This document shows, one piece after another, positions 1 through 64,000 of a DNA stretch of 64,000 bases. Positions within the stretch are counted from its first letter, which is position 1; each line of letters begins with the position of its first letter. The position numbers and the translations under genes are program-made. The notes under the pieces were generated by a model. It saw nothing but the letters and a program-made list of their open reading frames with translations. It was not told the DNA's origin and searched no databases. The stretch comes from an uncultured Acidimicrobiia bacterium. Lineage in GTDB: Bacteria > Actinomycetota > Acidimicrobiia > Spongiisociales > Spongiisociaceae. The stretch lies in NCBI GenBank assembly GCA_958295745.1, contig OY282370.1:1421724-1485723 (forward strand), written 5' to 3'.

Positions 1-380
1 TGGCGGTGATGTTGCGTAGTCACTGTCACCCCGCGGAGATTCAGGCCGCATCCGTGATGTTTGTCGAAGGGATCTGATCCGAAGCCGAGGCCGGGGGCGG
101 TTGGACGTTGACTCTGTTTGTTCATGGCCGGGCGTTTGGGGTGGGCGGCACAGGCATTGAAGACCGGCTCGGCCCGCGCCCGGGTTGCCTCATCCGACCG
201 CCGCCGGGCGGATATAGTGGGCATTGTTTGTACTTCTTTACTTTTGGTAATAGTGAAAAGTATTGAATATGAACATCAGGGGATGGCCTTGGAACTACCT
301 GTCCAGGGAGAAAGACAGGTATGGTTTGCCGCCGCGCCCTCTTCCGCCGAGGGCGGGCAGGTAGAGGAGGAGCGATCCGT
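1..380. other. Intergenic region upstream of the ThDP enzyme gene
   Basis: I see no convincing gene here. Open frames lack codon structure and a ribosome binding site. The stretch holds a degenerate inverted-repeat element (listed separately) and an AT-richer patch around 215-275 that could carry the promoter of the gene starting at 381. The ribosome binding site of that gene is the GGAGG-type sequence at 365-372. Confidence 0.5.
107..283. repeat. Degenerate MITE-like element, copy A
   Basis: The left end (107-127) contains a CTGTTTGTTCAT motif. The right end (269-283), read on the minus strand, contains CCCCTGATGTTCAT. Both resemble the ends of the better-preserved copy at 22911-23173. The left ends of the two copies share about 30 nt, from GGACGTTGAC to TTCATGGCCGGG, with few mismatches (103-132 and 22907-22936). 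The right end is one base shorter in the AT core, so the pairing is imperfect. No transposase is encoded. Confidence 0.4.
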
Positions 381-1952
381 ATGCCCAGAGCCGACACCCT
401 CGCTGCCGTTGCCATGTCGGAACTCGCCGCCGCCGGTTCCGGCCTCATGTTCGGGGTTCCGGGGGAGACCAACCTCGTGATGATCGAGAAAGGGGCGGAG
501 GTCGGCATCCGTTTCGTCCTCACCCACGGCGAGACCGCCGCCTGCATCGCGGCGGGCGTATACGGCGGGCTGACCGGAGCGCCGGGGGTGGCGGCGGTAA
601 CCCGGGGGCCCGGGGTTGCCTCGGCGGCCAACGGAATGGCCCAGGCCACCCTCGACCGGTTCCCGCTGATACTGCTCGCCGACGCGATTTCCGCCGCCGA
701 CCGGGGCCGGATAGCCCATCAGCGATTCGACCAGCGGCAGATGATGGCGCCCGTCACCAAATGGACCGGCGTCCTCGGATACGAGAACCCTGCGGAGGTG
801 ATCCGCCGGGCGGCCCGGCTGGCTGTTTCCTCCCCGTCCGGCGCCGTTCACCTCGACTTCGACCCCACTGCGCCGGGCGGCCGCCCGCCCCTCCCGCCGC
901 ACCCGGCGGCGCTCGACCCAGACGCATTGGAACGGGCCGGGGATCTGGTTGCCGCCTCCCGACGACCGGTGTTCCTGATAGGCGCCGGGGCGGTTCCCTG
1001 GGCCGGGGCGGTGCGCTCCCTGGTCGAGGGCCTGGACATCCCGGCCCTGGTTACCTACCAGGCGAAAGGTGTGATCCCCGACACCTCGCCCTGTTTCGGA
1101 GGTCTCTTCACCAACTCCGCGTCCGAGCAGGCCTTGGTGGACGAGGCCGACCTGATCGTGGCCGTGGAGCTAGATCCGGTGGAGCCCCTGGCGAGGCCCT
1201 GGCCCTACCGGGCGCCGGTGCTGGCCTTGAACACCCGTCCCCTCACCGATTCCTATTACCCAGTGGAGGTCGAGGTAACCGGCCTCATCGACGCCGCCTT
1301 GGCCGGTCTCCGGGGTTCGTTCCAGGCCACATGGCCGGCCGGAGCGGGGCCGCAGGCCCACGCCCGGGTGCGGGAGGAGCTGTACGTCGAGGGACCGGGG
1401 TTTTCGCCCTTCGATCTGGTGGAAGCGGTGGCCGAGGCCGGACCGGACGATCCGGTGGTGACGGTGGACGCGGGCGCCCATTTTCTGGTGATCATGCCCA
1501 ACTGGGAGGTGCGGCGCCCCCTGGACCTGTTCATCTCGAACGGCCTGGCCACCATGGGTTACGCCCTGCCGGCCGCCATCGGCGCCGCCTTGGCCCGGCC
1601 CGACCGCCCGGTGCTTTGCATGGTGGGGGACGGCGGGCTGGGGATGACGCTGGCCGAGCTGGAGACGGCGGCCAGGCTGGGCCTCGACATCACGGTGGTG
1701 GTTTTCAACGACGGGACCCTCAGCCTCATCGACATAAAGCGTGGTTCGCAGCCGCAGGAAAGCGTCAACGCCGTGAACTATGGCCCCATCGATTTCGCTG
1801 GGGCGGCCCGGGCGTTGGGAATGGAGGGCCACTTGGCCCGGGGTCCCGATGAAGTCCGTCGGGTGCTGGCCGCAGGGAGGGGACCCCGGTTGATCGACGC
1901 CCGCATCGATCCGGGCGCCTATGTCCACGTGATACGAACCGCCCGCGGCTGA
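381..1952 (+). CDS. Thiamine-diphosphate-dependent enzyme, acetolactate-synthase-like
   Basis: This is a 523-aa cytosolic enzyme of the acetolactate synthase / 2-oxoacid decarboxylase superfamily. The N-terminal pyrimidine-binding domain has the catalytic glutamate in LTHGETAACIA. A central FAD/DHAP-synthase-like domain follows. The C-terminal pyrophosphate-binding domain has GDGG about 25 residues before a VVVFND motif, the usual ThDP-magnesium signature. No regulatory small subunit gene (IlvH type) is nearby, so a biosynthetic acetolactate synthase is unlikely. A catabolic 2-oxoacid decarboxylase or C-C lyase fits the surrounding genes better. The start at 381 is chosen over an upstream in-frame codon at 321 because GGAGGAGG lies 9 nt before it and the family begins about ten residues before the conserved region. 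The exact substrate cannot be read from the sequence. Confidence 0.85.
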   Translation: MPRADTLAAVAMSELAAAGSGLMFGVPGETNLVMIEKGAEVGIRFVLTHGETAACIAAGVYGGLTGAPGVAAVTRGPGVASAANGMAQATLDRFPLILLADAISAADRGRIAHQRFDQRQMMAPVTKWTGVLGYENPAEVIRRAARLAVSSPSGAVHLDFDPTAPGGRPPLPPHPAALDPDALERAGDLVAASRRPVFLIGAGAVPWAGAVRSLVEGLDIPALVTYQAKGVIPDTSPCFGGLFTNSASEQALVDEADLIVAVELDPVEPLARPWPYRAPVLALNTRPLTDSYYPVEVEVTGLIDAALAGLRGSFQATWPAGAGPQAHARVREELYVEGPGFSPFDLVEAVAEAGPDDPVVTVDAGAHFLVIMPNWEVRRPLDLFISNGLATMGYALPAAIGAALARPDRPVLCMVGDGGLGMTLAELETAARLGLDITVVVFNDGTLSLIDIKRGSQPQESVNAVNYGPIDFAGAARALGMEGHLARGPDEVRRVLAAGRGPRLIDARIDPGAYVHVIRTARG

Positions 1953-1975
1953 GCCGGCCTCCTCGAATATCACAC

Positions 1976-2614
1976 CTATACGTCGAGCCGGTAGAAACGG
2001 ATAGCGTTGCCGCCGAACAAGGCATCCTCCACCGCGGGTTCGATCCCGCCCAGGACTTCGCGGAGAGCGGCGGCGACCGATCCGTACGAGCCTGCCAGGG
2101 TGCAGACCGGCCAGTCGCTCCCGAACATGAGGCGGTCGGTACCGAAGGCTTCGAGGGCGATCTCCACGTAGGGCGCTAGGTCGCCGGGCGCCCAAGCGGT
2201 GTGGTCGGCTTTGGTGATCATGCCCGACAGCTTGCACCATAAGTTCGGGTTCTGCGCCGCCAGCCGCATCTCGCCGCCCCAAGGCTCGATCACGCCTTCC
2301 TTTATATAGGGCTTGGCGATGTGGTCGATCACCATCGGCAAGTCCGGAACCGCCTCCGACAGGTTCGGCACATGCAGGAGATGCCGGGGCCGGAGCAGCA
2401 GGTCGTAGGGAACCCTTGCGGCGGCGGCCCCGAGGTCGGCGGCGGAAGGCCGGAGGACTCCACGGTGGTGGGTGATGGTGCGCGCCCGGCCCGGGCGGAG
2501 GAACTGTATCACCAGTAGGCCGACAGGACCCGCTCCGATGACCGCGGCGGAGCCTCCCACCCGGAAGCCGGAACGCCGCACCGCCCGGACGGCGGTGGCC
2601 AACGGTTCCGCCAA
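1976..2614 (-). pseudogene. Chimeric remnant: alcohol dehydrogenase fragment joined to amidohydrolase C-terminus
   Basis: The open frame starts TTG two bases after the GntR stop. Its first ~45 residues (about 2614-2480) are the NAD-binding entry of a zinc-type alcohol dehydrogenase, containing AVIGAGPVGLLVIQ, without the catalytic domain that should precede it. From about 2479 the frame becomes the C-terminal two thirds of an amidohydrolase-2 (fuconolactonase-like) protein, with DLLLRPRHL, VIDHIAKP, MFGSDWPV and a terminal NAIRFYRL block. The N-terminal metal-binding HxH part of that enzyme is missing. I read it as two genes joined by a deletion that happens to keep the frame. A functional product is unlikely but cannot be excluded. 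Confidence 0.7.
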
Positions 2615-2616
2615 AC

Positions 2617-3333
2617 TTAGGCCGGCGGGGTATCGACGCCGCTCGTCAAACGGTGCAGGGCATCCTCCATGTGTGCGTTGATCGCCCGCAAGGTTTGAGC
2701 GCGGTCGCCGGATCGCAGGGCTGCCAGTATTCGAGCGTGCTCGGCGGGTAGGTAACTGCTCTCCTTGTACTCCCCTTCGAGTTGGCGAAGACAGATGGCT
2801 GTCTCAGCGAGTAATGTCGCAAACATCTTGGTCAACCGAGGGCTACCCGCCGCCTCGACGAGCTTCTCGTGAAATCGGCGATCTGCCCGAACGGTCAGCT
2901 GGTGATCGGATGACATCACCGCTTGCTCCAACGAACGCAACGCCTCTTCGAGCACCTCCCAGTCGACGTTGTGCGGCGCGCTCATGATCGCGTCCGCTGC
3001 CGCAACCTCACAAGCAGTGCGGGCAAAGTAAACGTCGGTGACGTCTGCGTCTGTCAGCTGGCGGACGAAAACACCCCGTCTGCGGTGTTCTGCCAATCCT
3101 TCCTGGATCAGCCGCTGGAGAGCCTCCCGAACTGGTGAGCGGCTCACTCCCAGCTGCTCGGCCAGCCGCGTTTCGATCATCTGCGTGCCCGGGGAGAGTC
3201 TTCCGTCGACGATGGCCGCCCGGAGCCGGTGGGCTATGACCCGCGCGGTTGGTTGGTGGGCGATAGGCTCCAGGTGATCGAACCCGGCGCCGCTGGTGCG
3301 GTCTACGTTCGATGCCGGTTGTGAACCTGTCAT
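2617..3333 (-). CDS. GntR-family regulator, FadR/FCD subfamily
   Basis: This 238-aa DNA-binding repressor has an N-terminal winged helix (residues about 28-90; LAEQLGVSRSPVREALQRL is the classical GntR recognition region) followed by an all-helical FCD ligand-binding domain to about residue 225. FCD regulators usually sense carboxylic acids. It is divergent from the hydroxyacid dehydrogenase gene, and the shared 112-bp interval holds a perfect 12-bp palindrome (3387-3398) of the type FCD regulators bind. Autoregulation and control of the dehydrogenase are the simplest inference. A partial match to the palindrome core occurs before the M24 operon (5890-5899). Confidence 0.9.
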   Translation of the reverse strand: MTGSQPASNVDRTSGAGFDHLEPIAHQPTARVIAHRLRAAIVDGRLSPGTQMIETRLAEQLGVSRSPVREALQRLIQEGLAEHRRRGVFVRQLTDADVTDVYFARTACEVAAADAIMSAPHNVDWEVLEEALRSLEQAVMSSDHQLTVRADRRFHEKLVEAAGSPRLTKMFATLLAETAICLRQLEGEYKESSYLPAEHARILAALRSGDRAQTLRAINAHMEDALHRLTSGVDTPPA

Positions 3334-3386
3334 CGGGTTGCTCAGTCCCTTAGTTCGAGGTGCTGGTCATCTTACAGGTATCGTTG

Positions 3387-3398
3387 ATTGTCGACAAT
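3387..3398. promoter_or_regulatory. Candidate GntR operator ATTGTCGACAAT
   Basis: This is a perfect 12-bp palindrome in the divergent interval between the GntR gene and the 2-hydroxyacid dehydrogenase gene. FCD-type GntR proteins typically bind short palindromes with GT and AC half-sites. Its core GTCGACAAT recurs at 5891-5899 upstream of the M24-SDR-ABC operon. Binding is inferred only. Confidence 0.55.
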
Positions 3399-3445
3399 AC
3401 CGCAAGTTATACTCTACTTTGCCCGCTACTTTCTTTGATACTGCC

Positions 3446-4453
3446 ATGAACACACAGCCGGCCGACGCCTATCCCACCGTTGTAGTCATCGGAGAGCTCG
3501 GCGGGCAGCGACCTCCGGGCCTCGGCGGGATCTCCGACAGAGTGCTGCTCCGCTATGTGGATTCGGGGCCCGAGCTCGAGAGCGCTCTGCCCGAGGCAGA
3601 GATCGCCCTCCTATGGGATTTTCGTTCGCGCCTTCTCGGCGGCTCGTTCCATAGTGCAAAGGCCTTGCGATGGGTACATGTCGCCGGGGCGGGTGTCGAT
3701 GCCCTCTTGACCGATGAGTTCGCCGCGAGCGATGTCGTCATCACGAATGCCCGAGGGGTGTTCGACCGATCCATGGCAGAAACGGTCGCAGCGATGATGC
3801 TCATGTTCGCAAAGGACATGCTCACGACGATCCATCTACAGACGCGCGAGAAATGGCTGCATAGGGAAACGGAGATGTTGGCCGACCAAACTGCCGTGGT
3901 GGTCGGCGCCGGGGGGATCGGGCGGGCCGTCAACAAAACCCTCCGATCACTCGGTGTAGACGTTATCGGTGTTGCGACGGTAGAACGCCCCGATCCGGAC
4001 TTCGGCCTTCTTCGCTCGATAGACCAGCTGAATGCCTTGTTGCCCGATGCGGATTTTGTGGTGGTGATCCTTCCCCTAACCGAACTCACTCGCGGGCTCT
4101 TCGGCGCCGAGCAATTCATGCTCATGAAGCCGACCGCCCGATTCATCAACGTCGGTCGCGGCGAGCTGGTCGACGAGGACGCCCTGGTCACCGCCTTGCG
4201 GTCGAGCGAGATAGCCGGCGCCGCGCTCGATGTGTTCCGGACCGAGCCTTTGCCCCCGGGCCACCCTCTCTGGGGTATGCCGAACGTCATCGTGTCGCCG
4301 CACATGTCGGCGGACTTCCACGGCTGGCTCGAAGCCCTGTCGGGTCAGTTCGTCGATAACCTCGAAAGGTGGCTCACCGGCGAACCCTTGCTGAACGTGG
4401 TCGACAAGACGCGCGGGTACGTTCCGGGGATTCCCGAACGTCGGAACCCCTGA
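3446..4453 (+). CDS. D-isomer-specific 2-hydroxyacid dehydrogenase
   Basis: This 335-aa NAD(P)-dependent oxidoreductase has the D-2-hydroxyacid dehydrogenase fold, acting on a 2-oxo/2-hydroxyacid pair in the cytosol. The Rossmann motif GAGGIG is at residues 154-159. The catalytic triad is visible: Arg238 in NVGRGE, Glu267 in FRTEPLPP and His286 in VSPHMS. The start at 3446 is preferred over an in-frame codon at 3296, because the upstream extension would cover the operator region and does not resemble the family N-terminus. The short N-terminal lid domain resembles glyoxylate/hydroxypyruvate reductases of the GhrA type. It stands convergent to the aminotransferase gene, 11 nt apart, and probably handles the 2-oxoacid produced by transamination. 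Confidence 0.88.
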   Translation: MNTQPADAYPTVVVIGELGGQRPPGLGGISDRVLLRYVDSGPELESALPEAEIALLWDFRSRLLGGSFHSAKALRWVHVAGAGVDALLTDEFAASDVVITNARGVFDRSMAETVAAMMLMFAKDMLTTIHLQTREKWLHRETEMLADQTAVVVGAGGIGRAVNKTLRSLGVDVIGVATVERPDPDFGLLRSIDQLNALLPDADFVVVILPLTELTRGLFGAEQFMLMKPTARFINVGRGELVDEDALVTALRSSEIAGAALDVFRTEPLPPGHPLWGMPNVIVSPHMSADFHGWLEALSGQFVDNLERWLTGEPLLNVVDKTRGYVPGIPERRNP

Positions 4454-4464
4454 CGTAGAAGAGG

Positions 4465-5733
4465 TCAGGCCGTTACGGCGGTGACTGCTTCGTCGAAGAT
4501 GCCGACTGCTTCGGTTATCTGGATTTCGGAGACGACGAGGGGCGGGAGCCATCGTACAACCTGGCCGAACGCTCCGCACGGGAGCAAGAGCAGGCCTCGT
4601 CGTTCGCATTCGCGTCGAGCGGCCGTAGCAGCGGCGCCGTTCGGGGTACCGTCGGTGGAAGTGAACTCGGCGCCGACCATCAAGCCCCGGCCCCGCACAT
4701 CGCCGATGGTGCTGTGCCTGTCGGCGAGGTCCAGCAGTTGGCGGATCAGACCTTCACCGACCTTAGCTGCGTTTTCCACCAGTCCCTCCTCATCTATGAC
4801 GTCGAGAGTGGCAAGAGCAGCGGCGCAGGCGACCGCGTTCCCGCCGTAGGTGCCGCCTTGGGAGCCGGGCCTGCCCTGTTCCATGAGTTCACGCGTCGCA
4901 GCCATCGCCGACAGCGGCATTCCGGAAGCCAATCCCTTGGCGGTGATCACAACATCGGGGAGCACACCCGACTGGTCGTGGCCCCAGAAACTGCCCGTTC
5001 GCCCGATCCCCGCCTGCACCTCGTCCACTATCAGCAATATCTCATGGCGGTCGCACCGCTCCCGAATTCCTTGGAGGAACTGATCAGGAGCAGGTACGAA
5101 ACCACCTTCGCCGAGTATGGGCTCGACGACCATGGCGGCCGTCTCGTCTGGGGCGGTCTGGGTCGCCAGCAGGAAGTCCAACTCACGCAGACAGAAGTCG
5201 ATGGTCTCCTGCTCATCCCAGCCGTAGCGGTACGCGTACGGGAAGGGCGCCGCGAAGACCCCGGCCATCAGCGGCTGAAGGCCCTCTCCATAGTCGGTCT
5301 TCGAGGTTGTCATCGACAGCGAAGCTGTTGTTCTGCCGTGGAAACCGCCGTGGAACACGATGAGGTTCGACTTGCCTGTCGCATTACGCGCCAACCGCAT
5401 CGACGCCTCGACCGCCTCGGTCCCGGCGCTGGCATAGAAGAGGTTGTCGATGCTCCCCGGAAGCAGGCCGGCTAGGCGGGCTGCGAGCTGCTCCAGAAGC
5501 GGATGAAGGACGGTGGTGTATTGACCGTGTATCAGCTTCTCTGCTTGGCGCTTGATCGCGTCGACCACCTTGGGATGACAGTGCCCGGTGCTCGTCACTC
5601 CGATGCCGGATGTGAAGTCGAGATAGCGTTTGCCCTCGATATCAAAGATATATGCGCCCTCCCCCCGAGCGGCCCGCACGCTGGAGGCCCGGTTCAGAAG
5701 CGGTGAGATGTGGCGGGTCTCTGTGTGGGACAT
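4465..5733 (-). CDS. Class III aminotransferase (4-aminobutyrate-aminotransferase-like)
   Basis: This 422-aa PLP enzyme of aminotransferase class III moves an amino group from an omega-amino acid, amine or dialkylglycine to a 2-oxoacid. Visible marks are the PLP phosphate-binding SAGTEAVE, the LIVDEVQAGIGRTG block with the cofactor-binding aspartate, and the Schiff-base lysine K266 in TAKGLASG. The GMPLSAM and GTYGGNAV stretches are typical of the GabT/2,2-dialkylglycine decarboxylase branch. Start 5733 is supported by GGAG six bases upstream; an in-frame ATG at 5745 is the alternative, and the upstream frame to 6120 is not coding-like. The gene is divergent from the M24 operon across an interval holding 26-bp repeats. 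Confidence 0.88.
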   Translation of the reverse strand: MSHTETRHISPLLNRASSVRAARGEGAYIFDIEGKRYLDFTSGIGVTSTGHCHPKVVDAIKRQAEKLIHGQYTTVLHPLLEQLAARLAGLLPGSIDNLFYASAGTEAVEASMRLARNATGKSNLIVFHGGFHGRTTASLSMTTSKTDYGEGLQPLMAGVFAAPFPYAYRYGWDEQETIDFCLRELDFLLATQTAPDETAAMVVEPILGEGGFVPAPDQFLQGIRERCDRHEILLIVDEVQAGIGRTGSFWGHDQSGVLPDVVITAKGLASGMPLSAMAATRELMEQGRPGSQGGTYGGNAVACAAALATLDVIDEEGLVENAAKVGEGLIRQLLDLADRHSTIGDVRGRGLMVGAEFTSTDGTPNGAAATAARRECERRGLLLLPCGAFGQVVRWLPPLVVSEIQITEAVGIFDEAVTAVTA

Positions 5734-5892
5734 GCCATGCTCCATTTGTCGAATGTCGTACTGGTCTCGGCTTTCTCGGCGCGGGTCTGGGGGAACCGGC
5801 GGACACCGAGTCCAGCACCCTCGCACCGCCGATCGGTCGTTTCCGCTCCCCCTGCCGGTAGTTGCGCCGGTGAGGCTCGGTCTGTAGAGTGT

Positions 5893-5942
5893 CGACAATA
5901 GACGACCAGACGGTCCTACGACAATAGACGACCGGACGGTCC
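5893..5942. promoter_or_regulatory. Two 24-nt direct repeats with inverted-repeat cores, candidate operators
   Basis: Units at 5893-5916 and 5919-5942 (period 26 nt) are identical except one base. Each reads CGACAATAGACGACC, then R, then GACGGTCC. Each contains a 12-bp core; the second, GACCG-GA-CGGTC, is a perfect 5-bp inverted repeat, and the first has one mismatch. The first unit also overlaps GTCGACAAT, the core of the palindrome near the GntR gene. The placement, upstream of 5972 and divergent from the aminotransferase, and the near-helical spacing suggest cooperative repressor binding. Confidence 0.5.
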
Positions 5943-5971
5943 CGCGAGGTGAACATGGGAGGAGGCAGCAA

Positions 5972-7186
5972 GTGACCTTGACGCCTGTGAAGGGGCCGCC
6001 CCCGCGCGGCGATTTTGTCCACAGTACGCCGACGGAGCGCGAGCGGCGCCTCGCTCTTCTCAGGAAGTCGATGGAGCAGCAAGGCCTGGCAGCGCTGGTG
6101 GTCTGCGGTCGCGATGACATCCGTTACCGAGGCCGGACCTTCTGGGTATCCGACGTATGGCAGTTACTAGCCGACACGCATGTCGTGATTCTGGAGGATG
6201 GGGATCCCATCTTCATCGGAGGCCAGGTATTCGGTCTCGAACAGGCCGAACAGGCCGTTTGGCCAGGGGAGTTCAGGGTGAGCGGCCTGTCCGGTGTCGA
6301 GATTGCCGACGTCCTGAAGTCGCGTGGTTTGGGCAATGCCGCCGTCGGGATAACCGGCCTTTCGGACGCTTCGTTCGCAGTGGGTCACCTGAATCAGCTC
6401 ACCAATGCCTTGCCTGGCCTGTCGGTTCACGACGCAACCCAGCTCTTCGAGGATGCGAGGCATACGAACAGCGAGGAGGAACTCAGCTACCTGAGGGCGA
6501 CCTCGGAGCTCTTCAACGAGATATACGTGGTGCTGGAACCGAGTATCCGTCCGGGTATGACCGAAATCGAGCTTGCGGCCGAGTCCCACAAGGTCTCTCG
6601 AGAGTTTGGCCTACGGGATCCGATGGTTCTCCTCCAGACCTCTCCGTACGGTCCGCTCAGCTTCGGGACGACCAAGTTGATCGAGCGCGGAGACATCGTT
6701 ACCGTCTGGATCGAGTCGGCGGGCCCGTCGGGCTACTGGCTGGAGTACCGCCGCTGCTATACCTTCGGACCTCCCGCGGCCGAGGCCCGGCATTTTTGGG
6801 ATCTCCAAGTGCAATCCACCGCGGCGGGACTCGAGGCGATGAAGCCCGGAGCCATGGCATCCGAGTTCGTAGAAGGTGTCCAGAACTATCTGAAACAGGA
6901 GTCCGAATACCACCTGGGGTTCACCGATCCGGCCAACCCTCACGGCATGTTCAGCCTGCATGGAATCGACTGCGACGCCATCAAAGGGGTGTGGGTTCCT
7001 GGGAATGATCGAGTTCTGAAGGAAACCGAGGTAGTAAACATCCATCCGACGGTGGAGTTCCCCGACCATGAAACGTTCGAGAAGTTCGGCTGGCTCGGGA
7101 TAACCGACAACGCCTTGGTCACCGAATCGGGCGGGGAGTACATGACGCATGCGGCGGGTGTACCCGAGGGTTTCAAGGAACTTTGA
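5972..7186 (+). CDS. M24-fold (creatinase/aminopeptidase P-like) protein with altered metal site
   Basis: This is a 404-aa protein with the two-domain creatinase/prolidase fold: an N-terminal creatinase-N domain (to about 145) and a pita-bread domain (about 160-400). In metallopeptidase members the second domain carries two Asp, one His and two Glu. Here the corresponding positions read Glu248 (VWIES), Glu258 (WLEYRR), His330 (LHGID), His358 (NIHPT) and Thr (LGITDN), so most ligands are substituted. That argues for a metal-independent creatinase-like hydrolase acting on a small amide or guanidine rather than a peptidase. The GTG start at 5972 follows GGAGGAGG. It is the first gene of the operon with the SDR and ABC importer genes. 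Confidence 0.8.
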   Translation: MTLTPVKGPPPRGDFVHSTPTERERRLALLRKSMEQQGLAALVVCGRDDIRYRGRTFWVSDVWQLLADTHVVILEDGDPIFIGGQVFGLEQAEQAVWPGEFRVSGLSGVEIADVLKSRGLGNAAVGITGLSDASFAVGHLNQLTNALPGLSVHDATQLFEDARHTNSEEELSYLRATSELFNEIYVVLEPSIRPGMTEIELAAESHKVSREFGLRDPMVLLQTSPYGPLSFGTTKLIERGDIVTVWIESAGPSGYWLEYRRCYTFGPPAAEARHFWDLQVQSTAAGLEAMKPGAMASEFVEGVQNYLKQESEYHLGFTDPANPHGMFSLHGIDCDAIKGVWVPGNDRVLKETEVVNIHPTVEFPDHETFEKFGWLGITDNALVTESGGEYMTHAAGVPEGFKEL

Positions 7187-7224
7187 GGCATCTCGGCAGC
7201 GAACGAATAGGAGGTCGGCACACC

Positions 7225-8013
7225 ATGCGATTGGAGAACCGAACAGCCATTGTGACGGGTGCTGCGTCTGGTATCGGGCGCGCCATCGCGCGTCGCTTTG
7301 CCAAGGAGGGCGCCTCGGTGATCGTGAGCGACATCGTCGAAGCCCCGATCTGGGCTCCATCGAATGATGACCTGCCTACGACGGAGACCATCGAGAACGA
7401 GGGCGGAAAAGCAGAGTTCGTCCAAACAGATGTGAGCAGCTGGAACAGCGTAGACGCCCTGGTGAGCGGGGCCGTCGACAAGTACGGCCGCCTCGACGTC
7501 ATGGTGAACAGCGCCGCGGTATTCGAGGCCGCCAACATTCTCGAAACGACGGAGGAAGACTGGGACACCCTGATGGACGTCAACCTTCGCGGCCAGTTTC
7601 TCTGTTGCAAGCGGGCAATCATGCAAATGATGGAGCAAGAGCTCATAGATGAGGTGAGAGGCCGGATCATAAATCTGTCTTCCCAGCACGGGATGATCGG
7701 GCCTCCCGACTACCTTGCTTATGCAGTCAGCAAGGCCGGGGTAGCACAAATGACCCGTCAGCTGGCTGTGGATTACGCCCGGCACGGGATCATGGTGAAC
7801 GCTGTGGCTCCAGGCCGCATCATAACGGGAACGCACCCTGGGGAGCCCGACATGACGGACCCTGATCTTCCTTACTCACGATCCCGCACTCCGTTCCCCC
7901 GGCTCGGGAGGCCCGAGGACATCGCCGGCGCCGCCCTGTACTTGGCGTCAGACGATTGCACATACGTTTCGGGACACAACCTACTGGTGGATGGGGGCTG
8001 GATGGCGTACTGA
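7225..8013 (+). CDS. Short-chain dehydrogenase/reductase
   Basis: This 262-aa classical SDR oxidises or reduces an alcohol/carbonyl with NAD(P). The nucleotide-binding TGAASGIG is at residues 11-18, followed by the NSAA motif at 95-98. The catalytic Ser is at 152-153 (NLSSQHG), with Tyr166 and Lys170 in YAVSK. The C-terminus has the family-typical SGHNLLVDGGW. The start at 7225 follows AGGAGG (7209-7214); the in-frame ATG at 7183 overlaps the M24 gene and adds non-family residues. Its position just after the M24 gene and before an importer suggests it works on the imported compound's breakdown product. Confidence 0.9.
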   Translation: MRLENRTAIVTGAASGIGRAIARRFAKEGASVIVSDIVEAPIWAPSNDDLPTTETIENEGGKAEFVQTDVSSWNSVDALVSGAVDKYGRLDVMVNSAAVFEAANILETTEEDWDTLMDVNLRGQFLCCKRAIMQMMEQELIDEVRGRIINLSSQHGMIGPPDYLAYAVSKAGVAQMTRQLAVDYARHGIMVNAVAPGRIITGTHPGEPDMTDPDLPYSRSRTPFPRLGRPEDIAGAALYLASDDCTYVSGHNLLVDGGWMAY

Positions 8014-8136
8014 ACTCGGAGACCGCGGACCGCGGCGTAGGGGACACGTACGAAGCGTTGACGCTTGTCAGTTGCACACCTTCGCGGTATGGCAAGTGAC
8101 AAGCAAGAGAGTTACGAAGAAACAAGGAGGTATCCA

Positions 8137-9528
8137 GTGTTGAGATGGTTGAACAAGGGGCCAATGGCCGCGGTGTCTCTCGCCTTTGCCTTGATGGTTG
8201 CGGCTTGTGGTGACGACACCGTTACTACGACTCAGGCGGCGACGACACAGGCAGCCGTGACTACGGAGGCCGCTTCTGCTCCGATGTCCGTGGATGAGCT
8301 GATCACTATGTGTGAAGTCGGGATCCCGCAGGTGAGCGTCAATTTCGGCATGGCGCCGTTCGGCGACCACACCATATACTCGCACGCGATGGCGGAAGGT
8401 TGGTTCGAGGAAGTCGGCATCATGATCAACGATAAGTTCGCAACCATCCCGTACGAGCAGATAGTTCCTTTGCTGGTGAACGAAGACTATGACTTCACGA
8501 CCCAATACGGGCCGAATGAGATTCAGAGTATGCTCCGCGCCCCGGATGTACAGCAGGTTACGTTCAGCGATACGTACGTCGGCCTGTACTTTTTGGCTCC
8601 TCCGGACAGTGGCTTGGACACCGTTCCTGATCTCGTTGCGTCGGGCATGAGCTACGAGGATGCCTTCGTGCAGGTCGTGAGGCAGATGGTCGGCAAGCGT
8701 GTGGCGATCGACGATACGGGATCTCATCGATCCTTCGTCGACGCAGTCTTCGAGGCGGGCGGTGTAACCCCGGACGATTTTGCTGAGTTGTTGACCGTCG
8801 ATGATGCTCGGATGCTGCTCCTGGCCCGGGGAGGTCAGATCGACTTCGGTAAACCGTTGGGCGGAGCTCAGAATGCCGAACTGATCCAGGACGGATGGTA
8901 TCCCATTCTGGGAGCGGCCGATTTGATTGCGCTGCTGCCTCCCGGAGACCCCCGCGGTGCAACCGGTATCGGACACACCGGCCTTGGGGCTCGGGCCAGC
9001 CACTACGAGGAGGATCCGGATACGTTCCTGCGTGTTGCCGGCGTCATGTTCCGTGTCATCGACGCGATCAAGCGGGACGTTGCAGAAGGCACCGACGTTG
9101 CCCTCGCCAATATCCTCCCTGTGCTGGAGTCGGCCGCCGCGGTGGAAATCGGCATTGATGGGCTGAGGATCATCTACGGCCAGATCGACCCGATGAAGTC
9201 GTTCGAGGAACAGGAGGAGTACTGGGGCGACGAGAGCAACCCCTTCCACTACAAGAACGTCTACCGTCCGCAGATCGAGGCTGCCCAGGAGGGTGGCATC
9301 TTGCCGGCCGACCAGGAGATCGACCCGTCTGCCGGGTTCGGGCTGGCTGCGGAGATATACGACAAACTTGTAGAGTTGCGGGCTGACTACGATTCGCTCG
9401 CGGCGCAGGCGGCGGGGCTAGAGGGCGGATATGCGGAGTTGGCTGCTATCGCTGCAACCCATTACGAGAACCGGAACTATCTCGACGCATACAGGTATCT
9501 CGAAGCGGCAGTGGGAGGTTCTTGCTGA
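8137..9528 (+). CDS. ABC importer substrate-binding lipoprotein, NMT1/THI5-like
   Basis: This 463-aa protein starts at GTG 8137, six bases after AAGGAGG. It has a lipoprotein signal peptide with lipobox VAAC (Cys24) and a Thr/Gln/Ala-rich linker (about 28-50). The mature part resembles the NMT1/SsuA class that delivers sulfonates, nitrate, pyrimidine precursors or similar small nitrogen compounds to SsuBC-like transporters. Recognisable stretches are NFGMAPFGDHTIYSHAMAEG and GKRVAIDDTGSHRSFVDA. The protein is longer than usual for the class (about 330 aa), with a helical C-terminal extension of about 100 residues. The ATPase and permease genes follow, so this is a complete importer. The ligand is unknown. 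Confidence 0.85.
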   Translation: MLRWLNKGPMAAVSLAFALMVAACGDDTVTTTQAATTQAAVTTEAASAPMSVDELITMCEVGIPQVSVNFGMAPFGDHTIYSHAMAEGWFEEVGIMINDKFATIPYEQIVPLLVNEDYDFTTQYGPNEIQSMLRAPDVQQVTFSDTYVGLYFLAPPDSGLDTVPDLVASGMSYEDAFVQVVRQMVGKRVAIDDTGSHRSFVDAVFEAGGVTPDDFAELLTVDDARMLLLARGGQIDFGKPLGGAQNAELIQDGWYPILGAADLIALLPPGDPRGATGIGHTGLGARASHYEEDPDTFLRVAGVMFRVIDAIKRDVAEGTDVALANILPVLESAAAVEIGIDGLRIIYGQIDPMKSFEEQEEYWGDESNPFHYKNVYRPQIEAAQEGGILPADQEIDPSAGFGLAAEIYDKLVELRADYDSLAAQAAGLEGGYAELAAIAATHYENRNYLDAYRYLEAAVGGSC

Positions 9529-9679
9529 TAGTCCACCACCCTTCTGGGAATAAACCAAGAGGGGAGATGGGTTCCGCAGCCCGCCAACTCAAGGTAATCT
9601 CAAGGTCATCGGATGTGCCGTGTTGAGAACATTGAGGTGCCCACCGTGATGCAGGCTCTGTGATGCAGGCTTCCCCCAG

Positions 9680-10462
9680 ATGAATAAGGATGCCGAACCT
9701 CCGGCGATCGAGCTCCGATCGGTAACCAAAACATTTGTTCTCGAGTCCGGTGAGCGCGTAGTGGCGGTGCGCGATACGTCGCTCACCGTGGCCCGGGGAG
9801 AGTTCGTCTGCGTTGTCGGACCCTCTGGACACGGCAAGTCGACCCTCTTGAATCTCATGGCCGGGTTCATCAAACCGACGAGCGGCGAGATATTGGTGAA
9901 TGGGAAGCCCGTCGAAGGGCCTGGCCCAGACCGGGGTGTCGTCTTCCAGCAAGACACCCTCTTCTTGTGGAGGCGAGTGGCAGACAACATCTCCTTCGGC
10001 CTCGAAGCCCGCCGCGTTCCCAAGGAAGAACGAAAAGCGACCGTTGAGCGGTATCTGAAGACGGTCGGCCTCGAGGACTTCGGGGGGGCCTGGCCCCGAC
10101 AGCTGTCAGGTGGGATGCGGCGCAGGGTCGCCATTGCGGCCGTGTTCGCAAACGAACCGGACGTGTTTCTGATGGATGAGCCATTCGTTGGTCTCGACTA
10201 CCTCAGACGGGCGCAGCTCCACAAGGTCCTTCTGGATCTTTGGGAGGAAGGCGGCCATCGGGCTGTCTTCATGATCACTCACGATGTAGATGAGGCGTTG
10301 GTTCTCGGCGACCGCATCCTGGTTGTCAAGGAAGGACGCATCGTCGAAGACGTTGAGGTCGCTCTCCCGAGGCCGCGCTCGACCTACATGATCACCGGCG
10401 AGGAAGCATCTATCATCAGGCGAGACGTCGTGCTGCATTTCGGCGAACTGGACATCGCGTGA
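9680..10462 (+). CDS. ABC importer ATPase (SsuB/TauB-like)
   Basis: This 260-aa ATP-binding subunit energises the adjacent importer at the inner face of the membrane. Walker A is GPSGHGKST (residues 47-55; His replaces the usual Cys). The Q-loop is in VVFQQDTLFLW, the signature motif LSGGM near residue 141, Walker B VFLMDEP near 162, and the H-loop THDVDEA near 197. These features place it in the nitrate/sulfonate/taurine family. No strong ribosome binding site precedes ATG 9680, and a 151-nt gap separates it from the binding-protein gene. Its stop overlaps the GTG of the permease (GTGA), a sign of translational coupling. Confidence 0.92.
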   Translation: MNKDAEPPAIELRSVTKTFVLESGERVVAVRDTSLTVARGEFVCVVGPSGHGKSTLLNLMAGFIKPTSGEILVNGKPVEGPGPDRGVVFQQDTLFLWRRVADNISFGLEARRVPKEERKATVERYLKTVGLEDFGGAWPRQLSGGMRRRVAIAAVFANEPDVFLMDEPFVGLDYLRRAQLHKVLLDLWEEGGHRAVFMITHDVDEALVLGDRILVVKEGRIVEDVEVALPRPRSTYMITGEEASIIRRDVVLHFGELDIA

Positions 10463-11379
10463 GCTCCACTATCCCTGGATCCAGAACACAATCAGATCAG
10501 GCGGCCGAGGTTCCTCCTCGGGGACCGGAGACAACCAGAGCGGTCAGCACGGGGCGACAGAAGCGCGGCCGTCGTCCACTCGCCATTCTGTCGTTCATAT
10601 CGATCGTCGCGGCATGGCAGGCGGCATCGGTAGTATTGGGGGAAGCCGTTGGCTACAAACGCGTTCCCGGCATCGAGGACGTGTTCGGCTCCTTTATCAG
10701 TTACGCCGGCTTCTGGCAAGGAGGGCTTGGGGCGGAATCGACCAGAACCGGAGCCGAATCTACATATTGGGGAGCGACGCTCGGACTGGCTCATAACACT
10801 CTGATCACTCTGGTCAGAACGGCCATCGGTTACTCGATCGGCGTCGTCGCCGGTGTCGGGTTGGGCTTCCTCATCGCCTGGTCGAGAATTGCCCGCGATG
10901 TGTTGACCTTCCCGGCGCACTTTGCACGGATGATGCCGTTGCTGGCTATGATTCCGCTCTTCGCCTTGTGGTTCGGAAACAGCGAACTAGGCGTACTGAC
11001 CTTCATTGTCTTTGCCGTTGGAATACTGCTCTTTGCCATCACTATCAACGCCATCGGCAACGTCCCATCTCGCTACGCTCAGTACGCGCAAAGTCTCGGT
11101 GCCGACCCCTTGCGAACCTACGCGAAAGTTGTGTTCCCTGCGTCTATTCCGCAGCTTCGAGGAGGCTTACTGCTGGCAGTGGCGTTCGCCTGGAGTGCCG
11201 CCCTAGCGGCGGAGTTCCTTGGCCAACAAGTGGGGCTCGGCCATGTCTTGCAGAATGCCTTGTACTACGCGTCGACCGATGTCGTCGCTCTCACCGGCCT
11301 CGTTGTAATCGTGTTCGCCGCGATAACTTACCTGGCTGCGAACAAGGGTCTATCGTGGGTGACACGGTGGTCGGAATAG
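10459..11379 (+). CDS. ABC importer permease, first of pair
   Basis: This 306-aa integral membrane protein has a polar, Arg-rich cytosolic N-terminus (about 1-45) and about six hydrophobic segments. The cytoplasmic loop with the EAA-type coupling sequence is near YAQSLGADPLRTYAKVVFP. It belongs to the BPD_transp_1 family of SsuC/TauC-like permeases. It overlaps the ATPase gene by four bases. A second, divergent permease lies two genes downstream at 12469, so the transporter may use a heterodimeric membrane channel. Confidence 0.9.
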   Translation: MSSTIPGSRTQSDQAAEVPPRGPETTRAVSTGRQKRGRRPLAILSFISIVAAWQAASVVLGEAVGYKRVPGIEDVFGSFISYAGFWQGGLGAESTRTGAESTYWGATLGLAHNTLITLVRTAIGYSIGVVAGVGLGFLIAWSRIARDVLTFPAHFARMMPLLAMIPLFALWFGNSELGVLTFIVFAVGILLFAITINAIGNVPSRYAQYAQSLGADPLRTYAKVVFPASIPQLRGGLLLAVAFAWSAALAAEFLGQQVGLGHVLQNALYYASTDVVALTGLVVIVFAAITYLAANKGLSWVTRWSE

Positions 11380-11488
11380 CAACTTCTCATCCGTTCGCCC
11401 ACCGTGCGCAGGGGTCTGCAGATCGATCCAACCTGTCCATCGATTCGACCCTAGTATTCCCTGTTACCAATGAAGAAAGGAATCGCTG

Positions 11489-12418
11489 ATGACTTTCGAG
11501 TTCGTCGACGTACCCGGTCCACCACGAGATCTCGTGGGATATGGCCCCCGTTTGCCAAAGGTTCGCTGGCCCGGCAACGCTAAGGTTGCGGTGAACATCG
11601 TCGTGAACTACGAAGAAGGATCTGAGTACTCGTATCCGGCCGGTGACGGAGAGAACGAACACCACGGCGGGGAGGAGCACTATCCGTTTCCGGAGGACAA
11701 GCGGAATCTCGCCCAGGAATCCATCTACGAGTACGGCAGTCGGGCAGGCATCTGGCGACTGCTGAGGCTCTTTGACGAGTACGGAGTCAAGGCCACGATG
11801 TTCGCTTGCGCAGCGGCTTTCGAACAGAACCCCGAAGTGGCGAGGGTCGCCAAGGCTGCCGGTCATGATCTGATGTCCCACGGCTGGCGATGGAGCGAGC
11901 ATTGGCGGCTTAGCCGTGAAGAAGAATCAGAACATATGCAGCTGGCTATCGAGTCGTTCGAGAGGACATGGGGAGAAAGGCCACTCGCCTGGTACTGCCG
12001 CTACGGACCGTCGATCAACACGCGTGATCTCGTAGTCGAGGAGGGAGGCTTCCTGTACGACTCGGATGCGTACAACGACGACCTCCCATACTTCGTAACA
12101 GTGCGAGGACAGGAGCACCTCGTGGTGCCTTACAGCCTTACCTACAACGATCTGCAAGGAACCCTCAGTCCCGTCGACTTTGCAGCGTATTTGAGGCGCG
12201 GGCTCGATGAGTTGTGGCGCGAAGGCACCGCGGGATTTCCAAAGATGATGTCGGTGGGCTTGCATCCCCGAATTGTCGGGCAGGCTGGCCGAACGTCTGC
12301 ACTCAGGGAGTTCATCGAGCACGCTCAGGAGCTCGGGCAGGTGTGGTTTGCAAGACGAATCGATATTGCCCGCTGGTGGATCGACCATCACGAGGAGTTC
12401 ACGGATCGAGACGGCTGA
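11489..12418 (+). CDS. PuuE-like polysaccharide-deacetylase-fold amidase
   Basis: This 309-aa protein has the NodB/polysaccharide deacetylase fold. Its N-terminal signature DLVGYGPRLPKVRWPG followed by VNIVVNYEEGSE is that of the PuuE (metal-independent allantoinase) and peptidoglycan-deacetylase-like cytosolic group, not of secreted chitin deacetylases. There is no signal peptide. MSHGWRWSEHW corresponds to the catalytic-site histidine/tryptophan segment, and GLHPRIVGQ near the C-terminus is conserved in the group. Family members hydrolyse cyclic amides such as allantoin, hydantoins or imides. Lying between two permease genes of one importer, it probably acts on the imported compound. The substrate is not determined. 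Confidence 0.82.
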   Translation: MTFEFVDVPGPPRDLVGYGPRLPKVRWPGNAKVAVNIVVNYEEGSEYSYPAGDGENEHHGGEEHYPFPEDKRNLAQESIYEYGSRAGIWRLLRLFDEYGVKATMFACAAAFEQNPEVARVAKAAGHDLMSHGWRWSEHWRLSREEESEHMQLAIESFERTWGERPLAWYCRYGPSINTRDLVVEEGGFLYDSDAYNDDLPYFVTVRGQEHLVVPYSLTYNDLQGTLSPVDFAAYLRRGLDELWREGTAGFPKMMSVGLHPRIVGQAGRTSALREFIEHAQELGQVWFARRIDIARWWIDHHEEFTDRDG

Positions 12419-12468
12419 TCATGGATAGCTGTACATCCAGGACGAACCATCGCGAGGTGTTGATCTAG

Positions 12469-13296
12469 ATGGAAGCAGTAGATCGTATCTCTTCTGATAC
12501 CCGCCGACTTAAGATATCCGAGTGGGCTCGACAGCTAGTACTCGCTGCTCTTGGCGTGGGTATGATCCTCGGGATTTGGTCACTCGCCGCAGCTGTTACA
12601 GAACCGGTAAGGATTCCATCTCCCGTTCTTGTCTTTGATGCGATCCGAGGAAACTTATTTGAGATCCGTGCACTGGAGTTTGCCTCTTTCGGCACGGGTG
12701 GTATCATCCAGAATCTCACTTTCACCGCTGTCAACGTGGTGGTGGGCGTAGGCATTGGAGCGATCGTCGGGTTTGCCATAGGCCTTCTGATCGGCCGTGT
12801 ACGAATGATCCGGGACCTCTTGGAGCCACCCCTTCTCTTCTTTGGGACGGTTCCTGTCCTGGTATTGCTCCCCTTCCTCTCGCTCTGGTTTGGTACCGGT
12901 CGTCTAGCAACTAATGGGATGATCATCTTCTATACCACCGTAACTGTTGCGGTTGTAACTCAACAGGCTACAGCCAATGTATCGAGCCATTATGAGAACT
13001 ACGCACGTAGTCTGGGTGCCGGGCCGGGACGAATGCTCGTGCAGGTCGTAAGGCCGGCTGTTATTCCCGAAGTACTTGGTGCGATCCGAGTTGCCTTGGC
13101 CTTCGGATGGGGTTTCCAGGCTATAGCGGAAGTACTTGGTGGGCAGATCGGTGCTGGCCGAGTGATTAGAGTCTATGCACAATACGCAGCTACTGCGGAA
13201 ATACTTTCGATCGTTGTCTGTGTAGGTGTCTTGGCGGTGATCATAGATGGAATCGTCGCCAGTATAGGAAGGTGGATGGTCAGATGGCAAGAGTAG
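12469..13296 (+). CDS. ABC importer permease, second of pair
   Basis: This 275-aa membrane subunit of the SsuC/TauC type has about six transmembrane segments and an EAA-type loop around YENYARSLGAGPGRMLVQVVRP. It starts 50 nt after the amidase-fold gene. It is clearly diverged from the permease at 10459, and base composition is more AT-rich than in most of the window. The ATPase at 9680 is the only nearby energising subunit on this strand. The two permeases may form one heterodimeric channel, or one may be an alternative subunit. Confidence 0.88.
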   Translation: MEAVDRISSDTRRLKISEWARQLVLAALGVGMILGIWSLAAAVTEPVRIPSPVLVFDAIRGNLFEIRALEFASFGTGGIIQNLTFTAVNVVVGVGIGAIVGFAIGLLIGRVRMIRDLLEPPLLFFGTVPVLVLLPFLSLWFGTGRLATNGMIIFYTTVTVAVVTQQATANVSSHYENYARSLGAGPGRMLVQVVRPAVIPEVLGAIRVALAFGWGFQAIAEVLGGQIGAGRVIRVYAQYAATAEILSIVVCVGVLAVIIDGIVASIGRWMVRWQE

Positions 13297-13651
13297 TCCG
13301 CCGCCGTGTCGATCGGTGAACAAAGTAGCCAATACCCGGCAGTATCCTTTCTCCGTATAAGGTATTCACCGGGTAGCCGTTACATGGTGGAGAAGACCAA
13401 GGTTCGAGTTGAAGCGAGCTGGATGAGCCGGATGTATAATACTCTTCGAAATGAGGGGGGAGTAACGGGTATCGGCGCCGGCTCCCAGGGCTTTGTTGCA
13501 GGCCGGGGCGAAGGTTGTCGTCGGACATCGCCTACGAGGCGCGAGGAGCGGTTCCGGAGCGTGGAAGGCGTCCACACCCGCCGGACGGACCTCCGCCGGG
13601 CTTCGGCCTGCGAGAACCTCGGCGCGGCGCGGTCCTTGGAGGGTTGAGCGT
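13297..13651. other. Intergenic region between importer operon and phosphotriesterase-like gene
   Basis: I see no gene with a ribosome binding site here. A TATAAT hexamer occurs at 13435-13440 with a poor TTGAAG at 13409-13414 and a long 20-nt spacer, so a promoter is possible but weak. The GC-rich second half (13485-13640) has open frames in several phases, as expected from base composition. The ribosome binding site of the next gene is GGAGGG at 13637-13642. Confidence 0.35.
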
Positions 13652-14737
13652 ATGAACATGATCCAGACTGTCACCGGGCCGGTCAGCCCCGACGAGCTGG
13701 GGGTGGTGTCCCTCCACGAGCACGTGTATTCCGGCGGGGGGCCGGCCCTCTATGCGGACCGGGAGGATCACTCCGATTTTCCCTACTGGGACCTGCCGAT
13801 CACCATCGACATACTCGGCGCCCTGAGGCGGGGAGCGCCCAACCGGGAGAACATGTCCCTGAACGACGAGGGGATCGCCGTCGAGGAGCTGGGGCACTTC
13901 GCAGCCCATGGGGGCAGGACGGTGGTGGACAACACCGGGGTGGGCCTCAGCCGGGACCCGGCGGCCCTGCGCCGCATCGCCGAAGCGACCGGCCTCAACA
14001 TCATCACCACCACCGGCTTCTACAAGCACGAGACGCACCCCGGATGGGTGAAGGAGATGACCGCCGACCAGGTGGCCGACCTGATGGTGTCGGAGATCGA
14101 AGAAGGCATCGGGGACACCGGGATCAGGGCCGGTTCGATCGGCGAGTGCGCCTGTTCCGAGGACCCGCTGCCCTACCACCCGGAGGAGGAGAAGATACTC
14201 CGGGCGGCCTGCCGGGCCCAGATCCGCACCGGAGTCGGTTTCACCATCCACCCCTCGATATACGACGCCCGAGAGGGCGGCATCGCGGCGGTCGGCGAGG
14301 CCTACATAGACCTCATCGAGGAGGAAGGCGCCGACCTGGACAGCTTCTACCTGAGCCACTGCGACCTCAGCCTCGACCGCCTCGACTATCACCTGCGGCT
14401 GCTCGACCGGGGGATAACCATCTCCTACGACACCTTCGGGTACGAGGGGATCAACTCCCCCGAGTTCCTGGGCGGCTGCCGGATGCCCACCGACATCGAG
14501 CGGGTCGACCGCATAGCCGCTCTCTGCCGCAGGGGATACGACCGCCAGATCGTGATGGCCCAGGATGTGGGGATGAGGATGCTCTGGAAGCGTTACGGCG
14601 GGTCCGGCTATTCGCTGGTGCTCGAATGGGCGGTACCATTGCTGCGAAGCCGCGGGGTGACCGAACAACAGCTGCGCAACATGCTGGTGGAAAACCCCAA
14701 GCGGATACTCACCCCCGCTCCGGGCGGCGCCGGGTAA
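13652..14737 (+). CDS. Phosphotriesterase-family hydrolase (lactonase/amidase-like)
   Basis: This 361-aa TIM-barrel metal hydrolase belongs to the phosphotriesterase (aryldialkylphosphatase) family. The binuclear metal ligands are visible: His22 and His24 (LHEH), Glu165 (GSIGEC) in place of the carbamylated lysine of true phosphotriesterases, His200 (TIHPS), His236 (SHCD) and Asp305 (AQDVG). Replacement of the bridging Lys by Glu is typical of the PHP-type branch with unknown or lactone/amide substrates. Start 13652 has GGAGGG upstream; the longer frame from 13493 lacks one. It lies 65 nt before the 5-oxoprolinase-like gene, a pairing repeated at 53895-59684. Confidence 0.87.
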   Translation: MNMIQTVTGPVSPDELGVVSLHEHVYSGGGPALYADREDHSDFPYWDLPITIDILGALRRGAPNRENMSLNDEGIAVEELGHFAAHGGRTVVDNTGVGLSRDPAALRRIAEATGLNIITTTGFYKHETHPGWVKEMTADQVADLMVSEIEEGIGDTGIRAGSIGECACSEDPLPYHPEEEKILRAACRAQIRTGVGFTIHPSIYDAREGGIAAVGEAYIDLIEEEGADLDSFYLSHCDLSLDRLDYHLRLLDRGITISYDTFGYEGINSPEFLGGCRMPTDIERVDRIAALCRRGYDRQIVMAQDVGMRMLWKRYGGSGYSLVLEWAVPLLRSRGVTEQQLRNMLVENPKRILTPAPGGAG

Positions 14738-14782
14738 CCGGGGCGCAGTAGCCACAGGCGTTTCACAGCACGAGGACCCTTC

Positions 14783-14806
14783 ATGAGTCACGAGGATTTT
14801 TCATGA
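14783..14806 (+). CDS. Seven-residue upstream ORF, ATGA-coupled to the oxoprolinase gene
   Basis: A 19-nt segment ending TTCATGAG is tandemly duplicated (14769-14787 and 14789-14807). As a result, the ATG in the first copy opens a frame MSHEDFS whose TGA overlaps the real ATG at 14803 (ATGA). Each ATG is preceded by the same weak GAGGA. The tiny frame could prime reinitiation on the long downstream gene or be a by-product of the duplication. There is no evidence that the peptide itself matters. Confidence 0.35.
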   Translation: MSHEDFS

Positions 14807-17800
14807 GCACCGAGGAGACGACGACGCCCGCCGCCGGTTGGCAGTTCTGGATAGACCGGGGCGGCACCTTCACGGATGTGGTGGCCCGCACCCCCGGCGG
14901 AGAGGTGCTGGTAGGCAAACTCCTGTCCGACAATCCCCGCCACTACCCCGACGCCGCCATCGAGGGCATCAGGAGGCTGCTCGAACAGACCGGCATCGAC
15001 GCCCCCATCGAATCCGTGAAGATGGGAACCACCGTGGCCACCAATGCCCTGCTGGAGCGCCGGGGAGAGCCGACCGTGCTGGTGACCACCAAGGGGTTCG
15101 AGGATGCGCTGGTGATCGGCTACCAGACCCGCCCCGACCTGTTCGAGCTCGACATTGAGCTGCCCGAGATGCTCTACGAGTCGGTGATCGAGGTGGACGA
15201 ACGGATCGGCGCCCGAGGCGAGGTGATCGCCCCCCTCGACGAAGCCGCCCTCGAAGCCGCCCTGGCGGCCGTCCGGGCCGGGGGGATCGATTCGGCGGCC
15301 ATATCGTTCATGCACGGTTACCGCCACCGCCGACACGAGCAACGGGCGGCCGCCATTGCCCGGCGGCTCGGGTTCGGGCAGGTGTCGGTCGGCCACGAGG
15401 TGAGCCCCTTGATGAAGCTGGTGGCGAGGGGCGACACCACGGTGGTCGACGCCTATCTCTCCCCCATCCTGCGCCGTTACATAGAACAGGTGGAGCACAG
15501 ACTGGCCCCCCTCTCCGCCCGCCCTCCCCGCGTCATGTTCATGCAGTCCAACGGAGGCTTGGCCGGCGCCCGCACCTTCCAGGGCAAGGACGCCCTCCTG
15601 TCGGGCCCGGCCGGAGGGGTGGTGGGGATGGTCCGCACCGGGCTGGCGGCCGGATACGACCGCTTGATCGGCTTCGACATGGGCGGAACCTCCACCGACG
15701 TTTCACACTACGCCGGGGAGCTGGAGAGGACCTACGAGACCGAAGTGGCCGGGGTGCGGGTGCGGGCGCCGATGATGCTCATCCATACGGTGGCGGCCGG
15801 GGGAGGGTCCATCCTGCACTTCGACGGGCGCCGCCTCACGGTGGGGCCGGACTCCGCCGGGGCCGACCCGGGCCCGGCCTGCTACGGCAACGGCGGGCCC
15901 TTGGCCATCACCGACTGCCACCTGATGATGGGCCGCCTGCAGGCCGACCTGTTCCCCAAGGTCTTCGGCCCCGGAGCGGATCAGCCTCTGGACGCGGCCC
16001 GGACGAGGGACCTGTTCACCTCCTTGAGCAGCGCGATCGCCGAGGCCGCCGGCCTCCCCCAGGCTCCCGAAGACGCGGCGGAGGGGTTCCTGGCCATAGC
16101 GGTGGAGAACATGGCCAACGCCATCAAGAAGATCTCGGTTCAGCGGGGCTACGACGTTGCCGACTACACCCTGGCCTGCTTCGGGGGCGCCGCCGGGCAG
16201 CACGCCTGCCGAGTGGCCGACAGCCTGGGTATCGGGAGGGTGTTGAGCCACCCTTACGCAGGGGTGCTGTCCGCCTTCGGCATCGGGTTGGCGGATGTGC
16301 GGGTGGTGCGGGACCGCTCCGTCGACGCCGGGCTGGAGGAGGAGCTGCTGGAACGGCTCGAAGCGGACTTCGAGGAGCTGGCCTCCGACGGCTTGGCGGC
16401 GATGCGGGCGCAGGGGGTGGAAGGGGAGCGAACCGAGGTGGTGAGAAGGGTTCGCATCAGATACCGCGGCTCGGACACGTCGCTGGAGGTGTCGGCGGGG
16501 CCGCTTCCCGAAGTGGTGGAAGGCTTCGAGACGGCGCACATGGCCCGTTTCGGTTTCCTCTCCCCCGAAACATCCCTGGAAGTGGAATCGATCCAGGTCG
16601 AGGTGGTGGGCCGCAGCCTGGAGGTGCCGCTCGGCCTTCCCCCTTCCGCCTCCGGGGAGCCCGCCCCGATGAGCCGCTACGACACCTACGCGGCAGGCCG
16701 GTGGACGTCCACTCCCTTCTACGACCGGGCGTCGATCCCGGCCGGCCATCCCATAGACGGCCCGGCGGTGATCATCGAACCGACCGCCACCGTGGTGGTG
16801 GAGCCGGGCTGGCAGGCGGCGGTGACCGCTTCGGGCGACCTGGTGATGGAACGGGTCTCCCCGCTGCCCAGACGGGCTTCCATAGGCACCGACGCCGACC
16901 CCGTGCGGCTCGAGATCTTCAACAACCTGTTCATGAACATCGCCGAGCAGATGGGGCTGGTGCTGGAGAACACCGCGGTATCGGTGAACATAAAGGAACG
17001 GCTCGACTTCTCCTGCGCCCTGTTCGATCCGCAGGGCGACCTGATAGCCAACGCCCCCCACATGCCGGTTCATCTCGGGTCGATGAGCGAGTCGATCAAG
17101 TCGATCATCCGCGACCGGGGCGGCCCCGAAAGCATGTCGCCGGGGGACGTGTACGTCATGAACGCCCCTTACAACGGGGGAACGCACTTGCCGGACATCA
17201 CGGTCATCAAGCCGGTTTTCGACCGGGCGGAGGAATCGGTCATCTTCTACGCGGCGACCAGGGGGCATCACGCCGACATCGGGGGCAAGACGCCGGGGTC
17301 GGCGCCGGCGGACAGCACCACGGTGGAAGAGGAGGGGATCCTGATCGACAACTTCACCCTAGTGTCCGAAGGGAAGTTCCAGGAGCAGGCGCTGCGCGAA
17401 CTGCTGACGAGCGGCCCCTATCCGGCCCGCAGCCCGCACCACAACATCGCCGACCTCAAGGCCCAGGTGGCGGCCTGCGAGAAGGGGACCGCCGAGCTGC
17501 GGTCGGTGATCGACCACTACGGCCTCGACGTGGTCCACGCCTACATGGTCCATATCCAGAACAACGCCGAGGAATCGGTGCGCCGAGTGATAGACGCCCT
17601 GTCCGACTCGTCCTTCACCGGAATCATGGACGACGGGCGCCGCATCGAGGTGGAGATCCGGGTGGACCGGGAGAACCGCTCGGCGGTCGTGGACTTCACC
17701 GGCACCAGCGGAATCCATCCGGGAAACTACAACGCTCCGCGGGCCGTGGCCCACGCCGCCGTCCTCTACGTGTTCCGTTGCCTGGTGGACGCGGCCATCC

Positions 17801-18432
17801 CCCTCAACGAAGGATGCCTCAAGCCGATCACCCTCGTGCTGCCGAAGAACTCCATGATCAACCCGGAATACCCCGCCGCGGTGATCGCCGGCAACGTCGA
17901 GACCAGCCAGCAGATGGTGGACACCCTGTTCGGCGCCCTGGGGGTGGTGGCCGGATCCCAGGGCACCATGAACAACTTCATCTGGGGCAACGACCGTTAC
18001 CAGTACTACGAGACCATCTGCGGCGGGGCGGGGGCCACCCCCCGGCGGGCCGGGCGCAGCGCGGTGCACACCCACATGACCAACTCCCGCCTGACCGACC
18101 CCGAAGTACTGGAGTGGCGGTTCCCGGTCCGCCTGGACAGCTTCGAGGTGCGGCGGGGTTCGGGGGGCCGGGGCCGGTTCGACGGGGGCGACGGTGCGGT
18201 GCGGAGGGTCCGGTTCGGCGAGGACATGACCGTCAACATCCTGTCCTCCCGCCGGGTGGTCGCCCCCTTCGGGGTGGACGGCGGCCGGCCCGGGTCGGTG
18301 GGCCGCAACCGGGTGCTGCGCGCCGACGGGCGGGTCGAGGAGCTGGGCGGCAACGCCCGGGCCGAGGTCGGACCGGACGACGTGGTGGAGATCGCCACCC
18401 CGGGGGGCGGCGGCTACGGACCGCCCGGATAG
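14803..18432 (+). CDS. 5-oxoprolinase-type hydantoinase HyuA-HyuB fusion
   Basis: This 1,209-aa cytosolic enzyme combines both hydantoinase/oxoprolinase halves. The N-terminal HyuA half (about 1-690) has the actin-like phosphate motifs DRGGTFTDVV (residues 18-27) and DMGGTSTDVS, used for ATP-driven activation of a lactam carbonyl. The C-terminal HyuB half begins near residue 703 (EIFNNLFMNIAEQMG) and includes APYNGGTHLPD and the RGHHADIGG segment. Length and the opening WQFWIDRGGTFTD match ATP-dependent 5-oxoprolinases, but related enzymes act on N-methylhydantoin or carbamoyl substrates. No allophanate-hydrolase-type PxpABC genes are present. It is probably co-transcribed with the phosphotriesterase-like gene 65 nt upstream. 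Confidence 0.87.
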   Translation: MSTEETTTPAAGWQFWIDRGGTFTDVVARTPGGEVLVGKLLSDNPRHYPDAAIEGIRRLLEQTGIDAPIESVKMGTTVATNALLERRGEPTVLVTTKGFEDALVIGYQTRPDLFELDIELPEMLYESVIEVDERIGARGEVIAPLDEAALEAALAAVRAGGIDSAAISFMHGYRHRRHEQRAAAIARRLGFGQVSVGHEVSPLMKLVARGDTTVVDAYLSPILRRYIEQVEHRLAPLSARPPRVMFMQSNGGLAGARTFQGKDALLSGPAGGVVGMVRTGLAAGYDRLIGFDMGGTSTDVSHYAGELERTYETEVAGVRVRAPMMLIHTVAAGGGSILHFDGRRLTVGPDSAGADPGPACYGNGGPLAITDCHLMMGRLQADLFPKVFGPGADQPLDAARTRDLFTSLSSAIAEAAGLPQAPEDAAEGFLAIAVENMANAIKKISVQRGYDVADYTLACFGGAAGQHACRVADSLGIGRVLSHPYAGVLSAFGIGLADVRVVRDRSVDAGLEEELLERLEADFEELASDGLAAMRAQGVEGERTEVVRRVRIRYRGSDTSLEVSAGPLPEVVEGFETAHMARFGFLSPETSLEVESIQVEVVGRSLEVPLGLPPSASGEPAPMSRYDTYAAGRWTSTPFYDRASIPAGHPIDGPAVIIEPTATVVVEPGWQAAVTASGDLVMERVSPLPRRASIGTDADPVRLEIFNNLFMNIAEQMGLVLENTAVSVNIKERLDFSCALFDPQGDLIANAPHMPVHLGSMSESIKSIIRDRGGPESMSPGDVYVMNAPYNGGTHLPDITVIKPVFDRAEESVIFYAATRGHHADIGGKTPGSAPADSTTVEEEGILIDNFTLVSEGKFQEQALRELLTSGPYPARSPHHNIADLKAQVAACEKGTAELRSVIDHYGLDVVHAYMVHIQNNAEESVRRVIDALSDSSFTGIMDDGRRIEVEIRVDRENRSAVVDFTGTSGIHPGNYNAPRAVAHAAVLYVFRCLVDAAIPLNEGCLKPITLVLPKNSMINPEYPAAVIAGNVETSQQMVDTLFGALGVVAGSQGTMNNFIWGNDRYQYYETICGGAGATPRRAGRSAVHTHMTNSRLTDPEVLEWRFPVRLDSFEVRRGSGGRGRFDGGDGAVRRVRFGEDMTVNILSSRRVVAPFGVDGGRPGSVGRNRVLRADGRVEELGGNARAEVGPDDVVEIATPGGGGYGPPG

Positions 18433-18483
18433 CTTTTCTTCGGCAGTTCCTCGTCGGCCGGTCGGGAAACCCCGCCGTCGTCT

Positions 18484-18954
18484 TCAGCCCGCCGCTCCGG
18501 AAGGACACCGGCGGGCGGCGCCGGTCTGGAGCAGCTGTCCGTAGGAGTCCACCCCCGGCGCCGATTCCGCGGCTCCCAGCAGGCCGGCCCGGGTCCGGGC
18601 TGCACGGGCGGCCGCCTCTTCGGACGACGCGCCGGGTTCCCAGGCGCCGCATACCTCCTCGATGTCGGCCAGCAGCTCCTCCTCGGTGAGTCCGGCGAAG
18701 AGGGTGCCCGAGGCCTCCGCCGCCAGCAGGTCCATTAGGTCCGGCGGCGGGGAATCAGCCTGCCCGCCGTTCTCGCCCGCCCCGTCCGGGTCCGGCGGGG
18801 CGGGGCACCAGGAACACTCCTCCACCTCGGGTGCGGCGGAGGCGGCGGACGGAACGGCTTCGCCGTCGGCGCTCCCTCGGCAGGCGGCCAGCGACAGGAG
18901 GGCGGCCAGGCTCCATACCGCGCCGCGAAAGCATCTCGACGAGAGGACTCTCAA
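18484..18954 (-). CDS. Small secreted lipoprotein of unknown function
   Basis: This 156-aa protein has an Arg-containing N-terminus, a hydrophobic core and lipobox LAAC (Cys25), so it should be anchored on the outer face of the cytoplasmic membrane. A low-complexity Pro/Asp/Gly linker (about 40-75) leads to a small Cys-containing domain (Cys in IEEVCGAWEP and in the final AARRCP). That domain resembles small actinobacterial secreted domains, but I do not recognise the family. It starts 13 nt after the CocE hydrolase stop and is probably co-transcribed with it. Confidence 0.6.
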   Translation of the reverse strand: MRVLSSRCFRGAVWSLAALLSLAACRGSADGEAVPSAASAAPEVEECSWCPAPPDPDGAGENGGQADSPPPDLMDLLAAEASGTLFAGLTEEELLADIEEVCGAWEPGASSEEAAARAARTRAGLLGAAESAPGVDSYGQLLQTGAARRCPSGAAG

Positions 18955-18967
18955 CGGGGGGCGGCTT

Positions 18968-20668
18968 TCAACGGGGGATCACCGGCAGCAGCACATGGCT
19001 GGGGCGCTCCCGGTCGTGGAACACCGTCTGGCGGGCGGGCTGCATCTCGGTTTCGTTCCACAGCTCCCCGCCCATGTTGGTGTTGCGGTCGAACCGGGGG
19101 AAGTTGCTGCTCGACACCTCCACCCGAAGCCGGTGGCCCGCCTTGAAGACCTGGCTGGTCTGCCACATGTCGATGGTGAACTCGTAGGGCACGCCCGGCG
19201 TCATCAGGGACGGTTCGGTTACCGAGTCCCGGTAGCGGGCGCGGCGGATCCCTTCGCATACGATGATCGAGCGCCCGTCGGGATGCACATCGCAGAGGAC
19301 GGCGGTGAAGTCGGTGTCGGGCGCCGAGCTGGATGCGTACAGCGTCATGGTTACCGGCCCGGTGACCTCCATATCCTGTTCGAGCGGGGCGCCGGTGAAG
19401 ACCAGGATGTCCGCCCGTTGCTGGAGCCGGGCGCGGTCCCTGGGGCCGGCGTTGTCGAGGATCACGTCGCATCCCCCCAGGGTCGGAACCGGATCGGCCG
19501 GGTCGTAGACGAACCGATCGGCGGGCTCGCCGCCCGGCGGGTCGAACGAGAGGCCGCCGTCGCCGTCCGCCGTCCGGGCCCCGCCTCCGCTGCGCAGGTA
19601 GAGGGGGCGGTATTCGGTCCGGGCCAGGGGCCATTCGTTCTCGTCCCGCCACACGGCGTCGCCCATCACGTAGATGCGCACCGGCGGCCGGTCGTCCATC
19701 CCGTTGTCGATTCCCTTGAGCCGCCGGTCGTACCAGTCGAGATGCAGTCCGGGCAGGTCGAAGCAGCCCCCCGGCCCCAGGTCGATGTCGCCGTTGCGGT
19801 CGGCCCGGTCGAGGTCGTGCGCCCACGGGCCGACGATGATGCGGGTCAGGCCCCGCGCCGCCGCCGACCCGCCCCCCTGCGAGAGCCCCGTATAGGTCTT
19901 CATGACCTCCCTGGACAGGTTGTCGTACCAGCCGGTGACGAAGCAGGCGGGCGCCTCGATCATCCCGTACTTGTCCTTGAGGCCGTAGGTCTGCCAAGAC
20001 TCGTCGAAGGTAGGATGGTCGAGGAACTTCCAGTAGGCGGGCCGGAAGATCCCCGTTACCGCCTCCCGCAGCGGCATGTGTCGGTAGAGGGCCTCCACAT
20101 CGAGGTATTCGAAGCTGGTGCAGTTCATCGTGCGCCGCCCGCTGTTGATGCCCCACACGAAGTTCTGCAGCTGGAGCACCCCTCCGTCCATCAGGAAATA
20201 GCCGAAGTTGTCCTCCTGGTTGCCCACCGGCATGATCCCCGCTAGGGCGGGGTGGCCCGACAGCGCCGCCTGCAGCTGGGTGAAGGCCACATAGGACTGC
20301 CCGAACATGCCGATGTTGCCGTCGCACCAAGACCGGGCGGCCAGCCAGGCGAGGGTGTCGGCCCCGTCGGCCGCCTCATGTACATAAGGTGCGAACCCGC
20401 CGCCCGATTCGTACCGCCCCCGGCAGTCCTGCATCACCGCCGCGTACCCGCCGTCGAGGAAGCGCGGCACCCACTCCTGCAGGTAGGCCAGATCGGTGCA
20501 CACCTCGCCGCTCTGCTTCCCGTAGATGGTGCGGCACAACAGGGTGGGGAACGGCCCCTTCCCCGGCGGGAGGTAGATATCGGACGACAGGTTCACCCCG
20601 TCCCGCATCGGTGTCATGACGTCGATCATCACCGACACCCCCGCCCGGACAGACTCTATAGAACTCAT
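18968..20668 (-). CDS. CocE/NonD-family alpha/beta-hydrolase (acyl esterase/amidase)
   Basis: This 566-aa hydrolase of the CocE/X-Pro dipeptidyl-peptidase S15 family has an alpha/beta-hydrolase catalytic domain (to about 330) and a C-terminal jelly-roll domain with the family-typical ending VSSSNFPRFDRN. The nucleophile is Ser125 in GMFGQSYVAF, and the histidine lies in IVGPWAHD. The ATG at 20668 is preceded by GGAGGGAGGGG; the longer frame to 21184 is an artefact that runs through the divergent gene. There is no signal peptide, so it acts in the cytosol. Substrate esters or amides are unknown. It is similar in layout and sequence to the paralogue at 37295. Confidence 0.85.
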   Translation of the reverse strand: MSSIESVRAGVSVMIDVMTPMRDGVNLSSDIYLPPGKGPFPTLLCRTIYGKQSGEVCTDLAYLQEWVPRFLDGGYAAVMQDCRGRYESGGGFAPYVHEAADGADTLAWLAARSWCDGNIGMFGQSYVAFTQLQAALSGHPALAGIMPVGNQEDNFGYFLMDGGVLQLQNFVWGINSGRRTMNCTSFEYLDVEALYRHMPLREAVTGIFRPAYWKFLDHPTFDESWQTYGLKDKYGMIEAPACFVTGWYDNLSREVMKTYTGLSQGGGSAAARGLTRIIVGPWAHDLDRADRNGDIDLGPGGCFDLPGLHLDWYDRRLKGIDNGMDDRPPVRIYVMGDAVWRDENEWPLARTEYRPLYLRSGGGARTADGDGGLSFDPPGGEPADRFVYDPADPVPTLGGCDVILDNAGPRDRARLQQRADILVFTGAPLEQDMEVTGPVTMTLYASSSAPDTDFTAVLCDVHPDGRSIIVCEGIRRARYRDSVTEPSLMTPGVPYEFTIDMWQTSQVFKAGHRLRVEVSSSNFPRFDRNTNMGGELWNETEMQPARQTVFHDRERPSHVLLPVIPR

Positions 20669-20813
20669 ATCCCCTCCCTCCGGCGGTCTCCGGCCCGGTC
20701 TGGGAACGGTAGCCGGACCGCCCTCCGCGGCATCGGGAACCCGCCGGGAAGGTGTACCGTGATGCCGACGAGCGCGGCGCGGGCGGCTTGCGGCGCGGCG
20801 AATGGAGGCCGGA

Positions 20814-21710
20814 ATGATCATCGATACGCATGTATGGCTCTCGAAGCCGGAACACTGGGGCGGCCAGGACATGATGGACGACGCCATGTACAAGGCCGGC
20901 TGGGCGGCCCGCGGCCTGGGGACGAAGACCGGGCTCACCAAGGGGACTAACGCCGAGCAGATGGTGGAGATCATGGACGAGGCCGGGGTGGACAAGGCCG
21001 TCTGCCACGCGGTGAAGGTGCCGGCCCTCGACACCCACGTCCCTTCGGAGTGGGTGGCGGCCGAGTGCGCCAAGTTCCCCGACCGGCTCATCCCGATGGG
21101 CAGCGTGGACCTGCTCGGAGGTCTGGCCTCCCTCCGGGAGATGGAGGAGATCACCGCCATGGGGTCGGTCGGCATGAAGATCACCCCGGCGCCCAGCTAC
21201 GGCATGGCCCTCAACGACGAGCGCCTGATGCCGATCTACGAGAAGGCGGCCGAGCTGGGGATGATCATCCAGGTGCACACCGGCTGGTCCGGGTACGGAC
21301 GGCTGGCCCTGCAGCATCCCATCCTCCTGGACGATGTGTCGGTGCGCTTCCCGGAGCTGAAGCTGATCGTGGTCCACGCCGGGGAGAACTACTACGAAGA
21401 AGTCGTGATGATGATGCTCAAGAACCCCAACATGTACGCGGGCACCGGATGGTGGGGTTTCCTCCAGCCATTGGAGACCAACGTGCGGTTCCTGAAGTAC
21501 GCCAAACACTTCATGGTGCTGGACAAGTGCCTGTGGGGCACCGACAACTTCGACTGCCGGGAGGACGTGCCCTACACCAGGTCCTTCCCGCGGTTGGCCC
21601 GGGAGCTCAACATCGCCCCCGGCCTGCCGGACCTCACCGACGAGGACATCGACGCCTACCTGGGGGGCAACGCCGCCCGGCTGCTCGGCCTCGACGACCA
21701 AGACGGCTGA
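20814..21710 (+). CDS. Amidohydrolase-2 family hydrolase/decarboxylase
   Basis: This 298-aa TIM-barrel protein of the amidohydrolase-related (PF04909) family is typical of ACMS decarboxylase-like and lactone/amide hydrolases. It has IIDTHVW at the N-terminus (usually HxH; here DTHVW keeps one His), QVHTGWSG and VVHAGENYYEE mid-barrel, and WGTDNFD with the catalytic Asp near the C-terminus. Start 20814 has GGAGG five bases upstream, better than the in-frame ATG at 20802. It is divergent from the CocE gene across 145 bp and is followed 19 nt later by the PLP-enzyme gene. Confidence 0.82.
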   Translation: MIIDTHVWLSKPEHWGGQDMMDDAMYKAGWAARGLGTKTGLTKGTNAEQMVEIMDEAGVDKAVCHAVKVPALDTHVPSEWVAAECAKFPDRLIPMGSVDLLGGLASLREMEEITAMGSVGMKITPAPSYGMALNDERLMPIYEKAAELGMIIQVHTGWSGYGRLALQHPILLDDVSVRFPELKLIVVHAGENYYEEVVMMMLKNPNMYAGTGWWGFLQPLETNVRFLKYAKHFMVLDKCLWGTDNFDCREDVPYTRSFPRLARELNIAPGLPDLTDEDIDAYLGGNAARLLGLDDQDG

Positions 21711-21729
21711 TACGGAATCCGTTCGGTCC

Positions 21730-22872
21730 ATGGCCGGATCCGCAGCCGGCCCTCGGCGCCGCCGGTTGCCGCCCCCGGGTACTCCCGAGGCGGACCTGGA
21801 CACCCCGGCCCTGGTGGTGGACCTCGACGCCTTCGAACGAAACCTCGACCGCATGTCCGAGGCGGCCGGGAAGGCCGGGGTCGCCCTCCGTCCGCACGCC
21901 AAGACCCACAAGAGCATCGCGGTAGCCCGTCTCCAGATCGAGCGGGGCGCGGCGGGGGTCTGCGTCCAGACCGTCTGGGAGGCGGAGGTCATGGCGGCGG
22001 GCGGTATCCGGGACATCTTCCTGACGAACGAGGTGGTCGGGGCCGGGAAGCTGGAACGGGCGGCCCGGCTGGCCCGTGAGGTGACCCTGGCGGTCTGCGT
22101 GGACGACCCCGGCAACCTGGATGAGCTGGGCCGCGCCGCCCGCCGCGCCGGCGCCGTCGTAAGGGTGATGGTCGAGATGAACAACGCCGATTACCGGGCC
22201 GGCGCACCGCCGGGGGAACCGCTGCTCCGGCTGGCAGTCCAGGCGAACGACACCCCCTCAGTCGATTTCTTGGGTCTACAGGCCTACAACGGGGCCGGCC
22301 AGCACATCAGCGGCTATCCGGCTCGGCTGGCCTCCTACCGGCGGCTCGCCGCTTTGGTGGAGGAGAATATCGACATGCTGGCCCGGCGCGGCGTCCACTG
22401 CCGGGTGGTGAGCGGCGCCGGTACGGGCACCTACGAGCTCGAGGCGGCCTCCGGCGTCTTCAACGAGATCCAGCCGGGCAGCTACGTATTCATGGATGCG
22501 GGCTATCTCGCCAACCGCGACCGGTCGGGGGCGCCCTTCCGCGATTTCGAGGTGAGCCTCTACGTCCTGACGACGGTGATGAGCCGCAGCGCCGGCGCCG
22601 TACTGGTGGACGCCGGGCTAAAGGCCGTCTCCCTGGGCAACGGTCCGCCCCTCGTGCGGGGCGCCCGAGCCCTCTATACCCTGCACACGCGGTTGGCCGA
22701 CGAGCACGGAGTGCTGATGCCCGACAACGGGGGCGACCTCCCGCCGCTCGGTGAACAGGTCCGCCTGATCCCGGTCAACTGCGACCCCACGGTCAACCTC
22801 TACGACCACCTAATCGGCTTGCGCAACGGACGGGTGGAGACCGTATGGACCGTCGACGCCCGCGGCTACTGA
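21730..22872 (+). CDS. DSD1-family PLP enzyme (D-threonine/beta-hydroxyaspartate aldolase-like)
   Basis: This 380-aa fold-type III PLP enzyme has an alanine-racemase-like barrel with the Schiff-base lysine K58 in RPHAKTHKS and a C-terminal DSD domain. Relatives are D-threonine aldolase, D-serine dehydratase and 3-hydroxy-D-aspartate aldolase. The C-terminal metal site normally reads HCDPTVN or a related His-Cys/Asp pair. Here it is NCDPTVNLYD, so the histidine is replaced by Asn, which may change metal dependence or the reaction. The ATG at 21730 lacks an obvious ribosome binding site; another start a little downstream cannot be excluded. It probably forms an operon with the amidohydrolase. 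Confidence 0.82.
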   Translation: MAGSAAGPRRRRLPPPGTPEADLDTPALVVDLDAFERNLDRMSEAAGKAGVALRPHAKTHKSIAVARLQIERGAAGVCVQTVWEAEVMAAGGIRDIFLTNEVVGAGKLERAARLAREVTLAVCVDDPGNLDELGRAARRAGAVVRVMVEMNNADYRAGAPPGEPLLRLAVQANDTPSVDFLGLQAYNGAGQHISGYPARLASYRRLAALVEENIDMLARRGVHCRVVSGAGTGTYELEAASGVFNEIQPGSYVFMDAGYLANRDRSGAPFRDFEVSLYVLTTVMSRSAGAVLVDAGLKAVSLGNGPPLVRGARALYTLHTRLADEHGVLMPDNGGDLPPLGEQVRLIPVNCDPTVNLYDHLIGLRNGRVETVWTVDARGY

Positions 22873-22910
22873 GACGAACATCGATTTCTCGAAAAGCGCG
22901 GGCGGCGGAC

Positions 22911-23173
22911 GTTGACCCTGATTTTTCATGGCCGGGGTGTTGGGGCGGCAACAGTCGTCGAGCAACCTATGACCTGGGATTACCCGGTCGTAACAACACG
23001 CCTGCCTCGGTTGGAGTGTTACCCGGCGGGGTGAAGGGAACAGTACGCGTCCCCCCGGGGATGCAAGAGACGCGGGCAACGGGTCAGGCCGCTCAGGCCG
23101 AACACATCCACATCTCGCAACCGGCAGCCCCTGCCCGCCCTAACCGAAATTTCAATGAACAATCAGGGTTAGG
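22911..23173. repeat. MITE-like element, copy B (263 bp)
   Basis: Its ends are 21-nt inverted repeats matching at 16 positions by hand alignment: 22911-22931 reads GTTGACCCTGATTTTTCATGG, less its last base in family comparisons, and the minus strand of 23153-23173 reads CCTAACCCTGATTGTTCAT before diverging. There is no transposase inside. The left end is shared with the element at 103-283. This suggests a non-autonomous element mobilised by a transposase elsewhere. Confidence 0.5.
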
Positions 23174-23416
23174 AGAGCGGGGGAGGCCGCACGCCCCGCG
23201 GTATCTGGTTTCCGCCAAGGGGAGAAGAAAGGCAGGCGGAGCAACCGCCGGAGTCCGTTCTGCCCATATCCGGATGACCTGCCGGACAGGTCGAGCGGGT
23301 TCTCGAGGCGGGCGGCCCCCGGTATGAAAGGGGCGTCCCGCCGACCCCTGCCAGGCCCGGCCTACCGAGCGCCGTCCGGTATCTCCCGGAGTCTGTTTTC
23401 CCGAAAGCCGGTTCCC

Positions 23417-23484
23417 GCCCCCAGCCTGTTTTTCGCGTTCTCCCGCCGAAAATCTCCGGCTTCGCCGGGCCCAGCCCCCGCCGC
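23417..23484 (-). repeat. GC-rich dispersed repeat, copy 1
   Basis: Read on the minus strand this shares GCGGGGG, then an optional C, then TGGGCCCGGCGAAGCCGG, and about 25 nt further on CGCGAAAAAC, with the copy at 53791-53853. A third, more divergent copy lies at 39222-39281. All three lie outside genes. Confidence 0.45.
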
Positions 23485-23916
23485 CGATCCACCGTCTTCG
23501 GGCCGCCGGGGGCGTCGTTCGCCCGCCCGTGCCCCGATCCGTCTCAGCACAGCAAGTTTCGCGCTCCGACCCTTTCTCGTTCCTCGTCTGCAGGCCGGAA
23601 TGACCTGGGCGGGGCGCTCGTCCGTTCGCCGCGGTCCGGAACCGCCGCGATGTCTGTTCCTATCTTTATATCGAAAAACTGAGACAACGTCTAGACCCTT
23701 GTTGCCCCACACCGCCTATTTTCTAGAAAAACGGTGACGCCCCCCGCCTCCGCACCCGAAGGTGTTGCTCCACCTGCCCCGTCCCCGGTTGTAGCGTACG
23801 GTCTATGGTGCCGGTCTATCCGGTGAGAGGCAGGAGTCCGGCGGGGGCCGAGCCTGTTGCGTATACGCAGGCGGGGTGCATGTACGGGCCCTGGCAGCGT
23901 CAGTGGAGGTGAAGGC

Positions 23917-25098
23917 GTGAAACAGGAGGAGGTCCGGGGGCTGTTCCCGGTGCTGGCCGAGCGGGCCTACCTGTTCAGCGGCGGCCTGGCCCCGGTCTCG
24001 ATTCCCACCCGGGCGGCCGTCGAGCGCTTCGTGGACGAGGTCACCTACGACCCCAACAGCCGGTACGACCGGCTCGACGAGGAATACCGCCGGGCGCAGA
24101 ACCTGTTCGCCCCCCTCATCGGGGCCGCTCCCGAAGAGGTGTTGATCACCGACAGCACCGGGGCCGGATCCAGCCTGGCGGTGGAAATACTCGACGGATT
24201 TCCCGGCGACAACGTGGTTTTCGATCACCTGACCTACCCTTCCTCGGTGTATCCCTGGATGCTTCCGGGCCGCGACTCCATAGAGCGGCGCTTCGTAGCT
24301 CCTCGAGACGGCGCTGTTCACATCGACGACTTGGCCGAGGCGGTGGACGACCGCACCATCGCGGTCAGCGTGTCGCATGTCTGCCATATGACAGGGTTCC
24401 GCCACGACCTGGAGGCCTTGGGTGCCTTGTGCGCCGATCATGGCGCTGCTCTGGTGGTGGACGCCATGCAGTCGGCGGGTGCGGTGCGGATCGATGTGCG
24501 GAGGTGGGGGGTACATTTCCTGGCCTGCGGCGCCATGAAGTGGCTGCTGGGATCGGCCGGGGTCGGATTCCTCTACATAGACCGGCGCTACCTCGACCGG
24601 CTGCCGCCCAGGGCGGGTATATCCGGAGTCCGATACGAGGCGGACACCCCGCCCTGGACCATGCCGCCGCCCAAACCCGGCGCCGACCGGTTCCGCCTCG
24701 GCGCCCCTCCCCTTCTGGGGCTGGCCGCCACCACCCCCGGACTCGAGATCCTGACCGGCGCCGGAATGGCCGAGGTGGAGCGCCGCGTGCTGGATCTGGC
24801 CGGTTACTGCATCGCCGGGCTGGTTTCCCGCGGCCTCGATCTCTACACCTCGGCGGATCCGGCCAGGAGAGCGGGGATCGTGGCTGTCCGCATGGACCGG
24901 CCCGGGGAGGTGTGCGATCTGATGAGGCGGCGGGGCGTGGACGTGTGGCACTACGGGAATATGCTCCGGGTGGATCCCCACGTGTTCAACAACCGGGGTG
25001 ACATAGACCGGTTCCTGGCTGTGATCGACGAGGCGGGGAACGGCGGATGCCGCCGAAGCCGACCGCGGAAGCCGACAGGACACAGGAGGACGAGATGA
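23917..25098 (+). CDS. Class V aminotransferase-fold PLP enzyme
   Basis: This 393-aa fold-type I PLP enzyme is of the class V aminotransferase/cysteine desulfurase/kynureninase group. Asp182 in VVDAMQSAG pairs with the pyridine nitrogen, and the Schiff-base lysine is K208 in CGAMKWLLG. The GTG start at 23917 follows GGAGG by seven bases; the upstream frame from 23857 is not conserved in character. It could be a lyase or an aminotransferase acting on an amino acid; nothing in the neighbourhood marks iron-sulfur assembly, so NifS/SufS function is unlikely. Its stop overlaps the ATG of the CocE hydrolase (ATGA), which argues for a shared pathway. Confidence 0.84.
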   Translation: MKQEEVRGLFPVLAERAYLFSGGLAPVSIPTRAAVERFVDEVTYDPNSRYDRLDEEYRRAQNLFAPLIGAAPEEVLITDSTGAGSSLAVEILDGFPGDNVVFDHLTYPSSVYPWMLPGRDSIERRFVAPRDGAVHIDDLAEAVDDRTIAVSVSHVCHMTGFRHDLEALGALCADHGAALVVDAMQSAGAVRIDVRRWGVHFLACGAMKWLLGSAGVGFLYIDRRYLDRLPPRAGISGVRYEADTPPWTMPPPKPGADRFRLGAPPLLGLAATTPGLEILTGAGMAEVERRVLDLAGYCIAGLVSRGLDLYTSADPARRAGIVAVRMDRPGEVCDLMRRRGVDVWHYGNMLRVDPHVFNNRGDIDRFLAVIDEAGNGGCRRSRPRKPTGHRRTR

Positions 25099-27026
25099 CG
25101 AGCGGCCGGGTCGAGCGCAACCTGTTGGTGCCGTTGAGCGATGGGGAGACCCTCGCCGCGGACGCCTACCTGCCGGCCGAAGACCCGTCCCCGGCCGTGG
25201 TCAGTTACTACCCGTATCACAAGGACGGTCTGATCGGGGCGTTCTTCGATTACGCCAACCGCTACTTCGCGGAGCGGGGTTACGCCGCCGTCCTGGCCGA
25301 CTTCCGGGGCACGGGCGGATCCGGCGGCTTGGCCGGCGAGGCCATGAATGCCCGTGAGGCCGACGACGGGGCCGAGCTGGTGGAGTGGGTCGCCGACCAG
25401 CCGTGGTGCGACGGTTCGGTGGGGATGTGGGGCCTTTCCTACGGCGGCATCACCTCCTTCAAGACGGCCGCCCTCCGCCCGCCCGGCCTCAAGGCCATCG
25501 CGCCGGTCATCGGAGCCGCCGACACCTACCTGGACTGGGTGTATCCGGGCGGTTGCCTCAACTGCCTGGGTCTGATGTGGTGGGGCACCGCCATGGCGGC
25601 CATGCAGATGGCGCCCCCGATGTTCCAGGACCCGGAGGGCCGCTGGATGGAGGTGTGGTGGAACCGGCTCCACAACGCCCGCCCCTACATCCTCGACTGG
25701 CACTCCCACCCGGAACGGGACGGCTTCTGGGATACCAAGACCACCCCCGTGGAGGACATCGAGGTTCCGGCCTTCCTCATCGGGGGGTGGCGGGACATCT
25801 TTCCCGAAGGCATGGTGTCGCCGTTCAGCCGCCTGTCCGGCCCGCGCAAGCTGCTGATGGGGCCGTGGCTGCATTGCCCCCCCGATCAGTCCCCGGTCGA
25901 GCCGGTGGACTACTTGGCGGAGATCACCCGCTGGTGGGACCGGTGGCTGCGCGGCGAGCAGAACGGCGTCGAGGACGAGCCGCCGGTCACCCTGTTCGTC
26001 CAAGGCGGCGGGGAAGGTGGGGGCCGGTGGAAGCACGAACCGTCCTGGCCGGTTCCCGCCGCCGAGCAGACCACCCTGTACCTCGATGGATTGGGCCTCT
26101 CCCGGGCGCCTCCCGAGGCGGACGGCAGCCGGAGCTACCAGGCCGATCCCACCCTGGGCGCCTACTCGGTCCTGTGGGATCCGATGGCTACGGGGCTCGG
26201 AAGCCCGCAGAACCAGGCCCCGGAGGACGCCCTGTCCCTCGCCTACACCACCGGCCCGCTCGATGCGCCGATGGAGATCACCGGTTCGCCGGAGGTCGTT
26301 CTCTACGTGAGTGTGGAGGAAGGGGAAGACGTCAACCTGGTGGTAAAGCTCTGCGACGCGGCGCCGTCCGGTTACTCGACCCTCATCTCGACCGGATGGC
26401 TGAATCTGAGCCACAGAGAGTCCCACCGCCGTCCGGCGGCTTCGGACGTGGGCGAGGCGGTCGAAGTCCGCATCCCGGTGTGGGCGACTTCATACGAGGT
26501 GGCCGCCGGGCACCGGCTGCGGGTGTCGGTGTCGTGCGCCGATTTCCCCAGGATATGGCCCACCCTCACCAATCCTTCGATACGGCTGCACACCGGAGGG
26601 GGCCATGCCTCGCGCGTCGAGCTGCCCGTGGTGCCGGCCGAAGCGTCCGGTCCGGCGGCGGAGGTGCCGAGGCCCGATCCCGACCTGGACCGGGCGCCGC
26701 TGGGGATCGACTATTCCTCCTATCACATGGCGACCCGCGACCTGGGCAGGGAGAGCGCGGCCGTGCTGACCGGTTACAGCTCGACCTTCCAGACCCCCAG
26801 CCGCGACGGACGGGTCCAATGCAGCCAAGAGGCCATGGCCTTGGTGCCGGGCCGCCGCCCCGACGGCGCCCGCCTGGAAGGCAAAGTCACCTTCGATCTC
26901 GAGACGCCGCTCGGAAGCGAGGTGAAGGTGGAGGCCAAGAGCCGGGTGACCGCCCGCGAGGTAACGGTCTGGGGCGCGGTCGAAGTGGACGGGGTCCCCG
27001 TCTTCGAACGCCGCTGGCACTCCTGA
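25095..27026 (+). CDS. CocE/NonD-family alpha/beta-hydrolase, longer variant
   Basis: This 643-aa S15/CocE-type hydrolase has its nucleophile at Ser115 in GMWGLSYGG, an oxyanion/flap region around residues 35-75, and a C-terminal beta-sandwich (about 330-540). An extra C-terminal segment of about 100 residues after VELPVVPAE is not present in the two other CocE paralogues of the window. ATG 25095 has AGGAGG upstream and overlaps the aminotransferase stop. It is only distantly similar to the proteins at 18968 and 37295. The likely substrate is an ester or amide of the compound handled by its PLP-enzyme partner. Confidence 0.85.
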   Translation: MTSGRVERNLLVPLSDGETLAADAYLPAEDPSPAVVSYYPYHKDGLIGAFFDYANRYFAERGYAAVLADFRGTGGSGGLAGEAMNAREADDGAELVEWVADQPWCDGSVGMWGLSYGGITSFKTAALRPPGLKAIAPVIGAADTYLDWVYPGGCLNCLGLMWWGTAMAAMQMAPPMFQDPEGRWMEVWWNRLHNARPYILDWHSHPERDGFWDTKTTPVEDIEVPAFLIGGWRDIFPEGMVSPFSRLSGPRKLLMGPWLHCPPDQSPVEPVDYLAEITRWWDRWLRGEQNGVEDEPPVTLFVQGGGEGGGRWKHEPSWPVPAAEQTTLYLDGLGLSRAPPEADGSRSYQADPTLGAYSVLWDPMATGLGSPQNQAPEDALSLAYTTGPLDAPMEITGSPEVVLYVSVEEGEDVNLVVKLCDAAPSGYSTLISTGWLNLSHRESHRRPAASDVGEAVEVRIPVWATSYEVAAGHRLRVSVSCADFPRIWPTLTNPSIRLHTGGGHASRVELPVVPAEASGPAAEVPRPDPDLDRAPLGIDYSSYHMATRDLGRESAAVLTGYSSTFQTPSRDGRVQCSQEAMALVPGRRPDGARLEGKVTFDLETPLGSEVKVEAKSRVTAREVTVWGAVEVDGVPVFERRWHS

Positions 27027-27034
27027 GCTGACGG

Positions 27035-27355
27035 ATGGCCGGAGTGGAGAGTCGGGGATCGGCGGCTGCCGGACATTTCGAGTTCTCCCCCGACTACGCA
27101 GTACCCCCGGGAGAAACCCTGCTGGATGTCCTCGAGGAGCGGGAAATGAGCCAGGCCGAGCTGGCTCGTCGTGCGGACCTTTCCGCCAAGCACCTCAAAC
27201 GGCTCATCGAGAGTCGTGCGCCCCTCAGCACCGATGTTGCCCTCCGGCTCGAGCGGGCGACGGATGTGCCCGCCCGATTCTGGCTGGACAGGGAGAGCAA
27301 TTACAGAGAACGGCAGGCTCGCCTCGCCGGGCGCCTTCATCAAGACCGGCGGTAG
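27035..27355 (+). CDS. HigA-like XRE antitoxin/regulator, orphan
   Basis: This 106-aa protein has a helix-turn-helix (about residues 37-60, MSQAELARRADLSAKHLKRL). The flanking family marks are PGETLLDVLEER before it and APLSTDVALRLER...FWLDRESNY after it, typical of HigA antitoxins of HigBA modules. No HigB toxin reading frame is found upstream or downstream: it starts nine bases after the CocE stop and is followed by the cupin region. It may have been recruited as a local repressor. Its orphan status is read directly from the neighbourhood. Confidence 0.75.
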   Translation: MAGVESRGSAAAGHFEFSPDYAVPPGETLLDVLEEREMSQAELARRADLSAKHLKRLIESRAPLSTDVALRLERATDVPARFWLDRESNYRERQARLAGRLHQDRR

Positions 27356-27517
27356 CCGCATGATCGGGGGAACGGATTGCGGGATCGGCTGATATTCGAG
27401 GAAACCGGTATTTGATGTGAGGCGCGGCGGGCGGGGGTGCCCTGCCGCCGGGGGTGTCGCCCATCCTCGGCGTCCTACGATTGGGCCGTGAGCGTTCCGA
27501 ACCTGCGAGGAGGACCA

Positions 27518-27886
27518 ATGCCGGAAGTCATCGAGGAAGGCGTCTTCGAACCCGCCGACTACGAAGCGGAGCTGGCCGCGGCCCCTACCAACCATATGGT
27601 GGGCACCAAGCTCGTCTACGAGAACGATCGGGTGGGGGTGTGGGAGATACGGCTCCAACCCGGAGAGCGGGCCGCCTTCCATGTCCACGACAAGCCCTAC
27701 TTCTGGACGGTGGTGGACGCCGGGGTGGGCCGCCAGCGCTCGGCCGACGGCACTTATGCGGTGCGGCGCTACGAGGTGGGCGACACCAGCTTCGGAGACC
27801 ACTCGGAGCAGGACGCCATGATCCACGACTTCGAGAACTACGGCGACGCTGAGATGCGGTTCATAACCGTCGAGCTCTACGGCTGA
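27518..27886 (+). CDS. Small cupin-domain protein
   Basis: This 122-aa single-domain cupin has motif 1 residues His55 and His57 in AAFHVHDKPYF, but the usual downstream glutamate is replaced by an aromatic residue. Motif 2 is represented by GDHSEQDAMIHDFEN. ATG 27518 follows a GAGGAGG sequence. Such stand-alone cupins bind small ligands or act as isomerases/dioxygenases; the weakened metal site leaves the role open. It is about 90 nt before the PNPOx-fold gene on the same strand. Confidence 0.72.
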   Translation: MPEVIEEGVFEPADYEAELAAAPTNHMVGTKLVYENDRVGVWEIRLQPGERAAFHVHDKPYFWTVVDAGVGRQRSADGTYAVRRYEVGDTSFGDHSEQDAMIHDFENYGDAEMRFITVELYG

Positions 27887-27976
27887 GGTCCGGCCCGCGT
27901 CCCCGCCCGTCCTCCGCCTCCGGGCAACGGGATCGGGGAGTACGATCCGGGTCCTGCGAATCGAGGAGGCAGGTAA

Positions 27977-28498
27977 ATGGGAATCAGGCTCTATGAGTTC
28001 CTGGATGTATCGGCCGGGCTCCAGGCGGGTCAGTTCGGTATCGGCGCCCGCCGCGGGCTGGACAGCCTCGACGACCTGGACCCTATCTACAAGCGGCTGC
28101 TCGACGAGCCGGTAACCGCTGTGATGAGCGTCATCGCCGCGGACGGAAGGCCGAGCCTCACCCCGATGTGGTTCGACTATCAGGACGACAAGGTCCTGAT
28201 CAATGCGGCTTCGCACCGCCGCAAGACCGCCTGGATCAGGGCCAATCCCGAAGTCTCTCTCATCCTGGTCAACCCCGAGAACCCCTACCACTGGGTGTCG
28301 ATGAAGGTGACGGTGGAGCGGGAGATCTCCGAGGACGACCCCGACGAGGGGCCCAGGGTCACCGCCCATCTGGACGGTATCTGGACGAAGTACACCGGCG
28401 CCGAGCCGCCCTACGCCCTGCGCGATCCCTCGATCGAGGAGCGGCGGGTGCTGTTCGAATGCCGGGTGGACAAGGTTTCGACCTTCGGCCGGCCCTGA
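27977..28498 (+). CDS. PNPOx-fold flavin/F420-dependent oxidoreductase
   Basis: This 173-aa split-barrel protein is of the pyridoxamine-5'-phosphate-oxidase-like family. RPSLTPMWFDYQDDKVLINAA, read in two parts, is the classic beta-strand pair, and the RKTAWIRANPEVSL segment follows it. In actinobacteria this group often binds F420 or FMN and reduces small unsaturated substrates. ATG 27977 follows GAGGAGGCAGG. The next gene is a flavoprotein hydroxylase, so a joint role in ring oxidation and reduction is possible. Confidence 0.78.
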   Translation: MGIRLYEFLDVSAGLQAGQFGIGARRGLDSLDDLDPIYKRLLDEPVTAVMSVIAADGRPSLTPMWFDYQDDKVLINAASHRRKTAWIRANPEVSLILVNPENPYHWVSMKVTVEREISEDDPDEGPRVTAHLDGIWTKYTGAEPPYALRDPSIEERRVLFECRVDKVSTFGRP

Positions 28499-28574
28499 CC
28501 AGGCCTCGCGGCCGCCGCTCCAACCGGAATCTGCGGGGGCGTCGTCCGGTTGCCGCCCGGGAGGGTGCTGAGCG

Positions 28575-29927
28575 ATGACGGCGCTTCCTGGCCCGCCCCC
28601 CGCTGACCAGGCATTTCATCAACGACCGGCAACCCGCCGGCGTATAGCTCAGCCTCCCAAGGTGGCCGTCGTAGGCGGATCGGTGGGCGGCCTCACCGCG
28701 GCGCTGGTGTTGCGCGACCTCGGATGCGAGGTCGATGTGTTCGAGCGTTCGACCGCGGAGCTCGAGGGCCGCGGCGCCGGCATCGCCCTCCATCCGATCA
28801 CGGTCCGCTACTTCGAGCAACACCGGCCGCCGGATCTGGCCGGAGTGGTGGTCGAGCTTCCCTGGCTGCGTTTCCTCGACCGGGGCGGCGCCGTCCGTTA
28901 CGAGGAGCGGATGAACTACCGCGTCAGCTCGTGGAACACCCTCTACCGCAACCTGCTGGCCGCTTTCGACCCCGGCCGGTATCACCTCGGGTGCGAGATG
29001 GTAGGGCTCGACCAGGACCCCGACCGGGCCACGGTCCGGTTCGCAGGCGGCGGGACGGCCGCCGCCGACCTGGTGGTGTGCGCGGACGGCATATCGTCTC
29101 GCGCCCGGGCCATCCTCCAACCCCGCGCGAAGCTCCGTTACGCCGGGTATGTGGCCTGGCGGGGCGTGGTCCCCGAATGGGAGCTGACCCGCAGCACAGC
29201 CGAGCGTTTGGGGGACGCCATCACCTACCACCTCACCGACCGGGGCCATATTCTCCTCTACCCCATTCCGGGCCGGGCGGGCGAGACGGCGCCGGGCCGC
29301 CGTTTGCAGAGCTTCGTCTGGTACCGGAACTACGCCGAGGGAGGCGAGCTGGAAGATCTGCTCACCGACCGGACCGGGGCCCGGCGGGGATCTTCGGTGC
29401 CTCCCGGTTGGTTGCGCGGCGAACATGCCGCTTGGGCCAGGGAATACGCCGCCGCCCATTTCCCGCCGCCGGCGGCCGAGGTGGTGGCCGGGACGAGAGA
29501 CCCCTTCGTCCAGGTCGTTTTCGATGCGGCGGTGGATCGTATGGCCTTCGGGCGTATCTGTCTGATAGGCGACGGGGCGGTGTCCGTCCGCCCTCACGCC
29601 GCCGCCGGGACGGCCAAGGCCTGCGCCGATGCCTGGGCGCTGGGCGCAGCCCTCCGGAAGGCGGAAGGCGACGCGGTTGCCGCCCTCGAGGCTTGGGAAG
29701 GGCCCCAGCTCGAGCTCGGACATGCCCTGCTGGAGCGGGCCCGCTGGATGGGCGACGGGAGCCAGTTCCGCCGCGACTGGACGCCGGGCGACCCGCGGCT
29801 CCGGTTCGGGCTCTACGAGCCGGGAGACGCGGTCTTCCCGAGCGGGGATGCACAAGGCGGATGGGACAGGGCAGAACGGGAACCCGTGAGGCGGCCGGAG
29901 GCTGAGGAATGCGGGCCGCGGCGCTGA
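28575..29927 (+). CDS. FAD-dependent monooxygenase, 2,6-dihydroxypyridine-hydroxylase-like
   Basis: This 450-aa flavoprotein hydroxylase has an FAD-binding dinucleotide fold (VAVVGGSVGGLTAAL, about 30-44; a GGSxGG variant), the conserved VFERS...RGAGI block, and a second FAD contact in CLIGDGAVSVRPHAAAG. The GGS opening and the RPHAAAGTAKA segment are characteristic of the 2,6-dihydroxypyridine 3-monooxygenase branch known from nicotine degradation. The N-terminal ~25 residues precede the fold and may be superfluous; the start at 28575 has GGGAGGG upstream. It overlaps the following gene by 19 nt. The aromatic substrate is inferred only from family resemblance. Confidence 0.82.
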   Translation: MTALPGPPPADQAFHQRPATRRRIAQPPKVAVVGGSVGGLTAALVLRDLGCEVDVFERSTAELEGRGAGIALHPITVRYFEQHRPPDLAGVVVELPWLRFLDRGGAVRYEERMNYRVSSWNTLYRNLLAAFDPGRYHLGCEMVGLDQDPDRATVRFAGGGTAAADLVVCADGISSRARAILQPRAKLRYAGYVAWRGVVPEWELTRSTAERLGDAITYHLTDRGHILLYPIPGRAGETAPGRRLQSFVWYRNYAEGGELEDLLTDRTGARRGSSVPPGWLRGEHAAWAREYAAAHFPPPAAEVVAGTRDPFVQVVFDAAVDRMAFGRICLIGDGAVSVRPHAAAGTAKACADAWALGAALRKAEGDAVAALEAWEGPQLELGHALLERARWMGDGSQFRRDWTPGDPRLRFGLYEPGDAVFPSGDAQGGWDRAEREPVRRPEAEECGPRR

Positions 29928-30868
29928 TCGTCCGGCGCGGCCCCTTCGCCATGCAAGGGGAGGAGGCGGCCCGGGGTCTCCGTCTCTGGGCGCGTCTCGA
30001 CGGCATCGACTTGGATCTCGTGGACGATCCCTCGCCGGAATCCGCGGAGGGTGTATATCACCGCTGGCTGAGGGAGGACCGGATGGACCTGGTGCTCGGT
30101 CCCTACGGGAGCGGTCTCGTTCGCCGTGTGCTGCCGGCGGTGGACGGGGCGGGAAAGGTGCTCTGGAACCATGGAGGCGCCGCCGACGACCTCGCCCGGC
30201 CCGGGGCGGCTGCGGTGGCGGCGCCGGCTTCTACCTACCTGGCGGGGGTGGTCAGGCTTTGCGCCCGCCGGGGCATCGGACGCCTGGTGATCCTGACGGG
30301 AAAGGGGCCCTTCGCCGCGGCGACGGCCGAAGGCGCCCTGGCCGAGGCCCGGAGGTTGGGAATCGAAGCGAAGCCCGCCCCCGCAGGCCTGCGCCGCCCG
30401 GTCGATCCGGGAGGGGCGGTCCTCATCACCGCCGGTTTCCAGGAGGATGCGGCGATCGTGGAATGGATCAGGACGGGCGGTGAGCAACCCGGCCTGCTGG
30501 GATGCGTGGCCGCCGGGGTGCCGCAGTTCGGTGCGCTGCTGGGGTCCCGCGCGGAGGGGGTGGTCGGCCCGACCCAATGGATACCCGGAGCGGCCGTTCC
30601 CGAGATAGGTCCGTCCGGATTGCGATTCCTCCGCCTGTACGAGGAGGAATTCGGGATGACGCCCGGGTACGTGGCGGCCCAGGCCGCCTCCGCCGGTTTC
30701 CTTGCGTCCGCCGTCCGCCGCCTCGGCATGGAAAAAGACGGCATATCCACGTGGCGCACCTCCACCCTGCTGGGAACTTTCGCCCTCGACGAGAGGTGGC
30801 GGCAGGTGGGGCACTCCGTCTCGACCATCCGATGGCGCCAAGGCCGTATGGAGCGGGTGCCGGTTTGA
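29909..30868 (+). CDS. Periplasmic-binding-protein-fold protein without signal peptide
   Basis: This 319-aa protein resembles the LivJ/AmiC type I binding fold (Peripla_BP_6). It opens directly at the first beta strand (MRAAALIVRRGPFAMQGEEA), with RMDLVLGPYGSG and the hinge region around EGVVGPTQWIPG. There is no signal peptide or lipobox, so it should be cytosolic. This recalls AmiC-like ligand sensors or enzymes rather than transporter subunits. No permease or ATPase gene of the branched-chain type is nearby. GGAGG precedes the ATG, which lies inside the flavoprotein gene. Confidence 0.72.
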   Translation: MRAAALIVRRGPFAMQGEEAARGLRLWARLDGIDLDLVDDPSPESAEGVYHRWLREDRMDLVLGPYGSGLVRRVLPAVDGAGKVLWNHGGAADDLARPGAAAVAAPASTYLAGVVRLCARRGIGRLVILTGKGPFAAATAEGALAEARRLGIEAKPAPAGLRRPVDPGGAVLITAGFQEDAAIVEWIRTGGEQPGLLGCVAAGVPQFGALLGSRAEGVVGPTQWIPGAAVPEIGPSGLRFLRLYEEEFGMTPGYVAAQAASAGFLASAVRRLGMEKDGISTWRTSTLLGTFALDERWRQVGHSVSTIRWRQGRMERVPV

Positions 30869-31275
30869 TTCCGGGTGCTCAGAAGCCCGTTTGGGAGTCG
30901 AGCCGTTAGAAGGCGGTCGAGTTTGGCCCCGAACAGTGGACGCCGGTACCGACGACTTCGAGTTTCAGGGGTCGGCGGGCCGCGAGGCAGGACTCCCGGG
31001 GCGGGTGGCTTTCCCGCCGTTCGCCGCCGGAACCGGGGATCTCGGAGGAACACCTGCCCACGAACCTCGGAGACCTAGCCTGATCTTCAAGTTTTCTGCC
31101 CTTTGATTTATGGTGGGGGTGTGACCGTTAAGTTTTGGTTAGGGTGACGGTCTGATCTTCAAGTTTTCCGCCTTTTGGTTTATGGTGGGGGTGTGACCGT
31201 TAAGTTTTGGTTAGGGTGACGGTCTGATCTTCAAGTTTTCTGCCTGTTGGTTTATGGTGGCTCTAGGATGAGGGG
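30869..31275. other. Intergenic region before the defence island
   Basis: I see no gene. The first 210 bp are GC-rich with no recognised signal; the rest is the 72-bp tandem repeat tract (31081-31260), much more AT-rich than the flanks. This marks the boundary between the catabolic genes and the Fic/ImmA/CD-NTase island. Confidence 0.5.
31081..31260. repeat. 72-bp tandem repeat, 2.5 copies
   Basis: Units begin at 31081, 31153 and 31225 with TGATCTTCAAGTTTTC. Two full 72-bp units differ at only a few positions, and the third copy stops after 36 bp at the border of the Fic remnant. There are no unique spacers, so it is not a CRISPR array. It may be a remnant of an insertion end, a replication-slippage tract or a protein-binding array. 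Confidence 0.85.
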
Positions 31276-31688
31276 ATGGAGCAGCTGATGCAATTGGGCC
31301 GTCGCTGGCCGGTCGAAGGTGTTGATGGGGAATCATATGAAGCTTTCTACCCTGATCGACTACCCAGGTCGGTCGATCTGTCGAGGCAGAGGACGCCCTC
31401 TATAGATTAGAAAAGCTGGTTGATCTGAGGGAGTCATACCGAACGCGGATCATGCGGAATAGCCGTAGCGGAACCCTGATCGGATTGGTGGACGAATTGT
31501 TCGCCAACCCGATACTCACGGCGCGTAGAGCAGCGGATAGGTTAGGTGTATCCATCCCCACAGCGTTGAAAGCCATGGGCAAGATGGTCGAGATGGACAT
31601 CCTGGAAGAAATGCCGCCGGGTCCGCGCAAGCAACGGCGGTTCGTCGCCGATGAAGTGATGGCTGCTCTGGACGACGAATGGCGGTAG
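31276..31688 (+). pseudogene. Fic-family gene remnant with internal deletion
   Basis: A frame opening at 31276 encodes MEQLMQLGRRW and then SYEAFYPDRLP, resembling the N-terminus of Fic/DOC proteins, and ends at a stop near 31410. Another phase from about 31383 to 31688 encodes the Fic C-terminal helix (EAEDALYRLEKLVDLRESYR) and the terminal winged-helix (LVDELFANPILTARRAADRL to RRFVADEV). The catalytic core with the HPFxxGNGR AMPylation motif is missing between them. I read this as one Fic gene that lost its middle. The separate 78-aa frame 31452-31688 might still be made as a small DNA-binding protein. Confidence 0.72.
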
Positions 31689-31752
31689 GTTTGCCGGCCG
31701 GATCATCTCCACCATCCACCGACTGCAGAGGGGCCGCTGATTGGAGATCCTC

Positions 31753-32394
31753 CTATTCGGGAAAGGGAGATGTTCTGTCCCAGAAACCGTAATGTCGCAT
31801 CTTGGTGTGGACGGCGTTGGCTTCAGCAGGATCGACAAAGCCGTGGTCGGTTGCGTCGATGAGGATCCTACGGATTCTCAGGTAGGGGTGATCGGGGCGT
31901 AATGCTCGCATCGCCCGAAGAGCGTCGTTGTCGTCCGTAACCAATGTCCATCCCCGTTCGATGGCGATTGCCAGGGACGCTGCTTCCCCATTGCCGAGCG
32001 AAAAGGTGATGCCCAAGTCATCACGAGTGCCATCCTCTGAAGTCAGCCGTGCGTAGAGTCTCCGTTCCTGCCGGGTCATATCGACGCTGGAGGTTCCTTC
32101 CGAGAGGCAGTCATGGATGGCGGACAGCCGCGCGGCTAAACGCTTCGCTTGTTTACGCTCGACCGGTATCAGCCTCGTATTAACGGCGCGGCGTTGCTGA
32201 TAGCGGACACTCCTGGCCATCTCGCTCAGTGGAGTGCTGTTGTTCCGATCTTCGGGGTTGTAGACGATACGTGACACCATGATCTGTCCGCCGAGAACCC
32301 GTGAGAGCAGATCGAACCGTTCCACCAGCAGGAAGTAGCGGAGGACAACGGTGTCTACGACGGCTGGTCTAGGAGGCGACTCCGGTGATTTCAT
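31753..32394 (-). CDS. PIN-domain putative toxin
   Basis: This 213-aa protein has PIN nuclease fold marks: Asp14 (AVVDTVVL), Glu137 in LGNGEAASLAIA and Asp154/Asp155 in LVTDDNDALR. These are the acidic residues that bind magnesium in RNA-cleaving toxins of the VapC type. It overlaps the upstream XRE-ImmA gene by 26 nt, so the two are translationally linked. The protein is longer than minimal VapC toxins (about 130 aa), with a helical insertion between the first Asp and the Glu. The antitoxin role would fall to the XRE-ImmA protein. Confidence 0.75.
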   Translation of the reverse strand: MKSPESPPRPAVVDTVVLRYFLLVERFDLLSRVLGGQIMVSRIVYNPEDRNNSTPLSEMARSVRYQQRRAVNTRLIPVERKQAKRLAARLSAIHDCLSEGTSSVDMTRQERRLYARLTSEDGTRDDLGITFSLGNGEAASLAIAIERGWTLVTDDNDALRAMRALRPDHPYLRIRRILIDATDHGFVDPAEANAVHTKMRHYGFWDRTSPFPE

Positions 32395-33565
32395 ATTCCT
32401 TGATTTCTCTATCGTGGTCGTATGAACCGGGGAAAGGCCGGTCTGTGACCAAGTGCTCGATTTCGTCGATCGAGAGCCCGGTCATCTCAGCAGCGGTGGG
32501 TACCGATATACGATCTTCCCGCACGGCCCGCCTCAGCAGGCGAAGGAACCGACCGGGAAAACGACCGGCGCCCAATTCATCGAGGTCCTGGCTGTGCTCC
32601 CTCTCCGCGATCTCGTAACCGAGGGCGCGGGCGAGCCCGACCGGTTGAACCGACCGGAAGGAGCGGTAGTCCTGCTGCGTCAGGAAGCCGCCCTGCTGCA
32701 ACCTGACCAGAGCCGTTGCGTAGGAGACGTTGAAATAGCGCTGTAGGTGTATGACATCAGCAGGTTCCGCGATCCGCGGCCCGATGCTGTGATCTTCCAT
32801 TATCCGTCGGATGCCCTCGGTGGGCATGAGGAACTCCCCGGCGAACCGGTCCGCGAACCTCTCCTGTGGGCTCTTGGCGACGCCTGACAGGAGGAACCTC
32901 GTCTTAGGGCCGCTGTGGAAGAGGGCATGGGCGAGTTCGTGTGCGATGGTGAAGCGCCTGCGCCCCAGCGTCATCCCGACGTTGACGAGAAGCGAGAAGC
33001 CAATGGCAGGATGGGTGAAGAACCCACCAGATATCGTCTCCGAGAGGTCGGAACCGAGCGAGCTGCGGTAGACCGTTACGCCGAGCAGCGCGCACAGGGC
33101 GTCGATGTCCGTGATGGGGCCTAAGCCGATACGGAGGTGGGCCCGGACCTCTTCGGCCTTGCGCCTGGCGTCTTCCCGCGTTCCTTCCCCTTCGATCGTC
33201 AGGAAGGGGCTCTCGTGCATGCCGCGCAGCTCCACGCCGACCAGATCCGCAAGCCGCTCGTACCGGTCGAGGAAGTCCCGAAAGTCTTGGATGCCGGGCC
33301 GAGCGCCGGGCGGGGCATCGGTTCCACCCCCTCGGAACAACATCTCCGCCTCGTCGGGCTTCTTGCTGCCCTCACCGCTCAGCAGGTCGGCGGCGTTGGT
33401 GCGGTAGAGCCGGGTCAACGCCGCCAGCTGCGGGTCGTTTGGCTCCCTGCGCCCGTTCTCCCAGTAGCTGATCATCGCCCTGGTTACTCCCAGCGCGGCG
33501 GCCGCATCGTCCTGCCGGTAGCCCATCCGCTCCCGCGCCCGAGTCAGTCCAGCCTCGAGTCCCAT
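32369..33565 (-). CDS. XRE helix-turn-helix / ImmA-IrrE metallopeptidase regulator
   Basis: This 398-aa two-part regulator has an N-terminal Cro/CI HTH (about residues 7-60, DDAAAALGVTRAMISYWENG) and a central ImmA/IrrE zinc peptidase domain with HELAH at 209-213 and a downstream glutamate in FAGEFLMP. A C-terminal helical region of about 140 residues follows. Such proteins repress their operon and are inactivated or act proteolytically upon stress. The start at 33565 (GGGAGG just upstream) is preferred over TTG 33592. It precedes and overlaps the PIN gene and is divergent from the CD-NTase gene, so it may also control that defence gene. Confidence 0.85.
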   Translation of the reverse strand: MGLEAGLTRARERMGYRQDDAAAALGVTRAMISYWENGRREPNDPQLAALTRLYRTNAADLLSGEGSKKPDEAEMLFRGGGTDAPPGARPGIQDFRDFLDRYERLADLVGVELRGMHESPFLTIEGEGTREDARRKAEEVRAHLRIGLGPITDIDALCALLGVTVYRSSLGSDLSETISGGFFTHPAIGFSLLVNVGMTLGRRRFTIAHELAHALFHSGPKTRFLLSGVAKSPQERFADRFAGEFLMPTEGIRRIMEDHSIGPRIAEPADVIHLQRYFNVSYATALVRLQQGGFLTQQDYRSFRSVQPVGLARALGYEIAEREHSQDLDELGAGRFPGRFLRLLRRAVREDRISVPTAAEMTGLSIDEIEHLVTDRPFPGSYDHDREIKEYEITGVAS

Positions 33566-33608
33566 CGTCCTCCCGTCCCGTTGCGCGATCAAGGGTAGCC
33601 ATCCTGAA

Positions 33609-33624
33609 AGCGCAACAAGGCGCT
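33609..33624. promoter_or_regulatory. Inverted repeat in ImmA/CD-NTase divergent promoter region
   Basis: AGCGC and GCGCT, separated by six bases, lie 44 nt upstream of the regulator start and 55 nt upstream of the CD-NTase start. This is a candidate operator for the XRE domain. The CD-NTase gene has a good ribosome binding site, AAAGGAG, at about 33668-33674. Confidence 0.35.
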
Positions 33625-33679
33625 CCTTCTGTTATGCTTTTCAGAGCTTGTCCAAGATTTTCGTAACAAAGGAGAAATC

Positions 33680-35143
33680 ATGACCGCAAGAGAGCTCATC
33701 GAGGAAATCCGTAAGCAGATCGCCGCGGACGATGCTGCTTTGGTGGAGGCCCGGCGGCGGCGTGATGCGGTCCGCGCGGCGGCGCAGACCTTCTCGGGTG
33801 CCCTTAGAACATTCAGATCCGGCTCCCTGGCCACCGGCTTCGTGAATCATCCGGTGGCGGACGCCGACTGCGGGCTGGTGCTCGACAGGCGGTGCTACAC
33901 GAATCTGGGACCGGATGGAGGTGGTGAGTTGCCTTATACCATCGTGGATCGAATCCACGATCACATTCGGCCCGTACTCCGACTGACAGATCCGGCGGTG
34001 TCAATACGCAAGATGAAGAGGGGCCTCCTCGTAGGGTTCAATGCGCCCCTCGACGCGGAACAGGATCCCACCGTCGATCTCGTCGTCGCCCTGAACCGCC
34101 GGGAGGATGACGCCCTTTGGATTCCCAACCTCGACAGGAACCGGTGGGATCCCAGCCACCCAGAGAAGCATGTAGACCTGTTCACTTCCGGTTCTCCGGA
34201 GCTTCGTCGGACGAGAGCGCAGGTCGCCCGACTGGCCAAGGCACAGGTCAAGCAATTCAGCCCGCCGACCCTGTCGAGCTTCAATGTGGCCGCCCTCGTC
34301 TGGGAAGCGATTCAGCAACCCGAGCCGCTGTTTTCTGCCTTGCGCAGGCTCTTCGCCCATGCCGCCGCCACACTTCCCTGGCGGTTGACCTGCGATCCCG
34401 CTGGCGTCTCGGATCCGATACCCATTCCCGATGACCTCGACACCGAGGTCATCGCCCACTGCCTCCAGCAGGCCGCAAGCGGATTGGAGCAGGCGATCGA
34501 GGCAGGGAACGACGAGGAGAAGGTCCTGTTGGCTCTTGCCAAGGTTTTCCCGAACTACCTGGAAAAGCCGAGTGTCTTGAAGGAACGAAGCCGCATGGCA
34601 TCAAAGTTGCGGCGGGCCGCGCCTGTCGCCCTGTCCGGGCTCGGCACAGTACCTCCTACCACTTCATACGGAGGCAGGGGCATGAGTCGGCGACGCCGTG
34701 TTATAGGAAAGCCGCCTAGCGGGCCTTGGTACGGAGATTTCAAGCAGCGCCGCGGCTTCGAGCGCGGATTCTGCCCAGCCGCTCCGGGGCGGTCGGGTCG
34801 AGCGTGCCGTTATAGGGGAGCTCTCGGTTACATGTACAGGCTACTGGTGGATGTGCCCACTTATGGGGTCCGGAAGGTGTCGATCTTCTTCCCTAGGAAA
34901 TATCCTATGGCCCCCAGCGTTTTCGCCGATGGACCTCACTTGAGCCGCCACCGTTTCAGGGATGGAAGCTTGTGTATGTGGTACCACAGTGATCCTCCCG
35001 AGAGGCGCTGGCGCTTTAGCGACGGCCTTCCTCTCTTGGTCGGCCACACCGAGCTGCATCTGTTCAAGGAGAGTTGGTTCATCGACACCGGTGAGTGGCT
35101 CGGTGCCGAGATACTTCATCAACCGGGCCCATCCGCCTCATGA
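33680..35143 (+). CDS. CD-NTase fused to a C-terminal E2-like domain
   Basis: This is a 487-aa protein. Residues about 1-300 look like a CBASS-type cyclic oligonucleotide synthase: Gly48-Ser49 is followed after eleven residues by Asp61-Ala-Asp63, and the third catalytic Asp is Asp133 in PTVDLVVAL, matching the CD-NTase/OAS active-site pattern. Residues about 375-480 look like a prokaryotic ubiquitin-conjugating (E2) fold: YRLLVDVPTYG strand, FFPRKYPMAPS (the YPxxP turn), then HRFRDGSLCMW with candidate catalytic Cys432, and a downstream helix. A poorly conserved Arg-rich linker (about 300-375) joins them. In CBASS, E2 activity primes the synthase by conjugating its C-terminus. Here both would be in one chain, without an E1 or JAB gene nearby. 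Confidence 0.72.
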   Translation: MTARELIEEIRKQIAADDAALVEARRRRDAVRAAAQTFSGALRTFRSGSLATGFVNHPVADADCGLVLDRRCYTNLGPDGGGELPYTIVDRIHDHIRPVLRLTDPAVSIRKMKRGLLVGFNAPLDAEQDPTVDLVVALNRREDDALWIPNLDRNRWDPSHPEKHVDLFTSGSPELRRTRAQVARLAKAQVKQFSPPTLSSFNVAALVWEAIQQPEPLFSALRRLFAHAAATLPWRLTCDPAGVSDPIPIPDDLDTEVIAHCLQQAASGLEQAIEAGNDEEKVLLALAKVFPNYLEKPSVLKERSRMASKLRRAAPVALSGLGTVPPTTSYGGRGMSRRRRVIGKPPSGPWYGDFKQRRGFERGFCPAAPGRSGRACRYRGALGYMYRLLVDVPTYGVRKVSIFFPRKYPMAPSVFADGPHLSRHRFRDGSLCMWYHSDPPERRWRFSDGLPLLVGHTELHLFKESWFIDTGEWLGAEILHQPGPSAS

Positions 35144-35646
35144 CCACTCTTTGGTGGCCTGTGATCGCCGCCGCGGGCGTTTCCGCTGTTGTCTCTCTGA
35201 CGGTCCTGTGGTGGAACATTCGACAGGCGAGGCTGGACCGCCATCGTGAGCTGTTCGGGCAGGCGTTTGCGGCCGTTGCTGACTACCGAGAGTTTGCATA
35301 CATCGTCCAACGACGTGACGGCTCAGATGAAACTCGGACTGCCATCAACCGCGACCTGAGCAAAGTTCAATCGGAATTGCACCGTTACGAAGCCATGATC
35401 CGGGTGGAATCACCGCGTGTAGCCGTTCGATACTCGGAGTTGATACGCTGGACCCGAAGGGTCGCCGGCGCAGTCATCAAGAAAGGATGGAGTACTCCAC
35501 CTGCTCAGAGCGACGAGCGGATGAATGTTTCGTCTGTAGACCTTTCACCCCTCGATTCGTATGAGGATGGCTTTCTCCGCGCTGCGCAGAGGCATCTGTA
35601 CTTTCGGTGGAGGATCGTTCGCCGCTCAGAGCGCCCGGGTCGATGA
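35140..35646 (+). CDS. Single-pass membrane protein, putative effector of the CD-NTase module
   Basis: This 168-aa protein has one N-terminal transmembrane segment (about residues 5-26, ending WWNIRQ) followed by a mostly helical, charged cytosolic part; residues about 28-90 could form a coiled coil. Its ATG overlaps the stop of the CD-NTase-E2 gene (ATGA), so both are made together. Membrane proteins are common effectors in CBASS operons, where a cyclic nucleotide triggers membrane disruption, but I recognise no known effector domain. The in-frame start at 35095 would lie inside the previous gene and is less likely. Confidence 0.62.
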   Translation: MTTLWWPVIAAAGVSAVVSLTVLWWNIRQARLDRHRELFGQAFAAVADYREFAYIVQRRDGSDETRTAINRDLSKVQSELHRYEAMIRVESPRVAVRYSELIRWTRRVAGAVIKKGWSTPPAQSDERMNVSSVDLSPLDSYEDGFLRAAQRHLYFRWRIVRRSERPGR

Positions 35647-35687
35647 TGCGTCGAACCTTCCGGACCGAGGCATCGGAGAACAGAAAG

Positions 35688-35720
35688 ACTGCGGCCCCCG
35701 AGAATCCCGGGGGCCGCAGT
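35688..35720 (-). terminator. Strong hairpin terminator between convergent genes
   Basis: ACTGCGGCCCCCG (35688-35700) pairs perfectly with CGGGGGCCGCAGT (35708-35720) around a 7-nt loop. On the minus strand a T-rich CTTTCTGTT follows, as expected for the end of the binding-lipoprotein gene (stop at 35749). It probably also stops the defence operon ending at 35646. Confidence 0.8.
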
Positions 35721-35748
35721 TCGGCTCGTTTGATTTGTCGGCTCGGGG

Positions 35749-37098
35749 TCAGCCCTGGGGTACGTCTCCGCCGGGGCCTACGCCGGTGCCCAGCGGGGCG
35801 TTGATCCAGGCCACCAGGTCCTCGCGCTCCAGGAGCCGGTTGAACCAGACTTCCTGCACCTCGTGGTCCTGCCAGTCGACGCCTTCGGCTATGTAGCCCT
35901 CCTCGCGCCCCGACTCGAAGGAGTCGGCCACCACGTTGCCGAAGTAGGTGATCTCACCGGGCGTGAACATGTAGTCCTTGGCATCCTCCAGGAGCGGGAA
36001 GTAGTTGAGTTCCGTCATGATGCGGGATGTCACGAAGGCACCCAGGCTGGTGCCGCCGGTCTGGTCCTTGGCCTCCTCGCCTGCGTACTCGCCCACGATC
36101 TCTGGGTACTCCTCCAGGTAACGGGATGCCCGGTACCAGACGGCCAGCGAGCGCAGCACCGTCTCCGGGTTCTCCTCCAACCAGTCGGCCCGCACGCCCT
36201 CCGTGGAGTAGAGGATCGCCGAGGCGCCGAACAGCTCCAGCGGCGCCGCCACCACGTACTCTCCGGCCAGCTCCTCCGAATACAGCATCCGGGCCTGGGC
36301 AGACAGGTTGCCCGTGTAGTAGTCGGCTTCGCCGTTCAGGTAGGAGAAGTTCATCGACTCCATCGTCGGGTAGTACGTGAACTCCACGTCCTCGAACTCG
36401 AGGCCGATGTTCTCGAGCAGGCCCCGCTCGAAGGTGGTGGGGAACCCCTCGGTCTTCACGAACTTCTTGCCCCGGAAGGATTCGGCCAGCTCGGCCTTGG
36501 CGGCTTCTTCATCGCCCAACCGTTCCAGAGCCTCTTCGTACACCACCGCCTCACCGGCTCTTCCGATCAGCACGAAGCCCTGGTACTGGTTGGTGATCAG
36601 GTAGTTCCGGTACTCCGGGAACTCCTCGATGATCGTGCCGTAGCAGATCTGGCACGAGAACAGCATGTCGATCTCGTCGGTCTGGAGCTGCGTGTAGGGG
36701 ATGCTGACGAACGGGATTATCTCCAGATCGAGGCCGATCCGTTCGTCCATCCCTATCGACGCGGCGTAGGACCAGAGCCGGTCGTCGTACGAGGGGGTGG
36801 CGCCGATCCTGATGACGCCGCCCTTGGGCTCGTCGGGCGGGGCGGTCAGATGGCTGAGGTCGGAGTCCATGGATTCCTCTTCCATGGGTTCTTCCTCGTC
36901 CATCTCCATCGACTCTTCTTCCTCCATCTCCATGGGTTCCTCTTCCATGGAGTCGTCGGCTGCCGGGGCGGCCGCAGCGGCAGTGGTCTGTGGAGCTTGG
37001 GTAGTTTCGGCGGGCTCATCCCCGTCTCCGCCGCAGGCCGCGGCGAGCATCGACAAGACGGCCAGCAACGAGATCACTTTCCACCAGCGGTTACGCAT
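35749..37098 (-). CDS. ABC importer substrate-binding lipoprotein, NMT1/SsuA-like
   Basis: This 449-aa lipoprotein has a signal peptide and lipobox LAAAC (Cys22). It has a Thr/Ala linker and then an unusual Met/Glu-rich repeat stretch (about residues 49-79, units such as EEEPMEM). The mature domain begins near GGVIRIGATPSYDD and is of the NMT1 class, with FVKTEGFPTTFERGLLENIG in the ligand-cleft region. No ATPase or permease gene is adjacent. The permease pair and ATPase at 51823-58576 lack a binding protein, so this may be their partner; that is inference. GAGGGAGGG precedes the ATG. A strong terminator follows. Confidence 0.84.
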   Translation of the reverse strand: MRNRWWKVISLLAVLSMLAAACGGDGDEPAETTQAPQTTAAAAAPAADDSMEEEPMEMEEEESMEMDEEEPMEEESMDSDLSHLTAPPDEPKGGVIRIGATPSYDDRLWSYAASIGMDERIGLDLEIIPFVSIPYTQLQTDEIDMLFSCQICYGTIIEEFPEYRNYLITNQYQGFVLIGRAGEAVVYEEALERLGDEEAAKAELAESFRGKKFVKTEGFPTTFERGLLENIGLEFEDVEFTYYPTMESMNFSYLNGEADYYTGNLSAQARMLYSEELAGEYVVAAPLELFGASAILYSTEGVRADWLEENPETVLRSLAVWYRASRYLEEYPEIVGEYAGEEAKDQTGGTSLGAFVTSRIMTELNYFPLLEDAKDYMFTPGEITYFGNVVADSFESGREEGYIAEGVDWQDHEVQEVWFNRLLEREDLVAWINAPLGTGVGPGGDVPQG

Positions 37099-37294
37099 GT
37101 TTCCCTCCCTCGGACGAGCGGATGCGCGCGCCTTTCGCCCGTTCTGTTTCCGCCCGCTCGCAACCTATGATGCTTACCGAGGGCCGGTATGTCAACAGGC
37201 AGCTCGATACGATGACCGGGTGGACCCCTCATAACTTCCCTTCTAGATGGGGAAGCAACGCCCCGAACGGAGACACCGAGATGGGAGTTCGGCC

Positions 37295-39058
37295 GTGAGC
37301 TACAGGATCATGTTCGATGTGCGGGCGCCGATGCGGGACGGCGTGCTGCTGTCCTCGGACGTGTACCTGCCGCAGGAGGGGGACCGGTTTCCGGTTCTGC
37401 TGTGCCGCACCATCTACAGCAAGGAGAGCCGCCCGGAGACCGACGGCGCCCGCCCGTCCGGTTATGTGGGCTGGGGGGAGGAGTTCCTGGCGGCGGGGTA
37501 TGCGGTGGTCATCCAGGACTGCCGGGGGCGTTACGACTCCGATGGCGTATGGGAGGTATACGTCCAGGACGAGGACGGTCATGACACCGTGGAGTGGCTG
37601 ATCAGCCGGCCGTGGTGCGACGGCAACGTGGGCATGTTCGGCATCTCCTACGTGGGGTTCACCCAGATGCATCCCGCCCCGCTGGCCTCCAAGGGGCTCA
37701 AGGCAATACTGCCCATCGCGGCCACGCCCGACGGCTTCGATCTCTTCTGGCAGCAGGGCGCCTTCCTGCTCCAACAGGCCGGCCATTTCCTCCAGATAGG
37801 CCGCCGCACCAGCCACGCCCAGGGAATGGCGATGCTGGCCGGACTCCCGGCCGGAACGATGGGGGTGGGGGGAGGCAAGGCCGGCGAAACCCCCGGCGAC
37901 CTCTCCTACCTCTACGAGCGGCTGCCGATCTACTCCGCCTTCGACGAGTTCGACGACGTCAAGATATGGAAGGAGCTGCTCGACCACAACACCCTCGACG
38001 ACTACTGGCGCAGGCGGGTGGTGAACGACCGGTACCGCACCATCGAGGCGCCCGCCTATTTCCTGACCGGATGGTGGGACTGCACCGTCCGCCACATGTT
38101 CGAGGCCTTCGTGAACTGGAGGGCGCATGCCGAGCCGGAAGCGGCGGCCAGGACCAAGATCATGTGCGGGCCGTGGACGCACACCCGGATCGGGGTGGCC
38201 GACTGGGGTCAGGACGTTCACTTCGGCTCGGACGCCGAGCTCGACATCATCGGCCTGCACAGGTATTGGTACGACCAGCGGCTGAAGGGCATCCCGACCG
38301 GGGTGGACGAGGAAGCCCCCCTTCAGCTCTTCGTGTGCGGGGACAACGTGTGGCGCGGGGAGTACGAGTGGCCGCTGGCCCGCACCGAGTGGCGGTCCCT
38401 GTTCCTGCGCGGGGGAGGGTCCGCCAACACCAGGCGCGGGGACGGACGGCTCGACTGGGCGGCCCCGGATGCGGATGCGGCGGATACATCTCCGTCCGAG
38501 GCGCCGGACACTTTCGTATACGACCCGGCCGATCCGGTTCCGACCATGGGCGGCCAGGTGGCCTACGTGGACCGGAGCGGCCCCCGCGACCGCTCGGCCA
38601 TCGAGGACCGTTCGGATGTCCTGGTGTATACCGGGTGCCTGCTGGACGAAGATATAGAGGTCACCGGGCCGGTGTCGGCGGTGCTGTTCGCGGCTTCGTC
38701 GGCCCCCGACACCGATTTCACCGCCGTGTTGGTGGACGTGCTGCCCGACGGGAGGGCCGTCAACGTCACCGAGGGGATCGTCCGGGCCAGGTGCCGGGAG
38801 GGCCGCCAGGCGCCTTCCCTGATCGAGCCGGGGCGGGTGTGCGAATACCGGATCGACCTGTGGGAGATATCGTGGGTGTTCAAGGCGGGGCACCGGATCC
38901 GGCTGGAGGTGTCGAGCAGCAACTTTCCCCGCTTCGACCGCAACACCAACACGGGAGGGGTGATAGGCCGGGAAGCCGAATACCGGACCGCCCGCCAGAC
39001 GGTGTTCCACGACGCGGAGCGCCCCGCCCGCCTGATCCTGCCGGTCATACCCCGGTAG
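37295..39058 (+). CDS. CocE/NonD-family alpha/beta-hydrolase
   Basis: This 587-aa cytosolic hydrolase is the closest relative in the window of the protein at 18968: both open with an MRDGV-L-SSD-YLP block and end VSSSNFPRFDRNTN followed by PARLILPVIPR or a close variant. The nucleophile is Ser118 in GMFGISYVGF, and a histidine lies in CGPWTHTR. The GTG at 37295, with GGGAG seven bases before, is preferred over ATG 37247. It is divergent from the binding-lipoprotein gene across about 200 bp and could act on the compound that lipoprotein binds. Confidence 0.85.
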   Translation: MSYRIMFDVRAPMRDGVLLSSDVYLPQEGDRFPVLLCRTIYSKESRPETDGARPSGYVGWGEEFLAAGYAVVIQDCRGRYDSDGVWEVYVQDEDGHDTVEWLISRPWCDGNVGMFGISYVGFTQMHPAPLASKGLKAILPIAATPDGFDLFWQQGAFLLQQAGHFLQIGRRTSHAQGMAMLAGLPAGTMGVGGGKAGETPGDLSYLYERLPIYSAFDEFDDVKIWKELLDHNTLDDYWRRRVVNDRYRTIEAPAYFLTGWWDCTVRHMFEAFVNWRAHAEPEAAARTKIMCGPWTHTRIGVADWGQDVHFGSDAELDIIGLHRYWYDQRLKGIPTGVDEEAPLQLFVCGDNVWRGEYEWPLARTEWRSLFLRGGGSANTRRGDGRLDWAAPDADAADTSPSEAPDTFVYDPADPVPTMGGQVAYVDRSGPRDRSAIEDRSDVLVYTGCLLDEDIEVTGPVSAVLFAASSAPDTDFTAVLVDVLPDGRAVNVTEGIVRARCREGRQAPSLIEPGRVCEYRIDLWEISWVFKAGHRIRLEVSSSNFPRFDRNTNTGGVIGREAEYRTARQTVFHDAERPARLILPVIPR

Positions 39059-39499
39059 GAGGGCGGCCTCCGCCGGTTGAACGCCTGACTCATTGTCTGG
39101 CTCGGCGGAACCCCCGAGACCCCGCGGAACCCCCAAGACCCATCCGCCGCACCAACCGCATCAAAGGTCGCCGTAAGGGACATCCCCGCAGAACCCCCGA
39201 GACCACTTCGAGGCCCATCCGAGACCGCGAAAAACCGCCGCCCCCGGCCCCTTCCCTCTGGGCCCAGCCCCCACCGCCGCCACTCAGGATCGGACCACTG
39301 TTTCCGGCGCGTGGGCCCTGACTCCGAGGGCCTTGGGCCGGGTGGAGCAGTGGAGTCCGTTGTGATCACCGCCTCTCTCTAGAACTCGGCTGTGATGTTT
39401 GTGCTTTGGTAACTATCACTATACATCATAACAAGGACAGATTCAATACCCTTGTGGTCGGGGATCGTTTGCGCCCGCCGCGGATTCCCGGCCCTGCTC
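39059..39499. other. Intergenic region with a dispersed repeat
   Basis: I see no gene in these 441 bp. It contains a divergent copy of the GC-rich dispersed repeat (39222-39281) and an AT-rich segment (39385-39450) without a clear hairpin. The frames crossing it are Pro/Arg-rich products of base composition. Confidence 0.45.
39222..39281 (-). repeat. GC-rich dispersed repeat, copy 2 (divergent)
   Basis: On the minus strand it reads GGCGGTGGGGGCTGGGCCC and later the TTTTTCGCGG segment, resembling copies at 23417-23484 and 53791-53853 but with substitutions and an altered middle. Confidence 0.3.
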
Positions 39500-40045
39500 T
39501 CAGCCGCCCTCGACCTCGAAGGCGGCCACCGCTTCGATCCGGAACGGCTCCTCGTCCCCCAGGTAGCAGAGAATGCCGTAGGTGTTGTCAAACATGGTGC
39601 GGTTGGCGCCGATCAGCTGGTTGGCCGGGGCGCGCACCTTCCTCGTCTGGGTCACCCAGTCCGGGGAATCCTGGTTCTCTTCCGCCTCGCCGCTCTCGAC
39701 GTAGGCGGCCAGATCCTCGAAGGTCTTGTCGTCGGGGAAGCGGAGGATGTCCATGCGGGCCCGGGTGCCGCTGCGGTTGTCGAGCACCACGCGCACCGGA
39801 CCGGGGTCCACCGTCTCGGGACCTATGTAGGTGCAGGTTTCCCCGTCGTATATAACGGTGGGCAGGTCGGCCCGGTCGACGAACTGCCCGAAGGTGGAGA
39901 CGGTGGTCTCCGGCTCGGCGGCCTCGGCGGGCTGTGCCTCGCCATCCGAGGCGGGCTGCTCCGCCGCGCCGCCGTCCCCTCCTCCGCACGCCGCGGCGAA
40001 CAACACCACTGCGGCCAGACAAGCCTGCCAGGTTCGACACCGCAC
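39500..40045 (-). CDS. Secreted lipoprotein of unknown function
   Basis: This 181-aa protein has a signal peptide and lipobox FAAAC (Cys20), followed by a Gly/Ala/Glu linker to about residue 48. The mature domain begins with a strand pattern around YDGETCTYIGPETVDPG and VRVVLDNRSG that recalls cupredoxin-like or immunoglobulin-like beta-sandwiches, but no copper ligand set is visible. Two cysteines (in ETCTY and GILCYLG) might form a disulfide. It is divergent from the tubulin/VWA operon across 295 bp, so it may share regulation or simply be its neighbour. Confidence 0.65.
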   Translation of the reverse strand: MRCRTWQACLAAVVLFAAACGGGDGGAAEQPASDGEAQPAEAAEPETTVSTFGQFVDRADLPTVIYDGETCTYIGPETVDPGPVRVVLDNRSGTRARMDILRFPDDKTFEDLAAYVESGEAEENQDSPDWVTQTRKVRAPANQLIGANRTMFDNTYGILCYLGDEEPFRIEAVAAFEVEGG

Positions 40046-40340
40046 GCCACCCTCCTCGTTGGGCTTCCGCGATTGTAGGCCGCCCAGGTTCGGGACAGCC
40101 TGCCCACCCGTTCCGGCTCGACTCCATGGGTCTCCGATCCGGGCTGCCGCCGGTCTCCATCCTGTTTGTCATACCCCGTCTGTATGTTGACAAGCCGATA
40201 GAAAGAGCGAACGGGTGATCGCCCCGGTCGAGGAGGCAACAACAATTGTCACACGGTATCTGTATCTTTGCCGAGATCGACAAAAATGATATTCGGTGTA
40301 GGAGCCGAGGAAGGTATGACGGATCGATGAGGTGCCGTCG

Positions 40341-40766
40341 ATGAGTTTCGAATTCGATTACGGGTCCTCAGGTGGCGGATCGGCGGGCGGCCGCCGCCCG
40401 GGGTCGAGAGGGCGCCGGGCAAGGCCCCCGCGCCGCCGCGGCGGGATGATCTGGGTTCTGTGGTTCTGCGCCGCTCTTCTCGGTGCGGGCGCGTCCGTAT
40501 CCCTGGCGGTCGTCGCGGGCGAGGTGCGGGCCATCGGCGACGCCGCCTTCTGGAGGGCCGCGATAGGGATCGCGGCGGCGCTCCTTCTGTCCCTCCCCGG
40601 GTTCTCCTTCTATTGGCTCGCCCGCTCCAGGGAACACCACAACTGGCACGAACGGGTGTGGCGCCCAACCGCCTTGGTCAGGATCTCGTTGCTTTCCTCG
40701 GTTGGAGCGGCCCTCTGGTGTGGATACCTGATCGCCGTACGCGTGGCGCGTGAGTGGCCGACATGA
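40341..40766 (+). CDS. Small two-TM membrane protein with FEF-YG tag, first gene of the tubulin/VWA operon
   Basis: This 141-aa protein starts MSFEFDYGSS, then a Gly/Arg-rich stretch (about 12-36). Two or three hydrophobic segments follow (about 38-60, 72-92, 115-132). The same opening MxFEFxYG plus Arg-rich linker plus TM layout occurs in the last protein of the operon (49757), though the rest is unrelated. The start at 40341 is preferred over GTG 40332, whose bases overlap the ribosome binding site GAGGTG. Its stop overlaps the ATG of the VWA gene. Function unknown; a membrane scaffold or recruitment role is a guess. Confidence 0.72.
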   Translation: MSFEFDYGSSGGGSAGGRRPGSRGRRARPPRRRGGMIWVLWFCAALLGAGASVSLAVVAGEVRAIGDAAFWRAAIGIAAALLLSLPGFSFYWLARSREHHNWHERVWRPTALVRISLLSSVGAALWCGYLIAVRVAREWPT

Positions 40767-43210
40767 GCAGGGCGCGCCGGGTATGGGAACGGTGGATCGG
40801 TTCGGTACAGGTCATCATCTGGGCCGTGGTGATCGTCGCCGCCGGGGTCATGTCTCCGGTCTTGCCTTCCGCCGCCCAGGAATCATCGAGCGGCCAGACC
40901 GCCGGAGGGTGGTGCCCGGCCGGTACGGAGTCGTTGGATGTACTGATCCTCATGGACGAGTCGAGGTCTCTGAGAAGGACGGATCCGGACAGGAAAAGAA
41001 TTGAGGCGGTGGAGACCCTCATCGGCTCGTTTGAGGAGGAGTCGGCCAGAGGAGTGCGGGTAAGGGTGGCATTAGCCGCCTTTGGAACCGAATTCGATCT
41101 GCGAAAGGATTTCACTGACCTGAGGGCGGAAGGCACGGAGAATCTCATCGCCGAGGTCAAGGGGTTCAACCAGGACGACTGGAACACCGACTACGTGCTC
41201 GCCCTATACGGCGTGCTCGGTCTTGACTGGTCCGCCGAGTGCAACAAGGTCGTCTGGTACACCGACGGTGAACACGATTTGACCGACGCACCCAGGGGCG
41301 GCAGTGTCAGCAGGGCGCCTCGCGACTACGACGCTCAGGGGCGGGAGATTGAGAACGCAACCGTCGGCCGCGCCGTACAGGAGTTGCTGATTCCGGCGGT
41401 GTGCGGCGGCGAAGAGGCAGATGAGGTCGCTTCTGGATACGGTGATCTGTCCGACAAGCTCAAGGAACGCGAAGTGGAGATCGAATTCGCCCTCTATTAC
41501 TTCGGTGAGCTTGAGGAGGGCGATTCCAAGGCTCTTATCGAGAGTATGGAGAGGAAGGAATGCGGAGACGGCATCGAAATTGTTACGCGAGAGATTGATC
41601 AAGGAAAGACCATTGTCATCGAGCCCCCTATCACTACTACCACTATAACTACTATTACTCCTACTACTACAACCACGACCACTCTCCCACCACCTCCTCC
41701 GCCGGTCTGCCAGGGGCTTCCCGAACCGCAGTGGAACGCCGGAAGAGACATCGTATGGTCGGGCGTCCTTCCTGATGGAATAGCGCCGGCGTTCGTGCGT
41801 TCGGTGATCATCAGGGCGACCGGAGACCGCCCTAGATTGTCGACCGACCACCCTTCCGCCGTCGAGGAAGAAGACGGCGCCGCCCGTCGGCTCACATTGG
41901 ACTTTTCGGAACAGCCCTTGTCTTCGTATTCCCCGGCTGATATCGCTGTTCAGGGAGAGGGGGTAGACGAATCTTGCCTGGCGGTGGTGCTCAACCCGCC
42001 CGCCCTCGAAGCGCGTGTCGTGACCAGTCCGATCTTCCCCGACACCCCTGGCGTCGAGATACAGGTCCAGACAGACGGAACCTCCCTCGCAGAAGCCGAT
42101 GAGGAATACCTGACGGTGTCTATAGACGGCGGAGAACACCTGAGGCCCGATGCGGTCGACGGGGGGCGGTTACGCCTGCCGCCGCAGGATGAGGTCGGCG
42201 ATCATGCCTTCGAGGTCAGGCTGGAGTCCCTCTATTCCGATCCGGCCATTGCATCCGGCGCTTTCACCGTCTCTCCCAAACCGGACGGCCCCATCCTCGG
42301 ACTGGCCGGATCCGGGTTGGAACCGGTCGCGGACACCGAGTTCACCATCCCGATCACCATCGACGACGAAGGTCGGGAGGGAGAGATCCGCCTGCTGCCC
42401 GCCGATCCCATCGTGGGCACCGACGGGGCGGCGGTGAGCGTGGAGGTTCTGTTCCCGGACGGCAGCCCCGTATGGAGCTCGGGCGATCCCTTGCCCGACG
42501 CCCTCACCGTTGTCCTCGGCGATTCCGTTCAGACCCCTGAAGACCACGTTCTTCACTTCGACTACGAAAGCGACCCATCGGACCCGGCCGGCGATCTTCA
42601 GAAGATTCCGATCGCTGTGCCGGTCGACATCGACCATCCCCGCAACCTGGTGCTCGAGGCGTTCATCACGGCCGCCTTGCTGTTCTTGTTGTTGCTGATC
42701 ATCTGGGCCTGGCTCTTCGGGATCAACCGGATCGCCGGACGCATCCGCCGCCCGAGAAGGATGCGCTACAGCCGCTTCCGCGTCGATGAAGGGTGGGCGC
42801 TCGCCGCCGACCTCACACGCGATAGTCACCGCTCGGTCAAACACACCCCGGGTTGGCTCAAAGGGGGTCGGCTGCGGGCCACGCGCAAGACGCCCTTGCG
42901 GGCATGGCGCTTTCCCTATGTGGATCTGTCGATGGAAGGCAGCCGCCGGTTCATAGGAATGATCGGCGGGGGTGTGGTCGCTACAGAGATTTCAGGCCGA
43001 TCGGAGAAACTACCATCCGAAAGTCGGCTGCACAATCCCATCGTGCTGGTAGACGTGTCCGATGGGCCGCCCTTCGAAGGAGTGGTGATGGCGCCCATCG
43101 ATTCATCGAGAGACAGGTCGAGGCCTGCCGAGGAGCAGCTCGCCGAGCACGTACGGAGGGCGCTTGAGCAGCTGCCTAGACCAGATCAGATAACACGCGA
43201 CCTGAAGTAG
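40763..43210 (+). CDS. Membrane-anchored von Willebrand factor A protein
   Basis: This 815-aa protein has a signal peptide or N-terminal anchor (to about residue 35), then an extracytoplasmic VWA domain (about 53-280). Its metal-ion-dependent adhesion site is intact: DESRS at 65-69, a Thr near 141 (NTDY) and Asp in YTDGEHD near 166. A Thr-then-Pro linker (about 290-315) leads to beta-rich domains, a transmembrane helix at about 633-655 (rich in Leu/Ile) and a basic cytosolic tail of about 160 residues. VWA domains bind protein partners. The tail could link to the tubulin-like protein encoded next, eight bases downstream. The gene overlaps its predecessor by ATGA. Confidence 0.82.
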   Translation: MSRARRVWERWIGSVQVIIWAVVIVAAGVMSPVLPSAAQESSSGQTAGGWCPAGTESLDVLILMDESRSLRRTDPDRKRIEAVETLIGSFEEESARGVRVRVALAAFGTEFDLRKDFTDLRAEGTENLIAEVKGFNQDDWNTDYVLALYGVLGLDWSAECNKVVWYTDGEHDLTDAPRGGSVSRAPRDYDAQGREIENATVGRAVQELLIPAVCGGEEADEVASGYGDLSDKLKEREVEIEFALYYFGELEEGDSKALIESMERKECGDGIEIVTREIDQGKTIVIEPPITTTTITTITPTTTTTTTLPPPPPPVCQGLPEPQWNAGRDIVWSGVLPDGIAPAFVRSVIIRATGDRPRLSTDHPSAVEEEDGAARRLTLDFSEQPLSSYSPADIAVQGEGVDESCLAVVLNPPALEARVVTSPIFPDTPGVEIQVQTDGTSLAEADEEYLTVSIDGGEHLRPDAVDGGRLRLPPQDEVGDHAFEVRLESLYSDPAIASGAFTVSPKPDGPILGLAGSGLEPVADTEFTIPITIDDEGREGEIRLLPADPIVGTDGAAVSVEVLFPDGSPVWSSGDPLPDALTVVLGDSVQTPEDHVLHFDYESDPSDPAGDLQKIPIAVPVDIDHPRNLVLEAFITAALLFLLLLIIWAWLFGINRIAGRIRRPRRMRYSRFRVDEGWALAADLTRDSHRSVKHTPGWLKGGRLRATRKTPLRAWRFPYVDLSMEGSRRFIGMIGGGVVATEISGRSEKLPSESRLHNPIVLVDVSDGPPFEGVVMAPIDSSRDRSRPAEEQLAEHVRRALEQLPRPDQITRDLK

Positions 43211-43218
43211 GGAGAATC

Positions 43219-46200
43219 ATGCTTAGAAAGTTCCTGATAATCGGACTGGGCGGTTCCGGCGGCCTGACCTTGCGCTACCTGAAGCAGCATCTGGAGGAGA
43301 GGCTCGAGGAGATCGGCTGGGACGAAGGGATGCCCAAAGGCTGGCAGTTTCTCCATATTGACACTCCGACCCGACCGGAAAACCCGCCGTTGCCGGGGTC
43401 TCCGGCACTGCTGGATCCCGACGAGTATCTTCCTCTGGTTAGTCCGGGGATCAACCTCGAGACCATCGTCGGCCGCTTGGAGGCAAAGGGACAGGACTTC
43501 GCGGGCCGGTTGGTGCCCTCCCATATGTACGGTATTCCCATCCGTGAGGGTGCTGGCCAATATCGGGCGGTGGGCCGGATTATAGGTTTGTATTACGCCG
43601 ACCGTATAAAGCGACGTCTCACCATCAAGAGAACAGCGCTCATGTCGGCCGGGGCAGCCCCCCAACTAGACCTGCTGGCCGAACAGTTCTTTGGCGACCG
43701 GTTGACGGGTGAGTCCTCGGATCCGGTAGCTATTGTTATTTCGTCTTTGGCGGGTGGCACCGGGGCGGGCATCCTGATCGACGTATGCGATATACTCCGA
43801 GCGGGCGGACGAGAATGGTTGGGCCATTCGATCGGCATTCTCTACTCGGCAGATGTTTTCGCCGAACTTGGCCCCGACGCTGGTGCCGGTATCCAGCCCA
43901 ACACTGCTGCGGCAGTGGCTGAGCTGCTCCATGGGTACTTTGCCGACGGGTTATTCACCCCGCCGGATGGGGGTGCTATCCAGCAACGTTCCGGTCCGGC
44001 TTTTCCATATCTAGTCGGTCATGCCAACACCAAGGGCGTGAGCTTCGGCAACCAGGTTGCTGTTTACCGGTTCATGGCGCGTTGCCTCTCGGCGGTGATG
44101 ACGGATTGGCACATCCAGAACGAATTTACCACCAGGATGATCGCCAACTGGGACGTGCGGACCGGGAAATTCCCGGATAGCTCAGATTCGTGGATGTTGC
44201 CTTCGCCTCACCGTTACCAGGGGGCTCTCCAGGCCCTCGGGTTTGCGGAGGTGGACCTCGGGGTGAGCCGGTTGAGGGCGTACGCCGAACAACGGATCAC
44301 CCGTGATGCGGTCGAGTGGGTGCTCGATGGACACATGAAATTGGCCGAGGAGTGGCCTGACTACGAGAGAGCTACCGTGGAGGAGGTAGTCGAGGGTCTG
44401 GCCGATCAGGCTTTCACCAGGTTCCTGAACGACTGTGGCCTCAACGAACGAGGACGCGAGCACAACCAGATCCTCGACGCGATCGCAGTGTCTGATGAAG
44501 AACTCCGAGCTGAATGCACCCGCGTTGCCAGGGAAGTCCATGAGGGCGGTCGAGAACATTTCGGAAAGAAGGCCCGCGTCGGGGAATGGGTGGACTTTAT
44601 CGTCGATGAGGTGAGAGCGCGTCGGGCTGGAGTACTCAAGTATCTGGAAGACCGTCTTCGGGACGCCTGTCTGAAATGGGTGAATAACATCCCGGATCGC
44701 ATTCTGGATGTGGTAGGGGAGACCTTGGCGGAGCAAGGGGCAGAAGTGGCTCTGAAACTCCTCGCCAAGACCGACGCGGAAATGGACCACGTGAAAAAAG
44801 AGCTCCACGGCGAGCGACAGGAGGAGCTCACCCTGGCCGAGTACCTCCGGTCGGATGTGTCGGCTGCCATAGAGGCTTCGCGCGGTACGCTGTCCAAAGA
44901 CAGCGAGTTGGTCGAAAAGGCCCTGCGAGCGTCTATCCAAACCGGCATCGTTCGCCGCTACAACGCCGAGCACCGCGCACTGGCGGCGCGACTGTCCGAG
45001 GACCTGCGTAGCGGGGTGCTTGATCCCTTGACTAGAGCCCTGCGCAACGCGGTCGATGAGCTGCGCTTGGCCGTCGAGGCCGACAAAGGGGCGGCCGTGT
45101 CCACATCGATTGAGGATTGGCCTCGTCATAATCCACCCTCCGACCAGCGCGTTCCCGATGCCCTGAAACCGGGGGGGAGCGTCATGTTGGTGATTGATGC
45201 GGACGAATTTCCTGACCTGTTCGACGACTTGACTGCCAGGTCAACCGGCCTCGAAGAAAGGATGGACGCTCGGCGTTCGGTTCGGCGGACCGTGATATCG
45301 GGCGACGCGGACAGGCCCGTGATGGGGCTGTGGATCGACACCGACTCCATATGGACGGCGTCCGAGTGGTTGACGGTCGACGCACCGCCCAACAAAGCCT
45401 CGTTCACGGTGCGTATCTATCGTGACGATCTTCTAGAGCGGTCCCGAGCATGGTTGAATACCGACGGATCGGCCTGGAAGGTATTCCTTTCCCAAGGGTT
45501 GCGCGGTTACCTCTCCGACCAGCTACCTCCTGCCGAGCGCGTCCCTCGGGAAGAGCAATTTTTCAGTGCCCTCGTCTCTGCCTTTGAGGCAGCTGAGCCC
45601 CTGGCTTCTATTGACCCCGATATGCTTCACGAGGTTCATCCTGGATCGGGACGTTCTGGATCGCCACTGGATTTTCGTCCTCACACCAGCCCGATTCCAG
45701 TGGCCGGACTTCCCGTCGAGAAGCAGGTGCGCGATTTCCTGGTCGGTCGTTTCAAGGGCGTCCAAGACAACTACAAGCAGGCAGTCGATGATGCCCTCGA
45801 TCAGTCCGAGCGCGAGACCAGGGTGGCGGTATACGCCTCTTTGGGGGGAGCTCTGCATCCGATGGTGTTCGAATCTCTCAACAAGCCCATTGCCGAGGCG
45901 TGGGAGCGGGCGCGCAGAGACTCGTCCCTGACTCGTTTCTGGCAAGCGAGAAGATCGCGCTTGTTGTGGATGGGAGCTCCCATACCCCGCCCGGCTCTGC
46001 AGTCCATGGTGAGAGGGTGGTTCATTGGCCGGTTGCTGGGCCTGATCCAGATCCAGGGTAACCGTGCTGGTTTCGAAACCGAAGCAGGCCCCTTCGAGTT
46101 CGACACCATGCTTCCGGTTCCGGGACGCCAGCCGGTGGCGTTTCTTGCCACCCTCTTGGAGTCTTTACCGCTGGCAGTTCCAGTAGCCGTTCACAATAGG

Positions 46201-46572
46201 CAACCGGGAATATATTTGAGACCGTACACCCATTTGATCGAGTGGGGGAGCGAATCGTACACGTCGGATGTGGAGTCCTTCCGGCATCCCAGCCAGGCGC
46301 TCTCCGACTGGTTGGAGTATGGAACCACTCCGGGCGACAGGGAACCTGTGATAAGAGGTCCAAATCGTCCGGCCCGAAGGAAAGCGGTGATTGATCATCT
46401 TCAGGAGACGATCGGTTACTACAGGCGACAGGCCGAGATCGATCGTAGTAGAGACCAAACCCCGAGGAATGCCTGGCTCGGCATCGCTGAGATCATCGAC
46501 GAGGCGTTGATCGAGATCATTAGTTGTTTGGAAGACGAGGAAGACCGGGACAACAGAAAGGCACCGTTATGA
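43219..46572 (+). CDS. Tubulin/FtsZ-like GTPase-superfamily protein, giant
   Basis: This 1,117-aa protein has FtsZ/tubulin-like N-terminal features: a first glycine-rich loop in FLIIGLGGSGGLTLRYL (about 5-21) and the signature loop SSLAGGTGAGILIDV (about 175-189), equivalent to the GGGTGSG T4 loop that contacts GTP phosphates. This is the layout of the 'Tubulin like' family (PF13809). The C-terminal ~700 residues are helical and Arg/Glu-rich without recognised domains. Family members have been linked by genome context to VWA proteins and membrane remodelling. GGGAG precedes the ATG. Its stop overlaps the ATG of the polytopic protein gene. GTP binding is inferred; polymerisation is unknown. 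Confidence 0.8.
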   Translation: MLRKFLIIGLGGSGGLTLRYLKQHLEERLEEIGWDEGMPKGWQFLHIDTPTRPENPPLPGSPALLDPDEYLPLVSPGINLETIVGRLEAKGQDFAGRLVPSHMYGIPIREGAGQYRAVGRIIGLYYADRIKRRLTIKRTALMSAGAAPQLDLLAEQFFGDRLTGESSDPVAIVISSLAGGTGAGILIDVCDILRAGGREWLGHSIGILYSADVFAELGPDAGAGIQPNTAAAVAELLHGYFADGLFTPPDGGAIQQRSGPAFPYLVGHANTKGVSFGNQVAVYRFMARCLSAVMTDWHIQNEFTTRMIANWDVRTGKFPDSSDSWMLPSPHRYQGALQALGFAEVDLGVSRLRAYAEQRITRDAVEWVLDGHMKLAEEWPDYERATVEEVVEGLADQAFTRFLNDCGLNERGREHNQILDAIAVSDEELRAECTRVAREVHEGGREHFGKKARVGEWVDFIVDEVRARRAGVLKYLEDRLRDACLKWVNNIPDRILDVVGETLAEQGAEVALKLLAKTDAEMDHVKKELHGERQEELTLAEYLRSDVSAAIEASRGTLSKDSELVEKALRASIQTGIVRRYNAEHRALAARLSEDLRSGVLDPLTRALRNAVDELRLAVEADKGAAVSTSIEDWPRHNPPSDQRVPDALKPGGSVMLVIDADEFPDLFDDLTARSTGLEERMDARRSVRRTVISGDADRPVMGLWIDTDSIWTASEWLTVDAPPNKASFTVRIYRDDLLERSRAWLNTDGSAWKVFLSQGLRGYLSDQLPPAERVPREEQFFSALVSAFEAAEPLASIDPDMLHEVHPGSGRSGSPLDFRPHTSPIPVAGLPVEKQVRDFLVGRFKGVQDNYKQAVDDALDQSERETRVAVYASLGGALHPMVFESLNKPIAEAWERARRDSSLTRFWQARRSRLLWMGAPIPRPALQSMVRGWFIGRLLGLIQIQGNRAGFETEAGPFEFDTMLPVPGRQPVAFLATLLESLPLAVPVAVHNRQPGIYLRPYTHLIEWGSESYTSDVESFRHPSQALSDWLEYGTTPGDREPVIRGPNRPARRKAVIDHLQETIGYYRRQAEIDRSRDQTPRNAWLGIAEIIDEALIEIISCLEDEEDRDNRKAPL

Positions 46573-49500
46573 GCGCTCAGCGTGTCATTCTAATCACACA
46601 TGGAAGCCCGGAAACACAAGCCGCGGTCGGCCTGCTTACCGAGTGGGCCCGCCACGGCCTCGTCCATCCTTTCATCTCCTACACCGACGACCAAACCGCG
46701 TTCTGTGTAGGGACCCGCGGGGTCGGTGAACCAACGTCGGTGTTCGCGATACTCGGTCGGCAAGACTTGGAAGTGGTCCGTGTGGCGGCGCTGGTCGGCC
46801 ACGACCGAAAGGAGGCGGGCGATCTCGCGTCGAGGACACGCGATCTGGTCGACAAGATCAGGGATGACTTAGCACCGGGCGGCTTACAGGTGGTGGAGGT
46901 GCGGATATGGGCGCCTTACGATCCCCGTTCGGAGGGCGACTGGACCGCGCCCGAAGGTGCCTTCTCCACCGCGGCGGAGGCCAACCTGGTCTTGGTGCCC
47001 GAGGACAGACAAACGGGGGCCAGGGTGGGCATCCCGCTCGCCCGCTCTGACGACAGCACCAGTGCCTACGGGTCGCATGTGGCCACCGAAACGGCGACCG
47101 CGCTGGGGATGTGGTCGAGCATGTCCGAGGCGCCGGTGGACGCCTTGGAGGCTGGGGTTATCGGCTACGGCGAGCCCAAAGTACATCTGACCCGCTCCTT
47201 CGTGCGGATCGCGGAGATACCCGCCGTCAGCCTGGCCGGCGCCGCCGATCACGGTGGGATGCTCAGGGTGCCGCCCGGATGCACGGAAGCTCCCTATCCG
47301 TTGGAGAGCATCGCCTATGCGCAAGACCGCATAGGAAGCCTGCTCGACCGTGAGCTCATCAAGACCTCGCCTATCCAACGTACCAAACATCTCGGCTTGG
47401 TCCAGCTCATACGCGAGGTAGGCCGCGGGATGGTGAGCTCACTTCGCTACATGTTTTCGATCTCCGGGGATGTGGTCGATGCGCTACGGGATATGACCGG
47501 TCGCGTCATGCAGGAGGCGGTAGGCCGCGACTCTGTCCTGCGGGTGATCTGGCGCGGCAAGCCCTCCGAGGGCGAGGAGGAGCGGGCCATAGACACCGAG
47601 AAACTGATCGAAACCATCCGTCGGGGCCGGGCTTTGGAGGGAGGGGTCCGAATCGACCAGAAACTCTGGACCGATGTAGGGCAAGCGGTCTTCTCTTTGG
47701 CCGACGGCGGGGAGATGCCCGAAGGGGTGGCGCCGCAGAGGATCGACGATCGCAATGTGATAGTCAAAGAGGTCGGGATGATCGCTCCCGCCCACGGTCC
47801 CGGCTTGGCCGACGATATTCGGGCGGATTCCCTCGACGAGGCGCCCGCCACCCTGCTGGGGCGGCTGGGCGCCCGGCTGCGTCGAGCCGAAGGCCAGAGC
47901 CGCCGCCGATTCGAGATCCTGGTCGAGCGGTCCGAGAACCTGTTCGAAGTAGAACAACCCCCGGCGCTCACCACCGCCGGGGTGGTCACCTCGGTTTCCA
48001 TCACCTTGTTCGTTGTCCTGTTGCTGCTCCTCACCGGTTTGGTGGAGCTGACAGGCATCACAGGAATGGGAGGGACGGCCCGAGCCTGGATATGGGTGGG
48101 CGTCACCGCGGTCTATGCATTGGGGTTGGTGTTCCTTTCCCAAGCGGTGGTGGCCCGTTTCAGGGCCGAATCTCCGGCGCAGCCGGACGGGTCCCCCCCT
48201 CCGGCGACCGAGGCCGAAGAGGAAGAAGGGGAAGGGGCCGCGGACGAGCCGGAAAGCGAGGGAGCGGAAGATCACCCCTCACCGTCCACCTTTCGGTTGT
48301 GGTGGAGTAAGGCCACCAAGTGGTCGGCCGACTTGCCCAATTTCAACGCCGTTGTCTTGTTGGCGGTGCTGGCGGGCGTCATCGCCGCTGTGGCGACTGC
48401 GGTGGTTTCTCGGTTGGGCGTCGGAGAGACGGCGACCGGGACAGGCGTCATCGACACCGTGGCCACCGCGGTGGCCAGAGGGCTGTTGGCCAGGGAAGAC
48501 CTGGCGATCGGTATCACGGTGACCCTGATCTTCTATGCAATCCTCCTCGCCTTCCAGCTCGACAGGGAGGCCCATCGCTCTCTGGAGAGCTTCCGTCAAG
48601 TTCGGCTGTTGTTCTTCTTCACGGCGATCTACGGCGCCTTCGGTCTGGTCGGATTGCTGGGGCGCGACAACGGATGGTACGGGGAAGCTCGGTCGGAGGG
48701 GTTCGGCGACCTCTGGATTGGCATGGCAGTGCTCCTGACTTCGATCCTCCTCCTGCTGATGGCTATGGCCCACGACCGTTACAGGAAGGACAATCGAGCG
48801 CGAGACAAGGTATCCGACCTCGAACGCGAGATCGCGGCGGCCGTCGATACGCAGTGGGTCACCGAGGAGGCCCTCGAACAGTTCATAGGGTCGGCGGCTG
48901 CCTGGGCGGCTGTCATGTGGAAGCCCTTCGGCGAGTTCGACCCCGGCGAGGGCCGCACCCGCGACGGATTCGCCTTCGAGGTTTTGAAGGCGGAGACGCG
49001 GGCCTTTTCGGTGACTCCTCTCGGCGCGATGTCGATGCGGGAGCGCATGATGAAGGAGCTGGCCAAGCCGGGCTGGCTCAGCCGCCGCTACCAGACGGCG
49101 GCCGAGGCGTACCGCCGCAGGCGGGCGGTCGAGAAAGGCGAAGAGCCGGACGACATACTGCCGCCCGACCAGGATGCTCGTGAGGTGCGTACCGTGCCGC
49201 CAAAGGATCGCCCGAAGGTGAGCGGCCGCTGGCGGTTTGTGAACGACCTCACGGAGGGAATCTACGACCGGGAACTCTCCCGCGTTCTCGACGCCCTCGA
49301 TCATGCCAACGCGGCGGAATGGGTCTACAAGCAGGAGGGAACCCTCGAAGCCTCGGAAACGGGCGGCGAGTCCCTAGAACAGTATCTGCGGGCGGTGGTT
49401 CCCCAAGGCGCACCCGAGGTGTCCTATGTCTATTTCGGGGAGGACGCGCGGCTGGACGCCGACCGCTCATACCGGCCGGTGCTGTGGTGGCCGTCCGCTC

Positions 49501-49739
49501 TGCTCGACCAACCCGACGGCCGATCCTTGCAGTGCAACATACGAAGCCTGGTCAACGGGGATCTGGCGATCATGTCTGTCCGTCACGACCGGGCCGGTCC
49601 GTACCCTCAGAGCGCCCTGTTCGGGCCCGCCACAGGCGAGGACGAGGGTGAAGAAGACCCGGATCCCGGCGGCGGCCGGTCCCTGCGGGGGCAGGGACTG
49701 AGGCGGTTGCGCGGAGACGGGCGGATCCCGGAACTGTAG
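46569..49739 (+). CDS. Large polytopic membrane protein of the tubulin/VWA operon
   Basis: This 1,056-aa protein is translationally coupled (ATGA) to the tubulin-like gene. Residues 1-460 are soluble, opening with an alternating strand pattern (RVILITHGSPETQ) that looks like an alpha/beta domain but matches no family I recognise. About six transmembrane segments follow at roughly 468-492, 505-527, 591-613, 646-664, 677-697 and 715-735. An acidic Glu/Pro linker (about 531-574) lies between the second and third. The C-terminal ~320 residues are soluble and charged. It is probably the membrane platform of the system. No channel or enzyme signature was seen. Confidence 0.75.
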   Translation: MSAQRVILITHGSPETQAAVGLLTEWARHGLVHPFISYTDDQTAFCVGTRGVGEPTSVFAILGRQDLEVVRVAALVGHDRKEAGDLASRTRDLVDKIRDDLAPGGLQVVEVRIWAPYDPRSEGDWTAPEGAFSTAAEANLVLVPEDRQTGARVGIPLARSDDSTSAYGSHVATETATALGMWSSMSEAPVDALEAGVIGYGEPKVHLTRSFVRIAEIPAVSLAGAADHGGMLRVPPGCTEAPYPLESIAYAQDRIGSLLDRELIKTSPIQRTKHLGLVQLIREVGRGMVSSLRYMFSISGDVVDALRDMTGRVMQEAVGRDSVLRVIWRGKPSEGEEERAIDTEKLIETIRRGRALEGGVRIDQKLWTDVGQAVFSLADGGEMPEGVAPQRIDDRNVIVKEVGMIAPAHGPGLADDIRADSLDEAPATLLGRLGARLRRAEGQSRRRFEILVERSENLFEVEQPPALTTAGVVTSVSITLFVVLLLLLTGLVELTGITGMGGTARAWIWVGVTAVYALGLVFLSQAVVARFRAESPAQPDGSPPPATEAEEEEGEGAADEPESEGAEDHPSPSTFRLWWSKATKWSADLPNFNAVVLLAVLAGVIAAVATAVVSRLGVGETATGTGVIDTVATAVARGLLAREDLAIGITVTLIFYAILLAFQLDREAHRSLESFRQVRLLFFFTAIYGAFGLVGLLGRDNGWYGEARSEGFGDLWIGMAVLLTSILLLLMAMAHDRYRKDNRARDKVSDLEREIAAAVDTQWVTEEALEQFIGSAAAWAAVMWKPFGEFDPGEGRTRDGFAFEVLKAETRAFSVTPLGAMSMRERMMKELAKPGWLSRRYQTAAEAYRRRRAVEKGEEPDDILPPDQDAREVRTVPPKDRPKVSGRWRFVNDLTEGIYDRELSRVLDALDHANAAEWVYKQEGTLEASETGGESLEQYLRAVVPQGAPEVSYVYFGEDARLDADRSYRPVLWWPSALLDQPDGRSLQCNIRSLVNGDLAIMSVRHDRAGPYPQSALFGPATGEDEGEEDPDPGGGRSLRGQGLRRLRGDGRIPEL

Positions 49740-49756
49740 AGACGGTTGGCGGTCTG

Positions 49757-50818
49757 ATGGGTTTCGAGTTCGAGTATGGGCGTCCGGACAAGAAACCCGA
49801 ACCCGCTTCACGCCCTCCTCGCCGTCCCCGGCGTCGCGGAGGATTCGATCTGCGGCGGCTTCCCGATCTATGGCGGCGGTTGCCCCGATGGGGGAAGGCA
49901 ACCGCTGTAGTCGTTCTCATCCTGGCGGCGTCGACGATCATCACCGGCCGGGATCGGGTGCCGGAGATGACCCCCGACGACATAGCGGCGGCCCTGCCGG
50001 CGGTCGATACGAATCCGGCGACGACCGCTCGACCGGCAACCACCAGGCCGGCAACCACCCGACCTGCGCCCACCGAACCCGAGCGGCCGCCGGAAACGAC
50101 CGCGGTTGCTGTAACGCCGACTACCTCCCCGCCCGAGCCTCCGGACACGACCATCGCGCCGCCCCCCGCAACAGTTGCCTCTTCCGCTCCGCCTGCGCCT
50201 CCGTCCACGACCGTGGACTGGGCCGAGTTGGCCCTGTCCGTCGTGCTCGTCCAAGCCGACGGGTGCTCATTCGTCCCTTCCGGTGTGTCCAGCACAGGCT
50301 CCGGTACGGTGGTGCTGGACGGAGGCTACGTGCTCACCAATGCGCATGTGGTCGTCGACATCGACGGGAGCGGCAAGGTATGCCGGGACCTGACGGTCTG
50401 GTTCACCAGATCCTTCGAGGAGGAGCCGTCCGATTGGGTGGAGGCGAACCTCGTCGCGGAGGACGGGCGGCTCGACTTGGCGGTACTGCAGCTGAGGGCG
50501 CCGGTTCCCGCCGCCATGAGCATCAGGATCGCCGAGCAGCGGTTGGAACCGGGGGAGGCCATCCGCATCCTCGGATACCCGGGTATGGGCGGCATGACCA
50601 TGACCCTGACCAGGGGGGCGTATTCAGGAATAGTCGACTACGACGGCGAGACATACATAAAGACCGACGCCGACATCAGCGAGGGCAACAGCGGCGGGGC
50701 GGCCTTCGACGAGGCGGGGGTGTTCATAGGGGTTCCCACCGCGGGCAACGAACAGGTGGGCCTGCTGATACCCGCCGGGGTAGCCGAACAGTTCCTGGCC
50801 AGTGCACTAGCGTCGTAA
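49757..50818 (+). CDS. Membrane-anchored trypsin-like (S1C) serine protease with FEF-YG tag
   Basis: This 353-aa protein opens MGFEFEYGRP, then a Pro/Arg-rich stretch, one transmembrane segment (about 45-65), a Thr/Pro-rich linker (about 82-150) and a trypsin-fold domain. The catalytic triad is present: His197 (TNAHVV), Asp240 (RLDLAVL) and Ser312 (EGNSGGAAF). No PDZ domain follows, unlike HtrA/DegP. The protease should face outside the cytoplasm, on the same side as the VWA domain. It ends the operon, 17 nt after the polytopic protein gene, and shares its N-terminal tag with the first gene product. It might process the VWA protein or an external target. Confidence 0.84.
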   Translation: MGFEFEYGRPDKKPEPASRPPRRPRRRGGFDLRRLPDLWRRLPRWGKATAVVVLILAASTIITGRDRVPEMTPDDIAAALPAVDTNPATTARPATTRPATTRPAPTEPERPPETTAVAVTPTTSPPEPPDTTIAPPPATVASSAPPAPPSTTVDWAELALSVVLVQADGCSFVPSGVSSTGSGTVVLDGGYVLTNAHVVVDIDGSGKVCRDLTVWFTRSFEEEPSDWVEANLVAEDGRLDLAVLQLRAPVPAAMSIRIAEQRLEPGEAIRILGYPGMGGMTMTLTRGAYSGIVDYDGETYIKTDADISEGNSGGAAFDEAGVFIGVPTAGNEQVGLLIPAGVAEQFLASALAS

Positions 50819-50826
50819 AGGAGGCC

Positions 50827-50922
50827 ATGAACTACCGGCTGCTTGATACAGTATGTGCCCCACGAGTTCTTAGGCCCAAGGCCGTGTCTTCTGACCACTC
50901 ACTTCTAGGAGATCATGCGTGA
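50827..50922 (+). CDS. Possible 31-residue small ORF after the protease gene
   Basis: ATG 50827 is preceded by AAAGGAGG, which overlaps the protease stop, at good spacing. The frame runs 31 codons to TGA at 50920-50922. It overlaps the 3' end of the gene on the opposite strand, and no transmembrane or signal segment is evident. The ribosome binding site is the only positive evidence. Confidence 0.3.
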   Translation: MNYRLLDTVCAPRVLRPKAVSSDHSLLGDHA

Positions 50923-51502
50923 ACTTGGCGGCGATTTTGGCGATGCTTTCAAGGTCGCCAGCGGCTCGGAGGGCGGCCTTTGCGATAACGTCTGCGTGTA
51001 TACTACTATCACCGTCCGGTACGGCTTCATTAAAACGATTTATAGCTTCTTTGACTGGGCGTGTAGCACTTCTGATTGTGCTAGCACGGCTGGAGACTAG
51101 TTTGTCTACACTGGTCTTTGCCCGATCAGATTCGAAGACACCTTCAATGATATCTTCTATGACCTTGGTAGCGATGGTTCTGCTGATGGAGGCGTAGCCT
51201 CTAACAGATCTGGCAGCTACGCCAGCGGCGGCCGAGACCCGACGTGCGGCTTTGGCTTCGGTTGAACCATCGGCAACCGACAATCCGGCGTATTCATCGG
51301 CGAGGCGTGCGTAGGTTTCTGCAGCTTTAGCCGCACAGTCGGCGGCTGACACGGCGTAGTAGGCAGCTTTGACGATGTGTGATCGGGTAACGAGTACGTC
51401 ACAGCGGTTTCCCTCAATGTCTTTGCTGACCTTGATGTAAGATTCGGTGAAGTCAAGGGCGGCCATAGCGACGTGCGCCACGCCTTTCGCTCCGGTGGTC
51501 AT
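50870..51502 (-). CDS. Alanine-rich helical protein of unknown function
   Basis: This 210-aa protein starting MTTGAKGVAHVAMAALDF is predicted almost fully alpha-helical, very rich in Ala, Ser and Asp, without transmembrane or signal segments. No family is recognised. Two heptad-like stretches (about 55-100 and 135-200) could pack as helical bundles. The longer frame to 51676 crosses the promoter and ribosome binding site and is rejected. ATG 51502 has no Shine-Dalgarno of its own but overlaps the stop of a nine-residue frame that has an excellent one. It is convergent with the tubulin/VWA operon and somewhat less GC-rich than its neighbours. Confidence 0.6.
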   Translation of the reverse strand: MTTGAKGVAHVAMAALDFTESYIKVSKDIEGNRCDVLVTRSHIVKAAYYAVSAADCAAKAAETYARLADEYAGLSVADGSTEAKAARRVSAAAGVAARSVRGYASISRTIATKVIEDIIEGVFESDRAKTSVDKLVSSRASTIRSATRPVKEAINRFNEAVPDGDSSIHADVIAKAALRAAGDLESIAKIAAKFTHDLLEVSGQKTRPWA

Positions 51503-51528
51503 ATCCACAACTCGCAGTTCTTGTGCAT
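51499..51528 (-). CDS. Nine-residue leader ORF coupled to the Ala-rich protein gene
   Basis: ATG 51528 lies eight bases after a perfect AAGGAGG (51537-51543). It encodes MHKNCELWI and stops at a TGA that overlaps the next ATG (ATGA). This arrangement would deliver ribosomes to the main gene by reinitiation. It may be a true leader or the mark of a shifted start; the peptide has no attenuator-like codon run. Confidence 0.45.
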   Translation of the reverse strand: MHKNCELWI

Positions 51529-51822
51529 TGTATGTACCTCCTTGTCTGTGGCTCGGGTATCCTTTGGTTATATTATAGCAGAAATCGGGCCCGCTTCGGT
51601 GTATTTTGGATAGATCAAGGGGGGGCATATACAGCACAAGGCGGCACTCCTGCGGGCCTGGTAACACAGAAGGCAACGAAAAACGCAGTCAGAAGGCCGC
51701 AATGGGTGGAGAGAAGTGGACCGCTCCAGTCCGGTGGGAAGGCCCGATGCGCAGGGTGTGGGTGTATCCTGACGACACCCGCACGGGGCGGGGGCAGGAA
51801 CGAGGAATGCGGACAGACATCT
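51503..51822. other. Divergent intergenic region between Ala-rich protein gene and permease operon
   Basis: It holds the leader ORF, its ribosome binding site and the TATAAT box on the minus strand. On the plus strand, for the permease gene, I see no clear promoter or ribosome binding site; the frame running through from 51523 is not coding-like before 51823. Confidence 0.4.
51572..51577 (-). promoter_or_regulatory. Consensus TATAAT -10 box
   Basis: A perfect TATAAT on the minus strand lies about 30 nt upstream of the AAGGAGG of the leader ORF. The matching -35 region is weak. In this GC-rich context the hexamer is probably functional. Confidence 0.5.
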
Positions 51823-52641
51823 ATGTCGAACTCTGAGCCCGGTCGGAACACCGGGCGGGGCAACCGGGTCATGAAGGCGCTGCTGGTTCCCGCGGCGGCC
51901 TTCATTCTGTGGGCAGTCATCACCAACCTCGGGCTGGTGAGGCCGATCATCCTCCCCACCCCGCAGAAGCTGATCCAGGTGCTTTGGGCTATCCGAGATA
52001 TACTTCCCGGGGCTTTCTGGCTGACCTTCCAGATGGTGGCGGCGGGGATACTGATGGGGGGTGTGGCGGGTATCGGGTTGGGACTGATATTCGGTTACAG
52101 CCGCTGGGCCCGGGATCTCCTGGAGTTCTTCTTCGACGCCCTGCGCCCGGTGCCCATCTTCGCCCTGATCCCCCTGTTCATACTCTGGTTCGGGATCAGG
52201 ATGCGCCCCCAGATCGCCCTGATCACCCTCGGGGTTCTACTGATTCTGACCATCCAGACCACCGAGGCGGTGCGCAACGTGCCCCACATCCACGTGCAGG
52301 CCGCCCTGACCGCCGGGGCGTCCCGGTTCCACATCTACCGCACGGTCGTGGTCCCGTCGATCATCCCCCACATACTGGCCGGGCTCCGCCTAGCGGTCAT
52401 GGCCGCCTGGGGGTTGGACGTGGCGGCGGAGTTCATGGGCTCGGTGCAGGGCCTCGGCAACCTGATGCTGGCCGGGTTGACCAACCTCGACACCGCCCGA
52501 ATCATGGCGATGGTGATCGTCTTCGCGTTGCTCGCCATCGGTTCCGACTTCCTGTTGCGGGCCTTCATCAGGCGCACCACCAGGTGGACGCGCCGCACCG
52601 CCGACACCAGCCTGGTGGCGGACGTACTGGGCACCAGATGA
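51823..52641 (+). CDS. ABC importer permease A (tandem duplicate)
   Basis: This 272-aa inner-membrane permease of the SsuC/TauC type has about six transmembrane segments and the cytoplasmic coupling loop AALTAGASRFHIYRTVVVP. It is very similar to the next gene product over the last 180 residues, for example GYSRWARDLLEF and LTIQTTEAVRNVPHI in both. The ribosome binding site is weak; ATG 51871 (MKALLVP) is an alternative start that would drop only the polar N-terminus. The ATPase for this pair is probably at 57794. The binding protein is not adjacent. Confidence 0.9.
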   Translation: MSNSEPGRNTGRGNRVMKALLVPAAAFILWAVITNLGLVRPIILPTPQKLIQVLWAIRDILPGAFWLTFQMVAAGILMGGVAGIGLGLIFGYSRWARDLLEFFFDALRPVPIFALIPLFILWFGIRMRPQIALITLGVLLILTIQTTEAVRNVPHIHVQAALTAGASRFHIYRTVVVPSIIPHILAGLRLAVMAAWGLDVAAEFMGSVQGLGNLMLAGLTNLDTARIMAMVIVFALLAIGSDFLLRAFIRRTTRWTRRTADTSLVADVLGTR

Positions 52642-52657
52642 CCTTCCGGAGGTGAGA

Positions 52658-53560
52658 ATGGAATCCGAGCGGCCCGAACGCACCGGGGCCAAGTCGTCCC
52701 GGCCTCCCGCCCGCAAGGGACAGCGGGTTCTGGGCGGCACCCGCTTCCGTTCGGCCGTCCGGGCCCTGCTTGTCCCGCTCCTCATCCTGGTCATCTGGTT
52801 CACGGTCACCAACGCCGGGTGGGTGGGCAAAGCCTTCCTGCCCACGCCCCAGCGCCTCATCGAGGTACTGACCACCGGATACCATCACCTGGCCGGCCAA
52901 CGGGTGCCGTTCGGCGAGGGCCTGCCCGGCGCCGCCTGGATCAGCGTCCGCATGGTGTTGCTCGGGTTGGCGGTCGGAGCGCCTGCCGGGTTGACGGTCG
53001 GCCTCGCCTTCGGATACAGCCGATGGGCCCGCGACCTGCTGGAGTTCTCCCTGGACGCCATCCGCCCCACGCCGTTGTTCGCCACCATCCCCCTGTTCCT
53101 GGTGTGGTTCGGGTCCACCATGAGGTCCCAGGTCGCCCTGATCGCCTTCGGCGTGTTCCTGATCCTCACCATCCAGACCACCGAGGCGGTCCGCAACGTC
53201 CCCCACATCTACATAAGGGCCGCGCTGACCGCCGGGGCGTCGCGGTTCCATATCTATCGGACGGTGGTGATCCCGGCTATCCTGCCCCACATGATCGCCG
53301 GGTTCCGCCTGGCGGTGGTGGTGGCGTGGGGCCTAGACGTGGCGGCGGAGTTCATGGGCACCCAGCACGGCCTCGGGTACCTGATGATCGCCAGGCAACG
53401 CTACCTGGACAACGCGGGCATACTCGTCCTCGTGATCATGTTCGCGGCGATGGCGATCCTGAGCGACTTCATCATGCGGGCGATCGCCAAGCGCTACACC
53501 AGATGGAGCCCCCGCGGGGCCTCCCCGGGCCTGGTGGGCGAAATGCTCGGCGCCCGATGA
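52658..53560 (+). CDS. ABC importer permease B (tandem duplicate)
   Basis: This 300-aa permease starts 16 nt after permease A, with GGAGG five bases before ATG 52658. It has the same fold and coupling loop (AALTAGASRFHIYRTVVIP) as permease A, but a longer polar N-terminus and an extra ~25 residues in the first periplasmic loop. Close similarity and adjacency show a tandem duplication. The two products probably form a heterodimeric channel. Confidence 0.9.
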   Translation: MESERPERTGAKSSRPPARKGQRVLGGTRFRSAVRALLVPLLILVIWFTVTNAGWVGKAFLPTPQRLIEVLTTGYHHLAGQRVPFGEGLPGAAWISVRMVLLGLAVGAPAGLTVGLAFGYSRWARDLLEFSLDAIRPTPLFATIPLFLVWFGSTMRSQVALIAFGVFLILTIQTTEAVRNVPHIYIRAALTAGASRFHIYRTVVIPAILPHMIAGFRLAVVVAWGLDVAAEFMGTQHGLGYLMIARQRYLDNAGILVLVIMFAAMAILSDFIMRAIAKRYTRWSPRGASPGLVGEMLGAR

Positions 53561-53894
53561 ACACCCCCGCCGCCGATTCGTTTCCGTCCGGTTCCGATCG
53601 CAAGAAGTTCCAGAAACGAGGTGATCGACTATCTGTCACACCCACCATATACAATATAGAAACGTAGAACAACGCAGCTGTCACAGCGGCACCGGACCGC
53701 GGTGATGCGACATCTGGCTGAGGCCGAATCCTCACGGGATATCGGGAACAGGCCCCCGCGGCCGCCCCATCCCAACAACGGTTTGGTGGAGGCGGGGGTG
53801 GGCCCGGCGAAGCCGGCCCCGGTGCGGCGAAAGTCGCGAAAAACCGGGCCGCCGCTCGGTGCCGTTCCGCCCTCCTGCGGCGTTCGAGGCCGCC
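53561..53894. other. Intergenic region between permeases and HyuA-HyuB gene
   Basis: The first half is AT-richer, with a run around 53640-53665 (ATATACAATATAG) that might include a promoter -10. The second half is a GC-rich dispersed repeat copy (53791-53853). No gene is supported, although the in-frame extension of the next gene begins at GTG 53859. Confidence 0.4.
53791..53853 (+). repeat. GC-rich dispersed repeat, copy 3
   Basis: It shares GGCGGGGGTGGGCCCGGCG plus AAGCCGG and, further on, CGCGAAAAAC with the minus strand of 23417-23484. It lies in the leader region of the HyuA-HyuB gene. Confidence 0.45.
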
Positions 53895-56800
53895 GTGGGT
53901 AGCCGGGTCGGGGCCGATGTGGGCGGCACCTTCACCGACGTGATCGTGGAGGGGCCGGACGGACGCACCGCCGCCCTCAAGGTGCTTTCCACCCCTCCTT
54001 CCTACGACGAGGCGGTCACGGCCGCCGTAGACGCCTTGGTGGGGGCCTCCCCCGATTCGGCCCTCCGCCCGGTCGACCAGGTGATACACGGCACCACGGT
54101 CGCCGCCAACGCCATCCTGGAGCGGCGGGGCGCCCGCCTGGCGATGGTCACCACCGAGGGGTTCCGGGACGTGCTGGAGCTCCGCCGGGTGAGGATGCCC
54201 CACCTCTACAACCCCTTCTGGCGCAAGCCCCCTCCCATCGTGGAGCGGCGCCTCCGGTTCGAGATCGGCGAGCGGATGCTGGCCGACGGAACGGTGCACC
54301 GCCCGGTCGACGAGGACCAGGTGAGGGAGGTCGCCGCCCGCCTCCGGGAGGAACAGGTGGAGGCGGTGGCGGTCTGCCTGCTGCATGCCCACAAGCATCC
54401 GGCCCACGAGGAGCAGGCGGCCCGGGTGCTCAGGCGGGAGATGCCCGGCGTCCACGTGGTGCTGTCCAGCGAGGTGCTGCGGGAGCAGAACGAGTACGAG
54501 CGCTCCGCCACCGCCGCCCTCAACGCCTACGTGATCCCGATCATGGCCTCTTACCTGCGCGACCTGGCGGACGGCCTCGAAGGGATCGGCGTCGACGCCC
54601 CCCTGCTGATCATGCAGTCTTCGGGCGGCGCCATGACCGCGTCCGATGCGGCCCGCCGACCCGTCTACGCCCTCGAGTCCGGTCCGGCGGCCGGGGTGGT
54701 GGCCGCTCAGGGCCTAGCCGGGCGGCTAGGAATCGGGAACGCCGTCTCCTTCGACATGGGGGGCACCACCGCCAAGGCCTCGCTGATCGAAGGGGGGCGG
54801 GTCACCCTGAGCAGGGAGTACGAGGTGGGCGCCGACCTCTCGGTGGGCACCCGGCTGCTGCGCGGCTCCGGCGAGCTCCTGCGGGTGCCGAGCATCGACA
54901 TCGCGGAGGTCGGGGCCGGAGGGGGGAGCATCGCCTGGGTGGACGCGGCCGGCGGCCTCCAGGTGGGCCCCCGCAGCGCCGGAGCGTCTCCCGGCCCGTC
55001 CTGCTACGGCTTCGGAGGCGCCGACCCCACCGTCACGGACGCCGACGCGGTGCTCGGCTACGTGCGGTCGGGTCCGCTGGCGGGCGACGTTTCCATATCG
55101 CCCGAACTGGCCCGCCGGGCGCTGGAGGCGGTGGCCGGGCCGCTGGGCGTCACTGTGGAGGAGGCGGCCCTAGGAGTCCACGACTTGGCCAACGCCCGGA
55201 TGATGCGGGCGCTGCGGGCGGTCTCGTCGGAGCGGGGCCGCGACCCCAGGGAGTTCGCCCTGATCGCTTTCGGGGGGGCGGGCCCCATGCACGCGGCCAG
55301 CCTCGCCGACGAGCTCGGCATCGACACCGTGGTGGTGCCGCCCGATGCGGGGGTGTTCTCCGCCGCCGGCCTCCTCCACGCCCGGCCCGAGTACCACGAC
55401 GTGAGGTTCTGCGAGCTGGACGCCAAGGACGCCCGATCGACGGATGCGATGTCAGGGCTGTTCGCCGAGCTGGAGTCGGAACTGGAGTCGAGCATCCCGG
55501 ACGGGGAGGCCGAATGGGTGCGGTCCGCCGACGTGCGCTACCGGGGCCAGAGCTGGGACATCGAGGTCGAGATCCCCGGAACGGACGGCGTGACCCCCGC
55601 GGACCTGGAGGAGCTGGCCGACGGCTTCGAGGACCGCCACGAGCAGATATACGGCGTCCGCAAGGGTTCCGAAGCCCCGATCCAGGTGCGCGCGGTCCGC
55701 TTGGCGGCCCTGGGCCCGGCGCCCCGCCCCGCCCCGGACGGAGGAGAGAACGGCGGCCCGGCGCCCGCCGCGGAGACCGCCCGCCCCAACGGTTCGCCGC
55801 GGCCGATTGATTCGCGCTCCGCCGGTACGCGCTCCGCCCTGTTCGGCCTGTCGGAGGGGTATGTGGACGCTCCGGTGCTGACCAACCGGGCCGGTCTGGG
55901 GCCGGACGGGATGGAGGGGCCGCTCCTGATCGACGAGTACGACACCACCATCGTCGTTCCTCCCGGATGGAACGCCCGCCTGCACCCCTCGGGGGCGGTT
56001 TTCCTGACCCGCGAGGCGGGTGCCGGGGCGGCGGTCGAGCACACCGGCGCGGTGACCCGCCAGATCGTGGCCAACGCCCTCGCCTCGGCGGCCGACGAGA
56101 TGGCCACCACCATCTTCCGCACCGCCCACTCCACCGTGGTGCGCGACGCCATGGACTTCTCCGCCGCCCTGCTCGGCCCCACCGCCGAGACCGTGGCGCA
56201 GGCGGTGACCATCCCCTTCCACCTGGGGGCGATCCCGACCGCGGTCGAAGCCCTGCTGGCCCGGTTCCGCGACGACATGCGGCCCGGCGACGTGTTCATC
56301 ATGAACGACCCCTTCGACGGCGGCATGCACCTGCCGGATGTCTTCGTCATCAAGCCGGTCTTCTACGAGGGGGCGCTCATCGGATACGGGGTGGCGACCG
56401 CCCACCACGGCGACATCGGAGGGCGGCTGCTGGGCAGCTCGGCGACCGACAACACCGAGGTGTTCCAGGACGGCCTCCGCATCCCCTGGATGCACCTGTA
56501 CCGGGAGGGCCGCCCCGTGGAGGAGGTGCACGCGCTGATCAGGGCCAACGTGCGGGTCCCCCACATGATGTTCGGCGACCTGGGGGCGCAGGTGGCGGCC
56601 TGCTCGGTGGGGGAACGGGCGCTGCTTTCCATGGCCGAACGGTACGGGGCCGGGCGGCTGGCCGAGCTGATGGACGGGTTGCTGGACTACACGGAGGATC
56701 TGATGCGCCGGGAGATATCGTCCTGGCCGGACGGGGCCGCTTCCTTCACCGACTACCTGGACTCCGACGGCATCGAGAGCCGCGACGTGGCGATCAGAGT

Positions 56801-57767
56801 GAAGGTGACCATCGACGGCGGCGAGGTGGAGGTGGACTTCTCGGATTCGGACCCGATGGTGGCGGGTTCGCTCAACGCCACCCGCTCCTTCGTCTTGGCC
56901 ACCGCCTACCACTGCGTGATGTCGGCCGCGGCTTCCGAGTTCCCCAACACGTCGGGGGCCTTCCGCCCGGTGCGGGTCGTGACCCGTCCGGGCACCATCA
57001 CCCATGTGGTCTACCCGGGGGCTTCCTCGATGAGGGGCGTCACCGGGTTCAGGGCCTTCGATGCGGTGAACGGGGCGCTGGCCCGGCTGGTTCCCGACCG
57101 GGTGCCCGCCGCTGGGGAGGGGGGCAACACGGTGGTGATCCTCGGCGGTCATAGGGAGGACGGCGAGCCGTTCGTCTACTTCGAGCTCATGGTGGGCACT
57201 TGGGGCGCCACCCCGCAGAACGACGGCAACGACGGGCTGAGCAACCCGATCGCCACCGCCGCCAACGTGCCCATCGAGGTGGCCGAGGCCGAGTTCCCGA
57301 TCATCGTCGAACGCTACGGCCTGGTGCCCGACAGCGGAGGACCCGGCCTCCACCGGGGCGGTCTGGCCCTCGAGAAGGCCTGGCGGCCGCTGGTGCCCAC
57401 CTCCCTGTTGATCCGCTCGGACCGCCAGCGCCACCCGCCCTACGGACTGATGGGCGGGCGGCCCGGCGGGCTGTCCTCCAACACGGCGGTGCGGCTGTCC
57501 GGGGAGCGCCAGGTGCTCCCGCCCATGTTCAGCGACGGCTTGGCCGCCGGCGAGCTGTACCATCATGTCCAGCCGGGCGGGGGCGGCTGGGGCGGCCCGC
57601 TGGATCGGGAACCGGAGATGGTGGCCGACGATGTGAGGAACGGCAAGGTGGGGCGCAGGGCGGCCCTGGACGAGTACGGGGTGGTGCTCGACGGCGGCCT
57701 CGAAGTGGATGCGGAGGCCACCTCCTCCGCCCGCCGCCGGTTGCGCGACCCGGCCTCGCCGGGGTAG
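53895..57767 (+). CDS. Hydantoinase/oxoprolinase HyuA-HyuB fusion
   Basis: This protein of about 1,290 aa has a HyuA half (about 1-700) with ADVGGTFTDV (7-16) and FDMGGTTAKAS phosphate motifs, and a HyuB half starting near residue 721 (RQIVANALASAADEM) with NDPFDGGMHLPD and AHHGDIGG. A low-complexity Pro/Ala/Gly/Arg joint (about 615-650) lies shortly before the end of the HyuA half. It probably performs ATP-dependent opening of a cyclic amide. GTG 53895 (GAGG upstream) is chosen; GTG 53859 is also in frame. It is only moderately similar to the 5-oxoprolinase-like protein at 14803 and resembles N-methylhydantoinase/acetophenone-carboxylase relatives more. It is followed by its cluster's ATPase gene 26 nt downstream. 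Confidence 0.85.
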   Translation: MGSRVGADVGGTFTDVIVEGPDGRTAALKVLSTPPSYDEAVTAAVDALVGASPDSALRPVDQVIHGTTVAANAILERRGARLAMVTTEGFRDVLELRRVRMPHLYNPFWRKPPPIVERRLRFEIGERMLADGTVHRPVDEDQVREVAARLREEQVEAVAVCLLHAHKHPAHEEQAARVLRREMPGVHVVLSSEVLREQNEYERSATAALNAYVIPIMASYLRDLADGLEGIGVDAPLLIMQSSGGAMTASDAARRPVYALESGPAAGVVAAQGLAGRLGIGNAVSFDMGGTTAKASLIEGGRVTLSREYEVGADLSVGTRLLRGSGELLRVPSIDIAEVGAGGGSIAWVDAAGGLQVGPRSAGASPGPSCYGFGGADPTVTDADAVLGYVRSGPLAGDVSISPELARRALEAVAGPLGVTVEEAALGVHDLANARMMRALRAVSSERGRDPREFALIAFGGAGPMHAASLADELGIDTVVVPPDAGVFSAAGLLHARPEYHDVRFCELDAKDARSTDAMSGLFAELESELESSIPDGEAEWVRSADVRYRGQSWDIEVEIPGTDGVTPADLEELADGFEDRHEQIYGVRKGSEAPIQVRAVRLAALGPAPRPAPDGGENGGPAPAAETARPNGSPRPIDSRSAGTRSALFGLSEGYVDAPVLTNRAGLGPDGMEGPLLIDEYDTTIVVPPGWNARLHPSGAVFLTREAGAGAAVEHTGAVTRQIVANALASAADEMATTIFRTAHSTVVRDAMDFSAALLGPTAETVAQAVTIPFHLGAIPTAVEALLARFRDDMRPGDVFIMNDPFDGGMHLPDVFVIKPVFYEGALIGYGVATAHHGDIGGRLLGSSATDNTEVFQDGLRIPWMHLYREGRPVEEVHALIRANVRVPHMMFGDLGAQVAACSVGERALLSMAERYGAGRLAELMDGLLDYTEDLMRREISSWPDGAASFTDYLDSDGIESRDVAIRVKVTIDGGEVEVDFSDSDPMVAGSLNATRSFVLATAYHCVMSAAASEFPNTSGAFRPVRVVTRPGTITHVVYPGASSMRGVTGFRAFDAVNGALARLVPDRVPAAGEGGNTVVILGGHREDGEPFVYFELMVGTWGATPQNDGNDGLSNPIATAANVPIEVAEAEFPIIVERYGLVPDSGGPGLHRGGLALEKAWRPLVPTSLLIRSDRQRHPPYGLMGGRPGGLSSNTAVRLSGERQVLPPMFSDGLAAGELYHHVQPGGGGWGGPLDREPEMVADDVRNGKVGRRAALDEYGVVLDGGLEVDAEATSSARRRLRDPASPG

Positions 57768-57793
57768 GTTGCGGTATATAGGAGGGATCGAAA

Positions 57794-58576
57794 GTGACGA
57801 CGGACACGAGCACCGGCAACGGCGTCAAGCTGGATTTGCGCAACGTCTCCATCTACTTCGACGACCTGCACGTCCTCGACGACATTTCCTTCCGGCTCGC
57901 CCAAGGCGACTTCGTGTCCCTGCTCGGCCCGAGCGGATGCGGCAAATCGACCCTGCTCAACCTGGTGGCCGGGCTGCTGACCCCGACCGGCGGTGAGATA
58001 AGCCGGGACGACATGCTGGTCACCGGCCCCGGCCCCGACCGCAGCATGGTGTTCCAGGACGACGCCGTGTTCCCGTGGTACACGGTGGTGCAGAATGTCG
58101 AATACGGGCTGCGGGTCAAGGGAGTGGAGAAGAAGGAGCGCCGGGTGAAGGCGCAGGGTTTCATAGACCTGGTGGGGTTGACCGGGAGGGAGGACGCCTA
58201 CCCGTACCAGCTGTCCGGGGGTATGCGCAAGCGGGTGGACGTGGCCCGGGCGCTGGCCGCCGAGCCCGACGTGCTGCTCATGGACGAACCGTTCGCCTCG
58301 CTGGACGCCATGACCAAGACCCGCCTCCAGGCCGAGTTCCTGCGCATCTGGGAGGATTCGCACACCACCGTGCTGTTCGTCACCCACGACGTGGAGGAGG
58401 CCCTCTACCTGAGCGAGCGGGTCTTCGTGATGTCCACCGGACCGGGCCGGTTGTCATATCAGCTCGACGTCCCGTTCCCCCACCCCAGGGAGGAGTCGCT
58501 CCGCACCAGCACCGCCTTCCAGAACCACCGGGCCGAGCTGATCCAGGCGCTCCACCGGGCGGGAGCGGAGTTCTAA
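57794..58576 (+). CDS. ABC importer ATPase (SsuB/TauB-like)
   Basis: This 260-aa ATP-binding subunit has Walker A GPSGCGKST (45-53), Q-loop VFQDDAVFPW, signature LSGGMRKRVDVARAL, Walker B VLLMDEPFASLDA and H-loop THDVEEALYL. The GTG start at 57794 has AGGAGGG upstream. It probably energises the permease pair at 51823/52658, from which it is separated only by the HyuA-HyuB gene on the same strand. Confidence 0.93.
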   Translation: MTTDTSTGNGVKLDLRNVSIYFDDLHVLDDISFRLAQGDFVSLLGPSGCGKSTLLNLVAGLLTPTGGEISRDDMLVTGPGPDRSMVFQDDAVFPWYTVVQNVEYGLRVKGVEKKERRVKAQGFIDLVGLTGREDAYPYQLSGGMRKRVDVARALAAEPDVLLMDEPFASLDAMTKTRLQAEFLRIWEDSHTTVLFVTHDVEEALYLSERVFVMSTGPGRLSYQLDVPFPHPREESLRTSTAFQNHRAELIQALHRAGAEF

Positions 58577-58631
58577 CCCGGTCCGGACAAGGCCGGGCCG
58601 AGCGGCCGGGCCGGAAAGAGAAGGAGCAACG

Positions 58632-59684
58632 ATGGGAATGGTACGCACCGTTCTGGGCGAGATCCCGCCGGAGCGGCTGGGGGTCACCCTCAGCCACGAG
58701 CACATCGTTATCGACAGCGGCCACCTGTTCTGGGAACCGCCCGGCTCCGACGACCCGCCCGAGGTGCAGGCCCTCGCCGAAGCGCCCGTGACGCGAGAAG
58801 CGTACGAGATCCTGGCCGAGCGCCCCTACATATCCAAGGACAACCTGAACATGACCGAGCTCGACGTGGCGATCCGGGAGCTGCAGATGTACGCCGACGC
58901 CGGGGGGGAGAGCATCATCGACGTGAGCGGCCGCATCCCCGGCTGGTCGCCCGCCGCCCTGCAGGAGGCGAGCCGGGCCACCGGCCTCAACGTGGTGGCC
59001 TCCACCGGCTGGTACATCGCCCCCTCCCATCCGCCAGAACATGCCCGGGCGTCGGTGGGGGAGCTGGCCGAGATACTGACCGCCGACATCGAGGAAGGCA
59101 TCGGAGGCACCGACGTGCGGGCCGGGGTGATCGGCGAGCTGGGCATGTGCGAACCCCTCCACCCGCAGGAGGAGAAGGTGCTGCGGGCCGGGGGGCGGGC
59201 CCAGGCGGCCACCGGGGTTCCCCTGACCGTGCACCCGATGGTCTTCATGAAGGAGGCCCACCGCTACATCGACATCCTCGAGGAGGAGGGCGCAAACCTC
59301 GCCAAGGTGTATATCAGCCACATGGACGGGAGCTGCCCCGACTACGAGTACCACGAGTCGGTGATGGACCGGGGCGTCTCGATCGACTACGACCTGTTCC
59401 GGGGTACGCCGTGGAACGATTCGCATCTGCTGTTCGGGGGGGATCACTGGGTCTCCGACCGGGAGCGGGTGGAGACCCTGGCCCGGATGTGCGCCGACGG
59501 CTACAGTGGCCAGATCATGCTGGCCCACGACAACTGCCTGAAGATCCACTTCGTGGAGTACGGCGGCAAGGGCTATGCCTACATCCTCAAAGAGATCGTC
59601 CCCCAGCTGCGCGAGCTGGGCGTGACCGAGGACCAGATAGACGACATGCTGGTGAAGAACCCTCGTCGCATCTTCGCGGTATAG
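58632..59684 (+). CDS. Phosphotriesterase-family hydrolase (lactonase/amidase-like)
   Basis: This 350-aa TIM-barrel hydrolase has ligands His22/His24 (SHEHIV), bridging Glu169 (GVIGELG), His201 (TVHPM), His230 (SHMDG) and Asp300 (AHDNC). Like the paralogue at 13652, it has Glu where phosphotriesterase has carbamylated Lys. AAGGAG precedes ATG 58632. Position at the end of the importer/HyuA-HyuB cluster parallels the 13652-14803 pairing, suggesting consecutive steps: opening of a ring by the fusion enzyme and hydrolysis of a lactone, amide or carbamate by this one. Confidence 0.87.
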   Translation: MGMVRTVLGEIPPERLGVTLSHEHIVIDSGHLFWEPPGSDDPPEVQALAEAPVTREAYEILAERPYISKDNLNMTELDVAIRELQMYADAGGESIIDVSGRIPGWSPAALQEASRATGLNVVASTGWYIAPSHPPEHARASVGELAEILTADIEEGIGGTDVRAGVIGELGMCEPLHPQEEKVLRAGGRAQAATGVPLTVHPMVFMKEAHRYIDILEEEGANLAKVYISHMDGSCPDYEYHESVMDRGVSIDYDLFRGTPWNDSHLLFGGDHWVSDRERVETLARMCADGYSGQIMLAHDNCLKIHFVEYGGKGYAYILKEIVPQLRELGVTEDQIDDMLVKNPRRIFAV

Positions 59685-59699
59685 ACCGGTAATAACATA

Positions 59700-61445
59700 A
59701 TGGCGTTCCAGACACCCATCACTATCCACCAAGCTATCAACCATATTAGGAAGGAAGAATATGTCCTTCCTGCAATCCAGCGCGAATTTATCTGGAATGA
59801 AAACCAGATAACGAATCTCTTTGACTCGCTCATGCGAGGTTATCCCATCGGGAGCTTTCTCTTCTGGAAAGTCGACAAGGAACATTGCGATCTCTATACC
59901 TTCTATCGCTTTCTTGATAACTATCACCAGAGGACCCAACGTCATAATACGCGAATTGAATTGAGCGGCGAGGAGAGCGTGACCGCCATCCTTGATGGCC
60001 AACAGCGTCTCACATCCCTTTACATCGGCCTTAAGGGTACGTACGCCTCTAAGAAAAAGTACTTGTGGTGGAATAATCCTAATGCCTTTCCGATTCGGCG
60101 GCTCTACATGAACCTTTTGCGTCCTGCAACAAACAGGGGAGTAGGTTTTGAATACGATTTCCGATTCCTTACTGAAAGAGACGCTCGAGATAAAGAGAAT
60201 TTCCATTGGTTCCCTATCGGCCAGATACTAAGCTTTAGAAACTTAAGGGATATCAATAAATATCTTCGCGAGAATAATCTAATAGGTCCAGAGTATCCCG
60301 AGCAGTGTTTATTCGGCCTCTATGAAGCTATTTGCAGGGAAAAGATGATTTACTACTATCAAGAAGAAGTACAGGATCTAGACAAAGTTCTGAACATTTT
60401 CATTCGAGTGAACAGTGCTGGAACCCCACTCAGTTATTCTGATATGTTGCTATCTATCGCTACGGCGCAATGGACTAAGATTGATGCCCGGCAAGTAATC
60501 CACGATCTCGTTGACGAGCTAAACCAAATAGGCGCAGGGTTTAATTTGAACAAAGACTTTGTTCTCAAATCCTGTCTAGTACTCGCGGATATTCCGAATA
60601 TTGGGTTCAGAGTAAATAATTTCACTCGTGAGAACAGCACAAAAGTTGAGTCCCTTTGGCCTCAGATTGCTGATTCATTGAGGGCAGCTGTTCAACTCGT
60701 TTCATACTTTGGTTATAACAGCCGTACTTTGAGAGCAAATAACGCTCTGATACCTATTGCTTATTATCTTCATGTACAACAGATATCTCAAAATAATCTC
60801 ATAGGCAAGCAGTTCGCTGAAAATCGAACTTCTATATATAACTGGGTTACTCGAGCACTACTCAAGGCAGGCACCTTCGGCAGTGGTGTGGACACTACCC
60901 TCCGAACAGCTCGGGCAACTATCCAAGCTCACGTAGGCTCCTTTCCAGAGCAGGAGCTGTATGCCTCCTTCGCCAGGATCGGCAGAGCACTACGCTTTGA
61001 AGAGGAAGAATTGGAGGACTTACTTGATCGAACCTATGGGGATTCTATAACCTTCTCAGTACTCGCACTGCTCTATCCAGGTGTAAATGTGGCGTTTAAC
61101 TTTCACGAAGATCACATTTTTCCAAGTTCATATTTTACTCCAAAGCGTTTAAAAGATGCCGGTGTACCAGTAGATGAGGTAGATAAGTTTTTGGAACGTC
61201 GAGATCGGATTGCAAACCTTCAGCTACTCGAGGGATTACAAAACTTAGAAAAGGCCGCCAAAATGCCAGCCAATTGGCTACAGGAACACTTCACCAATGA
61301 AGATGAGTTGAAGGAATGGAAGCGCCGAAATTTCATAGCTGATGTCCCTGGGTCAATAACAGACTTTCTTGACTTCTACGAGTCTCGAAGGGCAAATATG
61401 AAGGTTCGCCTGGCGAAAATCCTCGGTGTGTCCCTTACTGATTGA
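59700..61445 (+). CDS. DUF262/DUF1524 (GmrSD-like) putative nuclease
   Basis: This 581-aa protein has an N-terminal DUF262 ParB/sulfiredoxin-like domain with LPAIQREFIW (23-32), the YPIGSFLFW stretch and the DGQQRLTSL motif (99-107), which hydrolyses NTPs in GmrS. A C-terminal DUF1524 His-Me finger nuclease region follows, with HEDHIFP (His469, His472) and IANLQLLEGLQN. Single-chain GmrSD proteins are type IV restriction enzymes against modified phage DNA. Base composition and codon use are clearly more AT-rich than the upstream gene, pointing to recent transfer. No strong ribosome binding site is visible; the ATG at 59700 lies 15 nt after the previous stop. Confidence 0.83.
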   Translation: MAFQTPITIHQAINHIRKEEYVLPAIQREFIWNENQITNLFDSLMRGYPIGSFLFWKVDKEHCDLYTFYRFLDNYHQRTQRHNTRIELSGEESVTAILDGQQRLTSLYIGLKGTYASKKKYLWWNNPNAFPIRRLYMNLLRPATNRGVGFEYDFRFLTERDARDKENFHWFPIGQILSFRNLRDINKYLRENNLIGPEYPEQCLFGLYEAICREKMIYYYQEEVQDLDKVLNIFIRVNSAGTPLSYSDMLLSIATAQWTKIDARQVIHDLVDELNQIGAGFNLNKDFVLKSCLVLADIPNIGFRVNNFTRENSTKVESLWPQIADSLRAAVQLVSYFGYNSRTLRANNALIPIAYYLHVQQISQNNLIGKQFAENRTSIYNWVTRALLKAGTFGSGVDTTLRTARATIQAHVGSFPEQELYASFARIGRALRFEEEELEDLLDRTYGDSITFSVLALLYPGVNVAFNFHEDHIFPSSYFTPKRLKDAGVPVDEVDKFLERRDRIANLQLLEGLQNLEKAAKMPANWLQEHFTNEDELKEWKRRNFIADVPGSITDFLDFYESRRANMKVRLAKILGVSLTD

Positions 61446-61448
61446 CCG

Positions 61449-61464
61449 TACCTCAAGAGGTACT
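61449..61464. other. 16-bp palindrome between convergent defence genes
   Basis: GTACCTC and GAGGTAC flank two bases, making a perfect palindrome just after the DUF262 gene stop. The loop is too short and no T run follows for a standard terminator, so a protein-binding site or chance palindrome is equally likely. Confidence 0.3.
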
Positions 61465-61519
61465 CAACGTGCTACATGATAGGCAAATGCGCACCGGGGG
61501 TTGACATTTATTAAACTGG

Positions 61520-63424
61520 TCAGTAATCCCGCGCGGCCAGTTTCTTGAAGCCGCTCCTGATGATCTCCCGCTCCTCTTCGGACGCTTGGTCGAAGAATCC
61601 CTTTGGCCACTCCTCGATGGCTCCGTAAGGGGAGAACTCCACTTCGCGGTAAGTTGTGAGGCCGGTTTGGCGGTCCCGCTCCGCGAACACGATCTTGGAC
61701 ATGGCCAGCAGGTCGTCCTCGTCGGAGGTGTCCTCGGCGATCCGGCGGCGGAGGCGCGACACGATGTACTCGCTGTGGGTTTCGACGATCAGCTGCCTGC
61801 CCGAGCGGGCGACGGCGATCAGGAAATCGGCCAGCCGTTGCTGCAACGCCGGATGCAGGTGGAGCTCGGGTTGCTCCAGAAGGATCATGCTGCCGGGTTT
61901 GCTGAGCAGACAAAGCACCAACACAGGCAACAGCTGGCTGACCCCCACCCCCACCGCCGGTAATGGTACTTCCTTGTCCATGCCTTCTAACTCAACTTTG
62001 ATGGTGTGGCCAAACCTGGCCTCTTGTACCACCTTCAAGCTCTGGATCAACTCCAAGTGATGGGCCCATACCTGGACAGCCTCCACAAGAGGTACCCATT
62101 TGGATGATGCTCCGTCGGGCATGGGCGCTAGAATTTGCTCCCTTCCAAAGCGGTGTAGTACCGAGGCGGTGAACTCGCCACTCCGACCGATATCTCCTGT
62201 TTGCCCGATAGGCCAGGTGGGCATGATCTTATTGGGCGGTTCCCGCAATGGGCCTAGATATTTTATATTGGCATCACATAACTTACTCAAATAGTTAGCC
62301 CCCCCAATCAGGAAGTTATTATCTCCACCCTTCCAATCAAAATAAGTCTGACCTTCGATATTTATACATTCCGCGATAGTAGCAACCAGCGATTCGTATT
62401 TATTCAGATTGTCGTATTTGCTAAGTTTACCTACGATATTAATCAATTCCTCTATATCGTAGAGGGCTTTATTAAACTTGAAGTTGATTTTCTGCCTTTC
62501 TGTTCTGTTTTGAACATTTTGAGCGGCAAATCTGACTAGTTCCTCTCTTTCTTTTCTCGCCAATATTTTCTTTTTTGGTAAAGTACTCTCTACTGCTATA
62601 AGTTCTGCTATCAATTCAAAGGCAATGACATAGGAAGTATCTTGTTTTAATAGCATATTCTTAGGAAGTGCGCCGCCTTTTAGATTCATAAAACAAATCT
62701 GAATTGACCCGTTTTTGTCTAAGCTTTGCGACGTTTTGTGTAAGGAAAGATCATTATACTTTGTTTCATCTAAAGTACCATAGTTACCATTTTTATAAAA
62801 GAGATAAGGCATAAAATCAATCTTTCCATATACAGGTTGTATATCAATATATTGAGCATCCCTTTCATTACTTTTACCAAGTAGTGGGATATCTAGTGTA
62901 CATCCTTTGCCATGGATATTTGCTAAACTAAAATGTAAACCTTTTACAAGAGCAGATCCAGATTCATCCGGAATTACTTCGCCAAGATATACTTGCCAGC
63001 TGATGATAAGGGTTTTCGTAGCTGAATCCTTTATCCACAAATCTATAAACCAGTAATCTTTATATTCTTCAGATGTTATATCGTTAAGAAAACCCGAGAA
63101 ATAGTCGGTGGGTATAGTTAGATCAAATCCTATTGAAACCTTCTCTCGCTTCTTTGCCTGAACAGAGCGAAGTTCTTCAAAATTATCCATGCTAATCATG
63201 TTGCCATTGAGGGGAAAAACTTCACCCAATTTTCCCATACAGGCCGCCTGTTGCATGAGGCGAATGGCTTGAAGTATACTACTCTTGCCTGACGAATTCT
63301 CACCCACGATCAAGGTCAGAGGCGCGAGGGAGACTTCCTGATCTCCCACCGACTTGAAGTTGCGCAACTTCAGCCGACTCAAGAACGGGTATGAATATAC
63401 TTTCTGAATCAGTTCTTCGTTCAT
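61520..63424 (-). CDS. OLD/DUF3696-type AAA ATPase
   Basis: This 634-aa SMC/OLD-like ATPase has Walker A GENSSGKSS (41-49) after the FLSRLKLRNFKSVGDQ opening and a Walker B-like LLEQPELHLHP near residue 510. An ETHSEYIVSRLRRRI sensor/arginine segment and a DUF3696-like C-terminus (EFSPYGAIEEWPKGFFDQ) follow. The central ~350 residues (about 60-400, DNA 62240-63250) are markedly AT-rich with Lys/Asn/Ile-rich coding, while both ends are GC-rich. Its ATG shares one base with the stop of the partner gene. Such ATPases usually work with a nuclease or effector in phage defence. Confidence 0.83.
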   Translation of the reverse strand: MNEELIQKVYSYPFLSRLKLRNFKSVGDQEVSLAPLTLIVGENSSGKSSILQAIRLMQQAACMGKLGEVFPLNGNMISMDNFEELRSVQAKKREKVSIGFDLTIPTDYFSGFLNDITSEEYKDYWFIDLWIKDSATKTLIISWQVYLGEVIPDESGSALVKGLHFSLANIHGKGCTLDIPLLGKSNERDAQYIDIQPVYGKIDFMPYLFYKNGNYGTLDETKYNDLSLHKTSQSLDKNGSIQICFMNLKGGALPKNMLLKQDTSYVIAFELIAELIAVESTLPKKKILARKEREELVRFAAQNVQNRTERQKINFKFNKALYDIEELINIVGKLSKYDNLNKYESLVATIAECINIEGQTYFDWKGGDNNFLIGGANYLSKLCDANIKYLGPLREPPNKIMPTWPIGQTGDIGRSGEFTASVLHRFGREQILAPMPDGASSKWVPLVEAVQVWAHHLELIQSLKVVQEARFGHTIKVELEGMDKEVPLPAVGVGVSQLLPVLVLCLLSKPGSMILLEQPELHLHPALQQRLADFLIAVARSGRQLIVETHSEYIVSRLRRRIAEDTSDEDDLLAMSKIVFAERDRQTGLTTYREVEFSPYGAIEEWPKGFFDQASEEEREIIRSGFKKLAARDY

Positions 63425-64000
63425 CAGGACACCTTCAGGATCGGGTTCAGGATGTACTCGGCCCGCCGACTCCCGTATCGGAAGGTCTGGTGGCGCGGCT
63501 GTGCGTTGTCAGTATCCTCCACGACGGCAATCTTGACGAAGGACGCGATATCCATTGCGTCCGCGAGAGTGCTGCGCAGTAGGTGGTCAGCCGTGCCATT
63601 GGCCGTGTTGAGGGGAAGGGAACAGTCATCCGGCACAGGCGCGGGCGCCGGGCGGCTCCTCGGCGCGAGCAGGGGCTGGAAGGCGCGGAATCGCTGACTG
63701 TCGAGGTGGTTGACGGCCCAGACGGCGCATCCGGGTGAGAAGCCGCGGGTTTCGCTCGTTAGCCGTTGGATCGTCTCTTCATCGGGAAGGGGCGCCCCCT
63801 TCGAGTCCGCCAGCAGGCGGGGGTCCGCGAACGGCAACTCGAAGTCTTTTTCCAAGCGTTTGTAGGTGCAGTCCGCGGCCAAGGCCTGCATATGGGCAAA
63901 ATCGGCCGTGAGAACAGGCCATCGAAGGTCCTGCGGCTGGCGCAGAAGCGGAAGGCCCCGGCGGGCGAGATGGAAATCGTGCTCCACGCCGTAACGACCG
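63424..64000 (-). CDS. Partner gene of the ATPase, incomplete at the window edge
   Basis: An open frame enters from the right edge and ends one base into the ATPase gene. A GTG at 63987 could be the start, but no ribosome binding site is visible and the frame is open to 64000, so it probably begins outside. The visible ~190 residues contain no motif I recognise; the last 100 include VKIAVVEDTDN and end YILNPILKVS, suggesting a processed or globular C-terminus. Tight overlap indicates a functional pair with the ATPase, as known for many two-gene ATPase defence operons. Confidence 0.55.
   Translation of the reverse strand, partial: GRYGVEHDFHLARRGLPLLRQPQDLRWPVLTADFAHMQALAADCTYKRLEKDFELPFADPRLLADSKGAPLPDEETIQRLTSETRGFSPGCAVWAVNHLDSQRFRAFQPLLAPRSRPAPAPVPDDCSLPLNTANGTADHLLRSTLADAMDIASFVKIAVVEDTDNAQPRHQTFRYGSRRAEYILNPILKVS

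Follow-up and report, generated by a model that had tools for sequence, protein, structure and literature searches.

FtsZl1 proteins have posed a puzzle since operons combining vWA and FtsZl1 genes with genes for membrane proteins were read as membrane-remodeling systems (Makarova and Koonin 2010, PMC2875224); at that time a reviewer asked whether FtsZl1 proteins retain those parts of tubulin that filament formation requires. The GAP1-N2/DO-GTPase tubulin theme was later classed among conflict systems, a role that was itself inferred (Kaur et al. 2020, PMC7159879). A literature search found no experiment on any FtsZl1 protein or on any member of the system described here.

The operon considered here lies at positions 40341-50818 of the window (the whole 64,000-nucleotide stretch of DNA that was analyzed, from an uncultured Acidimicrobiia bacterium). 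As in the operons of Makarova and Koonin (PMC2875224), a PF13809 tubulin is accompanied by a vWA protein with an intact MIDAS and by lineage-specific membrane proteins, whereas the OmpA protein, kinase, and P-loop GTPase are absent and a protease is added. Like the window operon, the GAP1-N2 tubulin theme (PMC7159879) combines one tubulin gene, whose product bears a long helical extension, with a vWA protein bound to the membrane; GAP1-N2, DO-GTPase2, and the accessory genes p and q are missing from our operon, however, and a membrane-anchored serine protease is found instead. No mention of the two further membrane proteins, M and u, was found in the available parts of the account of that theme (Kaur et al. 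2020, PMC7159879), and either may figure in the family list (A1-A2, B1-B9) of Makarova and Koonin (2010, PMC2875224). What sets this lineage apart is a protease gene that follows the core at the place taken in relatives by a GTPase control module; the core itself is widespread in Actinobacteria. We propose, with a probability of roughly 0.45, that the operon encodes a version of the actinobacterial vWA-tubulin (FtsZl1) membrane machine that lacks GAP1 and carries a protease, and in which vWA sensing would be linked, by way of a tubulin-like assembly, to proteolysis outside the cytoplasm.

Operon organization

The first-pass annotation of the window described five coupled open reading frames on one strand, and this gene set is borne out: all five are present, co-directional on the + strand, and tightly spaced. 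The small membrane protein u (40341..40766) has about three hydrophobic helices and a cytoplasmic N-terminal motif, MSFEFDYG. Its stop codon forms an ATGA overlap with the ATG at 40763, the most likely start of the vWA receptor gene (40763..43210), which is separated from the Tubulin_2/FtsZl1 gene (43219..46572) by 8 nt containing GGAG. A second ATGA overlap leads into the gene for the polytopic membrane protein M at 46569 (46569..49739; 1,056 aa), and a gap of 17 nt precedes the S1C-like, membrane-anchored serine protease gene (49757..50818). Three of the junctions are thus, as annotated, ATGA overlaps or shorter than 10 nt. The order vWA-tubulin-M is seen again in many genomes, so the arrangement is not due to chance. 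Pfam searches gave no match for u or M and revealed no OmpA-type protein or separate P-loop GTPase among the five products, and PADLOC models matched none of the four core genes, the protease domain alone matching protease components of other systems. Scans of the locus for sigma-70 promoters and terminators gave signals not above those of shuffled sequences, and an Rfam search of the window returned no match.

The tubulin-like protein

The 43219 gene, the only PF13809 gene in a genome that encodes canonical FtsZ elsewhere, specifies a protein of 1,117 aa that matches Tubulin_2 at 135.8 bits (E 2.9e-39, Pfam; curated cut-off 27 bits). Both the T1 phosphate loop GLGGSGG (43243..43263, + strand; residues 9-15) and the T4 tubulin signature AGGTGAG (43750..43770, + strand; residues 178-184) are near-invariant in an alignment of 56 tubulin-like sequences. 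Alignment also yields a candidate T7 loop, ANWD (44143..44154, + strand), and under this tentative mapping the Asn is kept in 55/56 sequences with no conserved catalytic Asp after it. Because the FtsZ-type T7 aspartates are not conserved at the candidate position in this family, its GTPase cycle may differ.

An AF2 model of the protein (pLDDT 90, pTM 0.82) aligns with CetZ at Z 24.8 (rmsd 3.6, 309/360 residues, model range 2-903), and matches to CetZ, tubulin, and FtsZ extend across the two tubulin domains; the model also contains a long helical insertion. The tubulin fold claimed in the first-pass annotation is therefore upheld by the profile match and by the core found in the predicted structure. 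The two-domain fold and the T1 and T4 loops are held in common with CetZ, FtsZ, and tubulin, from which the protein differs in its length and large helical insertion. Moreover, the C-terminal tubulin elements thought to be missing from FtsZl1 in 2010 (PMC2875224) appear, on the basis of the model, to be present in this protein, split by the insertion. Comparison of the family alignment with sequences of solved structures gave no relevant match, nor did a profile comparison of the family with FtsZ give any.

The vWA receptor and the small membrane protein

The vWA protein matches VWA_2 with E 1.8e-5, slightly below the Pfam cut-off. It is predicted to comprise, in order, an N-terminal signal/TM segment, an extracytoplasmic vWA domain, a Thr/Pro linker, a beta-rich region, one TM helix, and a cytosolic C-terminal domain of about 150 aa. 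The intact DxSxS site reported for this membrane-anchored protein is present as DESRS (MIDAS, 40955, + strand), within a topology that is predicted, and DxSxS is retained in 84 of 85 family members. Because the window u is too diverged for the u profile, it was assigned by synteny and by similarity to the proteins of loci L015, L016, and L011. A pattern search located the N-terminal FEFDYG codons of u at 40347..40364 and FEFEYG codons at the N-terminus of the protease at 49763..49780, both on the + strand. The underlying pattern TTYGARTTYGANTWYG (FEF[D/E]YG) is encoded only twice in the 3.3 Mb genome, both times in this operon (40347 and 49763; control 0), and the shared motif is retained in the orthologous locus L015.

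The serine protease

The last gene product matches Trypsin_2 (E 7.5e-24, Pfam) and carries the triad motifs TNAHVV (50336), DLAVLQL (50474), and GNSGGA (50684), all on the + strand. Its predicted layout is a cytoplasmic N-terminus, one TM helix, a Pro/Thr linker, and a Trypsin_2 domain outside the membrane; the same N-in/protease-out orientation is predicted for all nine unfused proteases with this type of N-terminal TM, and the His-Asp-Ser triad is intact in 10/10 aligned proteases. A triad-intact serine protease directly follows M in nine loci. In one of these (L029) it is fused to M, where one TM also places it outside by prediction, and in seven others the distance from M to the protease start is -3 to +52 nt. 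The protease of L062, 2 kb from M, was left out of this set. Since the close relatives L048, L049, L050, and L081 lack the protease, it is an optional part. HtrA/DegS and MarP (S1C) enzymes resemble the window protease in their trypsin-like domain, intact triad, and N-terminal TM, but the window enzyme is an operon partner of a tubulin, no PDZ domain was found in it, and it falls below every curated cut-off (best full-length score 69.5 bits against the HtrA/DegP/DegS equivalogs, for which the cut-off is 416).

Distribution and genomic context

Our survey covered the 71 related loci that had enough sequence on either flank. The vWA gene lies at -1 to the tubulin gene in 67 of them, vWA upstream and M downstream occur together in 66, and u-related proteins occupy the same position in 57. 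The core of u, vWA, tubulin, and M is therefore Actinobacteria-wide, and the co-occurrence proposed in the first-pass annotation holds in other genomes. In Mycobacterium, Corynebacterium, and others, GAP1/DO-GTPase operons begin with this vWA-tubulin-M core as well. Given this breadth and the overlap with the GAP1-N2 tubulin theme, M and u are not special to the window locus. The earlier claim of a new association with a protease and two membrane proteins thus stands for the lineage-restricted protease, M and u being standing partners across Actinobacteria. PF13809 is patchy, occurring in 14 of 247 genomes of the class (~6%). GAP1-N2 was found in 0/247 class genomes and is absent from the window genome (control C. 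glutamicum positive), and DO-GTPase2 is absent from the window genome (control positive); in the search for DO-GTPase1 the controls gave no match. Protease and GAP1/DO-GTPase modules never occur in one surveyed locus, an exclusivity that follows the tree rather than many independent events, because GAP1 is confined to one clade. A core that lacks its supposed GTPase controllers and has a protease attached implies that core and accessory parts are separable, and suggests a minimal system of four or five genes.

The window operon is flanked by a CBASS cyclase-E2 gene on one side and by HEC-05/NsnB-like defense genes on the other. Around the other tubulin loci, defense genes make up about 7 of 124 proteins, versus 3 in random regions of related genomes, so a defense-island test on the relatives showed no clear excess. 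A search of plasmids identified only two Rhodococcus replicons with a distant tubulin.

Proposed mechanism and alternative explanations

In the proposed mechanism, the vWA ectodomain would sense an envelope ligand or disturbance, and the vWA cytosolic tail together with M would anchor the tubulin-like protein at the membrane, where its GTP-dependent assembly would cluster the membrane platform. Recruitment of u and the protease through their common FEF[D/E]YG motif would then allow the cytosolic assembly to concentrate or activate the protease on the outer side of the membrane, where it would cleave an envelope target or an incoming one. This chain from sensing to proteolysis, which may serve defense or envelope stress, is one that we infer, as are polymerization, the interactions among the products, and the protease substrate. 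Because the operon is patchy, a conditional response (to phage or competitor conflict, or to envelope stress) is likelier than a housekeeping role. The first-pass annotation also envisaged a cytosolic tubulin, a membrane platform, and an extracytoplasmic sensor/protease arm; of these, the cytosolic tubulin, the membrane platform, and the extracytoplasmic protease arm are supported by predicted topology. It had missed the GAP1-N2/DO-GTPase tubulin theme, which is the nearest known system.

That the operon is primarily an anti-phage or inter-bacterial conflict system is possible but in our judgment rather doubtful. In such a system the tubulin-like polymer would be the effector or a means of containment, and the protease would be the trigger or the executioner, a scheme already put forward for the GAP1-N2 theme. 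In its favor, the vWA-tubulin core is directly homologous to a theme classed with conflict systems, the distribution is patchy, and defense genes lie on both sides of the window copy. Nevertheless, the conflict role of that theme is a literature inference, GAP1 and DO-GTPase2 from its defining core are missing here, the other loci show no clear excess of defense genes, and the four core genes match no PADLOC model.

We regard as less probable again an envelope quality-control or stress relay, in which a DegS/MarP-like protease would act as regulator and the tubulin-like protein as scaffold. The resemblance of the protease to HtrA/DegS/MarP-type enzymes, its membrane anchor with the enzyme predicted outside, and the operon that it shares with a vWA ectodomain protein are consistent with such a relay, but the operon has no anti-sigma factor or regulator and many relatives have no protease. 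A cytoskeleton that remodels membranes or forms vesicles (Makarova and Koonin 2010), with a protease that only trims envelope proteins, seems unlikely: vWA-FtsZl1 operons with membrane proteins have been so interpreted before, the tubulin fold has both domains, and four of the five gene products are predicted to lie in the membrane, yet the operon has neither OmpA-type nor P-loop GTPase partners, the locus bears no sign of membrane bending, and only ~6% of class genomes have PF13809. That the protease is an unrelated neighbor lying 3' of the operon by chance, as its absence from the near relatives L081 and L048 might suggest, is highly improbable, because it adjoins M in eight loci of divergent relatives (-3 to +52 nt, once fused) and because its N-terminal motif recurs in the first gene product and nowhere else in the genome.

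Membrane protein M as a possible second tubulin

M is predicted to consist of a cytosolic alpha/beta N-domain, six TMs, and a cytosolic C-domain. The six TMs of the first-pass annotation are correct for the window M but not typical; they are an elaboration in the clade of the window and some relatives, M elsewhere being mostly a two-TM protein by predicted topology. Against FtsZ chains, VIA-align gave M Z scores of 8.2-9.6, and Foldseek searches against the PDB and viral models gave no significant match. Alignment of M with sequences of solved structures gave no relevant match. Comparing M with the tubulin alignment at the profile level likewise gave no match, a result that is uninformative because the relationship of the tubulin-like family to FtsZ is equally invisible to this method. 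The conserved columns of M contain no glycine-rich T1 or T4 loops, the candidate T4 position reading NLVxxPEDR. On structural comparison, M may itself have a tubulin fold without GTP loops, which is a lead and is not established. Going further, M could be another tubulin-superfamily protein, one that is embedded in the membrane, is without GTP loops through loss, and has TM helices separating its two tubulin domains. It would pair heterotypically with the soluble, GTP-binding tubulin-like protein, and together they would nucleate or cap a membrane-bound polymer that gates the extracytoplasmic protease; we hold this only tentatively and think it on balance improbable. We found no paper on a membrane-embedded tubulin, and M, if it does have a tubulin fold, would be the first known to us.

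Operon Anatomy and Conservation
The window operon belongs to a real actinobacterial system of wide conservation. All five open reading frames described in the first-pass annotation are present, and with corrected boundaries they encode a small membrane protein, u (40341-40766), a membrane-anchored von Willebrand-type protein, vWA (40763-43210), a tubulin-like protein (43219-46572), a polytopic membrane protein, M (46569-49739; 1,056 aa), and a trypsin-like protease (49757-50818). Two of the junctions are ATGA overlaps, with gaps of 8 nt and 17 nt at the others. In keeping with its first-pass assignment as tubulin-like, the 43219 product matches the Pfam family Tubulin_2 (PF13809, FtsZl1) at 135.8 bits; the protease matches Trypsin_2 (E 7.5e-24), vWA falls below threshold with its motif intact, and Pfam assigns no family to u or M. 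The window genome has one PF13809 gene, and its canonical FtsZ is encoded separately.

PF13809 is patchily distributed, being present in 10/138 genomes surveyed from the order, 14/247 from the class and 10/296 from the phylum. Scanning genome contigs with the tubulin alignment gave 79 loci, nearly all from Actinobacteria, ranging from Acidimicrobiia MAGs to Mycobacterium, Corynebacterium and Rathayibacter. When iterated profiles were applied to the 71 loci having more than 3 kb on either side of tubulin, vWA was found immediately upstream in 67 and M immediately downstream in 70, with both in 66 and a recognizable u in 57. Gene order is thus kept across most of these loci, and so the co-occurrence in other genomes on which the first-pass annotation had staked its view of the operon as a system is borne out. 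A near relative (L016, 6374-9623, on the same contig as L081) has its tubulin gene broken into a 775-aa and a 386-aa frame that overlap, reflecting either a frameshift in the MAG or a gene in decay. Five loci (L018, L042, L043, L044 and L046) hold a distinct PF13809 type, in which a vWA gene of roughly 530 aa lies beside tubulin and no M is recognizable.

Predicted Structures of Tubulin and M
An AlphaFold2 model of the window tubulin (56-sequence alignment; mean pLDDT 90, pTM 0.82) has CetZ, FtsZ and tubulins as its top Foldseek matches, so that the expected tubulin-fold core is present in the prediction. VIA-align superposes model residues 2-903 on CetZ with Z 24.8 and rmsd 3.6 over 309/360 residues, and gives Z of about 21 over 330-360 residues for tubulins. 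Because more than 300 aligned residues require the GTPase domain and part of the second tubulin domain, the model indicates that both are present, split by long helices at residues about 380-640. Makarova and Koonin were unable to identify the T6-H7 elements of FtsZl1, extreme divergence being among the explanations offered (PMC2875224). Our model favors that explanation; the question of how FtsZl1 folds would thereby be answered on structural grounds, which is new within the literature searched. The T1 and T4 loops are nearly invariant in the family, and Asn310, at a T7 position assigned tentatively from motif spacing rather than residue-level structural alignment, is kept in 55/56 sequences; the FtsZ aspartates are unconserved there.

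For M, the AlphaFold2 model (pLDDT 80, pTM 0.65) has confident N- and C-terminal domains, and hydropathy predicts two transmembrane segments (TMs) for the majority of relatives (40), the window protein belonging to a subset with 5-7. Foldseek returns no significant match for the M model. VIA-align matches 218-227 of about 305 residues in FtsZ chains (Z 8.2-9.6); these and a chain of 399 residues from a sperm doublet entry (Z 11.3) come out clearly ahead of all else (next Z 6.1). GTP loops are missing from M, in which the candidate T4 site is NLVxxPEDR, and the M profile does not match the tubulin family, by a method that also missed the tubulin-like family against FtsZ. A membrane-embedded tubulin fold for M is taken as a lead.

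Comparison with GAP1-N2 Systems
Further genes follow the core (u, vWA, tubulin and M) in 27 loci, among them GAP1-N2 (PF20013) and DO-GTPase2 (PF19993). These loci correspond to the actinobacterial tubulin theme of GAP1-N2 GTPase-centric systems, predicted by Kaur et al. 2020 (PMC7159879) to be conflict systems. In contrast, profile searches find neither GAP1-N2 nor DO-GTPase2 in the window genome (the control, C. glutamicum, has both), and its operon carries a protease. None of the 247 genomes searched, which sample the class, contains GAP1-N2; the PF19975 profile has no match in the controls. The window lineage is a new variant that lacks GAP1-N2 and bears a protease.

An operonic protease occurs in nine loci, not counting L027 (nearby, other strand) and L062 (2 kb away). 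In the window, L015, L017, L053, L057, L066, L110 and L117 it has its own gene, placed -3 to +52 nt from M, and in L029 it is fused to the C-terminus of M (Trypsin_2 E 1.3e-28). This natural M-trypsin fusion (L029 3587-6838, minus strand) adjoins the tubulin gene and has a single TM ahead of the protease domain. The catalytic triad is intact in 10/10 aligned protease domains. Lys/Arg counts are higher before than after the single TM in 9/9 unfused proteases (the eight operonic ones and L027), so that the protease domain is predicted to lie outside; the one TM preceding it in the L029 fusion would put it on the same, outer side.

None of the surveyed loci combines the protease with GAP1 or DO-GTPase. 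On a quick tubulin tree without bootstrap, the GAP1 loci group in a single clade (100*), and a few changes are needed for the protease, four if L062 is counted. Within this sample the mutual exclusion holds, yet it is phylogenetically clustered, and "replacement" of the GAP1 module by the protease, or the reverse, would describe the pattern rather than an ordered history.

Shared N-terminal Motif and Proposed Mechanism
The N-termini of u (MSFEFDYG) and the protease (MGFEFEYG) are alike, and across the 3.3-Mb genome the pattern TTYGARTTYGANTWYG has just two matches, one at each of these starts; the reversed pattern, used as control, is found nowhere in the genome. The nearest relative, L015, has NFEFEYG in u and GFEFDYE in the protease, and u bears only weak resemblances to the motif in L016 and L011, which are without the protease. 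The simplest reading is that the motif would serve as a common cytoplasmic docking tag.

Domain content, predicted topology, the tubulin fold, intact catalytic and MIDAS residues, gene order and the absence of GAP1-N2 among the sampled class genomes are computed. In the relay that we propose, vWA would sense outside the cell, tubulin would assemble under GTP control at the membrane, on M, u and the protease would be recruited via their shared tag, and proteolysis outside would be the output. We place this relay as a whole slightly below even odds (about 0.45), its anatomical part alone being far more certain. Earlier work had linked FtsZl1 to vWA and described the GAP1-N2 tubulin theme; what is new, within the literature searched, is the definition of M and u as core partners, a class free of GAP1-N2, the protease branch including the fusion, and the motif common to u and the protease.

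Genomic Context
A defense role, among those suggested in the first-pass annotation, is allowed by the data without statistical support. On one side of the operon lie a CBASS-type cyclase-E2 gene (33680-35143) and an HTH-M78 gene, on the other HEC-05 and an NsnB-like ATPase (59700-63424); the genes that otherwise separate these two defense-type loci are ordinary ones, for an S15 peptidase, parts of an ABC transporter and hydantoinase. Strong defense matches number about 7 among 124 proteins flanking the other tubulin loci versus 3 among 124 from random regions of related genomes, mad3-type matches, present in both sets, being set aside.

The CBASS-like locus (32369-35646) encodes a fusion of an oligonucleotide cyclase with an E2-like domain (E 2.9e-103), and the HTH-M78 peptidase gene beside it is divergent and RmrA/CapH-CapP-like. 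At the low-GC end of the window, HEC-05 (GmrSD_N, E 2.3e-221) is convergent with the NsnB-like AAA_15/DUF3696 ATPase (E 3.5e-70). The window also contains two fused hydantoinase A/B (oxoprolinase) genes, at 14803-18432 and 53859-57767.

Follow-up and report, generated by a model that had tools for sequence, protein, structure and literature searches.

Why do two otherwise unrelated membrane proteins, encoded at opposite ends of one operon, begin with nearly the same residues? This question is raised by a locus of an uncultured Acidimicrobiia bacterium (Spongiisociaceae), of which a stretch of 64,000 nucleotides, here called the window, was analyzed. A sequence-only reading had noted the protein starts MSFEFDYG at position 40341 and MGFEFEYG at position 49757 and had assigned them to the first and the last protein of an operon. 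Both starts are present in the sequence, each with an ATG: the small membrane protein begins at 40341 with MSFEFDYGSSGGG... and the protease at 49757 with MGFEFEYGRPDKK.... The open reading frames form a tight run of five genes on the plus strand, in the order small protein, vWA protein, tubulin-like protein, polytopic protein and protease, and the gene coordinates place the small-protein gene first and the protease gene last, as had been claimed. The features are as follows:

40341..40766, + strand: small membrane protein of 141 aa with three predicted membrane helices, N-terminus predicted inside (open reading frame with ATG start)
40347..40364, + strand: tag FEFDYG, residues 3-8 of the small protein
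40763..43210, + strand: vWA-domain protein with N-terminal signal/anchor, one hydrophobic segment near residue 632 and a MIDAS-like DESRS
43219..46572, + strand: tubulin-like protein with an extended C-terminal part; Tubulin_2, PF13809 (Pfam; loop GGTGAG)
46569..49739, + strand: polytopic protein without known family; six hydrophobic segments from about residue 471 to about residue 735
49757..50818, + strand: type II membrane-anchored trypsin-like protease, Trypsin_2 (Pfam; motifs NAH, LDLAV, GNSGG)
49763..49780, + strand: tag FEFEYG, residues 3-8 of the protease

The ATG of the vWA gene at 40763 overlaps the end of the small-protein gene (40766), the ATG of the polytopic gene at 46569 overlaps the stop of the tubulin-like gene, and the protease gene starts 17 nt past the polytopic stop (49739). 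A promoter scan found none, and a terminator scan gave 7 hits versus 6.8 expected by chance. The tubulin-like protein matches Tubulin_2 strongly (PF13809, 135.8 bits, cut-off 27) and carries a C-terminal part of about 750 residues; its profile had no match at E<=0.01 among solved structures. It contains an internal FxF[DE] string, PFEFDT, from residue 958 on, and the polytopic protein has a GEF[DE] string, GEFD, at about residue 789. The counterparts in the sister genome are PFTFES and GEFE, and neither string occurs in the other aligned sequences. The vWA protein scores slightly below the Pfam cut-off for VWA_2 (25.8 bits, cut-off 27); the MIDAS-like DESRS is nevertheless present. The protease belongs to Trypsin_2 (85.6 bits, cut-off 27.6), and its catalytic His, Asp and Ser motifs were all found. 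Assignment to the HtrA/Do family (TIGR02037, 69.5 bits against a curated cut-off of 416.2) or to the MarP family (47 bits against 250) was rejected. For the polytopic protein, no match was obtained with Pfam and curated family profiles, its structure model (mean pLDDT 71.8) had no PDB match at E<=0.001, and the sole match of its profile to solved structures was at chance level. PADLOC gave only weak protease-domain matches.

On the basis of its predicted proteins, the operon belongs to the vWA/Tubulin_2 (FtsZl1) kind, which was described in 2010 from gene context by Makarova and Koonin (PMC2875224). According to the accessible parts of that report, an FtsZ-like protein with a coiled coil and an alpha-helical C-terminal domain is encoded beside a vWA protein linked to the membrane, together with lineage-specific membrane proteins, and a role at the membrane was proposed. 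The MIDAS motif DxSxS is intact in most of these vWA proteins, and a kinase, a diverged GTPase and OmpA-type proteins are frequent partners but not required. In the available text of PMC9871819, these FtsZ-like proteins are treated as the same as Tubulin_2. The window resembles such operons in its Tubulin_2 protein, the vWA protein with DESRS and the lineage-specific membrane proteins; it differs in the protease and in the tag shared by membrane proteins, neither of which is described in those parts of PMC2875224. No Pfam match to the kinase, GTPase or OmpA-type partners was found in the five operon proteins. A second comparison is offered by the GAP1-N2 tubulin/vWA systems of actinobacteria (Kaur et al., 2020; PMC7159879). 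As far as the accessible text goes, these also have one tubulin gene, whose product is extended by a long C-terminal part, and a membrane-bound vWA protein, and they include GAP1-N2 and zinc-ribbon GTPase genes and FNIII proteins; in some planctomycete relatives, trypsin is fused to GYF domains. In contrast, GAP1, GTPase, FNIII and HRDC domains had no Pfam match in the five proteins of the window, although such domains may have no Pfam model. In the literature searched, which mostly does not cover subscription papers, we found no shared tag on membrane proteins of vWA/Tubulin_2 operons, and no tested function of Tubulin_2/vWA operons was found there.

The two tagged proteins were said to have nothing else in common. 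They are indeed unrelated, but this was slightly too strong, because both tails are also rich in Arg and Pro. The charge before the first hydrophobic segment is +7 in the small protein (residues 1-35) and +8 in the protease (residues 1-46). According to the positive-inside rule, a positively charged flank stays in the cytosol; therefore, the tags are predicted to face the cytosol and the protease domain to lie outside. The model of the small protein (mean pLDDT 59, low confidence) has helices at residues 34-58, 68-100 and 111-138 and no structure in residues 1-33. Within the tags, the codons of the two genes differ at residues 4, 6 and 7 (GAA/GAG, GAT/GAG, TAC/TAT). The likeness is therefore maintained at the protein level, and recent DNA copying was set aside as an explanation.

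How specific the tag is for this operon can be seen from its distribution. In the own genome of 3,311,971 bases, F-E-F-[DE]-Y, searched as DNA, has 2 matches, which are located at these two starts. The wider pattern F-[DE]-F-[DE]-[FY] has 8 matches in four genomes (2 in the own genome, 5 in the sister genome G004, 1 in G001 and 0 in G093); 4 of them lie at protein starts, namely those of the operon proteins in the own genome and G004, and the other 4 are internal. When the pattern was anchored to a start codon followed by any residue, the 138 genomes of the order yielded 18 matches in 16 genomes, with two matches in G000 and G004 only. Four of these 18 lie at believable protein starts, all of them in this operon (window and sister genome). 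The remaining 14, including 9 that follow a CTG, do not resemble protein starts, their reading frames staying open for another 43 to 377 codons in the upstream direction. The possibility that the tag is common in unrelated proteins was thereby checked in 138 genomes, and the outcome favors the tag, since 4/4 plausible starts are in the operon. Among the relatives surveyed, no other protein was found to start with the tag, and this suggests a common partner inside the cell for both proteins.

Conservation among orthologues gives a more mixed picture. The tubulin-like gene is present in 10 of the 138 genomes of the order, own genome counted, and the small-protein orthologue is readable in seven of them besides the own genome. 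Conservation of the tag, proposed earlier as a check, was found in its exact form in 1/7 (LNFEFEYG in G004) and in a loose form, [FY]-x-F-[DE], in 2/7 (MSYRFESD in G001 and MSDDFRFEHP in G093), but in 4/7 VPIPG stands in its place (G023, G036, G050 and G091, three of one genus and one further genome). Among the six orthologues without an adjacent protease, two have [FY]-x-F-[DE] and four VPIPG. In G006, no small protein was read. A protease as in the window is found only in G004 and begins with VGFEFDYE, without the final G. The two genes were found together in two genomes only, the own genome and G004, and both carry the tag on both proteins; the exact tag pair is thus observed in two related genomes. 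G076 encodes a protease at the same place, which is untagged, as is its small protein (named by position alone). Between window and sister genome, the tag of the small protein is 5/7 identical (changes S/N and D/E) versus 6/23 for the remaining tail. For the protease the values are 5/7 versus 14/31, so that its tail is also fairly conserved. We also looked for a second protein starting with VPIPG in the four VPIPG genomes. Of 45 matches, 30 loci were read; ten frames of more than 60 aa in these 30 loci had VPIPG at most 15 codons from a possible start. Four of the ten were the small proteins, and the sequences of the other six revealed no protease and no type II membrane peptidase. In the MAG G001, the tubulin-like gene (L052:9953-13202) lies in two overlapping frames, which indicates a frameshift or an assembly error.

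A scan of genome contigs for the operon gave 39 loci. A tubulin-like match was found in 19/395 genomes of the class and 16/396 of the phylum, many of the phylum matches being weak. The gene order small protein, vWA, tubulin-like, polytopic recurs across lineages, and in several of them a protease follows. The letters of the tails differ between lineages, and resemblances were seen within single loci. In L136, DPW/DPF is common to the small protein and a type II protein with HELGH, which is M6-like at 24 bits, under the cut-off of 110.8; this tagged protein was found in 0/3 related genomes searched. The partners are therefore of different kinds, trypsin-like in the window and an M6-like metallopeptidase in L136. 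In L135, the tails of the small protein and its partner are similar (MDDSAFDYIDAPEV and MDDFYFDDPEV), in L056 WFDPSD and WGFDS occur on the small protein and a second tailed membrane protein, and in L173 three neighbors, two of them DUF4190, carry DPF/DPW/FDF. L053 and L039 have RPPPRR-like tails on the small protein and on the protein at the protease position, which in L039 is interrupted by the contig end before the catalytic part. A weak likeness between VPVPAP of a type II protein and VPIPG of the small protein was seen in L026, L027 and L111.

The type II membrane protein of these last three loci (L026:6416-7222, L027:2106-2744, L111:854-1492; reverse strand) is encoded by a gene that overlaps the beginning of the gene for the small protein. 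In L026 and L027, a HELAHH motif was read in the outside part, and the L111 sequence as read ends before that site; the L027 protein is SprT-like at 15.1 bits, below the cut-off of 25.6. In L059 (5787-6794), the gene directly upstream of that of the small protein encodes a type II membrane protein, the outside part of which contains a GmrSD_C-type domain (65.9 bits, cut-off 23). In one clade (L036, L037, L046, L050 and L131), the polytopic protein is extended at its N-terminus, and the extension closes with (F)DYRRL or a similar string (EFDYSRL, EFDYRRL, GFDYRRL, ADYRRL, VDYRRL); the polytopic protein of the window has no such extension.

For a statistical comparison, 51 loci with a tubulin-like gene were scanned. 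Thirteen pairs were scored in which the small protein could be read and another membrane protein with a tail was encoded within the cluster or beside it; the tests over 12 lineages omit L024, the sister of the window. L026 was dropped because it nearly duplicates L027, L030 and L055 because the tail of their small protein could not be read (their protease is like that of L053), and L035, L038 and L131 because they have a protease but no small protein that could be read. Summed over the 12 lineages, the small proteins scored 492 with their own partners and, on average, 358 when partners were exchanged (p=0.00025). Without the window p was 0.0012, without the three Pro/Arg-rich lineages 0.004, and without these and the window 0.038. 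In a second test, the partner was ranked among the remaining frames of its own locus with 100 aa or more, all of which served as controls, spurious ones included. It ranked at p<0.05 in 8/12 lineages. In the window, the protease tail matches the small-protein tail better than any of the 173 control frames, and elsewhere the controls equal or better were 0/72 (L029), 0/64 (L039), 1/46 (L053), 0/67 (L056), 0/30 (L135), 1/52 (L136) and 1/60 (L173). In L173, which has two partners, the one not used is the single control frame that beats the used one. The 4/12 lineages that fail had 18/31 (L040), 13/60 (L059), 23/57 (L027) and 34/67 (L172); L040, L059 and L172 showed no tail match between small protein and partner, and in the VPIPG genus the neighboring membrane peptidase matches weakly (VPVP), with 23/57 controls equal. 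For the sister L024, outside the count, 1/76 control frames were equal or better. The combined p of the locus test is 3e-6, or 3e-5 without the window, and the first 14 residues alone give a weaker signal (combined p 0.0016 without the window). When the letters were shuffled within pairs, 4/12 remained below 0.05 (window, L039, L056 and L135); therefore, composition accounts for much of the rest, and richness in Arg and Pro contributes to the signal across lineages. The pairs of L056, L135, L136 and L173 had been spotted by eye before testing, which favors the result. Because several pairs were first seen by eye and the controls include spurious frames, the lineage-specific likeness between the tail of the small protein and that of its partner, often a type II anchored protease predicted to lie outside, is treated as suggestive.

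The tag pair itself is real, specific for the operon and more than chance. That two N-termini resemble each other by accident over a stretch of merely six to eight residues is conceivable in principle and here hardly credible, given the rarity of the tag in the genome and the order, its recurrence in the sister genome and the locus controls (0/173 as good in the window). We consider it probable that FEF[DE]Y acts as a short linear motif for docking, carried by two unrelated membrane proteins at their cytosolic N-termini, and that both copies bind the same surface. A common docking site would be expected to produce just this pattern, in which two unrelated proteins of the operon each bear a short motif at the end of a flexible tail. 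The docking tag had already been proposed; operon specificity, retention in the sister genome, synonymous codons and the resemblance in 8/12 lineages speak for it, but retention among orthologues is mixed. A known parallel are the encapsulation peptides of microcompartments, which, in the descriptions available in part, are likewise short targeting peptides attached to several unrelated proteins by a disordered linker. They are described as helical and shell-binding, whereas the tag comprises six to eight residues and sits on membrane proteins. An encapsulation peptide was rejected here, with no helix predicted in residues 1-33 (low confidence) and no match to a shell protein in the operon.

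Could the two tails instead bind each other, or the small protein act as receptor of the protease? Aromatic and acidic residues alternate in F-E-F-[DE]-Y, so that such strands might pair, perhaps with the Arg-rich stretch that follows in both tails, and tails are alike within a lineage, as homotypic pairing requires. Two acidic strands would repel each other, however, and a tag-like N-terminus of the small protein is retained where no protease lies beside the operon (L052, L058), which makes mutual binding rather unlikely. The position of the tag immediately behind both start codons would also fit a feature that tunes translation start or membrane insertion. This appears unlikely, since the amino acids are retained while the codons vary, no further protein start with the tag exists among the 138 genomes and such features are normally less residue-specific. 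Short N-terminal tags can act as degradation signals, and a cytosolic protease adaptor might thus remove both proteins together. No result obtained here favors such a turnover signal, and the letters differ strongly between lineages although the housekeeping degradation machinery is conserved; we regard it as very unlikely.

If docking is the correct reading, the tags on the small protein and the protease would bind one common cytosolic surface of the machinery encoded by the operon. Candidate partners, at the level of a guess, are the tubulin-like protein and those parts of the polytopic protein that lie in the cytosol. We infer that the small protein would serve as an adaptor, brought together with the outside-facing protease at the same membrane site, and that the protease would be placed or gated from within the cell. 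More tentatively, and with considerable doubt, vWA/Tubulin_2 operons in general may use a fast-changing, lineage-specific docking code that is common to the adaptor and to unrelated type II hydrolases outside. Hydrolases of trypsin-like, M6-like or HELAHH type would then carry the same cytosolic tag as the adaptor, new ones would join by acquiring the current tag, and an intracellular tubulin-like assembly would place and control proteolysis outside.

The tag on the small protein and on the protease predicted to face outward provides a concrete and testable link between a cytosolic tubulin-like protein and extracellular events, and the tag peptide may be used as a bait for the partner. If tags match within each lineage, the cargo proteins of these operons would be identifiable from sequence alone.
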